From positions 62,001 to 126,000 of the forward strand of contig NZ_QXIO01000008.1 of NCBI RefSeq assembly GCF_003545765.1: a DNA stretch of 64,000 nt. The letters run 5' to 3'. The notes beneath the pieces are model-generated. The model was not told the DNA's origin. It saw only the letters and a list, made by a program, of their open reading frames with translations, and ran no database searches. The translations under genes were made by a program, and so were the position numbers. This DNA comes from Colwellia sp. RSH04. Its GTDB lineage: Bacteria; Pseudomonadota; Gammaproteobacteria; Enterobacterales; Alteromonadaceae. Within the stretch, counting starts at the first letter, position 1; each line of letters starts with the position of its first letter. Shown piece by piece: positions 1 to 64,000 of this stretch.

Positions 1-1436
1 AAGGCGACATTCGCTTTTAAAACGGCTTCCTCGAATTGTGGAATAATTGCCGATATATTTCCTAAATGATCAATAGTCGCACTAATACCATTATTAGTAG
101 ATCGTAATAACGGTTTTCCAAATTCTAATGCACGCATTCTCGCCATATCTAAGTGCTGATGTGGGCCATGAGAGTCGCCAAACCAAGCATCATTACTGAC
201 CGTTAAGATCATGTCAGTTTCTTGAGTTAAGTTTGCCGCAAGTTGGCTAGGAAAAGCTATTTCAAAACAAATTAAGGGCAAAATAGCTAAGTCATTGGCA
301 ATCAAGTTTGATTGCACATAATTACCACGAGAAAAGGAGGACTGCGGCAAATTAAACAAAGGTGCTATTGGTCTTAACCATTCTTGAAAGGGTACAAATT
401 CACCAATAGGAAGCAAATGGTTTTTATAATAACGATTACTATGGTTATAAAAGTAGCCTAAATCATCGTCTGCGTTTTTCTTTCCTAGAGTTATTAATGC
501 GTTAAAATACTCTTTACTTTCAAAGTTGTAATTGATGATACCGGTAATAATAGTACTTTCATTAAATAAGGCTGATTGATTAACAGTAGAAAGAAAGTCT
601 TGCACAGCAGGCTCCATAGCGGGAATTGCTGATTCTGGCCAAATAATAATATCTGCGTCGTAATTAACTCTGGTTAAATCTAAATATTTTAACATGGTTG
701 GCCACTCTTGCTCAGGCTGCCATTTTATCGACTGTTCGATATTGCCTTGAATAAGAGCGACAGATACTTGTTTACCTGTAACTTTAACCCACTGTTGGGT
801 GTTAATTATAAAGGTTAGAGCAAAAGTTAAAGCGATTACGGTAACTGCTTGAATAGGCGAGCAGATTTTCTTTTGAAAGCCACTAGCAGCAATAAACGTG
901 ATTAATTGATAAATAGCAACAATCAAAGATAACAGTATAAATGTAATACCGACTTCACCAATCACGGGAGCAAATACAGACAACGGACTATTTATTTGGC
1001 TATAACCTAATGACAGCCATGGAAAACCTGTCATGACGACAGAGCGTAAATATTCAGTAAATAACCATAACGAAGGAAAAAGCCATAAATTAATGGTGTT
1101 TTTTTGAGATAAACGATAGGTCAAATAGCAAGCTAGAGCAGGGTATATGGCCAAATACAAACAAAGCAAAAGCATTAAAAGTAATGATATTATCAACGGC
1201 AAGCCGCCAAATTGATCGATACTTACATGCACCCAACTGATGCCACTAGCAAACCAGCCAAAGGCAAAAAATAAGCCATAGATAGCCGCTTGCTTTGCTG
1301 TTGGTGATACTTTAACCGCATGTATTAATACTAACGGTGCTATCAAAGAAAGCCACCACAAAGCGTATGGGGCATAAGCAAAAACAAGACTTAACCCCGC
1401 TAGCATGCATAGCCAGTTAAGTTTGTTTTTTATCAT
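1..1436 (-). CDS. lnt: apolipoprotein N-acyltransferase (partial, 3' end beyond window)
   Basis: Inner-membrane enzyme that adds the third acyl chain to the N-terminal Cys of lipoproteins, last step of lipoprotein maturation. The frame stays open from an ATG at 1436 to the left edge, giving about 478 residues; the C-terminal end is outside. The first ~200 residues are a string of hydrophobic segments, followed by the nitrilase-like domain. All three catalytic regions of the family are visible: the Glu in IIWPES, the Lys in YYKNHLLPIGEF and the Cys in LPLICFEIAF. It lies 30 bp downstream of corC and is the last visible gene of the miaB-ybeZ-ybeY-corC-lnt operon, the usual gammaproteobacterial arrangement. 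Identification is secure; only the end is missing. Confidence 0.95.
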   Translation of the reverse strand, partial: MIKNKLNWLCMLAGLSLVFAYAPYALWWLSLIAPLVLIHAVKVSPTAKQAAIYGLFFAFGWFASGISWVHVSIDQFGGLPLIISLLLMLLLCLYLAIYPALACYLTYRLSQKNTINLWLFPSLWLFTEYLRSVVMTGFPWLSLGYSQINSPLSVFAPVIGEVGITFILLSLIVAIYQLITFIAASGFQKKICSPIQAVTVIALTFALTFIINTQQWVKVTGKQVSVALIQGNIEQSIKWQPEQEWPTMLKYLDLTRVNYDADIIIWPESAIPAMEPAVQDFLSTVNQSALFNESTIITGIINYNFESKEYFNALITLGKKNADDDLGYFYNHSNRYYKNHLLPIGEFVPFQEWLRPIAPLFNLPQSSFSRGNYVQSNLIANDLAILPLICFEIAFPSQLAANLTQETDMILTVSNDAWFGDSHGPHQHLDMARMRALEFGKPLLRSTNNGISATIDHLGNISAIIPQFEEAVLKANVA

Positions 1437-1466
1437 AGATATTATAAAAATAGGCATTATAAAAAG

Positions 1467-2348
1467 TTAGTCGTTTATCTTGCCATTAATTTGGTGGGAC
1501 TTATTTACTGTAACTTGCAGTGTTTGCATACGACGACTATCTGATGCGAGTACTTTAAACTCGAAATTATCTAACGTGATATGCTCGCCTTTTTTCGGCA
1601 TATGGTTAAATTGATGCAGTACGATACCACCAATGGTATCAGCGTCATTTTCATCAAACTCACAGTTAAAGAACTCATTGAAATCTTCCAGTTCAGTTAA
1701 AGCTCTAACAAGGTAGACGGTTCCAGCAAGGTGCTTGATATCTTCTTCGATATCATCATCGGTTTCATCTTCAATTTCGCCGACAATTTGTTCTAAAATA
1801 TCTTCAATTGTAATGACACCTGAAACACCACCATATTCATCGACAACGAGTGCCATATGATAACGATTAGAGCGAAACTCTTTTAGTAGCGGCTCTACTT
1901 TTTTACTTTCAGGAACAATAATAGCAGGGCGTATAATACTTTGCAGACTGAGCTTTTCCTCAGTTTGTTGATTAAAACCAAAGGCGAGTAAATCTTTGGC
2001 GAGTAAAATGCCATCAACATGGTCAATATCTTCATTTACTACAGGAAAGCGTGAGTGACCAGACTCGAGAATGATAGGTAAAAACTCATCAAGGTTTTGG
2101 TTTCTGTCAATGGTGACCATTTGAGAGCGAGGTATCATAATGTCTCGAACTCTCATTTCTGAAACTTCAAGTACCCCTTCAATCATTTGCTTGGTTTCAG
2201 GGTTGATTACTTCACGATCTTGGGCGTCTAATAAGACTTCGACCAATTCATCTTTATTTTTCGGCTCTGAGGAGAATACTTGAATAATTTTATTCAATAT
2301 GGATTTATTGGCAGAGCCGTTACTCGAGTGGGGGTTGTCATCGCTCAT
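1467..2348 (-). CDS. corC: CorC/YbeX, CBS-pair protein
   Basis: 293-residue cytoplasmic protein of the CorC/HlyC family. After a short variable N-terminus comes the motif MRVRDIMIPRSQM that opens the first CBS domain (about residues 65-125). The second CBS domain (about 130-190) contains VVDEYGGVSGVITIEDILEQIVGEI, and a CorC_HlyC transporter-associated domain closes the protein (about 205-285). There is no DUF21 membrane domain, so this is the short YbeX type. The family is linked to Mg/Co efflux and, by its operon partners, to ribosome and RNA quality control. The gene lies between ybeY (36 bp gap) and lnt (30 bp gap) in one leftward operon. Confidence 0.93.
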   Translation of the reverse strand: MSDDNPHSSNGSANKSILNKIIQVFSSEPKNKDELVEVLLDAQDREVINPETKQMIEGVLEVSEMRVRDIMIPRSQMVTIDRNQNLDEFLPIILESGHSRFPVVNEDIDHVDGILLAKDLLAFGFNQQTEEKLSLQSIIRPAIIVPESKKVEPLLKEFRSNRYHMALVVDEYGGVSGVITIEDILEQIVGEIEDETDDDIEEDIKHLAGTVYLVRALTELEDFNEFFNCEFDENDADTIGGIVLHQFNHMPKKGEHITLDNFEFKVLASDSRRMQTLQVTVNKSHQINGKIND

Positions 2349-2384
2349 AGAGCAGTTTGATATCCTATAATAGGTGAAATAAGG

Positions 2385-2855
2385 TTAATTATTAGTTAAA
2401 TAGGGATTATTTATCCCTAACTTCGCTAAAATGGCAATTTCTAAAGATTCCATTTCTTGTGCATCAGTATCACTTATATGATCAAAGCCAACTAAATGCA
2501 AGCACCCATGGATAACCATATGCGCCCAATGTTCAAATAATGCTTTATTTTGACTTTTTGCTTCATCAGCAACCACTTGACTACAAATGATGAGATCGCC
2601 TAGTAAATTTAATTCAACGCCGTCAGGTACCTCAAAAGGAAAAGATAACACGTTTGTTGTTTTATCTTTATGGCGGTATTGGCTGTTCAATTGTTGAATT
2701 TCTGCTTCATCTACCAGCCTAATAGTTAATTCATGGCAAGGTTCATTATTGAATACAGCTAATAATGCAGCATCAACCCAACGTTGAAAGTCATCAGTAG
2801 TCGGTAAATTTTCATCTGTGCAAGCCAGTTGAAGATCAATAATATTACTCATCAT
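2385..2855 (-). CDS. ybeY: endoribonuclease YbeY
   Basis: 156-residue metal-dependent single-strand RNase for 16S rRNA 3'-end maturation and 70S ribosome quality control. The family zinc signature H-x3-H-x5-H is intact in [11 protein letters not shown] near the C-terminus, and the NVLSFPFE segment is also typical. The start overlaps the 3' end of ybeZ: two consecutive ATG codons lie inside the last codons of the upstream gene, so translation is probably coupled. Length is normal for the family. Confidence 0.95.
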
Positions 2856-3987
2856 CAGGCTCTGATTGATGGTCGTTTATTTCTTTAACTGAATTGTTAA
2901 CTGATTCTTTAGCTTTTTGTTCAGCTTTAGCTTGCTGTTTCTGACGATTTACTTTTTGTTCATGACTTTCATAAGCTTCAACTATTCGAGCGACTACTGG
3001 GTGTCTAACAACATCTTTAGCTTGGAAAAAATTAAAGCTAATACCATCAATATCTTGTAATACTTCAATGGCATGTCTTAACCCAGATGACTGGTGACGG
3101 GGTAAATCTATTTGAGTTACATCACCTGTAATAACCGCTCTAGAATTAAAGCCAATACGGGTTAGAAACATTTTCATTTGCTCAACGGTAGTATTTTGAC
3201 TTTCATCTAAAATGACAAATGCATCATTCAGTGTTCTGCCTCGCATATAAGCAAGAGGAGCTACCTCGATAACATTACGCTCAATCAGCTTTTCAACCTT
3301 TTCAAAACCGAGCATTTCAAATAATGCATCATATAAAGGTCTTAAATAAGGGTCTATTTTTTGAGAGAGGTCACCCGGTAAAAAACCAAGCTTTTCACCA
3401 GCTTCTACGGCAGGGCGAGTTAGTAATATACGTCGAACTTCTTGACGTTCAAGCGCATCAACAGCACAAGCTACAGCTAAATAAGTCTTACCAGTACCTG
3501 CAACACCAATACCAAAACTAATATCGTTGGTTAAAATGTTTTGCACGTAGTCTTGTTGATTGCCATTTCGTGGTTTAACCATGCCGCGTTTTGTTTTAAT
3601 GGTAACCATGTCATCGTACTTTTCATCAAGCTTAGGTTCAGCAGATGATTTACAGTCTTGCTCTAATACTTTTGCATCTAAAATCGCCAAATGAACCATT
3701 TCAGGCGTAACGGGTTTACTTTGACCTTTAACCGTTTGTGTTTCGATATAAAGATCTTTAAGTAATGAGATAACTGCTAAGCAATTTAGCTCATTACCGA
3801 CAACGGTAAAATGATGCCCTCTATAGCTTATTTCAACGCCTAACCTGCGCTCGATAGTTTTTAAATTATCGTCCATTGGACCGGTTAAATTTGCTTGGCG
3901 GTAGTTATCTACCGGCAATAATTCAAATTGCTGCTTGCTAGCTTTATTCGTGGCTTTTGAGTAGGCTTGATTCAATCTGTTATCCAA
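2845..3987 (-). CDS. ybeZ: PhoH-like ATPase YbeZ
   Basis: 380-residue PhoH-family NTPase. The N-terminal ~110 residues form a KH-like segment. The ATPase core follows, with Walker A GVAGTGKT (about residue 160), Walker B VILDESQN (about 260) and the [14 protein letters not shown] motif. The C-terminal ~40 residues are a charged Lys/Gln/Glu-rich tail. It is a partner of YbeY in RNA metabolism in other bacteria. Overlap with ybeY and a 35-bp gap after miaB put it in the same operon. Confidence 0.93.
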
Positions 3988-4022
3988 TAATAATGTTTAA
4001 TTTACGTTCAGGTCATAAAGCG

Positions 4023-5465
4023 CTAGGGCGTATATGTTGCAACACCCAATTCGTCTTGATTGCTTGGTTTAGCTTTATGGTGTGTGTTTGCTAAAATATC
4101 AGCTGGAGAATGAGCAATGCGAAGTCCCATTTCACTTTCTTGACGAATCAATTCACCGCGCAAAGAGTTTGAATATACGTCTGTGATTTTAACATCGACA
4201 AACTGCCCGATAACACTGTGAGGTGCAACAAAGTTCACAATACGATTATTTTCAGTCCGTCCTCGAAGTTCCATCGGGTTCTTTTTAGATGGACCTTCAA
4301 CTAGAATGCGTTGTTCAGTATTTAGCATTTGACGAGCAATTCTAAGGGCTTGCTGGCTAATTCTGTCTTGTAATATTTGTAAGCGTTGTTTCTTCGTTTC
4401 ATCACTAATGTCATCAGGTAAATCAGCTGCAGGTGTACCCGGGCGAGCACTGTAGATAAAGCTAAAACTTAGATCAAAATCAACAGCTTTAATTAGATCC
4501 ATTGTCGCAGTGAAGTCTTCATCAGTTTCTCCTGGGAAACCAATAATAAAGTCAGATGACATACAAAGTTCAGGTCTAACCTTTTTTAATTTGCGAATTT
4601 GTGATTTGTACTCAAGGGCGGTATGACCACGCTTCATTTGAGTTAATATACGATCTGCACCACTTTGAACAGGTAAATGTAAGTGGTTTACTAACTCAGG
4701 TACGTCTGCATAGGCATCGATAATGTCATCAGTAAACTCTACTGGATGAGAAGTCGTGTAACGAATACGATCAATACCATCGATAGTCGCAACTAAGCGA
4801 ATTAAGTCAGCAAAACGACAAATACTGCCATCATGCATTTCACCACGATAGGCGTTTACGTTTTGACCTAATAGGTTTACTTCTCGAACGCCTTGCTCGG
4901 CAAGTTGAGCTATTTCATATAATACATCATCTAATGGTCTGCTAACCTCTTCGCCACGAGTATATGGCACAACACAGAAAGTACAATATTTACTACACCC
5001 TTCCATAATTGATACAAAAGCACTCGCACCTTCAGCTTTAGGCTCAGGAAGACGGTCAAATTTTTCTATTTCAGGAAAGCTAACATCAACAATTGGGCTG
5101 CTACTACGCTGGAGTTGATTTAACATTTCTGGAAGACGGTGCAAAGTTTGCGGACCAAAAACCATATCGACAAATGGTGCACGTTGGCGAATGGCATCGC
5201 CTTCTTGTGAAGCTACACACCCACCAACACCAATGAGTAATTCAGGTTTAGAGTCTTTTAAAGTTTTCCAACGACCTAATTGGTGAAAAACTTTTTCTTG
5301 TGCTTTTTCACGAATAGAACAGGTATTTAATAGAATAACATCAGCATCTTCAGCCTCTTGAGCTAAAACGTAACCGTGGGTTGAATCTAACAGTTCAGCC
5401 ATCTTTTGTGAGTCATACTCATTCATTTGACAGCCCCAAGTTTTTATATATAGCTTTTTACTCAT
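4023..5465 (-). CDS. miaB: tRNA-2-methylthio-N6-dimethylallyladenosine synthase MiaB
   Basis: 480-residue radical-SAM methylthiotransferase that converts i6A37 to ms2i6A37 in tRNAs reading UNN codons. The N-terminal UPF0004 domain has the three auxiliary-cluster cysteines (in [15 protein letters not shown] and GVGGCVA). The radical-SAM motif C-x3-C-x2-C is intact in CSKYCTFC, and a TRAM domain occupies the last third. Length and order are normal. It is the first gene of the leftward operon, divergent from ubiF across a 284-bp region. Among its expected substrates is the Leu class read from the neighbouring cluster only if the tRNA carries i6A, which the sequence cannot show. Confidence 0.97.
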
Positions 5466-5749
5466 TTATTTCTACTCTATTTTGATGAAACGTCATCGGG
5501 GTTTTCGTTGATACTAGTTAAAAATTAATCAAGCACCGATAAATGGAGGCGTATTTTATACCAATTTATAGGTGATTTCGACTTTTCCTTTAACTTATTA
5601 AAAATAACTACGACATACAGAATTAAGTTCATTTAACCTACCGGTACTTTAGCTGATAAATTTAGATATTTGAGGTAATAAATACATCGAATTTATTTAA
5701 TATCAGCGGTAGAATGCATATAGAGAATTCATGTAAATAAGTGTTGTTT
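5466..5749. other. divergent intergenic region miaB/ubiF
   Basis: 284 bp, very AT-rich, between divergent operons. A TAGAAT hexamer at 5710-5715 could be the -10 of ubiF, and TATAAA on the minus strand near 5560 could serve miaB, but neither has a convincing -35 partner. No tandem repeat or RNA gene was seen. Confidence 0.3.
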
Positions 5750-6943
5750 ATGGAAAGTTTTGATTGTGTCGTAGTAGGAGGAGGAATGGTTGGAGCCGCT
5801 AGTGCTCTTGCTTTAGCTCATCTAGGGTTACAAGTTGCCGTTGTCGAAAAGTATGTAGCTGAGCCTTTTTCAAGTACCCAATCACATGATCTTCGCGTTT
5901 CTGCCATCTCTTTAGCTTCACAACACTTATTGACTCAACTTGAGTGTTGGCCTCAAATTAGCCAATGGCGTTCATGCCCATATAAGCGGTTAGGAGTTTG
6001 GGAAAGTGAAAATAGTTATGTTGAATTTGATGCAACAGAAATCAATACAGAAAACTTGGGTCACATTATAGAAAACCGAGTAATACAGCTTTCTTTGTGG
6101 CAGCAAATGATAAACCATAAAAGTATTACTCTATATTGCCCTGATACGTTACAAAGTATTGAGCAATTTGAAGAACATAGTGAGGTACACCTTTCAAAAA
6201 CGACATTATTGGCAAAGTTAATTGTCGGCGCTGATGGTGCTAATTCAATTGTACGTTCACAAGCAGGTATTGGTATTACAGGTTGGGATTATCAACAATC
6301 CGCGATGCTAATTAATGTAGAAACAGTGTTATTACAGCAAGATATTACATGGCAGCAGTTTTTACCCTCTGGTCCGGTAGCATTTTTACCCTTATCGGGG
6401 CAAAGTGAGCAAGGAGGTTATGCTTCACTAGTATGGTATGACAGTAAAGAAAAAATTAAACAATTATCATCAATGAGTAATAAACAACTTCAGCAAGCTG
6501 TGTTTGAGCATTTTCCAAAACGATTAGGTGCGATTAATGTTATTGATAAAGCCGCGTTTCCTTTAACAAGACGTCATGCTAATCAATATCAAAAGCACCG
6601 TGTATTACTGCTTGGAGACGCTGCGCATACCATTAATCCTTTAGCAGGCCAAGGGGTTAATCTTGGCTTTAAAGATGTTAAAGCACTGCAAACCGTTATA
6701 GCAAATGCTATTGCTAACTCAGAAAACTGGTATGAACCCGCTATTTTGTCGCGTTATGAAAAAGCCAGAAGAGCAGATAATCTATTAATGATGACAACAA
6801 TGGATGCTTTATATGCATCATTTAGTCACCCATCTTCACTGGTTAAAGTGGCTCGAAACGGTGCTTTTATGGCACTGAATAAACTACCTTTCTTGAACAC
6901 TACGGTAAAAAGTAAAGCGCTTGCGTACGCATGCGGCCTTTAA
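5750..6943 (+). CDS. ubiF: ubiquinone biosynthesis FAD-dependent hydroxylase (UbiF/UbiH/VisC family)
   Basis: About 397-residue flavin monooxygenase of the UbiH/UbiF family, which hydroxylates the aromatic ring in ubiquinone synthesis. FAD motifs are clear: VVGGGMVGAASALAL at the N-terminus, the GADGANSIVR (DG) motif near residue 160 and the GDAAHTINPLAGQGVNLG motif near residue 285. I prefer the ATG at 5750, because the GTG at 5741 adds only three residues and no better ribosome site. The position next to miaB and beside the Met/Leu/Gln tRNA cluster matches E. coli ubiF, supporting UbiF (C6 hydroxylase) over UbiH; sequence alone separates these paralogues poorly. Confidence 0.88.
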   Translation: MESFDCVVVGGGMVGAASALALAHLGLQVAVVEKYVAEPFSSTQSHDLRVSAISLASQHLLTQLECWPQISQWRSCPYKRLGVWESENSYVEFDATEINTENLGHIIENRVIQLSLWQQMINHKSITLYCPDTLQSIEQFEEHSEVHLSKTTLLAKLIVGADGANSIVRSQAGIGITGWDYQQSAMLINVETVLLQQDITWQQFLPSGPVAFLPLSGQSEQGGYASLVWYDSKEKIKQLSSMSNKQLQQAVFEHFPKRLGAINVIDKAAFPLTRRHANQYQKHRVLLLGDAAHTINPLAGQGVNLGFKDVKALQTVIANAIANSENWYEPAILSRYEKARRADNLLMMTTMDALYASFSHPSSLVKVARNGAFMALNKLPFLNTTVKSKALAYACGL

Positions 6944-7080
6944 ACCTTTTTAAGCATTCAGCTGGGAGGTAAAACCCTTTCATCAAGGAAAAGTTGCATA
7001 ATTTAGCCAGCTACATCAGTAGCTTTTAACGCAGAATGAAGGAATTTTAGCCTCATATCTTCGGGCAATGGCTATTTAAA
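6938..7080. repeat. decayed copy of a dispersed intergenic repeat (MITE-like)
   Basis: This stretch directly after ubiF aligns with the left part of the element at 63063-63330. Both start a shared block with ATTCAGCTG, contain TAAAACCCTTT/TAAAACGCCTTT and an identical core TCAGTAGCTTTTAACGCAGA, and continue into GGCAATGGCTAT/GCCAATGACTAT. The right half is missing: the sequence runs into a decayed tRNA-Leu. No protein is encoded. Confidence 0.6.
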
Positions 7081-7093
7081 TGTAAGCATAAGC

Positions 7094-7166
7094 CTGAACT
7101 CTCATATCAAAGATACTGGAACCGTACATGTCTAATATAAGCAGCCCGTCTACCAATTCCGCCATA
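7094..7166 (-). pseudogene. decayed tRNA-Leu copy 1 with anticodon insertion
   Basis: Matches the intact tRNA-Leu genes at 7443 and 7970 over the D-arm side (TCTACCAATTCCGCCA) and part of the T arm. The six bases around the anticodon (GATTTA, tRNA sense) are replaced by about 18 bases (CTTATATTAGACATGTAC). Both acceptor strands are gone. It cannot form a cloverleaf and is taken as a pseudo-tRNA. Confidence 0.75.
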
Positions 7167-7239
7167 ACAATGAGTTTATAGCTATTTTAAAAACAGACTA
7201 TAAAAAGATTGAAGTAATTAATTGAAAAGCCATGAGAAA

Positions 7240-7330
7240 TGGTACGGGAGGAGAGACTTGAACTCTCACATCAAAGATACTGGAACCGTACATGTCTAAT
7301 ATAAGCAGCGCGTCTACTAATTCCGCCATA
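7240..7330 (-). pseudogene. decayed tRNA-Leu copy 2 with anticodon insertion
   Basis: The 3' half is perfect: CCA end, acceptor 3' strand, and T arm identical to the intact genes. The anticodon region carries the same 18-for-6 replacement as copy 1, and the 5' acceptor strand has been lost (GCGGGAG is replaced by unrelated AT-rich sequence). It can be neither charged nor processed normally. Confidence 0.8.
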
Positions 7331-7442
7331 AATTAATGCTACGATAAAGTATTTAGCTAGAGAAATAGTGTAATGGAAGTATTATATGGTAATTAATGTA
7401 AGGCAGTTCTTTTAATTGAAGCAATCGAATAGCATTGAGAAA

Positions 7443-7526
<84 letters not shown>

Positions 7527-7544
7527 ACAGGTAGTAAGTTTTTA

Positions 7545-7630
7545 AAGAGACTTGAACTCTTGTATCAAAGGTACTGTAACCGTGTATACCTAATATAAGC
7601 AGCGCGTCTACCAATTCAGAGACTTCCGCA
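7545..7630 (-). pseudogene. decayed tRNA-Leu copy 3 with anticodon insertion
   Basis: Lies between intact leuW and glnU. The D-arm side and anticodon-arm surroundings match tRNA-Leu, but the anticodon carries a diverged form of the same insertion (CTTATATTAGGTATACAC). The T-arm stem has mismatches and the CCA end is absent. Its 5' part is also altered (TGCGGAAGTC instead of GCGGGAGTG). Confidence 0.75.
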
Positions 7631-7740
7631 TAGGTAATAAGTTTTTAAAGAAACTTTAACTTAAGATGCAGAACTAATAATAGATTAGTAGTGTATCTTT
7701 TTCACTTTCGATTCGGTTAATGTTTTCTTAGGAAAGAAAG

Positions 7741-7815
7741 TGGCAGGGGTAAGAGGATTTGAACCTCTGAATGACGGGATCAAAACCCGCTGCCTTACCG
7801 CTTGGCTATACCCCT
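7741..7815 (-). tRNA. glnU: tRNA-Gln(TTG), copy 2
   Basis: 75-nt tRNA with encoded CCA. Acceptor AGGGGTA/TACCCCT, anticodon stem GCGGG/CCCGT around loop TTTTGAT (anticodon UUG), T arm AGAGG/CCTCT, discriminator G. Identical to the copy at 7856. Confidence 0.97.
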
Positions 7816-7855
7816 GCAGAAATTTGTAATTACATTGAGTTCTTTCTAAAAGAAG

Positions 7856-7930
7856 TGGCAGGGGTAAGAGGATTTGAACCTCTGAATGACGGGATCAAAA
7901 CCCGCTGCCTTACCGCTTGGCTATACCCCT
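7856..7930 (-). tRNA. glnU: tRNA-Gln(TTG), copy 1
   Basis: 75-nt tRNA-Gln identical to the 7741 copy, with anticodon UUG and encoded CCA. The two lie 40 bp apart, pointing to a local tandem duplication inside the metT-leuW-glnU transcription unit. Confidence 0.97.
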
Positions 7931-7969
7931 GCAATGTACTTACTGTTTTACAACTGATGTTGTTAGAAA

Positions 7970-8053
<84 letters not shown>

Positions 8054-8062
8054 ATTTCTAAA

Positions 8063-8139
8063 TGGTGGCTACACCGGGATTTGAACCTGGGACCCCATCA
8101 TTATGAGTGATGTGCTCTAACCAACTGAGCTATGTAGCC
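8063..8139 (-). tRNA. metT: elongator tRNA-Met(CAT)
   Basis: 77-nt tRNA with encoded CCA. Acceptor GGCTACA/TGTAGCC (G1-C72 paired, so elongator, not initiator), anticodon loop CTCATAA with CAU, T arm intact. Closely resembles E. coli metT and is the promoter-proximal gene of the cluster. Confidence 0.97.
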
Positions 8140-8170
8140 TTACCAACCTGCTCTGTAGCAAGTGGCGCGT

Positions 8171-8199
8171 ATTATGCAAATCTGCTTGGCATACGTCAA
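8171..8199 (-). promoter_or_regulatory. promoter of the tRNA cluster (stringent type)
   Basis: On the minus strand, -35 TTGACG (8194-8199) and -10 CATAAT (8171-8176) are separated by exactly 17 bp. They are followed by a GC-rich discriminator (ACGCGCC), the layout of stringently controlled stable-RNA promoters. The expected start is about 8164, ~25 nt before tRNA-Met. Confidence 0.8.
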
Positions 8200-8282
8200 C
8201 CGTTTTTTTATAAAATTTAGCACTTTTTGTTTGTTTGGCTATTGCGTGTGCAATTTGACCGATAACTATGCAATAAAAGTTT

Positions 8283-8319
8283 AAAAAAAACGAATAACCA
8301 GTTATTGGTTATTCGTTTT
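8283..8319 (-). terminator. bidirectional intrinsic terminator after the DUF3718 gene
   Basis: Stem CGAATAACC (8291-8299) / GGTTATTCG (8307-8315) with a T run on each strand (eight on the minus strand). It lies 18 bp past the DUF3718 stop. Confidence 0.8.
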
Positions 8320-8336
8320 CTTGAAATTGAGAGGTA

Positions 8337-8678
8337 TTATCTCTCTTTAGCTTCTTCCGCTAAATGCGCAGAATGTTTTGCTAGGTTCTCTATTTCAGGT
8401 TTTACCTTCTTTGAAGGTAATTTACCTATAATAAACTCACCCACTTCAAGTGCTTTTGACTTGGCTGCAAAAATCAGCAAATTATCGCCATTACATTCTA
8501 ATCCATCATAAATATTACGGATTTTTAATTTATTTTGCTTTAAGAAAGATCTTAAGCGACTTTTATCATTAGCTTGCACATACTCACAAATACGCAGTGT
8601 CATGTTATCTGCTTTAGCTGGTAATGCAGTGAAAGCACCTGTTGCAATTAACGCAGAAAGTAAAAGAATTTTTTTCAT
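8337..8678 (-). CDS. exported DUF3718 family protein
   Basis: 113-residue small exported protein. A Sec signal peptide (KKILLLSALIATGAFTALPAKA, cleavage after AKA about residue 23) precedes a domain with two cysteines (ICEYVQANDKSRLR and LECNGDNLLIFAA) that I recognise as the DUF3718 pattern of Alteromonadales. The two Cys could form a periplasmic disulfide. Ribosome site AAGGGTG lies before the ATG. Monocistronic, between its own terminator and the ychF terminator. Function unknown. Confidence 0.8.
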   Translation of the reverse strand: MKKILLLSALIATGAFTALPAKADNMTLRICEYVQANDKSRLRSFLKQNKLKIRNIYDGLECNGDNLLIFAAKSKALEVGEFIIGKLPSKKVKPEIENLAKHSAHLAEEAKER

Positions 8679-8931
8679 TATTCACCCTTGTTATTTATAT
8701 TTTAAGAATTTCTTATTACACAGAAAGTGTAGACCATAATTTATATTTAATATTTGAATACATTAAATATAATGATGTTAGGTTCTAGCCTTATGCGGTT
8801 TTTCATAAACGATTGTATGTAAAATAAGTTGTAAAACAAGAGTTTATTAGTGTTTTTTAGGAGTTATTGTGCAGGTATACTTTTTATCGACATGTTGTTT
8901 ACATTCGCTTAACTTATTGGATTTTAGATAT
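8679..8931. other. intergenic region upstream of the DUF3718 gene
   Basis: AT-rich spacer that must hold the DUF3718 promoter. No clear -35/-10 pair, repeat or RNA gene seen. Confidence 0.3.
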
Positions 8932-8962
8932 AAAAAAAGCTAACTGATTTCAGTTAGCTTTT
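8932..8962 (-). terminator. bidirectional terminator after ychF
   Basis: Twelve-bp stem AAAAGCTAACTG / CAGTTAGCTTTT with an ATTT loop, 33 bp beyond the ychF stop, with A/T runs on both sides. Confidence 0.85.
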
Positions 8963-8994
8963 GTAAAAGACACTTAAGTTCACATCATATGAGC

Positions 8995-10086
8995 CTAAAC
9001 GTTAAATCTAAAGTGAACAACATCACCATCTTTAACTAAATAATCTTTCCCTTCAAGTCGCCATTTACCGGCTTCTTTAGCACCAGATTCTCCGTTATAT
9101 TGAATAAAGTCATCATAACTAACCACTTCTGCTCGAATAAAGCCTTTTTCAAAATCTGTATGAATTACACCAGCGGCCTGTGGAGCGGTTGCATTTTGTT
9201 TTACTGTCCATGCTCTTACTTCTTTAACACCCGCAGTGAAATAAGTCTGTAAGCTTAATAAACCGTAACCAGAGTTAATTACTCGATTAAGACCAGGCTC
9301 TTCTAAGCCCATTTCCGCCATAAACTCAATGCGATCTTCTTCATCCATTTCAGACAGCTCGCCTTCAATTTCAGCACAAACAGCAACAACTACTGCGCCT
9401 TCTTTTTCAGCTATTTCTTTAACGGTATCTAAGTAAGGGTTGTTTTCAAAACCGTCATCATTAACATTGGCGATATACATGGTTGGTTTAACTGTTAAAA
9501 AGTTAAGGTATCTAACCGCGGCTAACTCTTCTACTGATAGTTCTAAAGAACGTATCATATTACCTTCTTCAACATGTTTAAGAATCTTTTCTAGAACAGG
9601 TAATTCAAATTTAGCCTCTTTATCGCCGCCTTTAGCCCGTTTGGTTTGACGAAGAATCGCTCTTTCTGCAGTGTCCATATCTGCCAAGGCTAACTCAGTG
9701 TTAATAACGTCAATATCATCGGTAGGGCTGATTTTATTGGCAACATGGATAATATTGTCGTTTTCAAAACAGCGAACAACATGACCAATAGCATCTGTTT
9801 CACGAATATTCGCTAAAAATTTATTACCTAAACCTTCACCTTTTGAAGCCCCTGCAACTAAACCTGCAATATCTACAAATTCCATTGTGGTAGGCAATAC
9901 TCGTTCAGGGTTCACAATTGCTGCTAACTTGTCTAAACGAGGATCAGGAACAGGAACGACACCTGTATTCGGTTCAATTGTACAGAACGGGAAGTTAGCT
10001 GCTTCTATACCTGCTTTGGTGAGTGCGTTAAACAGAGTTGATTTCCCTACATTGGGTAAACCGACAATTCCACATTTAAATCCCAT
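8995..10086 (-). CDS. ychF: redox-regulated ATPase YchF (OLA1 family)
   Basis: 363-residue Obg-like P-loop ATPase that binds ribosomes and affects leaderless mRNA translation and the oxidative stress response. The N-terminal G1 motif is [14 protein letters not shown] and the G3-like region [16 protein letters not shown]. The NKxD position reads NVND, consistent with the ATP rather than GTP preference of the family. A coiled-coil insert (about 130-200) and a C-terminal TGS domain follow. Normal length. Sits 68 bp downstream of pth, the usual pth-ychF pair. Confidence 0.96.
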
Positions 10087-10154
10087 AATTATTACCTACA
10101 GTTATTTGTATTATGTTTACTCATCGTTACTAAACCATGAGAGAAAGAGTGTCT

Positions 10155-10739
10155 TTATTGCGCTTTAAAAGCGTGTAAGCGTTGTTGGGCTTTGGTTAAC
10201 CCCTCTTTTTGCCAGACTTCAAAGCAACGACTCGCTTCATCAACAGCGTCGTCGATATGTGCTTGTTCTGTTGCTGGCGCTTTACCTAAGACATGGCCTG
10301 TTACTTTATCTTTGTGACCTGGATGCCCAATGCCAATTCTTAGTCGATAAAAATTTTTATTATTTGCCATGCAAGCAATAATGTCTTTTAGTCCATTATG
10401 ACCACCATGACCTCCACCTTGTTTTATTTTTACACTTCCAGGCAGCATGTCCATTTCATCGTGTGCGATTAAAATGTTATCTACCTCAATACGGAAAAAA
10501 TTAGCTAATGGTGCTACTGAATGACCGCTACGATTCATAAAAGTAGTAGGGATCAATAAATGAACAACATCATTACCTATGATGCCTTTACCATATAAAC
10601 CAGAATATTTTTTTTCAGGACGAAGTGTTATATTGTTGCGTCGTGCCAGTTCTTCAACAAACCAGACACCAGCATTGTGGCGAGTTCTTGTATATTCGGG
10701 GCCTGGATTACCAAGCCCCGCAATTAGTTTAATAGTCAT
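10155..10739 (-). CDS. pth: peptidyl-tRNA hydrolase
   Basis: 194-residue enzyme that releases peptides from prematurely dissociated peptidyl-tRNA. Family motifs are present: [17 protein letters not shown] with the catalytic His (about residue 21), FMNRSG, HDEMDM and [10 protein letters not shown]. Between rplY (31 bp gap) and ychF in one leftward transcription unit. Confidence 0.97.
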
Positions 10740-10770
10740 TATTTTACATTAAATAAATATATTAAAACTA

Positions 10771-11391
10771 TTATTCAGCTGCAGGTTCTTCTTCAGCTTC
10801 TTCTTCATCACTTGCTTTACCTTTCGGAGCATTTGCAGAAACAACTGCTTGGTCGTGATTTTCACCTTTTTCTAATTCATCAGAAGTAACGCCCTTAGGG
10901 AATACTACGTCCGATAAATGTAATGTTTGACCAACTTCAAGTGCCGCTAAGTCAATTTCAATGTACTCAGGTAAGTCTTTTGGTAAACAAGAAATAGCAA
11001 TTTCATTGATGTGATGAGCAATGTTAGCACCTGTTTTCGCTGCTACATCTTCGTTTAAGAAGTGAACAGGAACATTTGTGTGAACAACGTGCTTAGCATC
11101 GATACGGATGAAATCTAAGTGCATGATTACGTCTTTGAACGGGTGACGTTGCATGTCTTTGATTAGACATTCAACAGCTTTACCGTCAACGTTTAATGTT
11201 AAAACGTGAGAGTAAAAAGCTTCTTCTTGTTGTGCACGGTAAACATTTTTGTGCTCTAACGTTAAAGAAACAGGGTCTTGGCCTTCGCCGTAAAGGATTG
11301 CAGGAACTTTATTCGCGTGACGTAGGCGGCGGCTCGCACCTTTCCCTAGGTCTGTACGTACTTCTGCTTCCAAAGTAAATAAATCAGTCAT
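10771..11391 (-). CDS. rplY: 50S ribosomal protein bL25 (CTC form)
   Basis: 206-residue bL25 of the long type. The N-terminal ~95 residues are the 5S-rRNA-binding L25 domain ([23 protein letters not shown]). The rest is the TL5/CTC C-terminal beta domain ending in an acidic Glu/Ala-rich tail. E. coli has only the short N-terminal domain. First gene of rplY-pth-ychF, with a hairpin in its leader (see 11426-11452). Confidence 0.95.
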
Positions 11392-11425
11392 TGTTTAATA
11401 CTCTTTTATATAAACTAAAATTAGC

Positions 11426-11452
11426 CCTTGTTTTTTGCGACCAAAAACAAGG
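11426..11452 (-). promoter_or_regulatory. rplY leader hairpin, possible L25 autoregulatory element
   Basis: On the minus strand CCTTGTTTTT and AAAAACAAGG form a 10-bp stem around GGTCGC plus one or two A residues, 35-60 nt upstream of the rplY ATG. There is no T run after it, so it is not an ordinary terminator. E. coli rplY is translationally autoregulated through its leader, so a similar role is plausible but inferred. Confidence 0.45.
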
Positions 11453-11706
11453 AAATATGCTCTTTTTCGAAAATAAAATTCTTAATAATAAGTTAAAAAG
11501 AAAATGCTTCAGATAAAAAAGGCGCCGAATAATAACACTTCATTACGAGTAAAGCTATTGAATGTTGGGTTATTGATAAATTAATTTGTAGAGGTGATTT
11601 TATCTGTAATAGACGATAATCAAGAGGCTGGTTTAAAAAGGGTAGGGTATTAAAAAGCCAACATCAATTGTTGGCTTTTAGGTCTAATCATTCGTTTCAA
11701 GTGATG
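11453..11706. other. intergenic region between rplY and prs
   Basis: Carries the prs terminator at its left-hand gene end and presumably the rplY promoter. Nothing else recognisable. Confidence 0.3.
11652..11679 (-). terminator. intrinsic terminator after prs
   Basis: Stem AAAAGCCAACA / TGTTGGCTTTT (11 bp) with a 5-nt loop, 28 bp past the prs stop; T tract on both strands. Confidence 0.85.
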
Positions 11707-12657
11707 TTATGAGTTTTCAAACATCGCAGAAATAGATTCTTCGTTACAAACGCGACGAATCGCTTCACTTAACATGCCGCTTAACGTTAATTGGCGAACC
11801 ATTTTAAGTTTTTTAATTTCTTTTGACAGAGGAATTGAGTCGGTTACGACCACTTCATCAATCACAGAATTTTTAAGGTTTTCAGCAGCGTTACCTGAAA
11901 GAACTGGATGAGTAGCATAAGCAATAACTCGTTTTGCACCGTGCTCTTTTAACGCTTCAGCGGCTTTTGCTAATGTACCGCCAGTATCAATCATATCATC
12001 AACAATAATACAGTCACGACCTTCAACTTCACCAATTATATGCATAACTTGTGCTACGTTTGCTTTAGGGCGACGTTTATCGATAATGGCTAAATCAGTA
12101 TCATCAAGCAACTTGGCTACAGCACGAGCACGTACTACACCGCCAATGTCAGGAGATACGACAACAGGATTGTCTAATTCACGGTTTTTCATGTCTTCTA
12201 AAAGAATAGGCGTACCAAACACGTTATCAACAGGTACATCAAAGAAACCTTGAATTTGTTCTGCGTGTAAGTCTACTGTTAATACGCGGTCTACACCAAC
12301 ACTTGATAAAAAGTCTGCAACAACTTTAGCCGTAATTGGTACACGAGCACTTCGTACGCGTCTATCTTGGCGAGCATAACCAAAGTAAGGAATAACGGCG
12401 GTAATACGACCTGCTGAAGCACGACGTAAAGCGTCAATCATTACGATTAACTCCATTAGGTTATCATTGGTTGGAGCGCATGTTGATTGCACAATGAATA
12501 CATCTGAACCACGAACATTTTCCGTGATTTCAAAGCTAATTTCACCATCACTAAAACTACCTACTTTGGCTTCGCCTAAAGTAATATATAAGCGATTAGC
12601 AATTTCTTTGGCCAGTTCAGGGGTGGCATTACCCGCAAAGATCTTCATGTCAGGCAC
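11707..12657 (-). CDS. prs: ribose-phosphate pyrophosphokinase
   Basis: Makes PRPP from ribose 5-phosphate and ATP for nucleotide, His, Trp and NAD synthesis. I start it at GTG 12657, not the upstream ATG at 12723: the GTG has a GAGGA ribosome site 7-8 nt before it, and the product [14 protein letters not shown] then aligns with known Prs N-termini at 316 residues (E. coli 315). Visible motifs are the flexible loop [17 protein letters not shown], the PRPP-binding [11 protein letters not shown] and the regulatory [11 protein letters not shown]. Downstream of ispE, with its own terminator. Confidence 0.95.
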
Positions 12658-12810
12658 AGTCAGTTCCTCAGAAACTTTTGACATTAATATTATACTTGAA
12701 TGCACTTTGGTAATGGCACTCAAACACTACTAAAACAGAGTTAACTTTAGAAGCGATCAAAGTACTTCGCAAATTATCTCCAGTAAACTTTTCAGTATTC
12801 TTTTATCAAT

Positions 12811-13704
12811 TTAGCGCAATTGATAACTTTCCATTTTACTTAGTAAAGGAGATTTATTAGCCCCTTTAGCGATAAATGAGCTAATTCCTTTTGGGAGTTT
12901 TGCTTGTAAATCGCGCGCCATTGATTGACTTGAACATCGCGTGAAAATACATGCACCCGTTCCTGTCATTCTTGACGGCGCGTATTCTATCAACCAAGCC
13001 AGTAGCTTGGCAACCTCACTGTAGTGATTAATTACCATGGTTTGACAATCATTATGGAATATATCATTAGCAAAAACATCGTGCATTAATTCATCTGATG
13101 TAAGTGGGGGGCTATTACGAGGTAGATCTGATGCAGTAAACACACTTTGTGTTGATATACTACAATTAGGTTTGCTCACTAAATACCAACTTTCTTCAGG
13201 ATGTTTTGTTATCAGTTTTTCTCCAACTCCTTTTGCAAAGGCGGAATAACCATGGACAAAAATGGGGACATCAGCACCTAAAGATAAACCTAGTTCGGCT
13301 AGCTCTTCAGTTGAAAGCTCGCATTGCCATAGTGTGTTCAAGGCAAGTAATATGGTGGCTGCGTTGGAAGAACCGCCACCTAAACCGCCACCCATTGGCA
13401 GTACTTTGTTGATACTGATATTCACGCCTAAAGTATTTTCGCCATGATATTTACTATGATTTTTTAAAAGTTGGGCAGCCTTGTAAATTAGATTATCTTT
13501 TTTTGCGACACCTTTAATGGGGGTCAGTAAATTAATTTTATTATCATTGGTTATTTCTAACGTTAAGGTGTCGCCATATTCAAGAAACTGAAATAAGGTT
13601 TCTAATTCATGATATCCATCAGGACGCCTGCCTATTATGTGGAGGAAGAGATTTAATTTAGCAGGGGAAGGTAGTTCAAATGTTTGATTAATATACGAAG
13701 TCAT
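12811..13704 (-). CDS. ispE: 4-diphosphocytidyl-2-C-methyl-D-erythritol kinase
   Basis: 297-residue GHMP kinase of the MEP isoprenoid pathway. Motifs are PSPAKLNLFLHIIGRRPDGYHEL at the N-terminus, the phosphate-binding PMGGGLGGGSSNAAT (about residue 100) and the C-terminal SRMTGTGACIF. Length is slightly above E. coli (283). Starts 11 bp after lolB, as in the conserved lolB-ispE-prs block. Confidence 0.95.
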   Translation of the reverse strand: MTSYINQTFELPSPAKLNLFLHIIGRRPDGYHELETLFQFLEYGDTLTLEITNDNKINLLTPIKGVAKKDNLIYKAAQLLKNHSKYHGENTLGVNISINKVLPMGGGLGGGSSNAATILLALNTLWQCELSTEELAELGLSLGADVPIFVHGYSAFAKGVGEKLITKHPEESWYLVSKPNCSISTQSVFTASDLPRNSPPLTSDELMHDVFANDIFHNDCQTMVINHYSEVAKLLAWLIEYAPSRMTGTGACIFTRCSSQSMARDLQAKLPKGISSFIAKGANKSPLLSKMESYQLR

Positions 13705-13715
13705 ATCGTGATTCT

Positions 13716-14369
13716 TTATGTATTAAGTTGCCATTTATCGATTGCTATTCTAATCGTTAAGTCTTGGGTTTTAATAGTAAACTTGGTTGCCAAAGCGATA
13801 TTATTAACCATTTTGTATCGGCTATAGTTGATAAGCCACTGCTGCTCTTGTCCATAACTATTGACTAGAGAACTTTGTAGTGATTTTGGAAAACCAGTTT
13901 GTGCATCAAACGTTATCGAGTCTTTAGTATTACTATAAGGGATACCTTTTAACCAATATTTTAACGCTTGTGTGGGCAAAGTTAACCCTGTTAACTCTTC
14001 TATGAGGTAATCAAGATTATCACCATTATATTGTTTTCCATCTAGCTTTATTGTGTGATGATCTTTTTTAGAATTAAGCTGTAAAATGTTAATGCCTAGG
14101 TAACTTGATAAATTAAGTTTTTGACTTGGAATGCTTTCATCAATTGACCAATAAATATTTGCTCTTTCGCGACTATCACCTTGTAAAAAAGCTATTTTTC
14201 CTGATAATTTCCATTGTGAAATGATGTCTATCTGCTTAACTCGCTGTTGAGCAGATACATTAGTCACAAGGGACTGTTCAGTCTGAACTGTCGAGCAGGC
14301 AGTAATAAATAGAATAAGAAAAGAAAAAGATGTTTTTACTAAAGTGGTAATGCAATGATTAGGGATCAT
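13716..14369 (-). CDS. lolB: outer-membrane lipoprotein LolB
   Basis: 217-residue acceptor that receives lipoproteins from LolA and inserts them in the outer membrane. A hydrophobic signal ends in the lipobox ITAC (Cys about residue 25). The mature part has the family pattern (WKLSGKIAF near the N-terminus, ANIYWSID, IPYSNTKDS, GFPKSLQSS, QQWLINYSRYK). Conserved upstream partner of ispE and divergent from hemA. Confidence 0.9.
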   Translation of the reverse strand: MIPNHCITTLVKTSFSFLILFITACSTVQTEQSLVTNVSAQQRVKQIDIISQWKLSGKIAFLQGDSRERANIYWSIDESIPSQKLNLSSYLGINILQLNSKKDHHTIKLDGKQYNGDNLDYLIEELTGLTLPTQALKYWLKGIPYSNTKDSITFDAQTGFPKSLQSSLVNSYGQEQQWLINYSRYKMVNNIALATKFTIKTQDLTIRIAIDKWQLNT

Positions 14370-14706
14370 GTTAGTTATTAGGGATCAGGTTAGTCATAAG
14401 AAAATTTTACTGGGTCATTTTGACTATTGGAACACAGGCCTTAGAGATGTTCAAGGTTATGGTGTGATCAGTGAGTTGTTATAATCTATGTAGTTTTTAT
14501 CACAGATCATGGTTTATTGATAAAAGCTGAGTAATAATAAAGAAATACCCTGATGACTGGGGTATAATGCACAAATAGATAATTTTATACAGCTTTGCTA
14601 GATTCATTAGAGTGATTTTAATCACATCAAAGCATTAAATAGCATAAAGATTAAATGTAGCGGGTATTGATAGATACTCTCTACTTAGAAAGATAGGTTA
14701 ATTATT
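14370..14706. other. divergent control region lolB/hemA
   Basis: 337 bp without a gene. On the plus strand two TATAAT hexamers (14480-14485 and 14563-14568) are candidate -10 elements for hemA, but neither has a good -35 at 16-18 bp. No operator recognised. Confidence 0.35.
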
Positions 14707-15975
14707 TTGTCCATTGTTGCCGTTGGAATCAATCATAAAACTGCTCCCGTTGCTGTCAGAGAAAAAATATCTTTTAACCCAGATAATCTCTCTATAGCAT
14801 TACAAGAAATGTTGAACGAAGTTCAATGTAAAGAAGTAGCCATACTTTCTACCTGTAACCGTACTGAATTATATTTAGTGCAAGACGGTGATGTTGAACA
14901 GACTCAAGAACGGTTAGTTCAATGGTTAGAAAATTATCATAATGTTCCAGCCTCAACTATTTTACCTAGCCTTTATTGGCACCAAGACCAGCAAGCCGTT
15001 AATCATATGATGCGCGTTGCTTGTGGTCTTGATTCATTAGTGCTGGGTGAACCACAAATTCTAGGTCAAATGAAGCAAGCCTATAGTCAAGCAAAAGCAG
15101 CTGGCTCAATGGCTTTAGTCATGGACAGGTTATTTCAACGAACATTTGGTGTTGCTAAGCAAGTTCGCACAGAAACCGAAATTGGCACAAGTGCGGTATC
15201 AGTTGCCTTTGCTTCTGTTAATTTAGCAAAACACATCTTTGCTAGTCTTGAAAAAGCAAGAGTTCTTCTTGTTGGTGCCGGTGAGACCATTGAATTAGTT
15301 GCTAAACATTTATATGAAAATAATGTGGGTAAAATTACGGTAGCAAACCGAACGATTGCTCGTGCTGAAAACATGGCAAAACAAATAGGTGCTGAGGTAA
15401 TCACATTAGCACAAATTCCAGAGCAAATGTGTCATGCAGATATCGTTATAAGTTCGACAGGCTCTACTTTACCGATTATCGGTAAAGGTATGGTTGAACA
15501 AGCGTTAATTACACGCAAGCATAAACCTATTTTTATGGTTGATTTAGCCGTTCCAAGAGATATAGAAGAACAAGTATCAGAGTTAGAAGATGTGTTTCTT
15601 TATACGGTTGACGACTTACAAAGTATTATTGCAAAAAATATTGAGAATCGTCGAAAGGCAGCTGTTCAAGCTGAAGGTATAGTAAACACTCAGTCTGACA
15701 GCTTTATGTCATGGCTTCGAGGGTTAAATACCCAAGATACGGTGATTAGTTATCGTAAGCAATGTCTAGCACATCGAGATCAATTACTTGAAAAAGCCTT
15801 AGTGCAATTAAAAAATGGTAAAAACTCAGAGGCGGTTGTTGCTGAATTAGCCACTAAGTTGTCAAATAAGTTTATGCATGCTCCAACAAGTGCTTTGCAG
15901 TCAGCTGCGCAAGGCGGTGAGTTAGATAAACTGCTTTATTTGCGTGATATCTTTCAAATAGATCAACAAGATTAA
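14707..15975 (+). CDS. hemA: glutamyl-tRNA reductase
   Basis: 422-residue enzyme reducing Glu-tRNA to glutamate-1-semialdehyde, first committed step of C5 tetrapyrrole synthesis. The product begins at a TTG codon: SIVAVGINHKTAPVAVREK lines up with HemA N-termini from its first residue and no upstream ATG is in frame nearby. The catalytic Cys is in LSTCNRTELY (about residue 50), and the NADPH domain has VLLVGAGETIELVAKHL. First gene of hemA-prfA-prmC. Confidence 0.95.
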   Translation: MSIVAVGINHKTAPVAVREKISFNPDNLSIALQEMLNEVQCKEVAILSTCNRTELYLVQDGDVEQTQERLVQWLENYHNVPASTILPSLYWHQDQQAVNHMMRVACGLDSLVLGEPQILGQMKQAYSQAKAAGSMALVMDRLFQRTFGVAKQVRTETEIGTSAVSVAFASVNLAKHIFASLEKARVLLVGAGETIELVAKHLYENNVGKITVANRTIARAENMAKQIGAEVITLAQIPEQMCHADIVISSTGSTLPIIGKGMVEQALITRKHKPIFMVDLAVPRDIEEQVSELEDVFLYTVDDLQSIIAKNIENRRKAAVQAEGIVNTQSDSFMSWLRGLNTQDTVISYRKQCLAHRDQLLEKALVQLKNGKNSEAVVAELATKLSNKFMHAPTSALQSAAQGGELDKLLYLRDIFQIDQQD

Positions 15976-16141
15976 AATAAATTATTATAATCTAGTGAGT
16001 TTATCGCTTTTGGCGACTTTCCAATTAAAATCTTTCCGTAAATATTCATTCGCAACATTACTGTGTTAGAATAACGACAATTTTTGTTAATTGTTAAAAC
16101 AACAATTGACCGTTACCTGTTTAAAAGATAAGAAATTATTC

Positions 16142-17230
16142 ATGAAAGCCTCTGTTTATCAAAAACTCGAAGTATTAGTCGAGCGTTTCGAAGAAGTACA
16201 AGCCCTATTATCTGATCCCGAGACTATTAGTAATCAGGATAAGTTTCGTACATTGTCTCAAGAGTTCAAGCAACTTGAAGAAGTTACACAAACGTTTAAC
16301 AGCTATAAAAATGCAGAAGAGGATTTTGCAACGGCTGAAATGATGTTAAAAGATGATGATCCTGACATGCGAGAAATGGCTCAAGAAGAGTTTAAAGACG
16401 CTAAAAAAGCGGTTGCAGAAATCGCGGATCAATTACAGATTTTATTACTGCCTCGTGATCCGAACGATGATAACAACTGTTTTGTTGAAATCAGAGCCGG
16501 TGCAGGTGGAGATGAAGCCGCTATTTTTGTTGGTGACTTATTTAGAATGTACAGCCGTTATGCAGAAAAGCAGGGCTGGAAAGTTGAAGTCATGAACAGT
16601 AACGAAAGTGAGCAGGGCGGATATAAAGAATTAATCTTGAAGGTTAATGGTGAAGGTGTTTACGGTCAGATGAAGTTTGAATCAGGAGGCCATCGTGTAC
16701 AACGTGTGCCTGAAACTGAATCGCAGGGTCGTGTGCATACTTCGGCTTGTACTGTAGTTGTTATGCCAGAAATTCCTGAATCGCAAGCCATTGAAATTAA
16801 CAAAGCTGATTTAAAGGTTGATACTTTTAGAGCTTCTGGTGCTGGTGGTCAGCACGTAAACAAAACGGATTCTGCAATACGTATTACGCATATCCCTACG
16901 GGCGTTGTGGTTGAGTGTCAAGATCAGCGTTCACAGCATAAGAACAGAGCGCAAGCTATGTCAGTTTTGCAAGCTCGTTTACAACAAGCTGAAGATGAAA
17001 AACGTCGTAGCGAAGAAGAGTCATCTCGTCGTAGTTTAGTGGCAAGTGGAGATCGCTCTGAACGTATACGTACCTATAACTTCCCTCAAGGTCGTATGAG
17101 TGATCATCGCATTAACCTAACGTTATATCGTTTAAATGAAATCATGGAAGGTAATTTACAATTAGTAATGGAGCCTATCATGCAAGAGAACCAAGCTGAT
17201 TTATTAGCAGAGCTTGCAGAGCAAGAATAA
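16142..17230 (+). CDS. prfA: peptide chain release factor 1
   Basis: 362-residue RF1, which reads UAA/UAG. The start at ATG 16142 ([17 protein letters not shown]) matches the family; an in-frame codon at 16091 would add a non-homologous 17-residue tail. The GGQ loop is intact ([13 protein letters not shown]) for peptidyl-tRNA hydrolysis and PmrC methylation. The RF1 codon-recognition tripeptide region reads [14 protein letters not shown]. Stop is 7 bp before prmC, so translation is probably coupled. Confidence 0.96.
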
Positions 17231-17237
17231 CGTTTTT

Positions 17238-18098
17238 ATGTCTGTTGACGTTCCTTCAATTGCAGCGTTATCTGAATATGGCAAACAACAATTGTTGTCA
17301 CTGTCAGATAGCGCGCAATTAGACAGTAATATTTTAATCTGCCATGTCATTAACAAAGACCTTAGTTACCTATTAACTTGGCCTGAAAAAAAGCTTTCAC
17401 TTAGTGAGTACGAAAAGTTCATTGAACTATTAAATCGTAGAATTAAGGGCGAGCCTATTGCCTATATTGTAGGAACTAAAGAGTTCTGGTCTTTGCCGTT
17501 ACTTGTTTCACCTGCAACCTTAATACCTCGACCTGATACTGAAACACTGGTTGAGTTGGTTCTTGAATTATATCAATCTCAGCAAGCCCTTCATTGTTTA
17601 GACTTAGGAACTGGAACAGGTGCTATTGCACTTGCGCTAGCTTCTGAAAATCCTAGCTGGCATTTTGATGCTGTGGACTTTAGCTCTGAAGCAGTAAGTT
17701 TAGCGAAACTTAATTCACAACAATTAAACTTAACTAATGTGCAGGTTTTTCAAAGTGATTGGTATAGTAATGTAGCAGAAGATAAAAAATACGACCTTAT
17801 AGTTTCTAACCCACCTTATATTGATGAGCAAGATGAGCATTTAGCTCAAGGTGATGTTAGGTTTGAACCTAAATCAGCTTTAGTCGCCGATGAACAAGGG
17901 TTAAAAGATATAAAAATCATTATAGAAAATGCCAAACAACACTTAAAAACGAACGGTGCTTTGTTTATTGAACATGGTTTTGCACAAGGTGAATTAGTTT
18001 GTGATATATTGACAGGCTTTGGTTATCAAAATGCACAAACTGTTACAGATTTAAATGGTCAAGATAGAATAAGCTGGGCGATTTATTCAAATTATTAG
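17238..18098 (+). CDS. prmC: release factor glutamine methyltransferase PrmC
   Basis: 286-residue SAM-dependent enzyme that methylates the Gln of the GGQ loop in RF1/RF2. ATG 17238 is chosen because an earlier in-frame codon at 17214 lies inside prfA. SAM motif CLDLGTGTGAIALALA (about residue 118) and the catalytic NPPY in IVSNPPYI (about 190) are intact. Placed directly after its substrate gene prfA. Confidence 0.96.
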   Translation: MSVDVPSIAALSEYGKQQLLSLSDSAQLDSNILICHVINKDLSYLLTWPEKKLSLSEYEKFIELLNRRIKGEPIAYIVGTKEFWSLPLLVSPATLIPRPDTETLVELVLELYQSQQALHCLDLGTGTGAIALALASENPSWHFDAVDFSSEAVSLAKLNSQQLNLTNVQVFQSDWYSNVAEDKKYDLIVSNPPYIDEQDEHLAQGDVRFEPKSALVADEQGLKDIKIIIENAKQHLKTNGALFIEHGFAQGELVCDILTGFGYQNAQTVTDLNGQDRISWAIYSNY

Positions 18099-18127
18099 TT
18101 AACCTCTTTAATATCAAGGAATTTTTA

Positions 18128-18493
18128 ATGTTTAAACATCTTCATATGACGCTTGCATTGTTAAGTGTCAGCTTATTTACTTTACGTTTTATATGGCTAT
18201 TAATTGGCTCAAGTCAGTTGCAAAAAAAGTGGGTGAAAATTACCCCGCATATTATTGATACCCTGTTATTAAGTGTTGGTATTTTGATGGCATATCAATA
18301 TAGTATGAGTCCTTTTGAACACTTATGGTTAGGTGAAAAATTACTGGCAGTCGTTGCTTATATTTTTACGGGTTACTTCACTCTAAAATTAGCGCGTAAT
18401 AAAAGCATGCAAATTATTGGTTATTTAGGCGCTATGGGCTGGATAATGCTTATTTATAGATTAGCGGTTACTCGTGAAGCAATGTTCTTTTAA
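18128..18493 (+). CDS. sirB2: SirB2 family inner-membrane protein
   Basis: 121-residue protein with four hydrophobic segments (about residues 8-28, 42-62, 70-90 and 98-115) and the family-like KHLHMTLALLSVSLFTLRF start. Function unknown. Conserved position between prmC and sirB1. Confidence 0.85.
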   Translation: MFKHLHMTLALLSVSLFTLRFIWLLIGSSQLQKKWVKITPHIIDTLLLSVGILMAYQYSMSPFEHLWLGEKLLAVVAYIFTGYFTLKLARNKSMQIIGYLGAMGWIMLIYRLAVTREAMFF

Positions 18494-18563
18494 ATAGTAT
18501 TTATTGCAATTTAATTAACTCATTAATTTAAATAGGAAGTCGCTGATATTCAGCAGAGGTGTT

Positions 18564-19391
18564 ATGAACGAATTGTTGTTGTCTGAAATAAATTCGACCG
18601 AAAAAGATCTACTTCAAATGATGGTGTTACTGGAAGATTTTATTCTTGCCAAGCAATCCCCTAGCCATAATGATGTAGCCTCTGATACGTCTTTAGATGG
18701 TTTAGAGATGATTATTAAACAATGCCAAGCGGTTATTGAGGAGATAGAGTCACCTTTAGATAGAGCTGAAATTTTATTAAATGAACTCTATTTTCAACAT
18801 TTATTTGTTGATAAGTTTCGCAAAATTTACCCTATAGAGGCATTTTGCGTTGTTTCAGGTATTAATAGTCGCTTAATGTCTCCTGTACTTAAAGCCGTTA
18901 TAATATGTGAAATTATCAACGCTTGTGGTTTTGAAACTGACTTAGTATATATACCCAATAAAATGATGGTAAGAATATGTTGTGATGAAAAATACGCAAT
19001 TATATTTGACGCAACGACAGGGGAGTCGCTTAACTGGAGTGAGCTTGACTTACGCCTAGACGAGTTAAACGGAGATCCTACTCAACATGAATTAGCCAGT
19101 GTTGAAAGTGAAGCCGTGTTAGTTGAACATTTAACGGCATTTAAAAACGCTTTAATCAAAGAGAAAGCCTTTGATAAAGCGTTACGTTGTGTTGACGTAA
19201 TATTAGCGCTAACACCTGATGATCCACTTCAAAGGCGAGATAGAGGCTATTTACTACACCAATTAGATTGTTTTAACGTTGCCGTTGATGATTATCGCTA
19301 TTTTGTTGAACAATGTCCTAAAGATCCCGCCGCAAAACTCCTTAAATTGCAATTAGATAAAATTAATATTCAAGAAACTGTATTACATTAA
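18564..19391 (+). CDS. sirB1: SirB1 family transglutaminase-like/TPR protein
   Basis: 275-residue cytoplasmic protein. The first ~190 residues correspond to the transglutaminase-like SirB1_N domain (LYFQHLFVDKFRKIYPIEAFCVVSGINSRL), the last ~80 to TPR-like helices (ALIKEKAFDKALRCVDVILALTPDDPLQRRDRGYLL). The region around the Cys of SirB1_N lacks an obvious catalytic Cys-His-Asp arrangement that I can assign, so activity is uncertain. Conserved neighbour of sirB2 and kdsA. Confidence 0.88.
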   Translation: MNELLLSEINSTEKDLLQMMVLLEDFILAKQSPSHNDVASDTSLDGLEMIIKQCQAVIEEIESPLDRAEILLNELYFQHLFVDKFRKIYPIEAFCVVSGINSRLMSPVLKAVIICEIINACGFETDLVYIPNKMMVRICCDEKYAIIFDATTGESLNWSELDLRLDELNGDPTQHELASVESEAVLVEHLTAFKNALIKEKAFDKALRCVDVILALTPDDPLQRRDRGYLLHQLDCFNVAVDDYRYFVEQCPKDPAAKLLKLQLDKINIQETVLH

Positions 19392-19412
19392 TTAAAATAA
19401 AAAGGTTAACCA

Positions 19413-20675
19413 ATGCAAGAGCAAGTCGTGGCGAACGCGCCACTCATCACTAACGACAACGTAGTGTTAGGAATACTAGCGTTAATATTAGGCTTTGTTT
19501 TTTATACGTCTAATAGCCAAAATGCATTTTGGCAACGCTTTTATAAGTATGTACCAGCATTACTCATGTGCTATTTATTACCATCTCTGCTTAATACCTT
19601 TGGTGTTGTTAGTGCTGATGTGAGTCAAATTGATGAAGTTGCTAAATATTATCTATTGCCTGCATGTTTAGTGTTATTGACGTTAAGTATTGATATTAAG
19701 GCGATTGCTGGTTTAGGTAGTAAAGCTATTATTATGTTCTTAACAGGCACTATTGGCGTTGTTATTGGTGGACCGCTTGCCTTGTTAGCTGTTTCAGCAA
19801 TATGGCCTGATCTTATCGGTGTTACAGGCCCAGATGCTGTTTGGCGTGGTATGGCTGCACTTGCGGGTAGTTGGATTGGCGGTGGTGCCAACATGTTGGC
19901 CATGAAAGAGATTTATGAAGCTGATGGTAAAATTTTTACCATTATGGTGACGGTTGATATTGTTGTTGCCAATCTTTGGATGGCAGGTTTACTGTATATT
20001 GCGGCAAATCACAAAGCGATAGACGCTAAAAGTGGTGCTGATACCTCAGGTATTGATAAATTAATTGCCAAAGTTGAAGAATACGAGCGTAATAATAAAC
20101 GCATGCCAGAGTTAAAAGACTTTATGCTTATTATCGCGGTTGCTTTTGGTGCAGCAGGATTTGCTCACTTAGCCGCTGATTTCCTTGTACCTTACTTCCA
20201 AACTAACTTCCCAGAACTTAAAAAGTTTAGTTTACATAGTAAACTATTTTGGATCATCGTCATGGTAACTACCATAGGTTTAACGTTATCTTTTACCAAA
20301 GCAAGGCAGCTAGAATCTGTTGGTGCGTCAAAAGTAGGTAGTAGTTTCTTATATATTTTAGTGGCAACTATCGGTCTACATATGGATATTGCTCAAATTG
20401 CTGAAGCACCTAAGTATGTAGTCATCGGTCTTATTTGGATGGCAATTCACGTAATATTATTGTTTGCTGTAGGAAAAATGATAAAAGCCCCTGTATTTTA
20501 CTTAGCAGTAGGTAGTAAAGCTAATATTGGAGGGGCTGCATCTGCTCCTGTTATTGCATCGGCTTTCCACCCATCGCTTGCACCTGTTGGCGTGTTATTA
20601 GCAGTACTTGGTTATGCATTAGGTACTTATATGGCATGGCTATGTGGACAATTGCTACGTATTGTTGGTAGCTAA
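19413..20675 (+). CDS. DUF819 (YjcL-type) membrane protein
   Basis: 420-residue polytopic protein with about 10-12 hydrophobic segments and the family glycine-rich stretch AGSWIGGGANMLAMKEIY (about residue 150). A second half-repeat-like GSKANIGGAASAPVIASAFH (about 370) suggests an inverted two-repeat transporter fold. Substrate unknown. It is inserted between sirB1 and kdsA, which are adjacent in many relatives, 21 bp after sirB1. Confidence 0.85.
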   Translation: MQEQVVANAPLITNDNVVLGILALILGFVFYTSNSQNAFWQRFYKYVPALLMCYLLPSLLNTFGVVSADVSQIDEVAKYYLLPACLVLLTLSIDIKAIAGLGSKAIIMFLTGTIGVVIGGPLALLAVSAIWPDLIGVTGPDAVWRGMAALAGSWIGGGANMLAMKEIYEADGKIFTIMVTVDIVVANLWMAGLLYIAANHKAIDAKSGADTSGIDKLIAKVEEYERNNKRMPELKDFMLIIAVAFGAAGFAHLAADFLVPYFQTNFPELKKFSLHSKLFWIIVMVTTIGLTLSFTKARQLESVGASKVGSSFLYILVATIGLHMDIAQIAEAPKYVVIGLIWMAIHVILLFAVGKMIKAPVFYLAVGSKANIGGAASAPVIASAFHPSLAPVGVLLAVLGYALGTYMAWLCGQLLRIVGS

Positions 20676-20695
20676 ATTAAACACTAGGTAAATAA

Positions 20696-21592
<897 letters not shown>

Positions 21593-21664
21593 TATGCTAA
21601 TACAGTGTAGTAAATAACGGTAAAATACGATAATTTTTTACGGTTATAAATCGCAAGATAAAAA

Positions 21665-21700
21665 TAAAAAATGACAGTCAGGTTTGGCTGTCATTTAGTT
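21665..21700. terminator. bidirectional terminator between kdsA and the convergent lipoprotein gene
   Basis: Stem AATGACAG / CTGTCATT with a 10-nt loop. T-rich on the plus side (TTTAGTTT) and a stronger T run on the minus side, so it probably serves both convergent genes. Confidence 0.8.
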
Positions 21701-21738
21701 TAAGCTAATAAATTATCTTATTAAATGAATTTAAAGGA

Positions 21739-22845
21739 TTAACTTCGATTCATTAATTTTGCTTGAGCTGGTAAATTGAAAACGCTCATACGTTTATCAG
21801 TTACCTGCACATTTGTTACATCGTATACGTAATTAAAAATAGGTTTGTTAGGATCTGGCTTAAAGTATTCATCAATCGCTTCTTCGGCTTTGTCTTTGAA
21901 AAAGTTCCCGGTAATATCTTTTAGCGAGTTCATAGGGTCATCTAAACTAATATCGCTTATTGAGGCTGATTGCTTCTCTTCTTTTACTTCAGGACAGCTT
22001 TGCTTATCCATATACCAAGCAAGCTTTATTGATACAGGGTAGCCCTCAATTGCGTTTAACTTAGCTATTACGGGAGAGTCAGAGTCTATCTCGTCTTTTT
22101 TAATATCGCCTGAAACCATCGCCACAGTTTTATAAATAGTCTCACCAAAGTATTTTGATAATGGATTTTGATTATTAGTAACGCTTGCTAAATAGTTATC
22201 TTGAAACTCACCATTAATCCTCCATGCATCGCGCATTTTATCCATAGGAGTTGTCATCCAAAAGTCCATTTGGACTTTGTGTTTATCAGGTCGACCTGCA
22301 TCGTCTTTTGATACCAAATGCCATTGTGCAGTATATTTTTTTGCTAAAAAGCCGTTTACTTGGCGGGTTGTGTTTTGGTCAATTACTTCAAAATTAAATT
22401 TAGAAGTGGTTAATTGACATGACTCACCAGCAGAAGGGTCAAAAGTTTCCTCTTCATCTTCAGAAGAAAGTTCTTCAAAGCTATCCCAAATAGAGCCTGT
22501 ACAGCCAGATAGAGGACATTCGGTATATTCGTTATCTTTTCTGTTTATTTTCCAGCTTAAATTTTTATCAATTCTTGCAACATCTGATGAGTCAGACGCA
22601 TTTAAAAAAGCACTGGAGGCCCATGAATCATACTCAAAATTATAATCAATACGACGACGATCTTTTAAAGTGTAAACGGTCTGTTTTCCGCGACTGTCAG
22701 GCATAATATAACCATTAATGACATAATTTGCGGTTAATACACTTGTTGGAGTGATAGGTGTGTTATCAGGTGCTTTTGTTGTGCTACCACAAGCGATAAG
22801 ACCTAAAGAGCTTGTCAAAAGAAGTAGCGTGTTTTTTGTACTCAT
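21739..22845 (-). CDS. lipoprotein of unknown function
   Basis: 368 residues. Signal peptide with lipobox LIAC (Cys about residue 19), so a lipid-anchored envelope protein. The mature part is acidic and Cys-containing (CPLSGC, SCQLTTS, KQSCPEV), with an Asp/Glu cluster SSEDEEETFDPS about residue 125. Sequence such as NGFLAKKYTAQWHLV and MDFWMTTPMDKMRDAW suggests a beta-rich LolA/DUF4412-like fold, but I do not recognise the family. Ribosome site AAGGAAC. Convergent with kdsA. Confidence 0.7.
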   Translation of the reverse strand: MSTKNTLLLLTSSLGLIACGSTTKAPDNTPITPTSVLTANYVINGYIMPDSRGKQTVYTLKDRRRIDYNFEYDSWASSAFLNASDSSDVARIDKNLSWKINRKDNEYTECPLSGCTGSIWDSFEELSSEDEEETFDPSAGESCQLTTSKFNFEVIDQNTTRQVNGFLAKKYTAQWHLVSKDDAGRPDKHKVQMDFWMTTPMDKMRDAWRINGEFQDNYLASVTNNQNPLSKYFGETIYKTVAMVSGDIKKDEIDSDSPVIAKLNAIEGYPVSIKLAWYMDKQSCPEVKEEKQSASISDISLDDPMNSLKDITGNFFKDKAEEAIDEYFKPDPNKPIFNYVYDVTNVQVTDKRMSVFNLPAQAKLMNRS

Positions 22846-23015
22846 AAGTTCCTTCTTGTTAATGAAAAGTTAAAATCGATAGTAATATATCACTGTTTTT
22901 CATGTTTATTTATTTTTTTTTAGATTTTTAAAAATGAATTGTAGTATTAAATGAATAGAAGGGGTTATAGCATTAATATCAAGTTTAAAGGGCATATCAT
23001 GTACAGAGAAAAGCA

Positions 23016-23039
23016 AAAAGGTGTCCTAGGACACCTTTT
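23016..23039 (-). terminator. perfect palindromic terminator after the 93-aa exported protein gene
   Basis: AAAAGGTGTCCT followed immediately by its complement, a 24-bp perfect palindrome with A/T tails on both sides, 45 bp beyond the stop of the gene at 23085. Confidence 0.75.
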
Positions 23040-23084
23040 AAGTTATTTGTAGTTAATTTGGCTTACGATAACTTACATTACAAA

Positions 23085-23366
23085 TTATTCAGCGACTCGT
23101 GTTATTTTTGAAACAGTCGATGTTTTGTTTTTGTTCTCAGTATGTTTTTTATTAGCTAGAGCATTTTCAGTGCTTAACTTCGGTAATTCATTCGTCAATT
23201 CTATTCTTGAAAATGAGGCTGCTAATGAAACTTGTGCTTGAGCAAGTAAATTTTCTTGAATAACTGGCTCTATCTTCACTGTTTCTGAAGTTGGTACTGC
23301 TGCAATGCTTGTGTTGCTCACTAAAATACTGATACTTAATGCGATTAACGTGTTAATTTTTTTCAT
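23085..23366 (-). CDS. small exported protein, unknown
   Basis: 93 residues: a signal peptide (KKINTLIALSISILVSNTSIAA, cleavage about residue 23) followed by about 70 Glu/Lys/Ser/Thr-rich residues with no cysteines and little predicted fold. AGGATC ribosome site before ATG, terminator after. I know no homologous family; it may be lineage-specific. Confidence 0.55.
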   Translation of the reverse strand: MKKINTLIALSISILVSNTSIAAVPTSETVKIEPVIQENLLAQAQVSLAASFSRIELTNELPKLSTENALANKKHTENKNKTSTVSKITRVAE

Positions 23367-23707
23367 GGTTTTGATCCTGAGTTTTTGCCGACTTTCTTAT
23401 CAGCAATAATAAATATATGTGCTTCCCGATAGATTTATTAGGACCTTTTCTCGCGCTTGCTCATTCATTTACTTTAGGTAAACTAGAGTGTAGCTAAAGG
23501 GTTGGGGTCTTGAGCTACACTCTCATGTTTGAGCGTTGAGATGATGTCCTTCATCTACGGCGTGGATAATACGCAAGTAATCTAAAAAAATAAAATGACA
23601 AAATTTAATGTTATTCATTAGAAAAACTAATGTATAATTGTTATGCTTGCATTCTAATTTTTTATGCAGTGTTTCCTTAATACTATTAAGATGAAAAAGG
23701 ATGCCCT
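23367..23707. promoter_or_regulatory. divergent region with gcvA promoter, GcvA-type operator and a long hairpin
   Basis: 341 bp. The inverted repeat ATTAG-N5-CTAAT at 23617-23631 is a T-N11-A LysR site whose half-site equals the CTAAT core known for E. coli GcvA. It sits directly before TATAAT (23633-23638), fitting autorepression of gcvA. An 11-bp stem AGAGTGTAGCT / AGCTACACTCT (23485-23495 and 23513-23523, 17-nt loop) lies further upstream with no T run; its role is unknown. Confidence 0.6.
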
Positions 23708-24640
23708 TTGGCTAATAGACTCCCACCATTAAACGCTTTGAGGGCTTTTGAAGCCTCAGCGAGACAGCTTAGTTTTACTCGGGCTGCTGAAGAGCTTTTT
23801 GTTACTCAAGCGGCTATAAGCCATCAAATAAAGTCTTTAGAAGAGCATTTAGGCATTAAATTGTTTATGCGAAAGAACAGGGCGTTATTACTGACAGATG
23901 AAGGCCAGTCATATTTTTTAGATATTAAAGATATTTTTAATTCAATACATGAAGCAACAGAGCGGTTACTTGCCCGCGGTGCAAAAGGCGCTATCACGGT
24001 AAGTTCGCAAGCTAGTTTTGCTATTCAATGGTTAGTACCTAGGTTAACCGCTTTTAATGCTTTGCACCCTGAAATTGATGTAAGGATCAAAGCGGTAGAT
24101 CAAGCGGAAAACTCTCTTACTGAAGATGTCGATGTTGCGATATATTATGGTCGAGGAAGTTGGCCAAATATCCATGCTGATAAATTACACACAGAGTACT
24201 TAATTCCTGTTTGTTCGCCATTACTAATGCAAGAAAATGCTGTTAATGGTAAGCCAGCTTTACTCTCCTTAGAGGATTTATCTCATCACACCTTGTTACA
24301 TGATACCTCTCGAAAAGATTGGAAACGTTGGTTTAAACAAGTTGGCGTTAAAGGAGTTAATGTAAATCACGGGCCAATATTTAGCCATTCTGCCATGGTC
24401 GTACAAGCTGCATTACATGGCCAAGGTGTTGCATTAGCTTATAGTGTACTAGCAAAGCCTGACATCGATTCTGGCAGGTTAGTGTGTCCTTTTAATGATG
24501 TATTAGTGAGTAAAAATGCTTATTTTATTGTTTGTCGAGAAAATCAAAAAGAGCTGGGTAAAATAGAAGCTTTTAGAGAGTGGATGCTCGATATGGTTGC
24601 TAGCGAACAAGAGCAAATAACTGATGGGCAAATTACCTAG
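23708..24640 (+). CDS. gcvA: LysR-type regulator, GcvA
   Basis: 310-residue LysR regulator of the GcvA subgroup, controlling the glycine cleavage system in relatives. Starts at TTG 23708 with AAGGA 6-9 nt upstream; nearby ATGs are out of frame. The winged HTH (residues 1-65) reads LPPLNALRAFEASARQLSFTRAAEELFVTQAAISHQI, almost the GcvA consensus, and the effector domain has AIQWLVPRL. It heads the conserved gcvA-ygdD-rlmM order, with a hydrolase gene inserted after it. Confidence 0.88.
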   Translation: MANRLPPLNALRAFEASARQLSFTRAAEELFVTQAAISHQIKSLEEHLGIKLFMRKNRALLLTDEGQSYFLDIKDIFNSIHEATERLLARGAKGAITVSSQASFAIQWLVPRLTAFNALHPEIDVRIKAVDQAENSLTEDVDVAIYYGRGSWPNIHADKLHTEYLIPVCSPLLMQENAVNGKPALLSLEDLSHHTLLHDTSRKDWKRWFKQVGVKGVNVNHGPIFSHSAMVVQAALHGQGVALAYSVLAKPDIDSGRLVCPFNDVLVSKNAYFIVCRENQKELGKIEAFREWMLDMVASEQEQITDGQIT

Positions 24641-24670
24641 TTTAAACGAACAGGATATCAAAAATTAGAA

Positions 24671-25345
24671 ATGACAAGCATGATAGAAAATAAAGTTTCC
24701 CAGCCAATAGCGCATGTTGTTTTAGCTCATGGCGCTGGCGCGGACATGAATCATGAGTTTATGGAGTCTATGGCAATAGCACTAAATAAACAAAATATTA
24801 GCGTGTTGCGGTTTAATTTTCCTTATATGGATAAACGAGCAGAATTAGGGAAAAAATATCCACCAGATAGAATGCCTAAATTACTGGAATGCTATGAACA
24901 AGTCATTGAAAACTATTTAAAAAGTATCGACAGTGATTATCAGGAGATGCCATTTTTAATTGGTGGTAAGTCAATGGGTTCAAGAGTTGCAGCCACTTTA
25001 GTCTCTTCAACATATGAGCCAGCTATGAGCGCTTTATCATCTATAGACGGGGTTTTTTGCTTAGGTTACCCATTTCACCCTGCCAAAAAGCCAGAAAAAC
25101 TGCGTTTAGCACCTCTACAGGAGAATGAAAAACCTGTGATAATATTACAGGGGAGTAGAGATACATTGGGTTCTGAAGATGAGGTCGGCCAATACAGTTT
25201 GTCTTCATCGGTGCAATGCTTCTTTTTAATTGATGGTGACCATAGCTTAAAACCAAGAGTGAAATCTGGATACAGCCTTGCTGAACACATAACAACGGCT
25301 GCAAAAGAAATAGCGCAGTTTGCTAAAACGTTTGTAAAACATTAA
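24671..25345 (+). CDS. alpha/beta hydrolase of the KANL3/Tex30 type
   Basis: 224-residue cytoplasmic hydrolase-fold protein. VVLAHGAGADMNHEF forms the oxyanion region, GGKSMGSR (about residue 100) is the nucleophile elbow with Ser, LQGSRDTLG carries the likely Asp and DGDHSLKP the His. Substrate unknown. It separates gcvA from ygdD by 30-36 bp gaps on either side, consistent with one transcript. Confidence 0.8.
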   Translation: MTSMIENKVSQPIAHVVLAHGAGADMNHEFMESMAIALNKQNISVLRFNFPYMDKRAELGKKYPPDRMPKLLECYEQVIENYLKSIDSDYQEMPFLIGGKSMGSRVAATLVSSTYEPAMSALSSIDGVFCLGYPFHPAKKPEKLRLAPLQENEKPVIILQGSRDTLGSEDEVGQYSLSSSVQCFFLIDGDHSLKPRVKSGYSLAEHITTAAKEIAQFAKTFVKH

Positions 25346-25381
25346 TGTTTTTACTAATTTTTAAGGGTTTTTAAGAAACTT

Positions 25382-25780
25382 ATGCAAGAAAGGCAAAGAA
25401 GCAATACTTTATTGCGAGTAATGGGTGTTTTTGTTGGTATCAGTGGCTGTTTTTCTGTACTATTCGGCGCTTGGTTAGCACATGCTGATTTTTCCGACTC
25501 ACATAAGGTTTATGCAAGTTTAACGACAGCATTACAATACCAGTTTATTCATACGCTTGCCTTATTAGCTATTGTGTTATTCTCTTGGCATCAGCAAACA
25601 TCAAAAATATTAACCTGTTCTATGTTGGCTTTTGTGCTGGGTATTTTGCTCTTTTGTGGCAATATTTACATTAAATCATTATTTGATATTCAATTTTTAG
25701 GAAAATTAACCCCAATTGGAGGTATGTCATTGGCATTTGCTTGGCTGTTACTCGCTTTTGAGGGGAAAAATAACTTATGA
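25382..25780 (+). CDS. ygdD: DUF423 membrane protein YgdD
   Basis: 132-residue inner-membrane protein with four hydrophobic segments and the family start GVFVGISGCFSVLFGAWLAH, plus the segment YQFIHTLALL. Function unknown. Overlaps rlmM by 4 bp (ATGA), so translation is coupled. Confidence 0.88.
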   Translation: MQERQRSNTLLRVMGVFVGISGCFSVLFGAWLAHADFSDSHKVYASLTTALQYQFIHTLALLAIVLFSWHQQTSKILTCSMLAFVLGILLFCGNIYIKSLFDIQFLGKLTPIGGMSLAFAWLLLAFEGKNNL

Positions 25781-26862
25781 CTTCTATCGTTTTGTTTTGT
25801 CGTCCGGGCTTTGAAAAAGAATGCGGTGCAGAAATCCAAGAAAAAGCTGCTTGGAATGAAATGTATGGCTATTTAGAGCTTAAAAAAAACCAAGGTATTG
25901 TTTTCTTCCACTTACATAACAGCGAAGATGGCGAAACATTAATGGGGAAGTTGCCATTAAAACGTTTGATTTTTGCGAGACAATGGTTTGTAACGCTTAC
26001 CGATACTATTGAATTACCTGACTACAATCGCGTTGAAGCGATTATCGAAGCTTTGGGTACTGACTGGCAATATGCAGATTTAAGAATGGAAATGCCAGAT
26101 ACAAATGACGGGAAATCTTTAGCAAAGTTTTGTCGAAAATTGGCTGTTCCGTTAAGGCAAGGCTTGCGGAAAGCTAAATTGCTTACTCAAAAGAATGATA
26201 ATGATGGCGCTAACTTGCATGCACTATTCTTATCTGGACAAGAAGTTATATTAGGGTTCTCACTTGCCCATAACAGCTCAGAGCATGTTATGGGCATACC
26301 TAGATTAAAATTTCCTAGTCAAGCGCCTAGCCGCTCTACATTAAAGCTTGATGAAGCTTTTCTATATTTTATACCTAAAGATGAGTGGGATAGCCGCCTG
26401 TGCTCAGGACTCAACGCTGTTGATTTAGGCTCTGCACCTGGAGGTTGGACCTACCAATTAGTTCGCCGTGGAATGATGGTGACCGCAATTGATAATGGGC
26501 CAATGGCTGAATCCTTAATGGAAACAGGGCAAGTTAAACATAAAATGATGGATGGCTTTAAATACACGCCCATGAAGCAAAATGTCTATTGGTTAGTTTG
26601 CGATATGATAGAAAAGCCTCAACGTGTGGCTAAATTAATGAGTGAATGGCTCTTAAACGGCTACTGTAAAGAGGCAATGTTTAACTTAAAGTTACCTATG
26701 AAAGGACGTTTTCAACAGGTTACTGATGATTTACAAACGTTAAAAAACGCTTTTAGCGAAGCTAATGTTAGATATGAGTTATACGCAAAACATTTGTATT
26801 ACGATCGCGAAGAAGTAACTGTGCATGCAAGATTACTCTCGCCACCACCGCAGAAAAAGTAA
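25777..26862 (+). CDS. rlmM: 23S rRNA C2498 2'-O-ribose methyltransferase RlmM
   Basis: 361 residues. N-terminal THUMP-like region opening with VLFCRPGFEKECGAEI, then a Rossmann methyltransferase with SAM motif VDLGSAPGGWTYQL (about residue 220). The catalytic K-D-K-E positions are represented in RSTLKLDEAF, WLVCDM, FNLKLPMK and DREEVTVH. Normal length. Last gene of the gcvA-ygdD-rlmM unit. Confidence 0.96.
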   Translation: MTSIVLFCRPGFEKECGAEIQEKAAWNEMYGYLELKKNQGIVFFHLHNSEDGETLMGKLPLKRLIFARQWFVTLTDTIELPDYNRVEAIIEALGTDWQYADLRMEMPDTNDGKSLAKFCRKLAVPLRQGLRKAKLLTQKNDNDGANLHALFLSGQEVILGFSLAHNSSEHVMGIPRLKFPSQAPSRSTLKLDEAFLYFIPKDEWDSRLCSGLNAVDLGSAPGGWTYQLVRRGMMVTAIDNGPMAESLMETGQVKHKMMDGFKYTPMKQNVYWLVCDMIEKPQRVAKLMSEWLLNGYCKEAMFNLKLPMKGRFQQVTDDLQTLKNAFSEANVRYELYAKHLYYDREEVTVHARLLSPPPQKK

Positions 26863-27037
26863 TAGTCAGACTGGTTAAACTAAATTTAACTATTGTATGT
26901 TTGTTATAGTGCTCTAACAAACAATCGTATTAGTACTATGTTGACTGATAATACTAATTGAAATAATGAACTTTCGTTAAGCGATAAATTTATTAATCTA
27001 ATTGGCATAACAAATTAATTGCTTTACAAATTAACGT

Positions 27038-27079
27038 AAAAAAAAGTGCCTATCGCAGAAGTTGCGATAGGCACTTTTT
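27038..27079 (-). terminator. strong bidirectional terminator between rlmM and NAD-IDH
   Basis: Seventeen-bp perfect stem AAAAAGTGCCTATCGCA with its complement around GAAGT, T runs on both strands. It lies 19 bp past the IDH stop. Confidence 0.92.
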
Positions 27080-27097
27080 AAGTAAACAATTTAACGT

Positions 27098-28105
27098 TTA
27101 CAGACGTTCTAATAAAGCTGCTGTGAAGTCTGTTGTACCATGTGTTCCACCTAAGTCACGTGTTGTTCTGTCACCTGATGCGATCACTTCAGTTAAAGCG
27201 TTTCTTATTTTCTCGGCTTTGTCTGTCATCTCTAAGTATTCAAGCATTTGAATTGCAGCAAGAATAACAGAGGTTGGGTTAGCAAGGTTTTTACCTGCAA
27301 TATCAGGCGCACTTCCGTGAACTGCTTCAAAAATTGCACAGTCTTCACCAATATTGGCACCAGGAGCCATGCCTAAACCTCCAACTAAACCAGCACAAAG
27401 GTCAGATAAAATATCTCCAAATAAATTGGTGGTTACAATTACGTCAAATTGCTCAGGGTTCATCACCAATTGCATACAGCAATTATCAACAATCATTTCA
27501 GTTGACTCAATTTCTGGGTATCGTTGTGCTACTTCTCTAGCAACTTTTAAAAACAAACCTGAAGTTGATTTTAAAATATTTGCTTTATGTACTGCTGTAA
27601 CTTTCTTTCTGCCTTCTTTTTGAGCGGTTTCATAAGCAAAAGTTAGAATTTTTTCAGCGCCTTCACGCGTAACAATACTCATGGCTTCAGCCACAGTACC
27701 ATCATCAGAAGTTGTTTGCCCAGCACCAGAATACATACCCTGTGTATTTTCACGTACAGTTAAAATGTCTATGTTTTCATAACGTGCTTTTGTGCCCTTA
27801 AATGATAATACTGGGCGAAGGTTAGCGTATAATTTAAACTGCTTACGTAAAGTAACATTGATTGAAGTAAAGCCTTCACCCACTGGTGTTGTAAGTGGGC
27901 CTTTCAAGGTTATTTTGTTTTTTTCAATTAAGGCGATTGTTTCTTCAGGTACTAGTTCGCCATGCTTCTCTAATGCTGTTAAACCTGCATCAGCAAATTC
28001 GTAATCAAAATTACAGCCTGCTTTATCTAATACTTTAATTGTCGCATCTATAATATCTGGGCCAATGCCATCGCCGGGGATAACCGTGATTGTCTGCTTA
28101 GTCAT
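27098..28105 (-). CDS. isocitrate dehydrogenase, NAD-type (isopropylmalate/isocitrate DH family)
   Basis: 335-residue oxidative decarboxylase of the short IDH/IPMDH family. The substrate signature S-x-N-x-x-L-R (FTSINVTLRKQF) marks isocitrate rather than isopropylmalate use. NLFGDILSDLCAGLVGGLGMAPGANIG binds metal and substrate, and AVHGSAPDIAGKNLANP lies near the nucleotide site. Its size matches the homo-oligomeric NAD-linked type rather than the 416-residue E. coli NADP enzyme. Cofactor preference is inferred from family resemblance. Monocistronic. Confidence 0.85.
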   Translation of the reverse strand: MTKQTITVIPGDGIGPDIIDATIKVLDKAGCNFDYEFADAGLTALEKHGELVPEETIALIEKNKITLKGPLTTPVGEGFTSINVTLRKQFKLYANLRPVLSFKGTKARYENIDILTVRENTQGMYSGAGQTTSDDGTVAEAMSIVTREGAEKILTFAYETAQKEGRKKVTAVHKANILKSTSGLFLKVAREVAQRYPEIESTEMIVDNCCMQLVMNPEQFDVIVTTNLFGDILSDLCAGLVGGLGMAPGANIGEDCAIFEAVHGSAPDIAGKNLANPTSVILAAIQMLEYLEMTDKAEKIRNALTEVIASGDRTTRDLGGTHGTTDFTAALLERL

Positions 28106-28357
28106 TTAGTTCACCTTGTAGATTTTGTCTTTTAGCAAAATAGTGCTATGTATTTGTTTTTGCTGTTACTCACTTTGTTACAGCAATAATGTACGTACAG
28201 AAGATGTAGCCAATGCTAGGAAAAAAGCTTCAAGTACGTATGTTGGCGCGCTTTATATCATGTAATGTAAGTGTATGCGAGCATGAAAACTTTCATATAT
28301 ATTACATGCTTAATGCTTAGATATGATACTAGAGTGATTATGTCATGCTATCAAGGT

Positions 28358-28374
28358 GACTTTAGTCTAAAGTC
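28358..28374. promoter_or_regulatory. perfect inverted repeat, candidate operator
   Basis: GACTTTAG-T-CTAAAGTC is a 17-bp perfect inverted repeat in the spacer between a DUF3192 gene (stop 28385) and the IDH start (28105, 250 bp away). No T run. May be a regulator site or a weak terminator stem for the DUF3192 gene. Confidence 0.35.
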
Positions 28375-28384
28375 TAGGTAAGTG

Positions 28385-28789
28385 TTATGTTGAGCCTTGA
28401 TAATTTTTTATGATGTTCCATTGTTCAGGGTAATTTTCACCTAAACCAATTTCTTTTAATACGCCGTTTATGAATAACAAAAAGGTACATTCATCTTGGG
28501 TGGTAATGCCATCAGATTTTACATGTTGTGTGCGGTAAAACATAACTTGGAAATTATCATTTGCAACGATTTTAGCTTCGGTAATGTCTGGGCTTCCTAA
28601 TTGCTGTAAAGCTTGATCAAAGGTAAATTCATCAAGTTTTATTTTAGCAATAAACTGCCTGTTGTACGATTCTCTATCTTTCCATTCCATTTTATCCGGG
28701 CTGTCATCATAAAAGGTCACGACTAAGGCGACAAAAATGCCGTAGGCAGCCAAGGCAAGTAATATTCGAGAGATAACTTTTTTATTCAT
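28385..28789 (-). CDS. DUF3192 family membrane-anchored protein
   Basis: 134 residues with one N-terminal membrane anchor (about residues 8-26) and no lipobox. The soluble part has the DUF3192 pattern: FTFDQALQQLGSPDITEA, VMFYRTQHVKSDGITTQDECTFLLFINGVL. The last block is shared almost position by position with the lipoprotein at 36966 (LFYRTQRKHKDGLTTKDECTYLKFVNGEL). Function unknown; SmpA/BamE-like fold possible but not shown. Confidence 0.82.
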   Translation of the reverse strand: MNKKVISRILLALAAYGIFVALVVTFYDDSPDKMEWKDRESYNRQFIAKIKLDEFTFDQALQQLGSPDITEAKIVANDNFQVMFYRTQHVKSDGITTQDECTFLLFINGVLKEIGLGENYPEQWNIIKNYQGST

Positions 28790-28903
28790 TTTTTAATAAC
28801 CTAAACTCTAGTCGCTGCAAATGATAACGATATGTTAATAATAATTAAAGACCTTGACATAATTTAATACATAAAAGTTCTGATTAAGTCTCCCTTAAAT
28901 GAC

Positions 28904-29731
28904 TTAATGCTGTGAATGAGGTAATCGAATATCTTTCAGGTTAAAGCCTAATGGAATGTCATTTTTTAACGTAAGTAGTGTTTTTGCTAATTTCATTTGC
29001 TCTTGGTTATCGCTTAGTTTCTCAGAAATAGCAGGATTTAAGTCTTGTGCCGTCTCTAGTGCTTTTATTGAGCCATATTGATTGAGAAGCTTCGCTGCGG
29101 TAATAGAGCCGATCCCTGGTACTCCGGGGATTTTATTTGTGCTATCTCCAGTTAAGGTCCATAGATCAATAAGTTGTGATGATTTTACATTGAACTTGCT
29201 GTTAACATATTCTTGATCTAAATATCGACGATTAAAATAGTCATATACTTTAACACTTGGACTCAACAAAGATAAAAAACCTTTATCAGTTGAAATTATC
29301 GTGACATCTTTACCATGAATAGCCATTTTAGTTGCTAAGGTTGCAATTAAATCATCTGCTTCATCTACTTCTGAGGTTAACGAGTCTACGCCTAAATCCA
29401 TGAAACCATCTTGAATGTTGGTTAGCGAGTTAGCTAGCGCATCAGGCATTTTCTTGCGTCCTTTCTTGTAACCTTCAAATAATTGATAACGCCAGCAAGG
29501 TGCTTGACTGTCAAATACCGCTAAAGCATGACTTGCCTGTTGTTGATAAAGTAACTTTTCAAGAGCTGTATTACAGGCTGCTTGTGAATTAATAATAACT
29601 TGCTGCTGTGTGCTAGTAGATAATTCGCCAGTATCTTGGTTTTTAGCATGAATGAAAGGGCGCTCTTGAACAGCATAAATTCGCCGTATTAAATTGAGCG
29701 CATCGATTAAAAGGAGGTGTGAATTAGGCAT
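28904..29731 (-). CDS. xni: flap endonuclease Xni (exonuclease IX)
   Basis: 275-residue PIN/H3TH 5'-nuclease related to the Pol I 5' domain. Motifs are LLLIDALNLIRRIYA at the N-terminus, YKKGRKKMP, the metal-binding VDEADDLIATLA (about residue 120) and the H3TH LTGDSTNKIPGVPGIGSITAAKLL. Length is typical of Xni (about 250). Starts 9 bp after ppnN, in the same leftward unit. Confidence 0.92.
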   Translation of the reverse strand: MPNSHLLLIDALNLIRRIYAVQERPFIHAKNQDTGELSTSTQQQVIINSQAACNTALEKLLYQQQASHALAVFDSQAPCWRYQLFEGYKKGRKKMPDALANSLTNIQDGFMDLGVDSLTSEVDEADDLIATLATKMAIHGKDVTIISTDKGFLSLLSPSVKVYDYFNRRYLDQEYVNSKFNVKSSQLIDLWTLTGDSTNKIPGVPGIGSITAAKLLNQYGSIKALETAQDLNPAISEKLSDNQEQMKLAKTLLTLKNDIPLGFNLKDIRLPHSQH

Positions 29732-29740
29732 AAATTAATA

Positions 29741-31084
29741 TTAACTAACAACTTGATAACAAGGGATATATTTACTTCCCGGCAGTTTCATACGCTGTTG
29801 CTTAACAAAAGAGGCGAGCAATTTGTCCATTAGGGCCATGATTTTCTTGTCACCAGAAATCATGAAAGGGCCGTGTTTTCTAATGGCTTTAATGCCGCTT
29901 GATTTGACATTACCAGCGACAATTCCAGAAAAAACTCTACGCAAATTTGCTGCTAATTCAGCAGTTGACTGGTCATAACTGATATTAAGAGCCTTCATAT
30001 TGTCATGATCAGGTTCAAAGGGGTGCTGAAAGTCTTCTTCAATGACAAGTGACCAATTAAAATGATATCCATCACCTGTTTCTTTTCTATGAGCTATTAC
30101 GTCTTCTAGCCCCTGTTTCATTGATTTTGCTACTTGTTCGGGGTCATCAATAATAATTTTATATAAATCTTGTGCTTTAGTGCCTAAAGTTTCCCCAATA
30201 AAGGTGTCGATTTCGGTGAAGTAATCGCTCGATTCAGCAGGGCCTGTTAAAATTATGGGTAATCTTTGTGTTTTATTTTTCTCGTTTAACATAATGCCGA
30301 GTATGTATAGCAATTCTTCTGCAGTACCTGCACCGCCTGGGAAAATAATAATACCATGGGAAATACGAACAAAAGCTTCCAAGCGTTTTTCAATATCAGG
30401 CATAATTACAAGTTCGTTAACGATAGGGTTTGGCGGTTCAGCTGCAATAATACTCGGCTCAGTTAAACCAATATATCGACCCGTTTGGTTTCGTTGTTTA
30501 GCATGGCCAATTGTGGCACCTTTCATTGGTCCTTTCATAGCACCAGGGCCGCAACCTGTACAGATGTTAAATCCTCTTAAACCAAGTTGGTAGCCAACGT
30601 TTTTAGTGTATTTGTATTCTTTATGCTCAATTGAATGGCCACCCCAGCAGGTGATTAAATTAGGTTCTGTTTCAGGTAAAATTGCATTGGCATTTCGAAG
30701 GATGTCAAAGGTAGCATCAGTGATATTCTCTGACGAGACAGGCATTGAAGGGTAGCGGTTATTAATAAACAGAATATCGCGCAAAACGGCAGATAAATGT
30801 TCTCTAATACCACGAATTATTTTTTCATCAACAAAAGCGTGCAACGGTGGATTTTTTAAATCAATTTTAACGCCTCGTTCACGTCTTACTACTTGAATTT
30901 CAAAATCCTTATATTTCTCATAGATTACTTCGGCATCATCGGTATTAGAGCCGGCATTTAATACCGCTAACGAACAGTTTCGGTATAAATTATAGAGTTC
31001 TTTACTAGCTGATTGCTGAAGTTGATCAACTTCCGATTGAGAAAGCAGGCTCATATTACCCACAGGGTTCAATTGTGTATGCAT
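29741..31084 (-). CDS. ppnN: pyrimidine/purine nucleotide 5'-monophosphate nucleosidase PpnN
   Basis: 447-residue LOG-family enzyme that splits nucleoside monophosphates into base and ribose 5-phosphate, (p)ppGpp-activated in E. coli. Motifs: [18 protein letters not shown] and the LOG signature [16 protein letters not shown] (about residue 270). N-terminal DUF4478 and C-terminal DUF3412-type regions are present, ending [15 protein letters not shown] as in E. coli. Adjacent to xni. Confidence 0.95.
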
Positions 31085-31140
31085 AGAAACTCCTTTAATG
31101 ATTAAATCATCAATTAATTCAGGATTAGGAAAGTGAGAGG

Positions 31141-32730
31141 TTACTCTTGATAAATAACTTGGTTTTTGCCTTGAGATTTAGCTTGATACATGGCTTGATC
31201 AGCACGTTCAAACGCAATATGAATATTATCTTCTGAATGAATATGCGTTGCTCCCATAGAAAGGGTAATACATACTTTATTATTTTTAAACTTGAACGGT
31301 AAACGAGCAACATGCTTATTAATTAAGTTTAATTCATTTACAAGCGCTGACGCATTTGTTTCTGAATATATTAAGACGAACTCTTCACCACCGTAACGTG
31401 CCACAAAAGCCTTTTTACTGGCATTTTTTTGTATAGTCTTTGCTATTACTTGCAATGTTTTATCGCCCGCTGAATGCCCGTATGTGTCATTAATTAATTT
31501 AAAATCATCAATATCAATAACGACGATGGCCAATTCATAAGGTTGGTGATGATATCGAACCATTGCTTTAGCAAAATAGTCATCAAAGGCGGCTCTGTTA
31601 CCCAGTTTGGTAAGAGCATCTTGCATGCTCTTTTGTTGCTGTGCGGCGAGTTTTTCCTCAAAGACTTTACTTTGTTTCTCTAGGTGAGCAACTTTGTCAG
31701 ACATTTCTTGTAACTGTTTTGCAAGTAGTTGCTGATTTTGTTGCTCAAATTTTGTTTTTTGCTCTAAAGTGCCTGCAATAATTTGTAGCTTATCATTAAT
31801 ATCATTTTTAACTTGGTTTAAGGATAGCGCTTTAGACACTGTCCCTGTCATATCAGTTAATTGCTTTTGTAACTTATGATTGATTTTATCATTGGTTTTT
31901 TGCGATTTTTGTTGAACATTAAGGGTTTCTTTTACTGCATTTTGTACCGTTGTCAGTGTTTCACTTAAGTTGGTTAAAAAGCGCTTTGCTTGCTGTTGTT
32001 CGTCTTTAAAGTCAGCAACGATAAGGTCAAAAATCTCAAGAAAATGCTCAAGGACTTCTTCATTAGATTTATCGTTAAGCAACTTTTTCTTGATAGCCTG
32101 CAAATTGTTTGTGTGCTCTTTTGATAAGTTTAAAGCCCCTAAAGCTTCGGTTATTTTTTCAATTAAACTGCTATCAATTTTTGGGGTAGAAGGCTCTTGC
32201 GCATTGCTATTAAGTGCTTGAAGTAGCCCTTCTTTAGGAGGAGCAGACTGGTTTGCTAACGTTTTACCATATAATTCGAGTAGTTGACTAAGAAGGGGAA
32301 CATATTGAATTAATGCGTCTTTTGTTGTGTCTGTTTCTTTTAGCAACGCACGTAGGTTTCTACGTAAATCAGCAGGTAAACCATTTATTTTTTGTAGCGA
32401 TTCGCCAGAACTATTAAATTGCTCGTGAATACGGTTTATGTTTTGTTCATTCGTAATACTGTATTGTTGAAGTATTTTATTAATGACTTGAATTTTGTCT
32501 TCTATCTCTGCAAAAGCGGCTGACTTTGAGAATAATGTTCTCAATTGAGCTAAGCGATTATCCAGCTCAAGATCTACACCTTTAGATATTAAGGATAATT
32601 TATTTATAAATTGGATAAGGAGAGATGACTGAGTACTGAAGTCTTCTTCTAATTTCCCGCGAGACTGTATTGCTGCATCAAGCTTTTTTTTCATCGCAAC
32701 AATTTGCTGCTCAGCTACAGGCTTATTCAT
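31141..32730 (-). CDS. diguanylate cyclase with long coiled-coil N-terminus
   Basis: 529 residues. No membrane segment; residues 1-360 are mostly helical/coiled-coil. The last ~165 residues are a GGDEF domain with [37 protein letters not shown] and an active-type motif RYGGEEF (about residue 445). The inhibitory RxxD site five residues before the motif is absent (NASK), so product inhibition is not expected there. Makes c-di-GMP by inference. 56 bp upstream of ppnN. Confidence 0.9.
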
Positions 32731-32996
32731 AAAAATTCAATGTCCTTAAAATAATATGATAATTAAATCATTCCTAAATAAAACGGAGAGTTAAACTACT
32801 TCAAAAGTCAATATCTTTTGTTTAATAACATCAACATCAAAATGAGAAGTTAACGACATAAACCTGAGTATAAGCCAATTTCTCAAACAAGCACTTATTT
32901 TGTTTTACGTAATATGAAAAAAAAACACTTTATTGTTTTAAATTAGCTTTTTGTTACTTAAAATCAAGAGAATTATTCGTTCTTAATTATTTTATT

Positions 32997-34838
32997 ATGC
33001 AAAAAAATATTTCTCTTGCTCATTGCATCGCTTTCATTTTTATCATATCAATAAGTATTGTTTTTACACAAGTAGCTAATGCAGAGGTTTTGGTTGATAT
33101 CAATATTAATCAAAGTGAACATCATTTGGCGCAAGTTACTATAGCCTTACCTGAAGCAAATAGTGACACAGTAGTGCTTAAACTTCCCACTTGGCGGACA
33201 GGACGTTATGAAATTCTGAATTTATCTGACGGCGTGAGAAAATTTTCAGCTAAAGACAACCTTGATAAAGCATTGCTTTTCAGAAAAATTAATAAAAATG
33301 CTTGGGAAATAACAGGGACAAAAAATAGGAAAATAACGGTGTCATATCAGCTTTATGCAAACGGGTTAGGCAAAAGAACTCGACATATTGATGATAGCCA
33401 TGCATTTTTGGATAACTCTACCGTTGTGATGTACAGCGATGAAACTCGGCCATTACAACATACTATTAACCTTGATGTTAAGCCTTCATGGCGCAGTGTT
33501 TCAGGCTTACCAACAGGTGACAATCCGCATCAATTTATCGCCAAAAACTATGATGTTTTGGCTGATTCACCTATTGAAACCGGACTAAATAAGTTTGAAG
33601 CCTTTACTGTAGATGGCCGTGAATACGAGCTCGTTATTTGGGGAGAAGGTAATTACGATATAAAAAAAATGATTGCTGATCTTAAAGTGATGGTGCAGAA
33701 AAGTAAGTATATTTGGCAAGGTTATCCATTTTCTCGATATGTTTTTATGGTTCATGCAACAAGTGGTGCAAGAGGGGCAACAGAACATTTGAACTCTACT
33801 ATTATTCAACGTTCAAGGTTTAAGTTCTCTGATAGAAAAGATTATCTAGGCTTTATTTTAACCGCGGCTCATGAATTTGTGCATACCTGGAATGTGAAGC
33901 AGTACAGGCCAAAAGGGCTTGTGCCATATAATTACCAAAGTGAAAATTATTCCAACTTGATTTGGTTGGCAGAAGGTTCTACAAGTTACTTGCAAAGTCA
34001 GTTGCTTATGCGTGGTGAAGTGATAACGGCTAAAGAATTTTTGACAGATCTAGCCAAGCGAATTAAAGCACATCAAGGTAAACCTGGAACAAGCAGTCAA
34101 ACGGTTGCTGAAGCTAGTTTTGATACGTGGCAAAGTCAAGGTGGTGATTATGGTAATAATCATAGTGTAAATATTTACTCTGAAGGTTTTATGGTTTCTT
34201 GGCTGCTTGATTTCGATATTTTATCCCAAACAAGTTTAAAGCGAAGTTATCGTGATGTTCATAATGCGCTATATCAACAATTTTCACTCCCTAAAAGTTA
34301 TGATGAACAAGATGTTATTGATATTTTAACAAAAATAACAGATAGAGATTACAGTGAATGGTGGCAAGACCATGTTCATAGTCATTTGAATATAGATTTT
34401 AATTTGTTACTCGCTAAAGCCGGTTTGACATTGAGTTACGGGAAAGATAAAAAAGACAATGTCAGTGATATCAGCAAGGCTAAATTAACACCATGGACAG
34501 GTTTGAAAGTTAAAAAGTCCAGCCATGGATTAGAAGTGATAGCGGTTGAAAAAGACTCTCCAGCGTGGCAGGCAGGTATTACTATTACTGATATTATTAT
34601 TGCGGTTGATGGTTTACGTTTAGTCAGTGATGATCTTAAATCAAGACTTAAAGACTTTAAAGTGGCGCAAAAGGTTGAGTTTTCTTTATTCAGGCGAGAT
34701 CAATTAATCAACAAGTCGATTACATTAGGTGCTGAAGCAAAAGAAAAGTTGAAAGTTGTCCCATTAGCCAAAGTGTCGCGTAAACAAAAAGCATTTTTTA
34801 AAGCGTGGACAGGTTTGGATTTTCCTACTAAACAATAG
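32997..34838 (+). CDS. M61 family metallopeptidase with PDZ domain
   Basis: 613-residue exported peptidase of the glycyl-aminopeptidase family. A signal peptide (about residues 1-29, ending VANA) and a beta-rich N-terminal domain precede the gluzincin catalytic site H292-E-F-V-H296 with the downstream Glu in WLAEGSTSY. A C-terminal PDZ domain (about 495-570, GLEVIAVEKDSPAWQAGI) closes the protein. Probably periplasmic. Divergent from the diguanylate cyclase gene across 266 bp. Confidence 0.92.
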   Translation: MQKNISLAHCIAFIFIISISIVFTQVANAEVLVDININQSEHHLAQVTIALPEANSDTVVLKLPTWRTGRYEILNLSDGVRKFSAKDNLDKALLFRKINKNAWEITGTKNRKITVSYQLYANGLGKRTRHIDDSHAFLDNSTVVMYSDETRPLQHTINLDVKPSWRSVSGLPTGDNPHQFIAKNYDVLADSPIETGLNKFEAFTVDGREYELVIWGEGNYDIKKMIADLKVMVQKSKYIWQGYPFSRYVFMVHATSGARGATEHLNSTIIQRSRFKFSDRKDYLGFILTAAHEFVHTWNVKQYRPKGLVPYNYQSENYSNLIWLAEGSTSYLQSQLLMRGEVITAKEFLTDLAKRIKAHQGKPGTSSQTVAEASFDTWQSQGGDYGNNHSVNIYSEGFMVSWLLDFDILSQTSLKRSYRDVHNALYQQFSLPKSYDEQDVIDILTKITDRDYSEWWQDHVHSHLNIDFNLLLAKAGLTLSYGKDKKDNVSDISKAKLTPWTGLKVKKSSHGLEVIAVEKDSPAWQAGITITDIIIAVDGLRLVSDDLKSRLKDFKVAQKVEFSLFRRDQLINKSITLGAEAKEKLKVVPLAKVSRKQKAFFKAWTGLDFPTKQ

Positions 34839-34865
34839 GAAAATCACAAAAAAGTAGCACTTTAG

Positions 34866-35717
34866 TTATTGGCGTAATGTACGCCCCCAAGGAGCATTCG
34901 TTAAATGGGTGCTCCTAAATGGATTTATATCTAACCCACCTCGTCTAGTATACCTTGCATATACCGTTAACGCCTCAAGTTGACAATACTGTTGTAAATC
35001 GCAAAAGATTCTTTCAACACACTGTTCGTGAAACTCATTATGTTGCCTAAAAGAAATAAGATACATTAATAGTTTCTCTTGGTTAATCTCTTTTCCTTTG
35101 TAAGAAATATAAATACTAGCCCAGTCTGGCTGATTAGTAATTAAACAGTTCGATTTAAGTAAATGACTGACTAGGTTTTGCTCTATAATTGATGAACTAT
35201 GTGTTTGACTGTTTTGCAAGTGTTTGGCATTGAATTGGTAATTATCAATTTCAATGTCTAAAGCATCAATACAAACTGATTCATCACAGGCTATTTCAAG
35301 TGCGGGGCATTTATCTACTGGAAATAATGTCACTTGAGCTTGGCTGCCTGACGTATTAGATACATCCTTCTCCAAACAAGCCTTTACTTCTTCAATGCTA
35401 GTAAATTTAGTTTGGTTAAAGCTATTTAAATAGAGTTTAAAAGATTTTGATTCCACAATATTTGGACTAGTGCATGCAAACCTAAACTCAACTAAAGCAA
35501 CAATAGGTTTACCTTTATCATTTAACCAAGAAAGCTCATAGCCATACCAAACATCTTCCCCTATAAAGGGCAAGTTAGTTTCGTTTAGCGCGAGTTCATC
35601 TCTATTTAAACTTCTGGGTACAGCTTGTAATAAACTTGGATCATACTCACTGGTGTAATCAGTTTTTTTCCCTAGAGTTAGCTCTTTAAGCTGTGATGCA
35701 TTTTGGTATGGTGTCAT
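34866..35717 (-). CDS. queF: NADPH-dependent 7-cyano-7-deazaguanine reductase
   Basis: 283-residue long-form QueF, reducing preQ0 to preQ1 in queuosine synthesis. ESKSFKLYLNSFNQTKF is the QueF signature with the NADPH-binding residues. The catalytic Cys is in SNCLITNQPDWASIYI (about residue 188) and the substrate His/Glu in FHEQCVERIF. Divergent from syd, as in many relatives. Confidence 0.95.
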   Translation of the reverse strand: MTPYQNASQLKELTLGKKTDYTSEYDPSLLQAVPRSLNRDELALNETNLPFIGEDVWYGYELSWLNDKGKPIVALVEFRFACTSPNIVESKSFKLYLNSFNQTKFTSIEEVKACLEKDVSNTSGSQAQVTLFPVDKCPALEIACDESVCIDALDIEIDNYQFNAKHLQNSQTHSSSIIEQNLVSHLLKSNCLITNQPDWASIYISYKGKEINQEKLLMYLISFRQHNEFHEQCVERIFCDLQQYCQLEALTVYARYTRRGGLDINPFRSTHLTNAPWGRTLRQ

Positions 35718-35771
35718 AATATGTAAATCTTTAACTAGAATAGTCGTTATTTTAAAGGATCTTTACTCTAG

Positions 35772-36365
35772 ATGACATCTTCAAATATTAGTTTAAAAAA
35801 TGTTTTGCTTGAATTTTCTACTCAATACATTGTTGCATTTGAAAAAGTGCATCATCATCTACCCGTAATTGAAAAGGATGAAGCGTGGATTTCACCGTGC
35901 GAACAAACCAAGAGTGATGAAGAAAGCTATTGGCAACCTAAACCATTAACAGAGTTTCTTTTAGAAGAAACCATCGCTTCAGAATTGAATTTTGAAAATG
36001 TGGAGTCAGCCCTTAAAATACGTTTACATCCAGATATAAAGACTTATTTCACTACAGTGTTTAGTGAAACGTTAGATGCAAACTGCTCTGAAGGTGAATT
36101 GAGTTTATTGTTTGCATGGAATATGGATGACTTTGCTCGGTTACAAGAAAATATCATTGGTCATGTCATGATGAAACAGAGACTTAAACAACCCATTACA
36201 GTATTCTTTGGTGTAACTGATGAGGAAGATATTATTATTTCTCTTGATAATGAAACTGGCGAAGTATGGGCAGAAATGGTTGGCTGTAAAGGCCATAAAA
36301 AGTTAAGTGATAATTTAGCTACTTTTATACAGCAGCTTCAACCTTTAATTAAAGTAGCTAAATAA
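35772..36365 (+). CDS. syd: SecY-interacting protein Syd
   Basis: 197-residue cytoplasmic protein that binds SecY and may proofread translocon assembly. Family patterns KDEAWISPCE, YWQPKPL, LHPDIKTYFTTVFSE and VSLDNETGEVW-like ISLDNETGEVWAE are present. AAAGGAT precedes the ATG. Position next to queF supports the call. Confidence 0.93.
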   Translation: MTSSNISLKNVLLEFSTQYIVAFEKVHHHLPVIEKDEAWISPCEQTKSDEESYWQPKPLTEFLLEETIASELNFENVESALKIRLHPDIKTYFTTVFSETLDANCSEGELSLLFAWNMDDFARLQENIIGHVMMKQRLKQPITVFFGVTDEEDIIISLDNETGEVWAEMVGCKGHKKLSDNLATFIQQLQPLIKVAK

Positions 36366-36387
36366 GTTAAGACATCTTAAAAGTTCG

Positions 36388-36735
36388 TTATGGGTTCATA
36401 CGTTTACTTAGTTGTTTGATTAAGTCTTTTAAATCGCTAAGTTCACGTTTCATTTCAGCGAGCTCTTCATTTAAGGTTTGTTGAATTATTAACTTTACCT
36501 CTTCAGAGGTAGTTACGTTATTTTCTTTGCTTAGTTCAATCACTTCATCATTTTTTAATGTAATGAAATCAGGATCATGTTGCCATGATTTAAGAGTTGA
36601 GATAATCATAGGTAAGGGCGCAGGATTGATAAGTTTTGCTTTTATCAAAGCGACAGTTGGTTTTTTACCTTGATTGGCTAATTGATTAGCACAGATTAAA
36701 ATTTCATCGATAGTTGTCATTTTGCTTAACTTCAT
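36388..36735 (-). CDS. small helical protein, KfrA-N-like with C-terminal coiled coil
   Basis: 115 residues. Residues 8-60 (DEILICANQLANQGKKPTVALIKAKL, then ISTLKSWQHDP) resemble the helix-turn-helix of plasmid KfrA N-domains. Residues 75-113 are a heptad-rich coiled coil (EELAEMKRELSDLKDLIKQL). A DNA-binding role is a guess. Convergent with syd (22 bp gap). Confidence 0.6.
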   Translation of the reverse strand: MKLSKMTTIDEILICANQLANQGKKPTVALIKAKLINPAPLPMIISTLKSWQHDPDFITLKNDEVIELSKENNVTTSEEVKLIIQQTLNEELAEMKRELSDLKDLIKQLSKRMNP

Positions 36736-36965
36736 AATCAGAGTTAATAAATTTAACTACATTTTAGGCAATAATGCTATTTATGTTTGTTTTTACAGAG
36801 ACTGTAATTTAATAATACATTAAAAATCAATTAGTTAAAAACATGGTTTGCTTTTTGCTATTTTAAGTGTGAGAAAATAAAGTAGCTAAAAGGTTGCTTT
36901 ACTTACCATTATATTTACAAAAGTTAGCTAGGCTAACAAGTAAAAAAGCCATAGGGAATTTAAAC

Positions 36966-37340
36966 ATGAAAAAATCATTACTTGCATTATTAATCGCTGC
37001 TCCATTAACACTTACATTATCGGGTTGTGTTATTTCGGTAAAAGATGGTGAAGTTGATCATAGCTTTATGTCAGCTAGTGAAGATAGAACTTATCAAAAC
37101 CGTAAAAAAATTGCGCAAATACAATTAGGTGAAAGCATTGCCGATATGCAAGAAAGATTAGGTGTTGCTGATTTTTCTGAAACCTTTAAAAACGAAGATG
37201 ATACGGTGCGTGTTTTATTTTATCGTACACAGCGTAAACACAAAGATGGCTTAACAACTAAAGATGAGTGTACTTATTTGAAATTCGTCAATGGTGAACT
37301 TGTTGAAACAGGCAATGGTGAAAGTTTTTCACGCGGTTAA
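36966..37340 (+). CDS. DUF3192 lipoprotein
   Basis: 124-residue lipoprotein. ATG 36966 has AGGGAA upstream and gives a proper signal peptide with lipobox LSGC (Cys about residue 20); the in-frame codon at 36894 would place 24 non-signal residues before it. The mature part is DUF3192 (IQLGESIADMQERLGVADFSE, LFYRTQRKHKDGLTTKDECTYLKF), paralogous to the gene at 28385. Terminator follows. Function unknown. Confidence 0.85.
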   Translation: MKKSLLALLIAAPLTLTLSGCVISVKDGEVDHSFMSASEDRTYQNRKKIAQIQLGESIADMQERLGVADFSETFKNEDDTVRVLFYRTQRKHKDGLTTKDECTYLKFVNGELVETGNGESFSRG

Positions 37341-37375
37341 TTTTCCAAGATTAATTTCACAGTAATTTCTCTACC

Positions 37376-37408
37376 AAACACCTCGCCTGTCGGGGTGTTT
37401 TGGTTTTT
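37376..37408 (+). terminator. intrinsic terminator after the DUF3192 lipoprotein
   Basis: Stem AAACACCTCG / CGGGGTGTTT (one T-G pair) with loop CCTGT, followed by TTGGTTTTT. Confidence 0.85.
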
Positions 37409-37563
37409 ACTGCAATGGAATACTTAATTGGTTCAGATTTATTGCAATATATTTGACCTATTTTTAACAATACTGTTATTGTTATCTACTAATTTTTGCT
37501 ATTAAAGCGAAACTAACGCGTAAAGTAACACAATATAATCCACCATAAGAGTTGGAGCATTAA

Positions 37564-38202
37564 ATGACAGAAACTGTAGTAGCACCTGAAAACGTTGATA
37601 TCAGAGCCACTTACCTCAAAGCTCATGAACTTAAATTAGCGGCGTCATTATTATATCAAGCTTATCATGACGACCCTGTATTTCTTGAAATCTTTAATGG
37701 TGACAAAGAAGATTATGAGCAGCGCTTAAGGTCAGCAATTCGAGAAGAGTTGAATGCTTTTTGGCAAGCAAAACAACCTATGGTTGGCTTATATTTGGGT
37801 GAGACCATGGTGGGCGTAGCATGTTTAAATAGTCCTGATGATACCTTATCAAGTGAACGCTTTTGGCACTGGCGATTAAAGATGCTGCTAAATGCTGGAT
37901 ATTTTAGCACCAAGCAAATGATCCAAAAAGAAGAGAGTGTTTTTTCTGCTGTGCCATTAAAATCTTTTCATTTACTTTCATTTATCGCAGTACATCCATT
38001 GCATCAGCAGCATGGCTTTGGTCATTATTTAATGGCTGCGGTAAATACGGTGCTTGAAGAACACCCTGATAGTGAGGGGGTTGCTGTTTATGCGACTTCA
38101 GGAAAGTTTAAAGCATTTTTTGAAAATGTTGATTATCAACTTGTTAAGGAAGTTTCTGTCGGGAATGTAAGCGGCTCAGTGATGGTACATCACCGAAGTT
38201 AA
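37564..38202 (+). CDS. GNAT family N-acetyltransferase
   Basis: 212 residues with a GNAT core. The acetyl-CoA region is LSFIAVHPLHQQHGFGHYLMAAV (about 135-160, Q-x-x-G-x-G/H variant reading QQHGFGHY), preceded by VGLYLGETMVGVACLN. Substrate unknown. Ribosome site TTGGAG. Monocistronic, ending in a terminator shared with the convergent protease gene. Confidence 0.82.
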   Translation: MTETVVAPENVDIRATYLKAHELKLAASLLYQAYHDDPVFLEIFNGDKEDYEQRLRSAIREELNAFWQAKQPMVGLYLGETMVGVACLNSPDDTLSSERFWHWRLKMLLNAGYFSTKQMIQKEESVFSAVPLKSFHLLSFIAVHPLHQQHGFGHYLMAAVNTVLEEHPDSEGVAVYATSGKFKAFFENVDYQLVKEVSVGNVSGSVMVHHRS

Positions 38203-38254
38203 CCTTTAACTGATGATCTGATTGGTCTAATCCCAATTAACATTTAGACAAAAT

Positions 38255-38296
38255 GAAAAAGCCAAAAGCAATGTTAGCAATGCTTTTGGCTTTTTT
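38255..38296. terminator. bidirectional terminator between GNAT and protease genes
   Basis: Fifteen-bp perfect stem AAAAAGCCAAAAGCA with its complement, 10-nt loop, A/T runs on both sides; 17 bp past the protease stop and 53 bp past the GNAT stop. Confidence 0.9.
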
Positions 38297-38312
38297 ATGC
38301 CTCAATAGAATG

Positions 38313-40682
38313 CTAAGGGTTGTATACTGCATTAAGTGATAACCCAGTCACGGCTGAGTAACCATATATACCTATATGCCACTTATCAGCTATAGGGTTT
38401 GTGAACGAGCATGACTCTGTGTTGCCATTTTTATAAGGGCGACAATCATAACTTGAACTTGTTGGTTGAGAACCTCGTTTAATGTAAAGGTCTGCATCAC
38501 CTGAACCACCACTTATATTAAAATCTAGTGCAGACATACCTGCAGGTACATCAATGGTGTAATATTTCCACTCCCTTCTACTAATATTGATATCCGTTAT
38601 ATTTGCACTGCCACCCGTTGCACCATCAGAATTATCCGTATAGCTAGCACTTAAAGAAACTCCAGAAAAGCTTGAGTAAGCAATAAGCTTAACATGATAA
38701 GTACCTACCTGCGCTGTCGTAATAGGGCAACTCTCTGTGTTACCGCTTTTATAAGGGCGACAATCATAATTAGTCGTCGTAGGTGCTGAACCAAATTTTA
38801 CATATAAATCTGCATCACCGGTACCGCCAGACATATTAAATGATAGGTCGGTAGCGTTTGCAGGAACATCTAATGTAAAGCTCAACTCTTGTCCACTAGC
38901 AGCGCTGAGGCCAATTTTAGCAATACCATTCTCTAAGCTGTTGCCTGTTGTTGGAGGTGTTGTTGTGCCGCCACCGTTACATGAACTTGCTAAAGCATCA
39001 GATGCCGCTTTTGCTTGCACTAAGCCATAACCCGTTTTGTCATCTCTTCCCACGGCTTCTAAATCGGTTGCTGTTGATTTAAGCGCATCGCGTACCTGAG
39101 TTGCAGTACAGTCAAAGTTATTACTCCAAACTAGCGCAGCAACACCAGCAACATGTGGTGTTGCCATAGATGTACCATTGTAATATGCGTAGTTTTGATT
39201 AGCATTGACACTCAGATTTACGTTACTTCCTAGTTGCGAGACCAGTTGTTGACCTAAAGTTCTATTTATTGAAACGGTCGGTACTGTTACGGCATTTGTT
39301 GCATCAACTAAGAAAGGGTTTTGTAAACCAGGGCGATCGCTATTGCTGTATACGATAATGCCTGATGCTCCAGCATCAGCACAAGCCTTTGCTGGATTAA
39401 TTTCAGGGTAGTTACTTCCTTTTTGGTTATCGTTTCGTTCAGCAAGACAAATATTGCCAGCAACATTACTGCTACAGCTATAACTACTACCTGAAATTGT
39501 ACAACGCGTTAATGTGCCAGCAGCATTACCATTTATATTGTTAATTGAGAAGTTGCCACCACTTTCTATGTAACGGCTTTGTGGTACTACCTGATCATTA
39601 GCATAAGTCGTTGAGCCTAAAGTGATAGAGCCTAAACGGCCGTCACCTGCAACGGTTGAAAGAATCGCTTCCCCTGGAGCTGAAATCTCTACCTGGCTAG
39701 TATATTGCGAAAATTCTGCATGCTGGCCATTTTGATCAACAGCACCAACTGCCATTACTGTATCGTAAGAGGCAGGATAAGAAAGTGTTGAGTTGCCATC
39801 ATTACCTGAAGCTGCAATTAAAAGAACACCAGAATCTGTAGCGGCCTCTAATGCATTTTTTTCAGTATTAGATGAACCAGCACCACCTAAGCTCATGTTA
39901 ACCACTTTGGCACCGTTGTTAACACATGTGTCAACTGCGTCTGATAAGTCGCCTGAGTAACCCCATCCACTTTCATTGAATACTTTAACAATATGTAGGT
40001 TTACATTGGTGCTTGGTAATATTCCTATTACACCTTCAGTATTATTTACTGCAGCAATGGTTCCTGCAACATGAGTACCATGAGAACCACCTGCTTGGAA
40101 CCAGTTTCCTGTTCCTGAGTTATTAGTGCCTGTTGCATTATTCGCATTTAGATCTGGGTTTGATTGTTGGTAGCCTGAATCAATAATACAAACAGTCATG
40201 TTTGAAGCATCATTATCAGTCAATAAATTAGATTGAGTGTTATTAATACCCCATGGTTCGTTTTGTGAGAATAGGAAACGTTGATAATCAGGCTCAATTG
40301 ATTCAACAGAAGGGTGCTTAAGCATCTTTTCTATCAGTTTATTAATATCCTTAACATGTGTTAATTTTCCCATTGAAATGACATGGCTACCACGCTTCAA
40401 AATCTTAACGTGCGATAAGTCTAAACCAACTTTTTTTGCTAAGCCTGGTGGTACAAATGGACCATGCTTTTTGTCTTTAAAAGTAATAATTAATCTATCA
40501 GTATAATCATTGCGATTTAATTTTTGCTGTTCACGCCAGTTTGCAAAACTAGTTTGTGTTGCACTGTTATGAGTAACAGCTTTTTCAGCTTTTTCTAGTT
40601 TTGCTGACATAGCATTGGAATTTGCTGAAGCAATTACAGCTAATGCCAATGTGCTGAGTACATATTTATTATGGGTCTTCAT
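38313..40682 (-). CDS. secreted S8 subtilisin-like protease with two PPC domains
   Basis: 789 residues. Signal peptide (about 1-24, SANSNAMSA), I9-like propeptide (to about 145, ending near SIEPDYQRF), then the S8 catalytic domain with D168 (CIIDSG), H201 (SHGTHVAG) and S505 (NGTSMATP). About 150 residues between H and S carry a protease-associated (PA) insert. Two C-terminal PPC domains (about 590-685 and 695-789) each end in SSxDCRPYKxGNTESC, usually removed on maturation. GGAGAC ribosome site. Divergent from a second subtilase gene. Confidence 0.93.
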   Translation of the reverse strand: MKTHNKYVLSTLALAVIASANSNAMSAKLEKAEKAVTHNSATQTSFANWREQQKLNRNDYTDRLIITFKDKKHGPFVPPGLAKKVGLDLSHVKILKRGSHVISMGKLTHVKDINKLIEKMLKHPSVESIEPDYQRFLFSQNEPWGINNTQSNLLTDNDASNMTVCIIDSGYQQSNPDLNANNATGTNNSGTGNWFQAGGSHGTHVAGTIAAVNNTEGVIGILPSTNVNLHIVKVFNESGWGYSGDLSDAVDTCVNNGAKVVNMSLGGAGSSNTEKNALEAATDSGVLLIAASGNDGNSTLSYPASYDTVMAVGAVDQNGQHAEFSQYTSQVEISAPGEAILSTVAGDGRLGSITLGSTTYANDQVVPQSRYIESGGNFSINNINGNAAGTLTRCTISGSSYSCSSNVAGNICLAERNDNQKGSNYPEINPAKACADAGASGIIVYSNSDRPGLQNPFLVDATNAVTVPTVSINRTLGQQLVSQLGSNVNLSVNANQNYAYYNGTSMATPHVAGVAALVWSNNFDCTATQVRDALKSTATDLEAVGRDDKTGYGLVQAKAASDALASSCNGGGTTTPPTTGNSLENGIAKIGLSAASGQELSFTLDVPANATDLSFNMSGGTGDADLYVKFGSAPTTTNYDCRPYKSGNTESCPITTAQVGTYHVKLIAYSSFSGVSLSASYTDNSDGATGGSANITDINISRREWKYYTIDVPAGMSALDFNISGGSGDADLYIKRGSQPTSSSYDCRPYKNGNTESCSFTNPIADKWHIGIYGYSAVTGLSLNAVYNP

Positions 40683-41067
40683 TTAATGGTGTCTCCATTA
40701 TGTTTTTGAATATTGATAGCTTTTAACTACTCTTGTTTTTTTACCCTTAGTTGAATCAACATCAACCTTATTCATCATGTAATTAATATTGTAATGTCAC
40801 TAGCAATAATCAGACGTTTCTTAGTGACTTTACGACTAAGAAAGAAAAGAAATTAAGTTTTTATTTTCTTTATGTTATTGATTGTTAGGCTTTAATTTTC
40901 TTGCTGTCGTTTTTGTATGAAAACTTGTCGTGTTTTTGCTAGGTGACCTGTTTGTATTCTGTAGTATCGATAGCACTTGCAGATAGGAAGCGATTAATAA
41001 AAAAATGGAATTCTATAATCTTGTCAAAAGATAATTATAATAAACATGCCCTAGGGTGGAGAGATAT
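40683..41067. other. divergent region between two subtilase genes
   Basis: 385 bp, AT-rich. TATAAT hexamers at 41014-41019 and 41036-41041 are possible -10 elements for the rightward gene without clear -35 partners. No operator, RNA gene or repeat seen. Confidence 0.35.
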
Positions 41068-42900
41068 ATGAAAATTTCAAAGTTTGCTAGTTCGTTAGTT
41101 GCCGTAGCAGTATCAACAGTTTTTACAGCACAAGCTGCCGATGATAGATACATTATTCAAGTTGATAATAGTAAGAAAGGTGTTGTGAAAGCCCTTGCTA
41201 AAAAATTAGGTGGCGACTTAAAGGTTGACGGTAATGGGTTTATCGCAGCTTCATTTAACGGAAAAAGTTTAGATGACGTAAAGGGCATTTTGAATAATCC
41301 TCATATTAAGGTAATTGAAGAAGATCAACGTCGTATGCCATCTGCAGCATATAGTGATGATGCAGGAAACCCAATGACTTCACAGCTAACTCCTTACGCT
41401 GTTTACCAATCACAAGCAAACCAAGTTAACTTTAATGCTTCTGCTGGCATGAAAGTATGTGTTATAGATTCAGGTTTAGATCGTTCAAATCCTGATTTTG
41501 AGTGGAATAATATTTCAGGTGATAACGACTCAGGCACTGGCAATTGGGATGAGCATGGTGGTCCTCACGGCACACACGTAGCTGGTACCATCGGTGCTGC
41601 AGATAATAATGTCGGCGTTGTAGGTATGGCTCCTGGCGTTGATATGCATATTGTAAAAGTATTTAATGCTGATGGTTGGGGTTACTCTTCAGATTTAGCT
41701 CATGCTGCTGATAAATGTAGTGCAGCAGGCGCAAACATTATTAGCATGAGCCTTGGTGGTGGAGGAGCAAACAGCACTGAAGAAAATGCATTTGACGCTT
41801 TCACAAATAATGGTGGATTAGTATTAGCAGCAGCTGGTAACGATGGTAATAATGTGCGTTCATTTCCAGCAGGTTACTCATCAGTAATGATGATTGGCGC
41901 TAATGATGCAGACAATAATATTGCTGATTTCTCACAATACCCTAGTTGTACAACAACTTCGGGCAAAGGTAGAAGACAAACTACAACTACAGATGAAACA
42001 ATTTGTGTTGAAGTAACAGCTGGCGGCGTAGATACGTTATCAACTTACCCAGCAGGTATGGCAACAAGTGCGTCTATGTCTGCTGATGGTCAAGCTTTTG
42101 CTTCTTCGTCAATGGAAAACTCTGGCAGTGTATCGGGTAATACTTACTTTATGGGCACAGCTGAAGCTACTGACTCTGGTGCAAATGGTAATATATGTCT
42201 AATTGACCGCGGAAACATTTCATTCCACGATAAAGTTCAAAATTGTGAAAACTCTGGTGGTATTGGCGCAGTTATTATTAATAATGAAGCGGGTATGTTA
42301 TACGCTACATTAGGCGATACTAACACAACGTCTATTCCAGCAGTAGGAGCCGCATTTGAAGACCGCACTGCATTACTTTCAGCTTCAACTGCAAATATTA
42401 CTATTGGTACAAGTGATTATGGCTTTATGAGCGGTACATCAATGGCAACACCAGCTGTTTCTGGTATTGCAGCTCTAGTCTGGTCAAATCATAATGGTTG
42501 TACAGGGACTGAAATTCGTGAGGCGCTCAAAGCAACTGCACAAGATTCAGGTGCAGCAGGACATGATGTGTATTTTGGTAGTGGTATTGTTAAAGCAAAA
42601 GCAGCTAGTGATTACTTAACGGCAAATGGTTGTGGCGGTGGCGTTACGCCTCCTCCGACTGGTGGTGATATCACGTTAAGTATCTCTACATCAACAGCTA
42701 AGCGTAAAACAAATGTAACTTTATCTTGGGCTGATGCTTCTACAGCTAATGTAGACATTATCCGCAATGGCTCTTTAGTTGCAACAACTGCAAATGATGG
42801 TTCATACACTGAAAGCTTTAGAAAATCAGGTTCTTATACTTATAAAGTATGTGATCAAGGAACAAATAATTGTTCTAATGAACAGTCTGTTTCGTTTTAA
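41068..42900 (+). CDS. secreted S8 subtilisin-like protease with PA insert and C-terminal Ig-like domain
   Basis: 610 residues from ATG 41068 (ribosome site GGTGGAG); an in-frame GTG at 41056 overlaps that site. Signal peptide ends about residue 24 (TAQAA), I9 propeptide to about 95, catalytic triad D134 (CVIDSG), H167 (HGTHVAG), S458 (SGTSMATP). A PA domain lies about 350-440 (ICLIDRGNISFHDKV). After a PPPTGG linker there is a ~75-residue fibronectin/Ig-like domain (VTLSWADASTANVDI). Terminator follows. No PPC domains, unlike its divergent neighbour. Confidence 0.93.
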   Translation: MKISKFASSLVAVAVSTVFTAQAADDRYIIQVDNSKKGVVKALAKKLGGDLKVDGNGFIAASFNGKSLDDVKGILNNPHIKVIEEDQRRMPSAAYSDDAGNPMTSQLTPYAVYQSQANQVNFNASAGMKVCVIDSGLDRSNPDFEWNNISGDNDSGTGNWDEHGGPHGTHVAGTIGAADNNVGVVGMAPGVDMHIVKVFNADGWGYSSDLAHAADKCSAAGANIISMSLGGGGANSTEENAFDAFTNNGGLVLAAAGNDGNNVRSFPAGYSSVMMIGANDADNNIADFSQYPSCTTTSGKGRRQTTTTDETICVEVTAGGVDTLSTYPAGMATSASMSADGQAFASSSMENSGSVSGNTYFMGTAEATDSGANGNICLIDRGNISFHDKVQNCENSGGIGAVIINNEAGMLYATLGDTNTTSIPAVGAAFEDRTALLSASTANITIGTSDYGFMSGTSMATPAVSGIAALVWSNHNGCTGTEIREALKATAQDSGAAGHDVYFGSGIVKAKAASDYLTANGCGGGVTPPPTGGDITLSISTSTAKRKTNVTLSWADASTANVDIIRNGSLVATTANDGSYTESFRKSGSYTYKVCDQGTNNCSNEQSVSF

Positions 42901-42917
42901 GTAAGAAACACTGCACT

Positions 42918-42952
42918 TATCCAGCTTACTTCTCGTAAGCTGGATATTTTTG
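42918..42952 (+). terminator. intrinsic terminator after subtilase
   Basis: Twelve-bp perfect stem TATCCAGCTTAC / GTAAGCTGGATA, 5-nt loop, then TTTTTG. Confidence 0.9.
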
Positions 42953-43145
42953 TTTTAGTAACCCCAAATATGCTATTTATTGCAATTATGTTTGCTTTGT
43001 TATTGACATGTGAGGGTGATACTCGGTAAGTTAAAGCTAGTAACTAAAGGTTTACTTTATTTTAACAAGTGAGCATGTACGTTATATAACACGGGTCTTG
43101 TAAGTAATAAGCAGTAGATTAGTGTACTTACCATAGGGGAAAAAT

Positions 43146-44843
43146 ATGTTGTTTGAATCTTATAAAAGATTTGTAAAGCCTTTAATAATATTAACAATTA
43201 TAAGTTTGGCAACAGGAAGTTATGTCTTAACAAGGATAAGTCATCAAGAAAGTACAACCCAATCTTATATTCTTAGTGCAAAAGATTTTTCTTTATTAAA
43301 AGAAGATGTTGCTTCATTAGGGCTAACTCCATCCCATGAATTAGCCATTATTAATGCGCTGGCTATAGAATTATCTAAACAACAATTAACTTTACTTCAA
43401 GATAAAGTGGAGCTATTTGTTACGCCTAACTATCAAGTTAAATTAGCTTACGCAAATAATGGTTGGAGAAAAGGTCAACGACGTTGGCAGCCAAAAGCAG
43501 CAGTAAATCAAGTTATCGATGCTACATCAGCCCATCAAGTAAGAAACTTCGGAGATGCGGTAACGATAGGTTTCTTAGATACAGGTTTAGATCAACTTTC
43601 AGGCTTATCTACTGATTTATATGGTAAAGATAAAGCTTGGGGAACTTATGATGCAATTAATAATACCTTGCATAATTATGACGATGAAGCTAACGGTCAT
43701 GGAACGCATGTAGCTAGTATTGCAGGTAATAGTGATTTTGATATTAACGGGAAGCTTTATGGGGTTGCTCCAAATGCTTCTATTGTAGGTATTAAAGCAT
43801 TTGATTATGAAGGTAAGGCGACCTATGCAGATGTTATTCGTGGCATTGAATGGGCAATTCAAGTTAAAGACCAAATAAATTTACGTATATTAAATATGTC
43901 ATTTAGTGGTCCTGTTAGATCACTTTATTGGCAAGACCCGTTAAACCAAGCAGTGATGAAAGCTTGGCAATCGGGCATTGTTGTAATCGCATCTTCTGGA
44001 AATAAAGGGCCTGAACCCATGACTGTGGGCGTACCAGGGAATGTGCCTTACATTATTACTGTAGGAGCAATGACTGACTTTTATACAGAGTCAAATACTC
44101 AAGACGATAAACTCGCGAGCTTTAGTTCAGCAGGGCCTACGCCTTCGGGTTTTGTTAAGCCTGATATACTGGCACCCGGCGGTCATATCTCAGGTTTAAT
44201 GTCATTTGATTCTGAAATTGTAACTCAACATCCTGAGTTTCATGATGGTGGACGTTACTTTGAAATGTCAGGCACATCACAAGCTGCTGGTGTAATTTCA
44301 GGTGTAGTGGCATTAATGTTAACAGATAACCCAAACTTGTCACCTGATGATGTGAAATGCAGATTGATGGACAGTGCTCATCACGCTTTAGACAACAATG
44401 GAAAACTGGCATACAGTGTATTTCAGCAAGGTGCTGGTGTAGTGAATGCAAAAGACGCTATTGAAAGCAGTGCTTTTGGATGTGCAAATCAATCATTAAA
44501 TATTGCTAAAGATTTAGCTGGTGAAAATCATTTCTTTGGACCTGCAAATATAGATGAAAATGGTAATTTTTATATTGAAGGTTTGGGTGAGGAGTATGTT
44601 TGGCAGCATAACCAGAAGTTAATTGATGGTAGTGGTTTAATTTGGAAAAATCATTTTGTTTCGGATGGTTTAATTTGGAAAAACTCTGCAACTACAGATG
44701 GTTTGATTTGGAAAAATAATTTCGAAACAAAAGTTTTAGTTTGGGATGAACAGGCTTTAGTTGATGGTCTTATATGGAAGAATAACCTGCAAGGGAGTGA
44801 AGCCGCTACAATCGCAGTTAATAACTGGGTTGATCAAGAATAG
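43146..44843 (+). CDS. S8 subtilisin-like protease with C-terminal 11-residue GLIWKN repeats
   Basis: 565 residues. An N-terminal hydrophobic segment (about 10-30) acts as signal or anchor. The S8 domain has D145 (FLDTG), H185 (GHGTHVAS) and S378 (SGTSQAAG, Gln instead of the usual Met after Ser). The last ~80 residues contain five 11-residue units of the type GLIWKNxxxxD (44634-44798), ending in NNWVDQE. The repeats are not PPC or fibronectin domains. Terminator follows 18 bp later. Confidence 0.9.
   Translation: MLFESYKRFVKPLIILTIISLATGSYVLTRISHQESTTQSYILSAKDFSLLKEDVASLGLTPSHELAIINALAIELSKQQLTLLQDKVELFVTPNYQVKLAYANNGWRKGQRRWQPKAAVNQVIDATSAHQVRNFGDAVTIGFLDTGLDQLSGLSTDLYGKDKAWGTYDAINNTLHNYDDEANGHGTHVASIAGNSDFDINGKLYGVAPNASIVGIKAFDYEGKATYADVIRGIEWAIQVKDQINLRILNMSFSGPVRSLYWQDPLNQAVMKAWQSGIVVIASSGNKGPEPMTVGVPGNVPYIITVGAMTDFYTESNTQDDKLASFSSAGPTPSGFVKPDILAPGGHISGLMSFDSEIVTQHPEFHDGGRYFEMSGTSQAAGVISGVVALMLTDNPNLSPDDVKCRLMDSAHHALDNNGKLAYSVFQQGAGVVNAKDAIESSAFGCANQSLNIAKDLAGENHFFGPANIDENGNFYIEGLGEEYVWQHNQKLIDGSGLIWKNHFVSDGLIWKNSATTDGLIWKNNFETKVLVWDEQALVDGLIWKNNLQGSEAATIAVNNWVDQE
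44634..44798 (+). repeat. 11-residue tandem protein repeat (33 bp units)
   Basis: Five consecutive units: GLIWKNHFVSD, GLIWKNSATTD, GLIWKNNFETK, VLVWDEQALVD, GLIWKNNLQGS. DNA units are diverged, so this is an old protein-level repeat. Confidence 0.85.
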
Positions 44844-44861
44844 TTATTATCCTTTCCATAT

Positions 44862-44891
44862 AAAAGCCACTACTTGAAGTAGTGGCTTTTT
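44862..44891 (+). terminator. intrinsic terminator after the GLIWKN protease
   Basis: Thirteen-bp stem AAAAGCCACTACT with its complement, TGA loop, T run. It overlaps the upstream candidate start of the next gene, arguing against that start. Confidence 0.9.
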
Positions 44892-44944
44892 CATTTAATA
44901 TAGATTTTTATTTATATTGTTTCTCAGACGTTGGTACAAGCTTC

Positions 44945-47900
44945 GTGAAAAAACTTATCATACTATTATTACTATTTAATCAGAGTACATTTGCTCAAGA
45001 GGTAAAGTTATTCAAAAGGTTCAATGTAGATAATCCAATGTCTTACCTTTTTGTTAGAACATTAGCTCAGGATAAAAATGGATTTATGTGGGTAGGGTCA
45101 CAAGAAGGATTACATCGGTTTGATGGTTACCATTATATGAGCTTTCATCATGATACAAACTTATCTAGCTCTTTAAGCTCAAATGTTGTTAGTAGTATTA
45201 TTATAAATAAACGCGATGAACTTTGGGTTGGAACGCGAGGAGGAGGTTTAAACCTTTACCAAGAAAAAAGTCAAGATTTTATACACTTTTCAACGAAAAA
45301 CAAAAGCTTACCATTATCAAATGATAGTGTGAATACACTATATGAAAGCAATGACGGCAACCTTTGGGTTGGTACTGACAATGGTATCAATATTATTTAC
45401 CCAGAAGAGGGTAAATGGCGGGTTAAACAAATTCACCAAGAATTAGGAAACCCTAATAGCTTATCGCACAATACTGTGCATGCCATTACTGAAATTGAAG
45501 ATAATCGAGTATTGGTTGGTACAAATGGTGGTGGAATCTCTGTCTTTGATAAAAAAGGAAATTTTTTAACAACACTAACTTACCAATCACAGGAAAAAAA
45601 TATCGGTAATGATCAATTTATTAATGCTCTGCTTTCAGATAAGCAAGGATACGTTTGGATTGGTACTGTTGATAATGGCTTAATAAGGTATCACCCTAAA
45701 GATAAAAAATTTAAGCATTATAAATTTGATATTAGCGATGAAAAATCCATTATTAGTAATACGATTGAAGATGTCTTTCAAGACTCTACTGGGCAAATAT
45801 GGATTGCTACTGATAAAGGTGCATTAATTTACAATGAACTCAATGATAACTTCTTTCGATATAAGCATTCAGCGACAAATCCTTACAGTTTGAGTAATGA
45901 CTTTACTTTAACGTTTTTTGAGGATAGTAATAATTTGATGTGGATAGGCACTATGACAGGTGTTAATCGATGGGATGCTAATATGACTAAATTTAGACAA
46001 TATAGTGTCCAAACACATCCTCAATTACAAAATGACAATATCACCAGTTTTGCTCAAGATAATGAAAGCTCAGTGATCTTTAGTACTTACAGTGGAGGTA
46101 TTTATCGGTTGTCATTATCTGATAATAAAGTTACTCGTATAGATTTTGACAATTACTTTTCATCATTACGCATAATGAAGTTATTTTATGATGGAGATTA
46201 TTTATGGGTGGGAACCCGCTCTTCTGGCTTATTCAAAATAGACTTACAGAGTAAATTAATAACCGCATATAAGCATATTGAAACCGACAATACATCTATT
46301 TCTGCTAATAGTATTACTGATATTTTAAAAGATAGTGATGAAAATCTTTGGGTATCTACTTTTCATCAAGGACTAAATAGACTTAATTCTGATGATAATT
46401 TTACGCGCTTTGCTCATAACAAAAGTAATATTGAACTCGAGCCAAGTAGCAACCATATTTTACATATGTTAGATGATAAACAGGGTGGGCTTTGGCTTGC
46501 GACATATGGTGGAGGATTAAGTCGATTAGATCTAAAAACCATGAAGTTTACTCATATTCGTCATGATGAATCGAAAACTGGAAGTATTTCTAGTGATTTA
46601 TCATGGTTTATGTACCAGGATAGAGATGAAAACTTTTGGGTTGGCACACAAGCTGCTGGACTAAACATAATGAAGCAACATGATATGGAAAATAATCAAT
46701 TTTCATTTCAGTATTTAGATACAAAAGATGGTATGAAAAGTCGAACTGTTTATGGGATATCTCAAGATGATCGTGGCTTCTTATGGTTTAGTACAAATAA
46801 AGGAATATCTCGTTATGATAGTAAAAATTCTCGTTTTAAGCATTTTGGGCTTAGTCATGGGTTAATTGATTTAGATTTCAATCATGGTTCAATTTTTTCT
46901 AGTGCTGATAACACGATATATTTTGGTGCAGGTAAAAGTTTTGTTAGTGTTAACCCAAACGATATTGAAGGTTCTAGGCAAGCACCAGTTGTTCGTTTAA
47001 CAAATATACTAAACTTAAATGAGCCGATTGTTTTTGATGAAAGTTTAAGTGACTTATCCGAAGTTATTTTTAATTATAAGGATCAAGTTCTTTCTTTTGA
47101 GTATGTTGGTTTGAATTATGCCAATCCAGAATCAACGCGATATAAGTATAGATTACTTGGCTTTGATCAACAGTGGGTAAATGCTGATAAATTAAGACGG
47201 GCAACATATACAAATTTACCTCAAGGAAGTTATCAGTTGCAGATTATTGCAGGCAATAGCGATGATGTTTGGAGTAAACCGTATCAATTGAATGTAATTA
47301 TGAAGCCTGCACCTTGGAATACGTGGTGGGCTTATTTTATTTATGTTTCAATAGTTGCTTTTGCTATTTTAATGTATTCACGCTTTTTAAATCGAAAATT
47401 GCTGTTAGAGCAACAACAAAAGCAATTATTAGAGAAACAAGTAGAAGAAAAAACAGAAAAGTATACGCAAAAAAATTCTGAACTAGAGCATGTTAATAAG
47501 CAGTTAGAAAAAGCAGCAACTATCGATAAAGTCACTGGCGTAAAAAGCCGTCGCTATCTGGATATTTACATAGAGCAAGCTAGCCAGTTAATGAATAATA
47601 TTCATCAAAATTTGTTACCTGTTCAGCGTAATATATTGCCTAGGCTTTATATCCTAATGATAAGAATCGATGATCTAGATAATGTAACTAATAGCCAACT
47701 CGTTAACTTAACTGATTTACTGCTTTATAGCCGTAATTCTGATGATTTAGTTATACGCTGGTCAACTGATACTTTTGCTATTATTGGTTATGAAAAAGAA
47801 AATAATGCCGCAGAATTATCTATACGCTTAACGAAGCGACTTGAGGATATTTTGGGGCCTCAAACAACGGTAAGTATGGCGTATTCTTTTTATCCTTTTA

Positions 47901-48100
47901 ACCGTGAGCAGCCTGTTGATGTATCGTGGGATCAAGTCAACGTAATTATTGAGTTAGGGTTAAATTTAGTTAAAGATGAGTCAAACTTGTCTTGGTTAGG
48001 TTTATGTGAGCCTAAAGAGCAGCCATTTAATTACATGAATGTGTTGAAAGTTAATAAGCTTGTCGTGTTAAAGCAGCAAGTCGTAATTAAACAGGGATAA
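44945..48100 (+). CDS. beta-propeller sensor (Reg_prop/Y_Y_Y) with degenerate GGDEF domain
   Basis: About 1051 residues from GTG 44945, giving a clean signal peptide (KKLIILLLLFNQSTFA); the in-frame GTG at 44882 lies in a terminator stem. Repeated two-component-regulator propeller units (MWVGSQEGLHRFDG, LWVGTRGGGLNLY and about a dozen more) fill residues 30-680. A Y_Y_Y domain (about 700-785), one membrane helix (WWAYFIYVSIVAFAILMYS), a coiled coil and a C-terminal GGDEF-like domain follow. The active motif reads RWSTDTF instead of RYGGDEF, so cyclase activity is not expected. Convergent with the kinase at 48118 (17-bp gap). Confidence 0.88.
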   Translation: MKKLIILLLLFNQSTFAQEVKLFKRFNVDNPMSYLFVRTLAQDKNGFMWVGSQEGLHRFDGYHYMSFHHDTNLSSSLSSNVVSSIIINKRDELWVGTRGGGLNLYQEKSQDFIHFSTKNKSLPLSNDSVNTLYESNDGNLWVGTDNGINIIYPEEGKWRVKQIHQELGNPNSLSHNTVHAITEIEDNRVLVGTNGGGISVFDKKGNFLTTLTYQSQEKNIGNDQFINALLSDKQGYVWIGTVDNGLIRYHPKDKKFKHYKFDISDEKSIISNTIEDVFQDSTGQIWIATDKGALIYNELNDNFFRYKHSATNPYSLSNDFTLTFFEDSNNLMWIGTMTGVNRWDANMTKFRQYSVQTHPQLQNDNITSFAQDNESSVIFSTYSGGIYRLSLSDNKVTRIDFDNYFSSLRIMKLFYDGDYLWVGTRSSGLFKIDLQSKLITAYKHIETDNTSISANSITDILKDSDENLWVSTFHQGLNRLNSDDNFTRFAHNKSNIELEPSSNHILHMLDDKQGGLWLATYGGGLSRLDLKTMKFTHIRHDESKTGSISSDLSWFMYQDRDENFWVGTQAAGLNIMKQHDMENNQFSFQYLDTKDGMKSRTVYGISQDDRGFLWFSTNKGISRYDSKNSRFKHFGLSHGLIDLDFNHGSIFSSADNTIYFGAGKSFVSVNPNDIEGSRQAPVVRLTNILNLNEPIVFDESLSDLSEVIFNYKDQVLSFEYVGLNYANPESTRYKYRLLGFDQQWVNADKLRRATYTNLPQGSYQLQIIAGNSDDVWSKPYQLNVIMKPAPWNTWWAYFIYVSIVAFAILMYSRFLNRKLLLEQQQKQLLEKQVEEKTEKYTQKNSELEHVNKQLEKAATIDKVTGVKSRRYLDIYIEQASQLMNNIHQNLLPVQRNILPRLYILMIRIDDLDNVTNSQLVNLTDLLLYSRNSDDLVIRWSTDTFAIIGYEKENNAAELSIRLTKRLEDILGPQTTVSMAYSFYPFNREQPVDVSWDQVNVIIELGLNLVKDESNLSWLGLCEPKEQPFNYMNVLKVNKLVVLKQQVVIKQG

Positions 48101-48117
48101 TATAACAAAAATAGTAA

Positions 48118-51108
48118 TCAACTGGATTCCACGTGCTTCTGTTGGAATTGTTTTGGTGTACAGCCGAAACTTTCTTTGAAGCACCTTCCAAAATAAGTTT
48201 GTGACGAGAAGCCTACATCTAATGCAATACGTCCTATTTGTGTTCCACTTTTTAATAATGCTTGTGCTTTTCTTAAGCGAAACTCTTTAATGAAGTTATT
48301 AGGTGTTGTCCCTAATAGTACTTTTATTTTTCGTTGTAGTTGTCTTTCACTCATGGCCATTTCATTGGCTAAATGAGATATTCCTAGCTCTGTTTCAGCA
48401 TACATTTCTGCGGTAATTTGCTCCAATTTTGATAAAAATTGTTCATTGATTGAATCTGTGTTGTGATCGTTTTCTAATAAATAGGCGACATTTTGATGTG
48501 ATGTTTCTTTTCTTTCTTCTTTTTGTGTATTAGCAATTTTTTGCTGAAAGCTTTGTTGAAGCTGTTTTCTATTTACGATTAAGTTGTCAATTCTCACTAA
48601 AAGCTCTTGTTGGTTAAAAGGTTTACTTAAGTAATCATCAGCTTGTAAATTTAATCCATGTAATCGACTATCAAGATCAGACCTTGCAGTTAATAATATA
48701 ATTGGAATATGTGAAGTAATATCGTTGTCTTTCAATTGTTTTAATACTTCAAAACCGTCGATACCAGTCAGCATAATATCGCAAACAATTAAATCTGGCA
48801 GGTACTCTTCAGCTAATGTTAAACCCAGTTCTCCACTGCTCGCTAATAAACAATGATGTTTTTGTTCGATAACTTGCTTAATATGGCCTTGCATATCTAA
48901 GTTATCTTCGATCACTAATATCACTTGTTGTGAATGATCTGTTTGTTTATTTATTTGTTCTTTTTGTTCAACCAATAATGATGATACTTCATTTTCAGAA
49001 ATACTCATTGGGAGAGAACTTTCAATTTTTACGGGTTGTGCAAGTGGTATTGAAAGAGAAAATTTGCTTCCTTGGTTGTATTCACTGACTAAATTAATGC
49101 GCCATTGATGTGCTTTAACTAACTCGTTTACTAGAGACAATCCAATACCTACACCGAAAATTGCTTGGTTCTTATCGTCATCGGCGCGCTGAAAACGATC
49201 AAATATTTTAGCTTGGGAGGCTTTATTAATACCAATACCAGTATCTATTACATCTAGAATAATTGTGTCTTTATCTTGATAGGCGTTAACTTTTATTTGG
49301 CCGCCTGAAGGGGTGTATTTTATTGCATTTGCTAATAAGTTAAATATTATTTTTTCAAAAGCTTGAGCATCACATTCTAACCAAAGATCATCCCCAATAT
49401 TTGCATCATAGGTTAAGTTACTTTGTGTAGCTAATCTTGAAAATGAATCTGAGGGCATAGACATTAAGGTACTTAGCCTGTAAGTCGACAGTGTTAATGA
49501 TGGATTGTCTGTTAGGCGAGATAATTCTAGTAATTGCTCCACCATGCGCACTAATCTTAACCCATTACGTTTTGCCGTAGTGAGCTCTTCATTTTCTTGC
49601 TGAGTTTTTGCATCAATTAAATACCTATCTAATATTCCATTGATAATTGTTAGTGGAGTTCGAAATTCATGAGAAATATTTGCGATGAATTTATCTTTTA
49701 ATTCAAGTGTTTGTTTTTCAGCTAATTTCCTTGCTGTTAAGTTAATAAAGGTGATAACAATTAAAGGCTGCTCCTCTCTTTCTGCCCATTGTAACTCTAC
49801 TTGAACTGGAAACTCTGAGCTGTCAGTTCGTTTTGCAGTACACTCAATAGAAATACCGTTATCTTTTCTTTGTAAGGCATAAACATTACTTTTAAAACTA
49901 AAGAAGTAATGCATTTTATCATCGAGTGAAAATAAATTAGCAATTTCAGAGTTTAATAACTCTTGCTCTAAGCATTGAAATATTTGTACCGCAGCAGGAT
50001 TTGCAGATAAAACTTTGCCTTTAACTGAGCAGGTTAATATAGCATTGTTAGATGCGTTCACAATGGCTTTATCTTTGCTGTGAACCAACGAATTGTTAAG
50101 TTGAGTATTTAAGGTTTTTAGGGAGTGCTGTTCATCACTAAGGGTTTCTATGTGCTTCTTTAATTTGAGATGAATTTTCTTTCTATTATACAAAGAAAGA
50201 GAAGTTAAAGTGATGGCTATGAATAGCCATATAATAATAAGACCAGACTGGTAACTGGTTTGTACTAAATAAATCAATGAAAACTCAATACCAACTATAT
50301 GTATCACGATTAAGCTTACTGAAAGCATTAAAATGTATATTTCGGTTTGAGGTACTTGTCTATATGTTACAGGTTTACTTTTTTGTATAAGAGAAAGGTT
50401 TGCAGCAAATAATAGTGCGCAATAGGGCAATAGCTGTATTGAGCTATTGAAAAAATATTCTGTGTTGGCTATTTGATAAAACATGATGAAGCTTATTGTT
50501 TCATTGAGGAGAATCGCGATAGCCCCGAAAGTCATTAAGCCATAGGTTTTATACCAAAAGTTATGCTGACTGGCGATTGTTAAAACACTTAAGCGAATAA
50601 CAATAAATAAAGTAATACAAAGATTAAATGATATTGATGGCAAATGAGTTTGGTATTTTTGTTCTGCAAATTCAAATGGCATGATAATAAAATAACAAAA
50701 ACAAAGGACAGAAAAGCATATAGCAGGTACCTTTCCACTTATATGTTTATTTTGTGCATTTCCTGATAAGTGAGGAGTACTTTCTATGGCGAGTAAAATG
50801 AAAAAGTAACTGAGTAACGTTGTAAAGTCTTTAAAAAAAAAGGAAAGCGAAACTTGATTGTACAGGCCAATAAAAGAAGGTATTGAGGCTGAAATAATCG
50901 CTAAGCTAAAAAACTGCCAAAACTGTATCAAACTTCTAGACTGACTGTGTTTATACGCGATTACTGTAAAAACAAAGCATAAAAGTTGAATTATCAAAAT
51001 AGCGTATTGTTTAACATTTGTTGCAGAAGACTCCAGAACATAACCATATGGGAACAAAGTAAGTATAACTGCAATACATAATGCGAAGTTTCTAAAGTTT
51101 TTTGGCAA
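48118..51108 (-). CDS. hybrid sensor histidine kinase/response regulator with AraC output domain
   Basis: 996 residues. Eight or so N-terminal hydrophobic segments (about 1-310) form the membrane sensor, followed by a coiled coil and a PAS domain (about 345-465). HisKA has phospho-acceptor H480 (ISHEFRTP), HATPase has ANAIKYTPSGG and GVGIGLSLV. A receiver domain follows with D777 (IVCDIML) and Lys in YLSKPF, and an AraC-type HTH ends the protein (about 885-990, IALDVGFSSQTYFGRCFKE). All phosphorelay residues are intact. Probably acts as a one-protein signalling system on unknown targets. Confidence 0.93.
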   Translation of the reverse strand: MPKNFRNFALCIAVILTLFPYGYVLESSATNVKQYAILIIQLLCFVFTVIAYKHSQSRSLIQFWQFFSLAIISASIPSFIGLYNQVSLSFFFKDFTTLLSYFFILLAIESTPHLSGNAQNKHISGKVPAICFSVLCFCYFIIMPFEFAEQKYQTHLPSISFNLCITLFIVIRLSVLTIASQHNFWYKTYGLMTFGAIAILLNETISFIMFYQIANTEYFFNSSIQLLPYCALLFAANLSLIQKSKPVTYRQVPQTEIYILMLSVSLIVIHIVGIEFSLIYLVQTSYQSGLIIIWLFIAITLTSLSLYNRKKIHLKLKKHIETLSDEQHSLKTLNTQLNNSLVHSKDKAIVNASNNAILTCSVKGKVLSANPAAVQIFQCLEQELLNSEIANLFSLDDKMHYFFSFKSNVYALQRKDNGISIECTAKRTDSSEFPVQVELQWAEREEQPLIVITFINLTARKLAEKQTLELKDKFIANISHEFRTPLTIINGILDRYLIDAKTQQENEELTTAKRNGLRLVRMVEQLLELSRLTDNPSLTLSTYRLSTLMSMPSDSFSRLATQSNLTYDANIGDDLWLECDAQAFEKIIFNLLANAIKYTPSGGQIKVNAYQDKDTIILDVIDTGIGINKASQAKIFDRFQRADDDKNQAIFGVGIGLSLVNELVKAHQWRINLVSEYNQGSKFSLSIPLAQPVKIESSLPMSISENEVSSLLVEQKEQINKQTDHSQQVILVIEDNLDMQGHIKQVIEQKHHCLLASSGELGLTLAEEYLPDLIVCDIMLTGIDGFEVLKQLKDNDITSHIPIILLTARSDLDSRLHGLNLQADDYLSKPFNQQELLVRIDNLIVNRKQLQQSFQQKIANTQKEERKETSHQNVAYLLENDHNTDSINEQFLSKLEQITAEMYAETELGISHLANEMAMSERQLQRKIKVLLGTTPNNFIKEFRLRKAQALLKSGTQIGRIALDVGFSSQTYFGRCFKESFGCTPKQFQQKHVESS

Positions 51109-51455
51109 TGCTTAAATCCAGATAAAATATTTTGAAAAGTTAACGTTTTATTTGTGAAATTTTAACCTTTAATTGTTAACTTACTATACATTATTTTAAC
51201 AAAACAAGCGGCTAAGTAAGACTTTTAGCTTATTTTAATAAGTTTAACTTCAGTATTTCTGTAAACTATGTAAGACATGTCGCACAAGGTCGTGAGATAT
51301 GTTGGCAATTGATGTTGAAAAACCGAAGGTTTTTATTTCTATCTTATTGTTTTGTATAGGGTTGTTATTGTTTTGCTTTTGTTACATTCATATTACAACT
51401 AAGTTTTTAGTTATATCATGCTTCTCGCATTTTGAAATAGGTGTATTATTAATAC
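51109..51455 (+). promoter_or_regulatory. upstream region of the CsrB-like RNA with a GacA/UvrY-type box
   Basis: TGTAAG-ACATGT-CGCACA at 51269-51286 matches the Gac box TGTAAG-N6-CTTACA in 10 of 12 positions and sits about 170-190 bp before the expected RNA start, the usual distance. TATTAT at 51444-51449 is a possible -10. A 74-codon open frame here (51299-51523) runs into the RNA and is not considered a gene. Confidence 0.6.
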
Positions 51456-51868
51456 TGTCAGGACGACATGGAGCAGGGGGCTTTATTATGAACAAGGATT
51501 CGCTCGCAGGAATACTTGCTTAGGATAAGCAAGAGTGGTTTTAGGATAAACCATGATAATGGAAATATCAAAGGATTGATATAATAAGGATGTTGTAAGG
51601 AAACTAGGAAACTCAAAACGGGATGTTTTGTTAAAGGACCTTTAAGGATAAAGTATAGTGGCAGGATGTTGCTAAAGGACGAAATAAACATGGATGTGGG
51701 TTGATTAGGAAGATCAACGTCAGGAAGACAGTAGTAAAAGGACAATGAGAGGACTCATTAGGATAAACTAAGGATAGTTATTCAAGGAAGAAACGAGAAC
51801 ACCATATTTAGTGCAGGACGCACGATATAAGCTAGTATAAAATGCGGCTCAATGAGCCGCATTTTTGT
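51456..51868 (+). ncRNA. csrB: CsrB/CsrC-type regulatory RNA sequestering CsrA
   Basis: About 410 nt without a credible protein frame but with 25 GGA trinucleotides on the plus strand, most as AGGA. Many sit in small hairpin loops: GTC-AGGAC-GAC, CTTGCTT-AGGAT-AAGCAAG, GGTTT-TAGGAT-AAACC, GAG-AGGA-CTC, AACTA-AGGA-TAGTT, GTGC-AGGAC-GCAC. It ends in a strong intrinsic terminator. This is the design of CsrB-family RNAs, which titrate the translational repressor CsrA/RsmA under BarA-UvrY (GacS-GacA) control. The 5' end is estimated. Strand is fixed by the terminator and the GGA orientation. Confidence 0.9.
51839..51866 (+). terminator. terminator of the CsrB-like RNA
   Basis: Eleven-bp perfect stem AAATGCGGCTC / GAGCCGCATTT with AAT loop and T run. 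Confidence 0.92.
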
Positions 51869-52027
51869 ATCTGACATTTGGCAATAGCTAAAAGCCCGTA
51901 TAATCTTATTACAACCCCATTAATTTAGTATCACTGCTTTTTACCTATAATCGGGTAGCTTGTAGGCTTTATAACACTATTTGATAGACATAACATTTAT
52001 AATGTCAGTTTAAGCTTTTTTATCAAA

Positions 52028-52045
52028 AACGTTTGTTCAAACGTT
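52028..52045 (+). promoter_or_regulatory. perfect palindrome, candidate operator of the small membrane protein gene
   Basis: AACGTTTG-TT-CAAACGTT is an 8-2-8 perfect inverted repeat, 20 bp before the ATG at 52066 and 25 bp after a TATAAT (51998-52003). The shape fits a TetR-like dimer site, but no regulator gene of that type is in the window. Confidence 0.45.
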
Positions 52046-52065
52046 ATCTTTTGCTAGGAAACAAG

Positions 52066-52422
52066 ATGTATTTAACATTGCAAAAAATTTCTAATGCTCT
52101 AATGCCACTAAGACAGTTCTTATTGTTTTCCGCTGTTTGTTTAATGCTTTTTATAGCTTATCAGCTTATTTTTCCTGTTGCGGTGTCAGTACATGATAAT
52201 CTACTGAAAATCTGTCTGTTAGGGCTGATTTGGCTTTTATTGTTTTACAGTATCATCATCACATTTTCTGGTAAAAGAGTAGACTCAATAGAAACTAAGT
52301 CATGGCTTGCGAAGTTTAAACATAAGTTAGCCTCTATCATGAAAGGATGTTTTGTAATTTTCTTTTTTATATTAACTGTCGCAATAGTGATAATCTCTAC
52401 TCGCATGTTAAATGTACTTTAA
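52066..52422 (+). CDS. small membrane protein of unknown function
   Basis: 118 residues from ATG 52066 (ribosome site AGGAAAC), with three hydrophobic segments (about 12-35, 45-68 and 93-116) and a basic loop before the third (KSWLAKFKHKLASIMKG). Convergent with the giant collagenase gene and separated from it by a terminator. A decayed copy of its 3' end lies in the same relative place beside the second collagenase (59100-59250), so gene and collagenase were duplicated together. No family recognised. Confidence 0.65.
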   Translation: MYLTLQKISNALMPLRQFLLFSAVCLMLFIAYQLIFPVAVSVHDNLLKICLLGLIWLLLFYSIIITFSGKRVDSIETKSWLAKFKHKLASIMKGCFVIFFFILTVAIVIISTRMLNVL

Positions 52423-52431
52423 GTATGGTAT

Positions 52432-52463
52432 AAAAAAACCCAACACATCAGTGTTGGGTTTTT
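52432..52463. terminator. bidirectional terminator between membrane gene and collagenase A
   Basis: Twelve-bp stem AAAACCCAACAC / GTGTTGGGTTTT with ATCA loop, A/T runs on both sides. Confidence 0.9.
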
Positions 52464-52502
52464 AATATTTAAGCGATTAAATGCTTAGTTAGTCACGGTT
52501 GA

Positions 52503-55500
52503 TTAACGTTCAGAAACTATTAATTCAACGCCACCAAACTCACCATCTAAAGTGATGTAGTGCCAGTAAACGTCAGGGTTTAGTTGCACATCTAAACTAT
52601 CCCAGTTACCGTCACCGTTTGCATAACCGTCATTATCTTGCGCAGTTGGCCAGTCATCAGCTTTAAACATAATGTCTGCATTACCCCAACCACCAGAAGT
52701 TGTTAGTGTAAGGCGAGTAGATAAAGCATCTTCATTGCGGATGAAGAATGATGCGTGGCCACCTGAAGAGTTAATACATTCAACGATTTGGCTTGTTGAT
52801 ACAGTTGTATTTTCTGGATCATGAGCATTCGCCTGAACATTCACTACACAAGGAGAGAAATCAGTACTGATTGTTACAGGTTCACCAGCCCAGTTGCCTG
52901 CTGTACCAGAAGTAGTAGAGTCTTCATCATTAGGACCAAGTTCAACAATGTTGCTTTCACCTAACACAACACCATTCACTAACCAGTCATTAAACTCAGC
53001 ATCGTAACTTGTACCGATGTTATCCATATAAGTTTGATATTCCGTGAATTGACCTGTACGTGTCAAGCTTAAGATTTGGTCAACATCGTTTCTATGGTTT
53101 TCAAACATGAAGCGAACTGCTAGGTAACCCCAACGATAGATTCGTGTTTGACCTGAGTTATAGTCATTCTTGAAGATTTCAGATAATGCCACTTCTTGAG
53201 ATTCACCCACAGAAATTGCGAAATCATTACCGTCACCTTGAGAAATATACTCACCAAGACCTTCAGACCACCATACCGTACTAACAGTCATACCAAGTTG
53301 GAAATCTCCATATAAATCGAAACGACCATCTAAATAATGAACGTATTCATGCTGTAGGTTCCAAACATGGAATTCAGGTTTTATCCACTCGGCTTCATAG
53401 GCAATGAAACGCGCTTGGTTCTTCTCATTAATTGGTGCACCTTCTAAATACATACCACCATTATTAGTATCAATACCGAAGAATTGACCTGCATAGGTTT
53501 TGTAATCTTCTGATGAGTCGAAAATAACAAGTTCTAATGCTTGGTTATTATCGTCAGCAACTGGCTGGTAACCTGTGTTCAATATTTGATGGAAGTTTGT
53601 TTCTTGACCACCTAATACTTCACAAATCCAAGCTGCTTGATCGTTGTACATGTGCTGAGCACGAATCTTCAAGCTATCAGAACACTTGTAGTTGAAGGTT
53701 AATGTTTCAGCTTCTAAGGTGTATGCGAAACCACAGATATTATAATAACCACAATCTGCGCGATCGTAGAAATCAGACATGCTAGCTGCTTTTATCCATA
53801 ATGCTTTAGTTTCGTCATCTTTACTTGAGCTATCAAGTACCGCTTTAACTAACGACTTAACACGTGGAAATAACTCATCGATATGATATAAGCGAGACAT
53901 TTCGTTAACAGCATTTAATAAAACATACTCAGCATCAGTACCAATCATGTCACGGTTAGCATTTTGGAAGTTAAACAAAACATCTAAAATACTATCGTCA
54001 GCAATGAATAGTGCTTGCATTGCTTCATCCCATTGAGCACGGAATAAAGTAGTGAAAACAGCATTTGCTGCAGCATTCATGTTAAAGCTAGATTTCCAAT
54101 TTGCATTATAGTCATTAAGTACTTTAATGGTTATATCGTTAAAAGCAGCACCTAAGTAGGCAGAATCAACGGTAATCAACGCCTCTTTTAATACGTTGCC
54201 GTTTTCTTCGCTAACTATCCAAGTGTTAGTGTTGTTAAATAAGTTTCTAAGCGCTGTTGCAATAGCATCTGTTACAGCAGAAGTATACTCAGGCACATCT
54301 TCTGGATGAGCAAACTGTACATAATAAGCACCGCGTAAGAAGTATAATAATGATTGCAACCCTGTTGTATCTGTACCTGTATATCCTGGAGCGCGTGTAT
54401 TGATAGCATTGGCGATAGCAATCATATTCGCTTCAGAGTATACCTGCGTCGCATCTGCTCCACTAATCTTATAAATAGGGCTAACATTTTGTGGATGAGA
54501 AATTGCAATACGCTCTACAAGGTTATCGCCGTTTAGTCCTAAGAAACGTGTAGCATCAGTAGGGAAACCATCATCAGGGATGTCATTACCACCTCCTGTT
54601 GAAGGGAACTTAGACGTATCAGTAGCAATTAAGAAGCTAACTTCGCTAGCATCGCCACCGTTAGCATCTAATAAAACGTATAACCAACCTTTATTAGCAG
54701 TAAAAGTAACTGTTTCACTAGTACCAGTATTTGTTGATACATGTTCATAATTACTCGTTGTTGCCCATGTTTCAGCGCTTGTGTAAATTGCTAAATCAGC
54801 AGTACCACCAGCAGTAGACATGGTTATTTCAACGTTGTCATGTGGAACAAAAATATAGTAAGAAGAAGAGCCTGAGATGTTTACACACTCAACTTGGTTA
54901 AAGGTTAATTCTTGCTCAACAATTGTATCAGCGCCACACATGCCCGGATTAGTTGGTAGAGTAGGAATAACAGAACCGTCGCCAGAACCGTCACCAGAAC
55001 CGTCACCAGAACCGTCACCAGAACCGTCGCCAGAGCCGTCACCTGAGCCGTCGCCAGAGCCGTCGCCAGAGCCGTCGCCAGAGCCGTCACCTGAGCCGTC
55101 GCCAGAGCCGTCACCAGAACCGTCACCAGAACCATCACCAGAACCGTCACCTGAACCATCACCAGAACCGTCGCCATCAGTAAATGAATCAGCATCAATT
55201 ACATAGGTATTTACAGCTTCAGTTAATACAGCAATACCTAAACACTTGTTGTTGCTTTCTGCAATCATCATACGGTCGCCTTGCGCCCAGTAATCTGCAC
55301 TGTAGGTATCACCATTGTTTAAGGTTTGGTAGTTGTTATCTAAGTTTGGTTCACCTGTCGTTGAACTTACCCAGTAAAGGCTAACAGGCGTATCTGTGGT
55401 ATTAGTAACTGAAATCTCAGCACCATCTGCACTACGCTCGTAAGCGTTTGTTAAGTCACAGCTACCAAAAGTATTTGCAGCAGGAATAACTTCAACAGAG

Positions 55501-58500
55501 ACTGCATCTTTAACCATTTCAGCATCAACAGTGAAAGTATTCACTGATTCTGTCATTACAGCAACGCCTAAACAGTTCTTGTAGTTATCAGTAACCACTA
55601 AGCGATCACCATTTGCCCAGTAATCAGCACTATAACTCTCACCTTGCGCTAAAGTAGCATAAGGGTTGTCATAGTTAACTTCACCTGTTTGGTTATTAAC
55701 CCAATATAATGTTACGGGAGTATCAGTAGTGTTTGTTACTGAGACTTCAGCAGCAATATCACTATTGCGTACATATTGGTATACAAGGTCACAACTACCA
55801 AACGTATTGGCTGCTGGAATAACTTGAGGAGGAGGAGCAATTGCATCGGTATTAGCTAATACCCAGTCAGTGTAATCGGTATCAGTGGCAACAATATTTG
55901 CTAACACAGCATCGAATGCAGCTTTGTCACTATTACGAGCCGCTTGTGCTGCTGCTAATACATCACTTTTACGGTTTTCAGCGAGGTATTGCATAGTAAT
56001 GTATGACCATGGATATAAATTATTAAAAGAGTAATCCATGAATAAAACATTATGCAAAGGTGGCACAGTTTCACCTGCAAGGTCACCTAAGTTTCGAGTA
56101 TCGCCCACACCTTTAGATAAATACTCTGCCCAACCTTCAGCCCAAGATACGGTATTTAAATGATACTCAAAAGCACCATATAAATTATATCGACCATCAA
56201 GATAGTGAGTGTATTCATGTTCAAGATTATAAACATCACCTTCAGCTTCACAAGAGTAACCTACCCAGCTTTCTGGACATTGCATAGCATGAAAACGTGC
56301 AATGTTACCTTCAACTGAAGGATCACCTTCTAAGTAAATTCCACCATTATCTGTGTTATGCCCAAAGAAGTCATAACCGTATTGCTCATAATCTTCAGGC
56401 GATGCATAAACAACGACTTCTAATTTCGCATTAGTATCATCAGCAACGGGCTGGTTACCTGTATTAAAGAAGTTATGGAACTTATCAGTCATTGCTGACA
56501 TCTTTTGACATGAACTATCTAACTGCTCTGGGGTCATAGATTGAGCACGGATAGTTAAGTTGTCATTACATTGATAAGTCGTAGATAACACATCTTCAGC
56601 AGTTAACTCAGGTAAACAGTAATTAGCTAATGCATCATTTTCATCACAAGTACGGCCAACAGCGTCAAGATAGGTTGTACCTATTTCACGTTTAGCTGTT
56701 TCTTCAGAAATATCAGTAGTTACTTTGTTATAGATTTCAATAACAATGCTATCAATGCGTTCTTTTGTTGCATCATCTGCAAGGTTACTTACATGGCCTA
56801 GCGCTAATAAAGTATGTGCTAATATCCATTTTCTATCACTATCAGCATCCCAGCGTAAGTCTAAGGCTGTCTCACCTAAACCATAAGCACGTAACGCAGA
56901 AATTACTGATAACATTTGATTATTAAAGGCAGTACTCAATGTAGCGTTAGACTTGCCTTCAAAAGCCATATCATAAAAAGCCTTTAACAGTTGGTTAGTA
57001 CTGTAACCAAAATTGTCGTAGCTATATGGATTAGTTAATTCAGAGTAATACTGAGTTAAGGCTAGTAAATGTGGAATGTGCTCTTCAAAGGCGTCACTTG
57101 CAGGTGCTAATGCTAAGTTTAACATTGCTGTTGCATAACCTTCTTGAATTAAACCAGCTGGCGCTTCAGTTGAGTGGAAGTCAGTCATTTTCGCAACAGC
57201 ATGTAATGCATTGCTTAAACGAGTTACTTCATCAGCAGTAAAATCACCAGTTGTACCGTTGAATGAGTAGTTTCTTAAGAAGTAAACTAATTGATCAAGA
57301 TCTGTACTTGTGATGTCATCTTGTGCAGCTAAGAAGTGAATTGCATCAGCAACATCACCAATTGGATCTTCTGCTCTGCTAGCAATAGCAGCCCAGTCAG
57401 CCCATGAGCCTGCAATGATTTCATTAACAACATCAGTAAATTGACTAGCCGATGTTAACGTTGGTGCAGGGATAGAAACAACAACATTTTTGTCAATAAC
57501 TACGTAATCGTCATTGCCGCCGCCGTTGTCACCGCCGCCGTTATCACCGCCGTTTGAGCCATCACTTACACTAAAAGTAACTTGATCGTTATTTCCAAAG
57601 ATAGTGATATATAAACGACCTGCATCAGCAGTTAATGAAATACTTTCTTCTGTAGTACCTGTTGTTGCTGAAGAGGCTATGTTGTTGCTTGAAGAAGCCC
57701 AGCCACCAGTATTAACATAAAGGTCTGCTTCACCCGTACCACCTGTTGTAGTAATAGTAAGGTTTGTGTTATCTGCTTCAACATCTAAATAATGGTATTG
57801 ACCATTACCTGAAATACACTCGGTTTGATTAAGTGTTAAAGCATAACCTGATGTAGTTTTAGCACCACAAAGTACCGGATCGCCGCCGTTATCACCGCCG
57901 CCGTTATCACCGCCGCCGTTATCACCGCCGCCGTTATCACCGCCGCCGTTATCACCGCCGCCGTTATCACCGCCGCCAGAATCGGTTTCACCATTCAGGC
58001 TTAATGTAACGCCTTCGTGAGCACCCATGAGAGAGATATAGAAGGTACCTGCATTTGCAGTAACTGATAATGATTCCTCAGTACCAGAGTTTACTGACGA
58101 AGCAGTAAAACTACTACGTGTAGCCCAAGAGCTAGAGTTTACATAAATGTCAGCTTCACCAGTACCACCAGTCGTCGTAATGGTCAGTGGTGTGCCATCT
58201 TCTTCAACATTGGTACTAAAGTATAATCCATTACCTGAGGTACATCTTACTTCACCAAGTGTTAATGTTGCGTTCGAACTACTAGGGTTAGCACAAAGCT
58301 CACCATTATCATTGCCATTATCTGTACCAGCTTCTTTTACATTAAGTGTTACTTGTTCATGATTACCAAATACACTGATGTATAAACGACCAGCTTGCGC
58401 TGTTACCAATAATGACTCTTCAGTTCCTTCATTATTTGTTCTTTGAGTATGGCTAGAGCTTGTTGCCCACCCAGAGGTGTTGACTAAGATATCAGCTTCA

Positions 58501-58730
58501 CCTGTTCCACCAGAGGTAGAAATCTCAAGTTCAGTGTTATCGTTTTCAACATCGACATAAAAGTATAGGCCGTTGCCTGAGGTACACTCAGTTTGGCCAA
58601 CCGTGAGTGCGCCACCTGATGCGGTGGTGCTACCACATAGAGGGGTATCACTTGCCTGAGCACTGTGTGATGCAAAAGCACCTGCTACAGCGATCGCGGT
58701 AAGCAACTTTTTAGCGACAGAATGTGTCAT
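52503..58730 (-). CDS. giant secreted protein with two M9 collagenase modules, PPC-type and VHL-like domains
   Basis: About 2075 residues from ATG 58730 (GGGAAC ribosome site; same start as its paralogue). Signal peptide ends SHSAQA (about 27). Order: three PPC-like domains (two at about 30-245, one after a GGGDN linker at about 290-385), M9 module 1 with [10 protein letters not shown] (H838) and [10 protein letters not shown], two ~105-residue VHL-beta-like repeats (about 970-1183), a (GDGS)17 linker (about 1186-1253), a PPC-like domain, M9 module 2 with [10 protein letters not shown] (H1794) and [11 protein letters not shown], and a C-terminal PPC-like domain. Both zinc sites (HExxH plus downstream Glu) are intact. 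Typical Vibrio M9 collagenases have one module in about 800 residues. Activity on collagen is inferred from family. Confidence 0.9.
54973..55176 (-). repeat. 12-bp tandem repeat coding (Gly-Asp-Gly-Ser)17
   Basis: Seventeen in-frame 12-bp units of the type GAACCGTCACCA (plus strand), with synonymous variants. A flexible acidic linker, possibly calcium-binding, between the two collagenase halves. Likely variable in copy number. Confidence 0.95.
57883..57978 (-). repeat. 15-bp tandem repeat coding (Gly-Gly-Gly-Asp-Asn)6
   Basis: Six nearly identical 15-bp units with CCGCCGTTATCACCG on the plus strand, a linker between PPC-like domains 2 and 3. A shorter copy of the same type occurs at about 57520-57555. 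DNA identity between units implies recent expansion. Confidence 0.92.
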
Positions 58731-59076
58731 ATAAGTTCCCGTTTTTTTACTAAGGGATAAGTTATGCAATACCTATCCGTTAATTTATAATTGTTATAGG
58801 CTTTTACGAGATTCCTCTTTCATCAATAGCTATATTGACTTGCTAGAAAAGCGCTAGCATTGCATTTTTCGAGTAACGGTTTGGGAGATTCACTTAATTG
58901 ATAAAAGTGATTGTTACTGAGTTGTTAGTCGTTCAGTTGCATACTGAGTTATTCAACTAACCAAATTTTTTTATTTTTTACTAAACAGGTAAAGTAGAAG
59001 CATCCGAAGATGTTACAAAACGTAAGTGAAAAAAAACATTGTATGCAATATATTATAAATAGTATTAATTGTACAT
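58731..59076 (-). promoter_or_regulatory. upstream region of collagenase A, duplicated before collagenase B
   Basis: The first ~150 bp are about 90% identical to 62571-62735. Shared parts: a leader hairpin GGATAGGT / ACTTATCC (58755-58778) just before the ribosome site, an inverted repeat GCTAG-N7-CTAGC (58842-58858), and TTGTATGCAATATATTA at 59039-59055, which recurs at 62888-62904. The promoter itself cannot be fixed. Confidence 0.55.
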
Positions 59077-59099
59077 ATGCAATTCATACTATATGGATC

Positions 59100-59250
59100 T
59101 TTTCTGGATGATTTTTATTCGATTTTAATATTTAACGATTTCAAAGGTGGGCTCCTTTTCATCCGTCAAGGTAACTTACTGCTGCTAATATTTATCTTGC
59201 TGACTACAGCTACATTGCTAATGTCTAGTTGTATGGTAAATGTGCTACGA
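59100..59250 (+). pseudogene. remnant of the small membrane protein gene (3' end)
   Basis: Translation FKGGLLFIRQGN...IFILLTTAT...SSCMVNVL aligns with FKHKLASIMKGC...IFFFILTVA...STRMLNVL at the end of the gene at 52066. The 5' two thirds, ribosome site and stop codon are gone. It is followed, like the intact gene, by a CCCAACA/TGTTGGG hairpin before a collagenase stop. Confidence 0.7.
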
Positions 59251-59260
59251 ATTTTAAATA

Positions 59261-59293
59261 AAAAAAACCCAACATTAATTTGTTGGGCTTTAT
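59261..59293. terminator. terminator after collagenase B
   Basis: Stem CCCAACA / TGTTGGG with 6-nt loop, flanked by eight A on the left, homologous to the terminator at 52432 though with a shorter stem. Confidence 0.75.
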
Positions 59294-59330
59294 CATTAAA
59301 GTAGTTAACTATTTATTAAATTGGATAAAG

Positions 59331-62300
59331 TTACTGTTCAGTGATTCTCAGTTCAACGCCACCAAACTCACCATCTAAAGTGATATAGTGCCAGTAAACG
59401 TCAGGGTCTAGCTGAACTTCTAGGCTGTCCCAATTACCATCTCCGTTTGCGTAACCATCATTGTCTTGTGCCGAAGGCCAGTTGTCAGCGCCAAAAATGA
59501 TATCTGCGTTACCCCAGCCACCGCTAGTCGTTAGTTTAAAACGAGTCGATAACCCCCCATCGTTAGCAATGACTAATGAAGCTTGACCATTTGAAGAGTT
59601 AATGCACTCAATAATTTGATTTGTAGTTACAGTATTATTCTCAGCATCATAAGCATTATCAGTAACGTTAACTACACATGGTGAGAAGTCCGTACTAATG
59701 GTTACTGGCTCCCCGGCCCAGTTGCCAGCTGTACCTGAAGCAGTTGAACTTTCATCGTTTGGACCTAACTCAACAATATTACTATCACCTAATACAACAC
59801 CGTTAACTAACCAATCGGTAAACTCACTGTCATAAGATGTGCCAATATTATCTAAATAAGTCTGGTACTCAGGGTATTGACCTGTGCGGGTTAAGTTAAG
59901 CATTTGATTTACATCATTTCTATGTTCTTCAAACATAAAGCGAACCCCTAGGTAACCCCAGCGATAAACACGGGTTTGACCTGAGTCATAGGTATTGTTA
60001 AAGATTTCTGATAAGGTAACTTCCTGCGATTGACCTACAGAGATTGCATACTCATTACCATCACCTTGAGAAATATATTCACCTAAACCTTCAGTCCACC
60101 AGACAGTGCTAGCCGTCATGCCTAGTTGGAAGTCTCCATATAAATCGAAACGACCATCTAAATAATGAACGTATTCATGCTGTAGGTTCCAAACATGGAA
60201 TTCAGGTTTTATCCACTCGGCTTCATAGGCAATGAAACGCGCTTGGTTCTTCTCATTAATTGGTGCACCTTCTAAATACATACCACCATTATTAGTATCA
60301 ATACCGAAGAATTGACCTGCATAGGTTTTGTAATCTTCTGATGAATCGAAAATAACGAGCTCAAGCGCTTGGTTATTATCGTCAGAAACAGGTTGGTAGC
60401 CCGTAGCTAAGATCTCATGGAAGTTAGATTCTTGACCGCCTAATACTTGACAAATCCATGCGGCTTGATCGTTGTACATATGTTGAGCGCGGATTTTTAG
60501 GCTATCAGAACATTTATAGTTAAAAGCTAATGTTTCAGCTTCTAAAGTATAAGCAAAACCACAAATACCATAGTAGCCACAATCAGCACGATCGTAATAA
60601 TCAGACATACTAGCTGCTTTTATCCATAAGGCTTTAGTTTCGTCATCTTTACTTGTGCTATCGAGTACCGCTTTCACCAGTAACTTAACGCGAGGGAACA
60701 ATGCATCAACGTGATATAAACGTGCCATTTCGTTTACTGCGTTTAATAATACATACTCTGCGTCTGTACCAATGGCATCGCGATGTGCTAATTGGAAGTT
60801 ATTTAATGCATCTAAAATACTATCGTCTTCAGTAAATAATGCTTTCATCGAATCGTCCCACTGGGCGCGGAACAACGTAGTAAATACTGAATTAGCGGCA
60901 GCATTCATAGCAAAGCTTGCTTTCCAATCGGCATTATAGTCATTAAGTACTTTAATGGTTATATCGTTAAAAGCAGCACCTAAGTAGGCAGAATCAACGG
61001 TAATCAACGCCTCTTTTAATACGTTGCCGTTTTCTTCGCTAACTATCCAAGTGTTAGTGTTGTTAAATAAGTTTCTAAGCGCTGTTGCAATAGCATCTGT
61101 TACAGCAGAAGTATACTCAGGCACATCTTCTGGATGAGCAAACTGTACATAATAAGCACCGCGTAAGAAGTATAATAATGATTGCAACCCTGTTGTATCT
61201 GTACCCGTATATCCTGGAGCGCGTGTATTGATAGCATTGGCGATAGCAATCATATTCGCTTCAGAGTATACCTGCGTCGCATCTGCTCCACTAATCTTAT
61301 AAATAGGGCTAACATTTTGTGGATGAGAAATGGCAATACGTTCAACAAGATCTGCGCCATTAAGTCCTAAGAAACGAGTCGCGTCAGTTGGCAAACCATC
61401 ATCAGGGATATCATTTCCACCACCTGTTGTTGGGAACTTTGATGTATCAGTCGCAACGAGGAAGCTTACTTCAGACGCCCCAACACTATTTGCATCTAGT
61501 TGCACATATAACCAACCTTCATTCGCTACAAAAGTAACTGATTGCTCTGTACCTGTACCAGAAGAGGCAAACTCATAACTATCGCTACGCGCCCAACCTT
61601 CTTGGCTAGCATATATAACTAATTCACCAGTACCGCCAGCGGTAGATAGTGTTATTTCAGTATTATCTGCAGGGATAAAAGTTGCGTATGAGGCAGTTGA
61701 TGAAACGTTTACACACTCTATCTGGTTGAAGGTGATTTCTTGATCAACGATGGTGTCATCACCACACATACCCGGGTTAGCAGGTAGTGAAGGAATATTG
61801 TCGCCAGAGCCATCACCATTGCCTGAATCATCATTGCCAGAAGTTAAACTTAAGCTTACGCCTTCATGAATTCCCATTAAAGAGATGTAAAAAGTACCTG
61901 CATTTGCGGTTACGGTTAAGCTTTCTTCAGTGCCTGTATTAGCAGAAGCTGCAGTATAGCTGTTTCGTGTAGCCCAGCTACTATCGTTAACATAAATATC
62001 TGCTTCGCCTGTACCACCAGCTGTACTAATAGTTAGTGGTGTGCCATCTTCTTCGATAACGGTTTTGAAATATAAACCATTACCTTTAGTACAGCGTGTT
62101 TCACCTATTGTTAATGTGGCGTTATCGCTACTTGGGTTTGTACAAGACTCACCATTAGTATCATCAATGGTTTCACTTACACTGAAGGTAACTTGTTCAT
62201 GAATCCCAAATATACTTACATATAGGCGACCTGCATTGGCATTAACGCTTAAACGATCATTAGTACCAGTACTGTTAGTGTTTTGTGTGTAGTTTGAATG

Positions 62301-62570
62301 TGTTGCCCAAGAAGACGAACTAATGTAAATATCTGCTTCACCTGTACCACCTGTGGTGGTTAATTCTAAAGCAGTATTATCGTTTTCAACGTCAAGATAG
62401 AAATAAAGGCCATTACCAGCTATACACTCGGTTTGGCCTATCGTTAATGCACCACCTGTTTTGGTGGTGCTACCACAGAGTGGAGTCTCACTTGCCTGTG
62501 CATTATGTGATGCAAAAGCACCCGCAATAGCTGCAGCAGTAAGTAACTTTTTAGCGACAGAATGTGTCAT
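59331..62570 (-). CDS. secreted M9 collagenase, single-module paralogue
   Basis: About 1079 residues from ATG 62570. Signal peptide (ends ASHNAQA, about 27), two PPC-like domains (about 30-245), a short DDSGNGDGSGD linker, a third PPC-like domain (about 260-370), the M9 N-terminal helical region, the catalytic [17 protein letters not shown] (H798) with [11 protein letters not shown], and a C-terminal PPC-like domain. It corresponds to the giant protein without its middle ~1000 residues. Two long tracts are practically identical in DNA to the giant gene (see findings). About 28 kDa larger than a Vibrio collagenase because of the extra N-terminal domains. Confidence 0.92.
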   Translation of the reverse strand: MTHSVAKKLLTAAAIAGAFASHNAQASETPLCGSTTKTGGALTIGQTECIAGNGLYFYLDVENDNTALELTTTGGTGEADIYISSSSWATHSNYTQNTNSTGTNDRLSVNANAGRLYVSIFGIHEQVTFSVSETIDDTNGESCTNPSSDNATLTIGETRCTKGNGLYFKTVIEEDGTPLTISTAGGTGEADIYVNDSSWATRNSYTAASANTGTEESLTVTANAGTFYISLMGIHEGVSLSLTSGNDDSGNGDGSGDNIPSLPANPGMCGDDTIVDQEITFNQIECVNVSSTASYATFIPADNTEITLSTAGGTGELVIYASQEGWARSDSYEFASSGTGTEQSVTFVANEGWLYVQLDANSVGASEVSFLVATDTSKFPTTGGGNDIPDDGLPTDATRFLGLNGADLVERIAISHPQNVSPIYKISGADATQVYSEANMIAIANAINTRAPGYTGTDTTGLQSLLYFLRGAYYVQFAHPEDVPEYTSAVTDAIATALRNLFNNTNTWIVSEENGNVLKEALITVDSAYLGAAFNDITIKVLNDYNADWKASFAMNAAANSVFTTLFRAQWDDSMKALFTEDDSILDALNNFQLAHRDAIGTDAEYVLLNAVNEMARLYHVDALFPRVKLLVKAVLDSTSKDDETKALWIKAASMSDYYDRADCGYYGICGFAYTLEAETLAFNYKCSDSLKIRAQHMYNDQAAWICQVLGGQESNFHEILATGYQPVSDDNNQALELVIFDSSEDYKTYAGQFFGIDTNNGGMYLEGAPINEKNQARFIAYEAEWIKPEFHVWNLQHEYVHYLDGRFDLYGDFQLGMTASTVWWTEGLGEYISQGDGNEYAISVGQSQEVTLSEIFNNTYDSGQTRVYRWGYLGVRFMFEEHRNDVNQMLNLTRTGQYPEYQTYLDNIGTSYDSEFTDWLVNGVVLGDSNIVELGPNDESSTASGTAGNWAGEPVTISTDFSPCVVNVTDNAYDAENNTVTTNQIIECINSSNGQASLVIANDGGLSTRFKLTTSGGWGNADIIFGADNWPSAQDNDGYANGDGNWDSLEVQLDPDVYWHYITLDGEFGGVELRITEQ

Positions 62571-62904
62571 ATAAGTTCCCATTTTTGCTAAGGGATAAGT
62601 TATGCAACACTTATCCGTTAATTTATAATTGTTATAGGCTTTTGCGAGATTCCTCTTACATCAATAACTAAATTGATTTGCTAGAAAAGCGCTAGCATTG
62701 CATTTTTTGCTGAATAACTGTTTGGGAAGATCACTTGGAGAAAAAATAATAAGTGACAGTTATTAAGTGATTAATTGCACAGTTGTAAACTGTGTTCTTT
62801 AACTAATAATTTCGTAAACTTTTCGGTTAAACCTTTTTATAAATTGAGACTATTAAGGCACTAAATAGCATTAACTCTAAATGTATGTTGTATGCAATAT
62901 ATTA
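62571..62904 (-). promoter_or_regulatory. upstream region of collagenase B
   Basis: Homologous to the region before collagenase A. Leader hairpin GGATAAGT / ACTTATCC (62593-62616, perfect here), GCTAG-N7-CTAGC at 62680-62696 and TTGTATGCAATATATTA at 62888-62904 are retained. These shared blocks are the best candidates for common control. Confidence 0.55.
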
Positions 62905-63062
62905 CATGTATTGTTAATTGTATACATTACGATGAGATTATTTGGTTCTTTATTGATCAATTTTTATTCTATTTTAATATTTATGTAACAATGTCATGAG
63001 TGGCTAATTGTTAATTAAGAGGGATGCATTTGTGTTGTTATTATCAATAATTGCAAAGTGAT

Positions 63063-63330
63063 TAGGGCGTGTTTACCTTTGTGTAATAATTCAGCTGATA
63101 GATAAAACGCCTTTAATTAAGGCAAAATTGCGTAGTTTACTCGCAAAATCAGTAGCTTTTAACGCAGAGTAAAGAGGGGGTAGCATCAGTCCTAAGGCCA
63201 ATGACTATATTTTTGCCCTAGCGGCATTAGTATTTACTTATTTGGAGCAACGTAAATTACGTTCATACTGCTTTGTTATTGATAAAAATAGCGCATTGCT
63301 GAAAATATCAACAAAGGTCAACACGACCTA
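63063..63330. mobile_element. MITE-like element with terminal inverted repeats
   Basis: 268 bp, non-coding. The left end TAGGGCGTGTTTACCTTTGT and right end ACAAAGGTCAACACGACCTA are inverted repeats with two mismatches over 20 bp. TA at both outer edges may be the target duplication. The left-central part recurs, decayed, at 6938-7080. Probably moved by a transposase encoded elsewhere. Confidence 0.7.
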
Positions 63331-63458
63331 GTTTTAGATACATAACTTTTGATTTAGTTTGTAATTATAAAGATAAACTTAAAATAGATAATAAGGTGTG
63401 ATCCTTTAATTGATAACATAATCGAAATTTACTTATAGGTTTTCAAAGATTAATAAAT
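63331..63458. other. intergenic region right of the MITE-like element
   Basis: AT-rich; no gene, repeat or promoter recognised. Confidence 0.3.
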
Positions 63459-63507
63459 AACCAGAAATATAAAAGCCAGTTAACAACTGGCTTTTATATT
63501 TCTGGTT
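63459..63507 (-). terminator. 23-bp perfect inverted repeat, terminator of the proline-rich protein gene
   Basis: AACCAGAAATATAAAAGCCAGTT-type left arm (63459-63481) and its exact complement (63485-63507) around a 3-nt loop. The inner AAAAGCCAGTT/AACTGGCTTTT works as an intrinsic terminator on either strand. The outer part reaches to 6 bp before the stop of the next gene. Confidence 0.8.
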
Positions 63508-63513
63508 TCTTTG

Positions 63514-63927
63514 TTATCCATTGGCACCAACTGGAGGCGGTACATCGCTACCTCGTTTATGGGAAGAGTGTATGGTCTCATGCCCATGTTGGTCAGCAGC
63601 GTTACTCTGAGCTCTTCTTTTATTTGGTGCGGGTAATGGCGGCGGCGGCGGAAGTCGTTGGCCAGTTTCAGGGTTAATTTGCTTGCCTGACGCATCAGCA
63701 TAACCATGTGCGACCGGTAGGGCAGCATGGTTGACTCTTGTGTCTTCTCTGACTGGTGGTAACGGCTGATTTACAGGTGCCTTTTTAGTTGGCGTTGTAA
63801 GAACAGTGTCTATTTTGCTGTCAACTTTTTCAGCCGCAGTGTCGTCTGAACTTGATATGCTATTTATAACATATGCACCTGATGCGACAATGAGTATTGC
63901 TACAGCAATCGATTCTAACTTTGTCAT
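63514..63927 (-). CDS. small proline-rich membrane-anchored protein, unknown
   Basis: 137 residues: one N-terminal membrane segment (about 6-24, AVAILIVASGAYVINSI), then an extended Pro/Lys/Asp-rich tail with PVNQPLPPVRED, a PPPPPLPAPNKRRAQ stretch and several His (HGHETIHSSHKRG). No cysteines, no known domain. Possibly a periplasm-facing linker protein. Start ATG 63927; upstream neighbour is outside the window. Confidence 0.6.
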   Translation of the reverse strand: MTKLESIAVAILIVASGAYVINSISSSDDTAAEKVDSKIDTVLTTPTKKAPVNQPLPPVREDTRVNHAALPVAHGYADASGKQINPETGQRLPPPPPLPAPNKRRAQSNAADQHGHETIHSSHKRGSDVPPPVGANG

Positions 63928-64000
63928 AAAACCTCTATTAGTATGATTAGTTTTTTAATAAGCTAGCATGATTTTTATCAAGGCTCAATATTTAACCAGT

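Follow-up and report, generated by a model that had tools for sequence, protein, structure and literature searches.

We asked what is encoded at positions 51456-51868 of the window (the whole stretch of Colwellia DNA that was analysed, 64,000 nucleotides), where the motif GGA recurs on one strand. An earlier note on this DNA had read 25 such motifs in about 410 nt, at least six of them displayed in hairpin loops, and a terminal intrinsic terminator, as the marks of a CsrB-family RNA, and these elements are indeed present. The + strand carries 25 GGA (21 of them AGGA) and the - strand none. In 2000 dinucleotide shuffles of the stretch the mean was 13.2 GGA and the maximum 21, and the next densest separate 413-nt stretch of the window has 11 on the + strand (8 in the densest one on the - strand). 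As is usual for the CsrB/Rsm class, the numerous motifs often fall in possible hairpin loops: 14 of the 25 can be placed in loops on stems of at least four Watson-Crick pairs, with G-U pairs allowed besides (mean fraction 0.11 in 500 shuffles), and nine of these stems are perfect. Two pairs among the nine (GGA 51561/51573 and 51636/51646) share bases and are mutually exclusive. The fold of 51455-51868 was better than those of 100 out of 100 shuffles (z -4.6), and the minimum-energy fold retains only some of the local hairpins. The elements of the RNA are as follows:

51455-51866, + strand, predicted CsrB-type RNA gene of ~412 nt with 25 GGA; the start is placed from the -10 element and the conserved 5' end
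51456-51468, + strand, 5' hairpin TGTCAGGACGACA, part of the conserved 5' end and absent from the minimum-energy fold
51730-51865, + strand, conserved 3' module (the part used for model R1) with four GGA hairpins and the terminator, tested for covariation
51843-51866, + strand, intrinsic terminator TGCGGCTCAATGAGCCGCATTTTT, a hairpin and T-run, with two-sided changes in the genus at three of nine pairs

We consider it highly likely that this is the gene of a non-coding RNA of the CsrB/Rsm type, ~412 nt long, which would be activated by UvrY/BarA and would bind many CsrA dimers; as judged from its sequence, the RNA very probably soaks up CsrA as CsrB does in E. coli. The gene appears to be free-standing, with a putative promoter and an intrinsic terminator of its own and with no conserved reading frame.

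A second question is how such a gene would be switched on. A Gac-box-like palindrome about 170-190 bp upstream had also been claimed, and we located it at 51269-51286, its first base 186 bp upstream of 51455, the inferred start of the RNA, which agrees with the distance claimed. The box was scored at 12 positions against the consensus TGTAAG-N6-CTTACA. It lies far upstream of the promoter, as expected for the class, among these elements:

51269-51286, + strand, Gac/UvrY box TGTAAGACATGTCGCACA, with 10 of 12 consensus positions kept and an imperfect right half
51291-51299, + strand, putative extra UvrY-like half-site CGTGAGATA, separated by 4 bp from the downstream end of the box; the genus mostly has TGTGAGATA
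51421-51426, + strand, candidate -35-like element CTTCTC, 17-bp spacer to the -10 element, weakly conserved in the genus as CTTCGA
51444-51449, + strand, -10 element TATTAT, present as TATTAT or TAATAT in most genus copies

Elsewhere in the 4.15-Mb genome the pattern TGTAAGANATNTCNNACA has no exact match. Matches with up to two mismatches were at chance level (22 + 20, compared with 18 + 26 for the reversed pattern) and were discarded as further Gac boxes. In the genus, a Gac box was present in 34 of 34 upstream regions, always with its first base between -182 and -186 relative to the predicted start of the RNA; 19 of the boxes are perfect, 11 have one departure from the consensus and 4, among them that of the window copy, have two. 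An IHF-like site with at most one mismatch was found in 23 of the 34 copies, mostly near -114 (8.3 expected from Markov-chain sequences). At this threshold no such site was found upstream of the window copy (genome G000) or of the copies in G025 and G036, and the best match in the window copy has two mismatches and lies at a different place. The promoter region of E. coli csrB, as described in excerpts of PMC4682653, has its UvrY palindrome centred at -183/-182, followed 5 bp downstream by a partial half-site and, between box and promoter, by a putative IHF site, and we found an exact match to the IHF consensus at -102 of the E. coli csrB upstream region. The promoter layout read here is that of E. 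coli csrB, shifted by a few bases, with its IHF part apparently weakened or lost in the window copy.

We also asked how widely the locus is conserved. A DNA query of 581 bp, covering the RNA and its upstream region, matched in 36 of 39 genus genomes, and R1, a covariance model of the 3' 140 nt of the RNA, matched in all 39, including 10 without a training row, at E ≤ 3e-13 (the match in G035 is partial and lies at a contig end). In the family, under strict filters, R1 matched in 66 of 196 genomes and 25 of 52 genera at E ≤ 0.1, and in 58 genomes and 18 genera at E ≤ 1e-6, eight of the genomes belonging to the same genus as the window; R1 can thus serve as a tool for finding this gene throughout the genus and, at the latter threshold, in these 18 genera of the family. 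Matches near E 1e-4 can be mere terminators, as a false match in the own genome illustrates: a weak match at G000:C52:246017-246145 (37.5 bits) was rejected as a second copy of the RNA, since its locus is poor in GGA (no more than 5 per 400 nt) and the match is a terminator closely following a long frame, which by its look resembles a TonB-dependent receptor. The third match in this genome is the reverse strand of the RNA's own terminator. All 12 R1 loci fetched from outside the genus have a cluster of 15-21 GGA motifs and, 190-193 bp before it, a Gac-like box agreeing at 9 or more of the 12 positions.

For the genus copies, 30 loci were fetched and copy starts were set by a motif search requiring at least 20 of 32 matches to the window copy's own start. 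L042 and L064, which run off the contig end, were excluded from the table of lengths and motifs, as were the second copies of L040 (cut) and L061 (start not found), leaving 35 copies in 28 loci; L050a had too little upstream DNA, which left the 34 upstream regions described above. The 35 full copies are 313 to 1185 nt long and carry 16 to 68 GGA and at most one TCC each. The 5' hairpin TGTCAGGAAGACA recurs in most of them with slight variation (L059 has lost the GGA of this hairpin), and the copies end in related terminators. Moreover, the motifs change less than their surroundings. Between G000 and G036, which are ~80% identical here, 22 of 25 GGA are kept, and 4 of 75 motif bases have changed compared with 86 of 337 elsewhere (p 4e-5); between G000 and G025 all 25 are kept, with changes at 0 of 75 motif bases and 17 of 337 others (p 0.05).

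The 3' module was also tested for covariation, using a five-hairpin structure derived from one row and an alignment (A1) of 35 genus rows. Standard pairs make up 94.3% of the cells in these rows, and two-sided changes occur at 9 of the 24 pairs. On four of five measures none of 500 shuffles was as high, the fifth measure (further pair types) being reached in 26 of 500, and when the pairing partner was slid by 1-3 columns, pairing fell to 24-43%. Unaided, RNAalifold gave 19 pairs, 4 of them with two-sided changes. Two of an original 37 rows were left out of the alignment. One, the second copy of L046, is identical in its letters to the L042 row; the other, from the second copy of L061, is diverged, is without several of the GGA hairpins and would lower the paired percentage if included.

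We also ran the covariance search with Rfam models that the earlier note had proposed. Nothing in 51456-51868 exceeded any Rfam gathering cut-off. The best sub-threshold match was to RF00018 (CsrB), at E 3.2e-7 and over all 356 model positions, but its 33.4 bits lie below the cut-off of 71 and include a composition bias term of 15.9. The next Rfam model followed at E 0.97, and the RNA locus is the sole RF00018 match at E ≤ 1 in its own genome. The RF00018 match alone proves little, because the same model also matches control genomes: at E ≤ 1 it matched in 5 of 14 well-known genomes, including Bacillus subtilis and two archaea, and it exceeded the cut-off in one, presumably E. coli. In 61 genomes including the own one, searched with strict filters under which the own-genome match was lost, 18 had a match at E ≤ 1 and 9 exceeded the cut-off, all nine outside the genus; none of the 37 Colwellia genus genomes searched had a match over the cut-off. 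The analysis locates what is probably the switch of the Csr network in cold-adapted marine bacteria of a genus that the curated CsrB model misses at its cut-off.

Gene order gave a further line of evidence. The markers in the window are:

34866-35717, - strand, queF, a marker of the csrB gene order
35772-36365, + strand, syd, a marker of the csrB gene order (queF-syd-csrB in E. coli)
37564-38202, relative of a GNAT-like gene, in the same place as in G033, without a Pfam match of its own
52066-52422, + strand, 118-aa open reading frame (ORF), without a Pfam match, often found after the RNA in many genus genomes

In E. coli the order is queF, syd, csrB, yqcC, truC, and the first three have the same relative strands as queF, syd and the RNA here, so that both order and strands are kept. 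In G033, queF(-) and syd(+) are followed by two small genes, the GNAT-like gene, two tandem RNA copies(+), the 118-aa ORF and trpA in reverse, and the genes past trpA resemble, by their look, further trp genes. In the window, ~13 kb between the relative of the GNAT-like gene and the RNA hold three subtilase genes, a propeller-GGDEF protein and an AraC-type hybrid kinase; downstream of the RNA come the 118-aa ORF and then collagenase genes, with trpA beyond the window at C70:126392. The distance from syd to the RNA is ~15 kb here compared to ~2 kb in G033. Of 14 genomes examined, only three (G000, G025 and G036) have the subtilase, propeller and collagenase clusters at up to 10 kb from the RNA, and members of the kinase cluster occur, farther off, also in G021. 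The simplest reading is that 38313-51108 and 52503-58769 are probably lineage-specific insertions flanking an older csrB locus. In three loci from other families of the order (L003, L004, L012), syd is also beside the CsrB match. The RNA gene is probably the positional orthologue of E. coli csrB; we call this only probable because the IHF site between Gac box and promoter was not found in the window copy. The gene order suggests that csrB is of old origin, belongs near queF-syd and has kept its promoter layout despite drift in its sequence. We found no description of the csrB-syd order in the literature searched for csrB with syd and synteny. As side observations, the 2088-aa protein encoded in 52503-58769 contains two collagenase (M9) stretches and linkers rich in Gly and Asp and is followed by a further frame of its cluster, and a cluster of five tRNA genes, with two pairs of equal Rfam score, lies at 7446-8139 on the - strand.

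In the earlier note the RNA, described as lying next to a hybrid kinase, had been suspected of perhaps controlling the neighbouring proteases and c-di-GMP enzymes. A link to these neighbours found no support. The protease and c-di-GMP families lie near the RNA in 3 of the 14 genomes only, in an otherwise conserved order. The kinase is built as HisKA-HATPase-receiver-AraC, with an AraC-type output domain; another protein of the genome matches BarA better, and the neighbouring kinase, whose similarity to BarA (30%, residues 274-518) ranked last of 18 matches, was rejected as the GacS/BarA homolog. The relatives of this kinase in the named genomes are only four and distant, and are uninformative for the locus. 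Since CsrA titration acts in trans, genes nearby could be targets but need not be; the kinase and proteases beside the RNA say nothing about what it targets.

The genome does encode the partners that a CsrB-type RNA would need, all outside the window: a single CsrA gene, a UvrY orthologue (67% identity) and a BarA-like kinase (C2:78259-81090, 41% over 913 aa), which by this similarity may be the true partner of UvrY. In the proposed mechanism, BarA would drive the phosphorylation of UvrY, and phosphorylated UvrY would bind the palindrome centred near -177 and the flanking half-site and switch on the sigma-70 promoter. The transcript would end at its own terminator and present ~25 GGA, many of them in short hairpin loops. 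It would hold many CsrA dimers, leaving less free CsrA, and CsrA-repressed mRNAs would be freed. The original proposal of a CsrA-titrating RNA of the CsrB type, with a Gac box and its own terminator, is thus supported by the conservation across the genus, the covariation, the promoter layout, the gene order and the fact that the genome encodes CsrA, UvrY and a BarA-like kinase.

Could the same data be explained otherwise? The bias in base composition in the Rfam match might point to a purine-rich or repeat-rich stretch that arose by chance, a reading whose probability we regard as negligible: none of the 2000 shuffles reached 25 GGA, and this result, together with the conserved promoter, box and terminator and the two-sided base-pair changes, refutes it. 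The region might instead code for protein, for example in the 95-aa antisense frame at 51458-51745, which is open in both G000 and G025. However, over the 35 copies the longest closed frame on the - strand varies from 14 to 95 aa (56 in G036), the longest on the + strand is 62 aa, and G000 and G036 are separated by several gaps of 1 or 4 nt; protein-coding readings were rejected on this variation in frame length and are extremely improbable. It is also very unlikely that the RNA, instead of being free, serves the 118-aa gene downstream of it as a structured leader or attenuator. In 7 of 14 regions examined such an ORF does follow on the strand of the RNA, with a 36% match in an eighth (G003), and it was found in many further loci, but the conserved terminator ends the RNA 200 bp before the ORF, no ORF of the 118-aa cluster was found within 10 kb in the remaining regions, and 7 of 28 loci have two successive RNA copies, each with its own terminator.

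The other alternative concerns control of the RNA: in this lineage it could still bind CsrA and be decoupled from UvrY and IHF, being constitutive or under another regulator. The box agrees with the consensus at only 10 of 12 positions in G000, G025, G036 and one G034 copy, compared to 12 of 12 in 19 of the 34, and G000, G025 and G036 are the copies noted above as being without an IHF-like site at ≤1 mismatch; furthermore, one csrB copy of Vibrio tasmaniensis is independent of VarS/VarA, according to excerpts of PMC6262261. Against this, the left half-site and the flanking half-site are intact and their spacing is kept, and E. coli csrC is bound by UvrY despite a palindrome of weaker symmetry and without a need for IHF (excerpts of PMC4682653). 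We regard decoupling as unlikely, and the UvrY-activated CsrB-type RNA as the preferred reading.

Kulkarni and others reportedly predicted CsrA-regulating RNAs by computation in 2006, and an earlier prediction for Colwellia is possible. The RNA is a new representative of the known CsrB-type RNAs. It resembles E. coli CsrB (RF00018), which has 22 GGA in 369 nt, hairpin loops, an intrinsic terminator, a far-upstream Gac box with a half-site and the order queF-syd-csrB; the two share little primary sequence similarity (33 bits), and the Colwellia RNA differs in the missing IHF-like site of the window copy, the ~15 kb between syd and the RNA and the other genes downstream. Among marine relatives, Pf1, Pf2 and Pf3 of Pseudoalteromonas fuliginea are also intergenic and GGA-rich, with 25, 21 and 9 GGA in PMC11882849 (21 for Pf1 in PMC9927453). 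In the excerpts available from these two papers, the Pf1 region has a putative GacA site, all three RNAs have promoter activity and increase the glycogen of E. coli, CsrA shifts Pf2 and Pf3 in vitro, such RNAs act against CsrA, and the authors report no significant match of Pf1 or Pf2 outside Pseudoalteromonas; we liken these RNAs to ours by their published description, not by sequence. The same holds for Aln1a-c of the marine relative Alteromonas macleodii, A(N)GGA-rich CsrB-like RNAs that were the most highly expressed genes of their data set and that, unlike the Colwellia RNA, are three RNAs from one 404-bp intergenic region (excerpts of PMC5864184). CsrB1 and CsrB2 of Shewanella oneidensis have a similar predicted size (420-421 nt) and an upstream Gac box, are UvrY-dependent and gave northern signals; the two copies are split by a transposase gene, in contrast to the single copy here (excerpts of PMC3171408). 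For Colwellia itself, the passages seen of a paper on a metagenome-assembled genome describe CsrA and no CsrB (PMC10516948); in those of PMC5471319 strain 34H is named for comparison only, and in those of PMC5568370 Colwellia is not mentioned.

Finally, we asked how the RNA varies in size within the genus. The window copy is a compact, single-copy form, and some related Colwellia species have nearly three times as many binding motifs. The largest RNA, in G020 (L057 / L139, G020:C10 ~93551-94740), has 68 GGA in 1185 nt and contains a 147-nt unit repeated 4.4 times with 93% matches, and G002 (L056) is similar, with 53 GGA in 1028 nt; both are draft genomes in which errors in assembling the array are possible. 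Tandem pairs of full RNA copies, each with its own terminator, occur in the seven loci L043, L044, L045, L046, L049, L050 and L053, and 13 of 13 copies with enough upstream DNA (14 copies in all) have their own Gac box. It is conceivable, and we propose this tentatively, that the CsrA sponge of the genus is an adjustable modular RNA in which a conserved 5' end and 3' module surround a core that grows by tandem duplication, or in which the whole gene is duplicated, so that each species would set its titrating capacity genetically, from 16 to 68 motifs per RNA. In the literature searched on tandem or repeat units in CsrB, no title or abstract opening described a CsrB expanded in tandem. The range of 16 to 68 GGA offers a natural series for testing the size of the sponge against CsrA activity. 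In other families of the order, L013, L019 and L031 (G041, G050), whose listed matches are below the Rfam CsrB cut-off, have two or three successive GGA clusters with Gac-like boxes that agree at 10 or 11 of the 12 positions.
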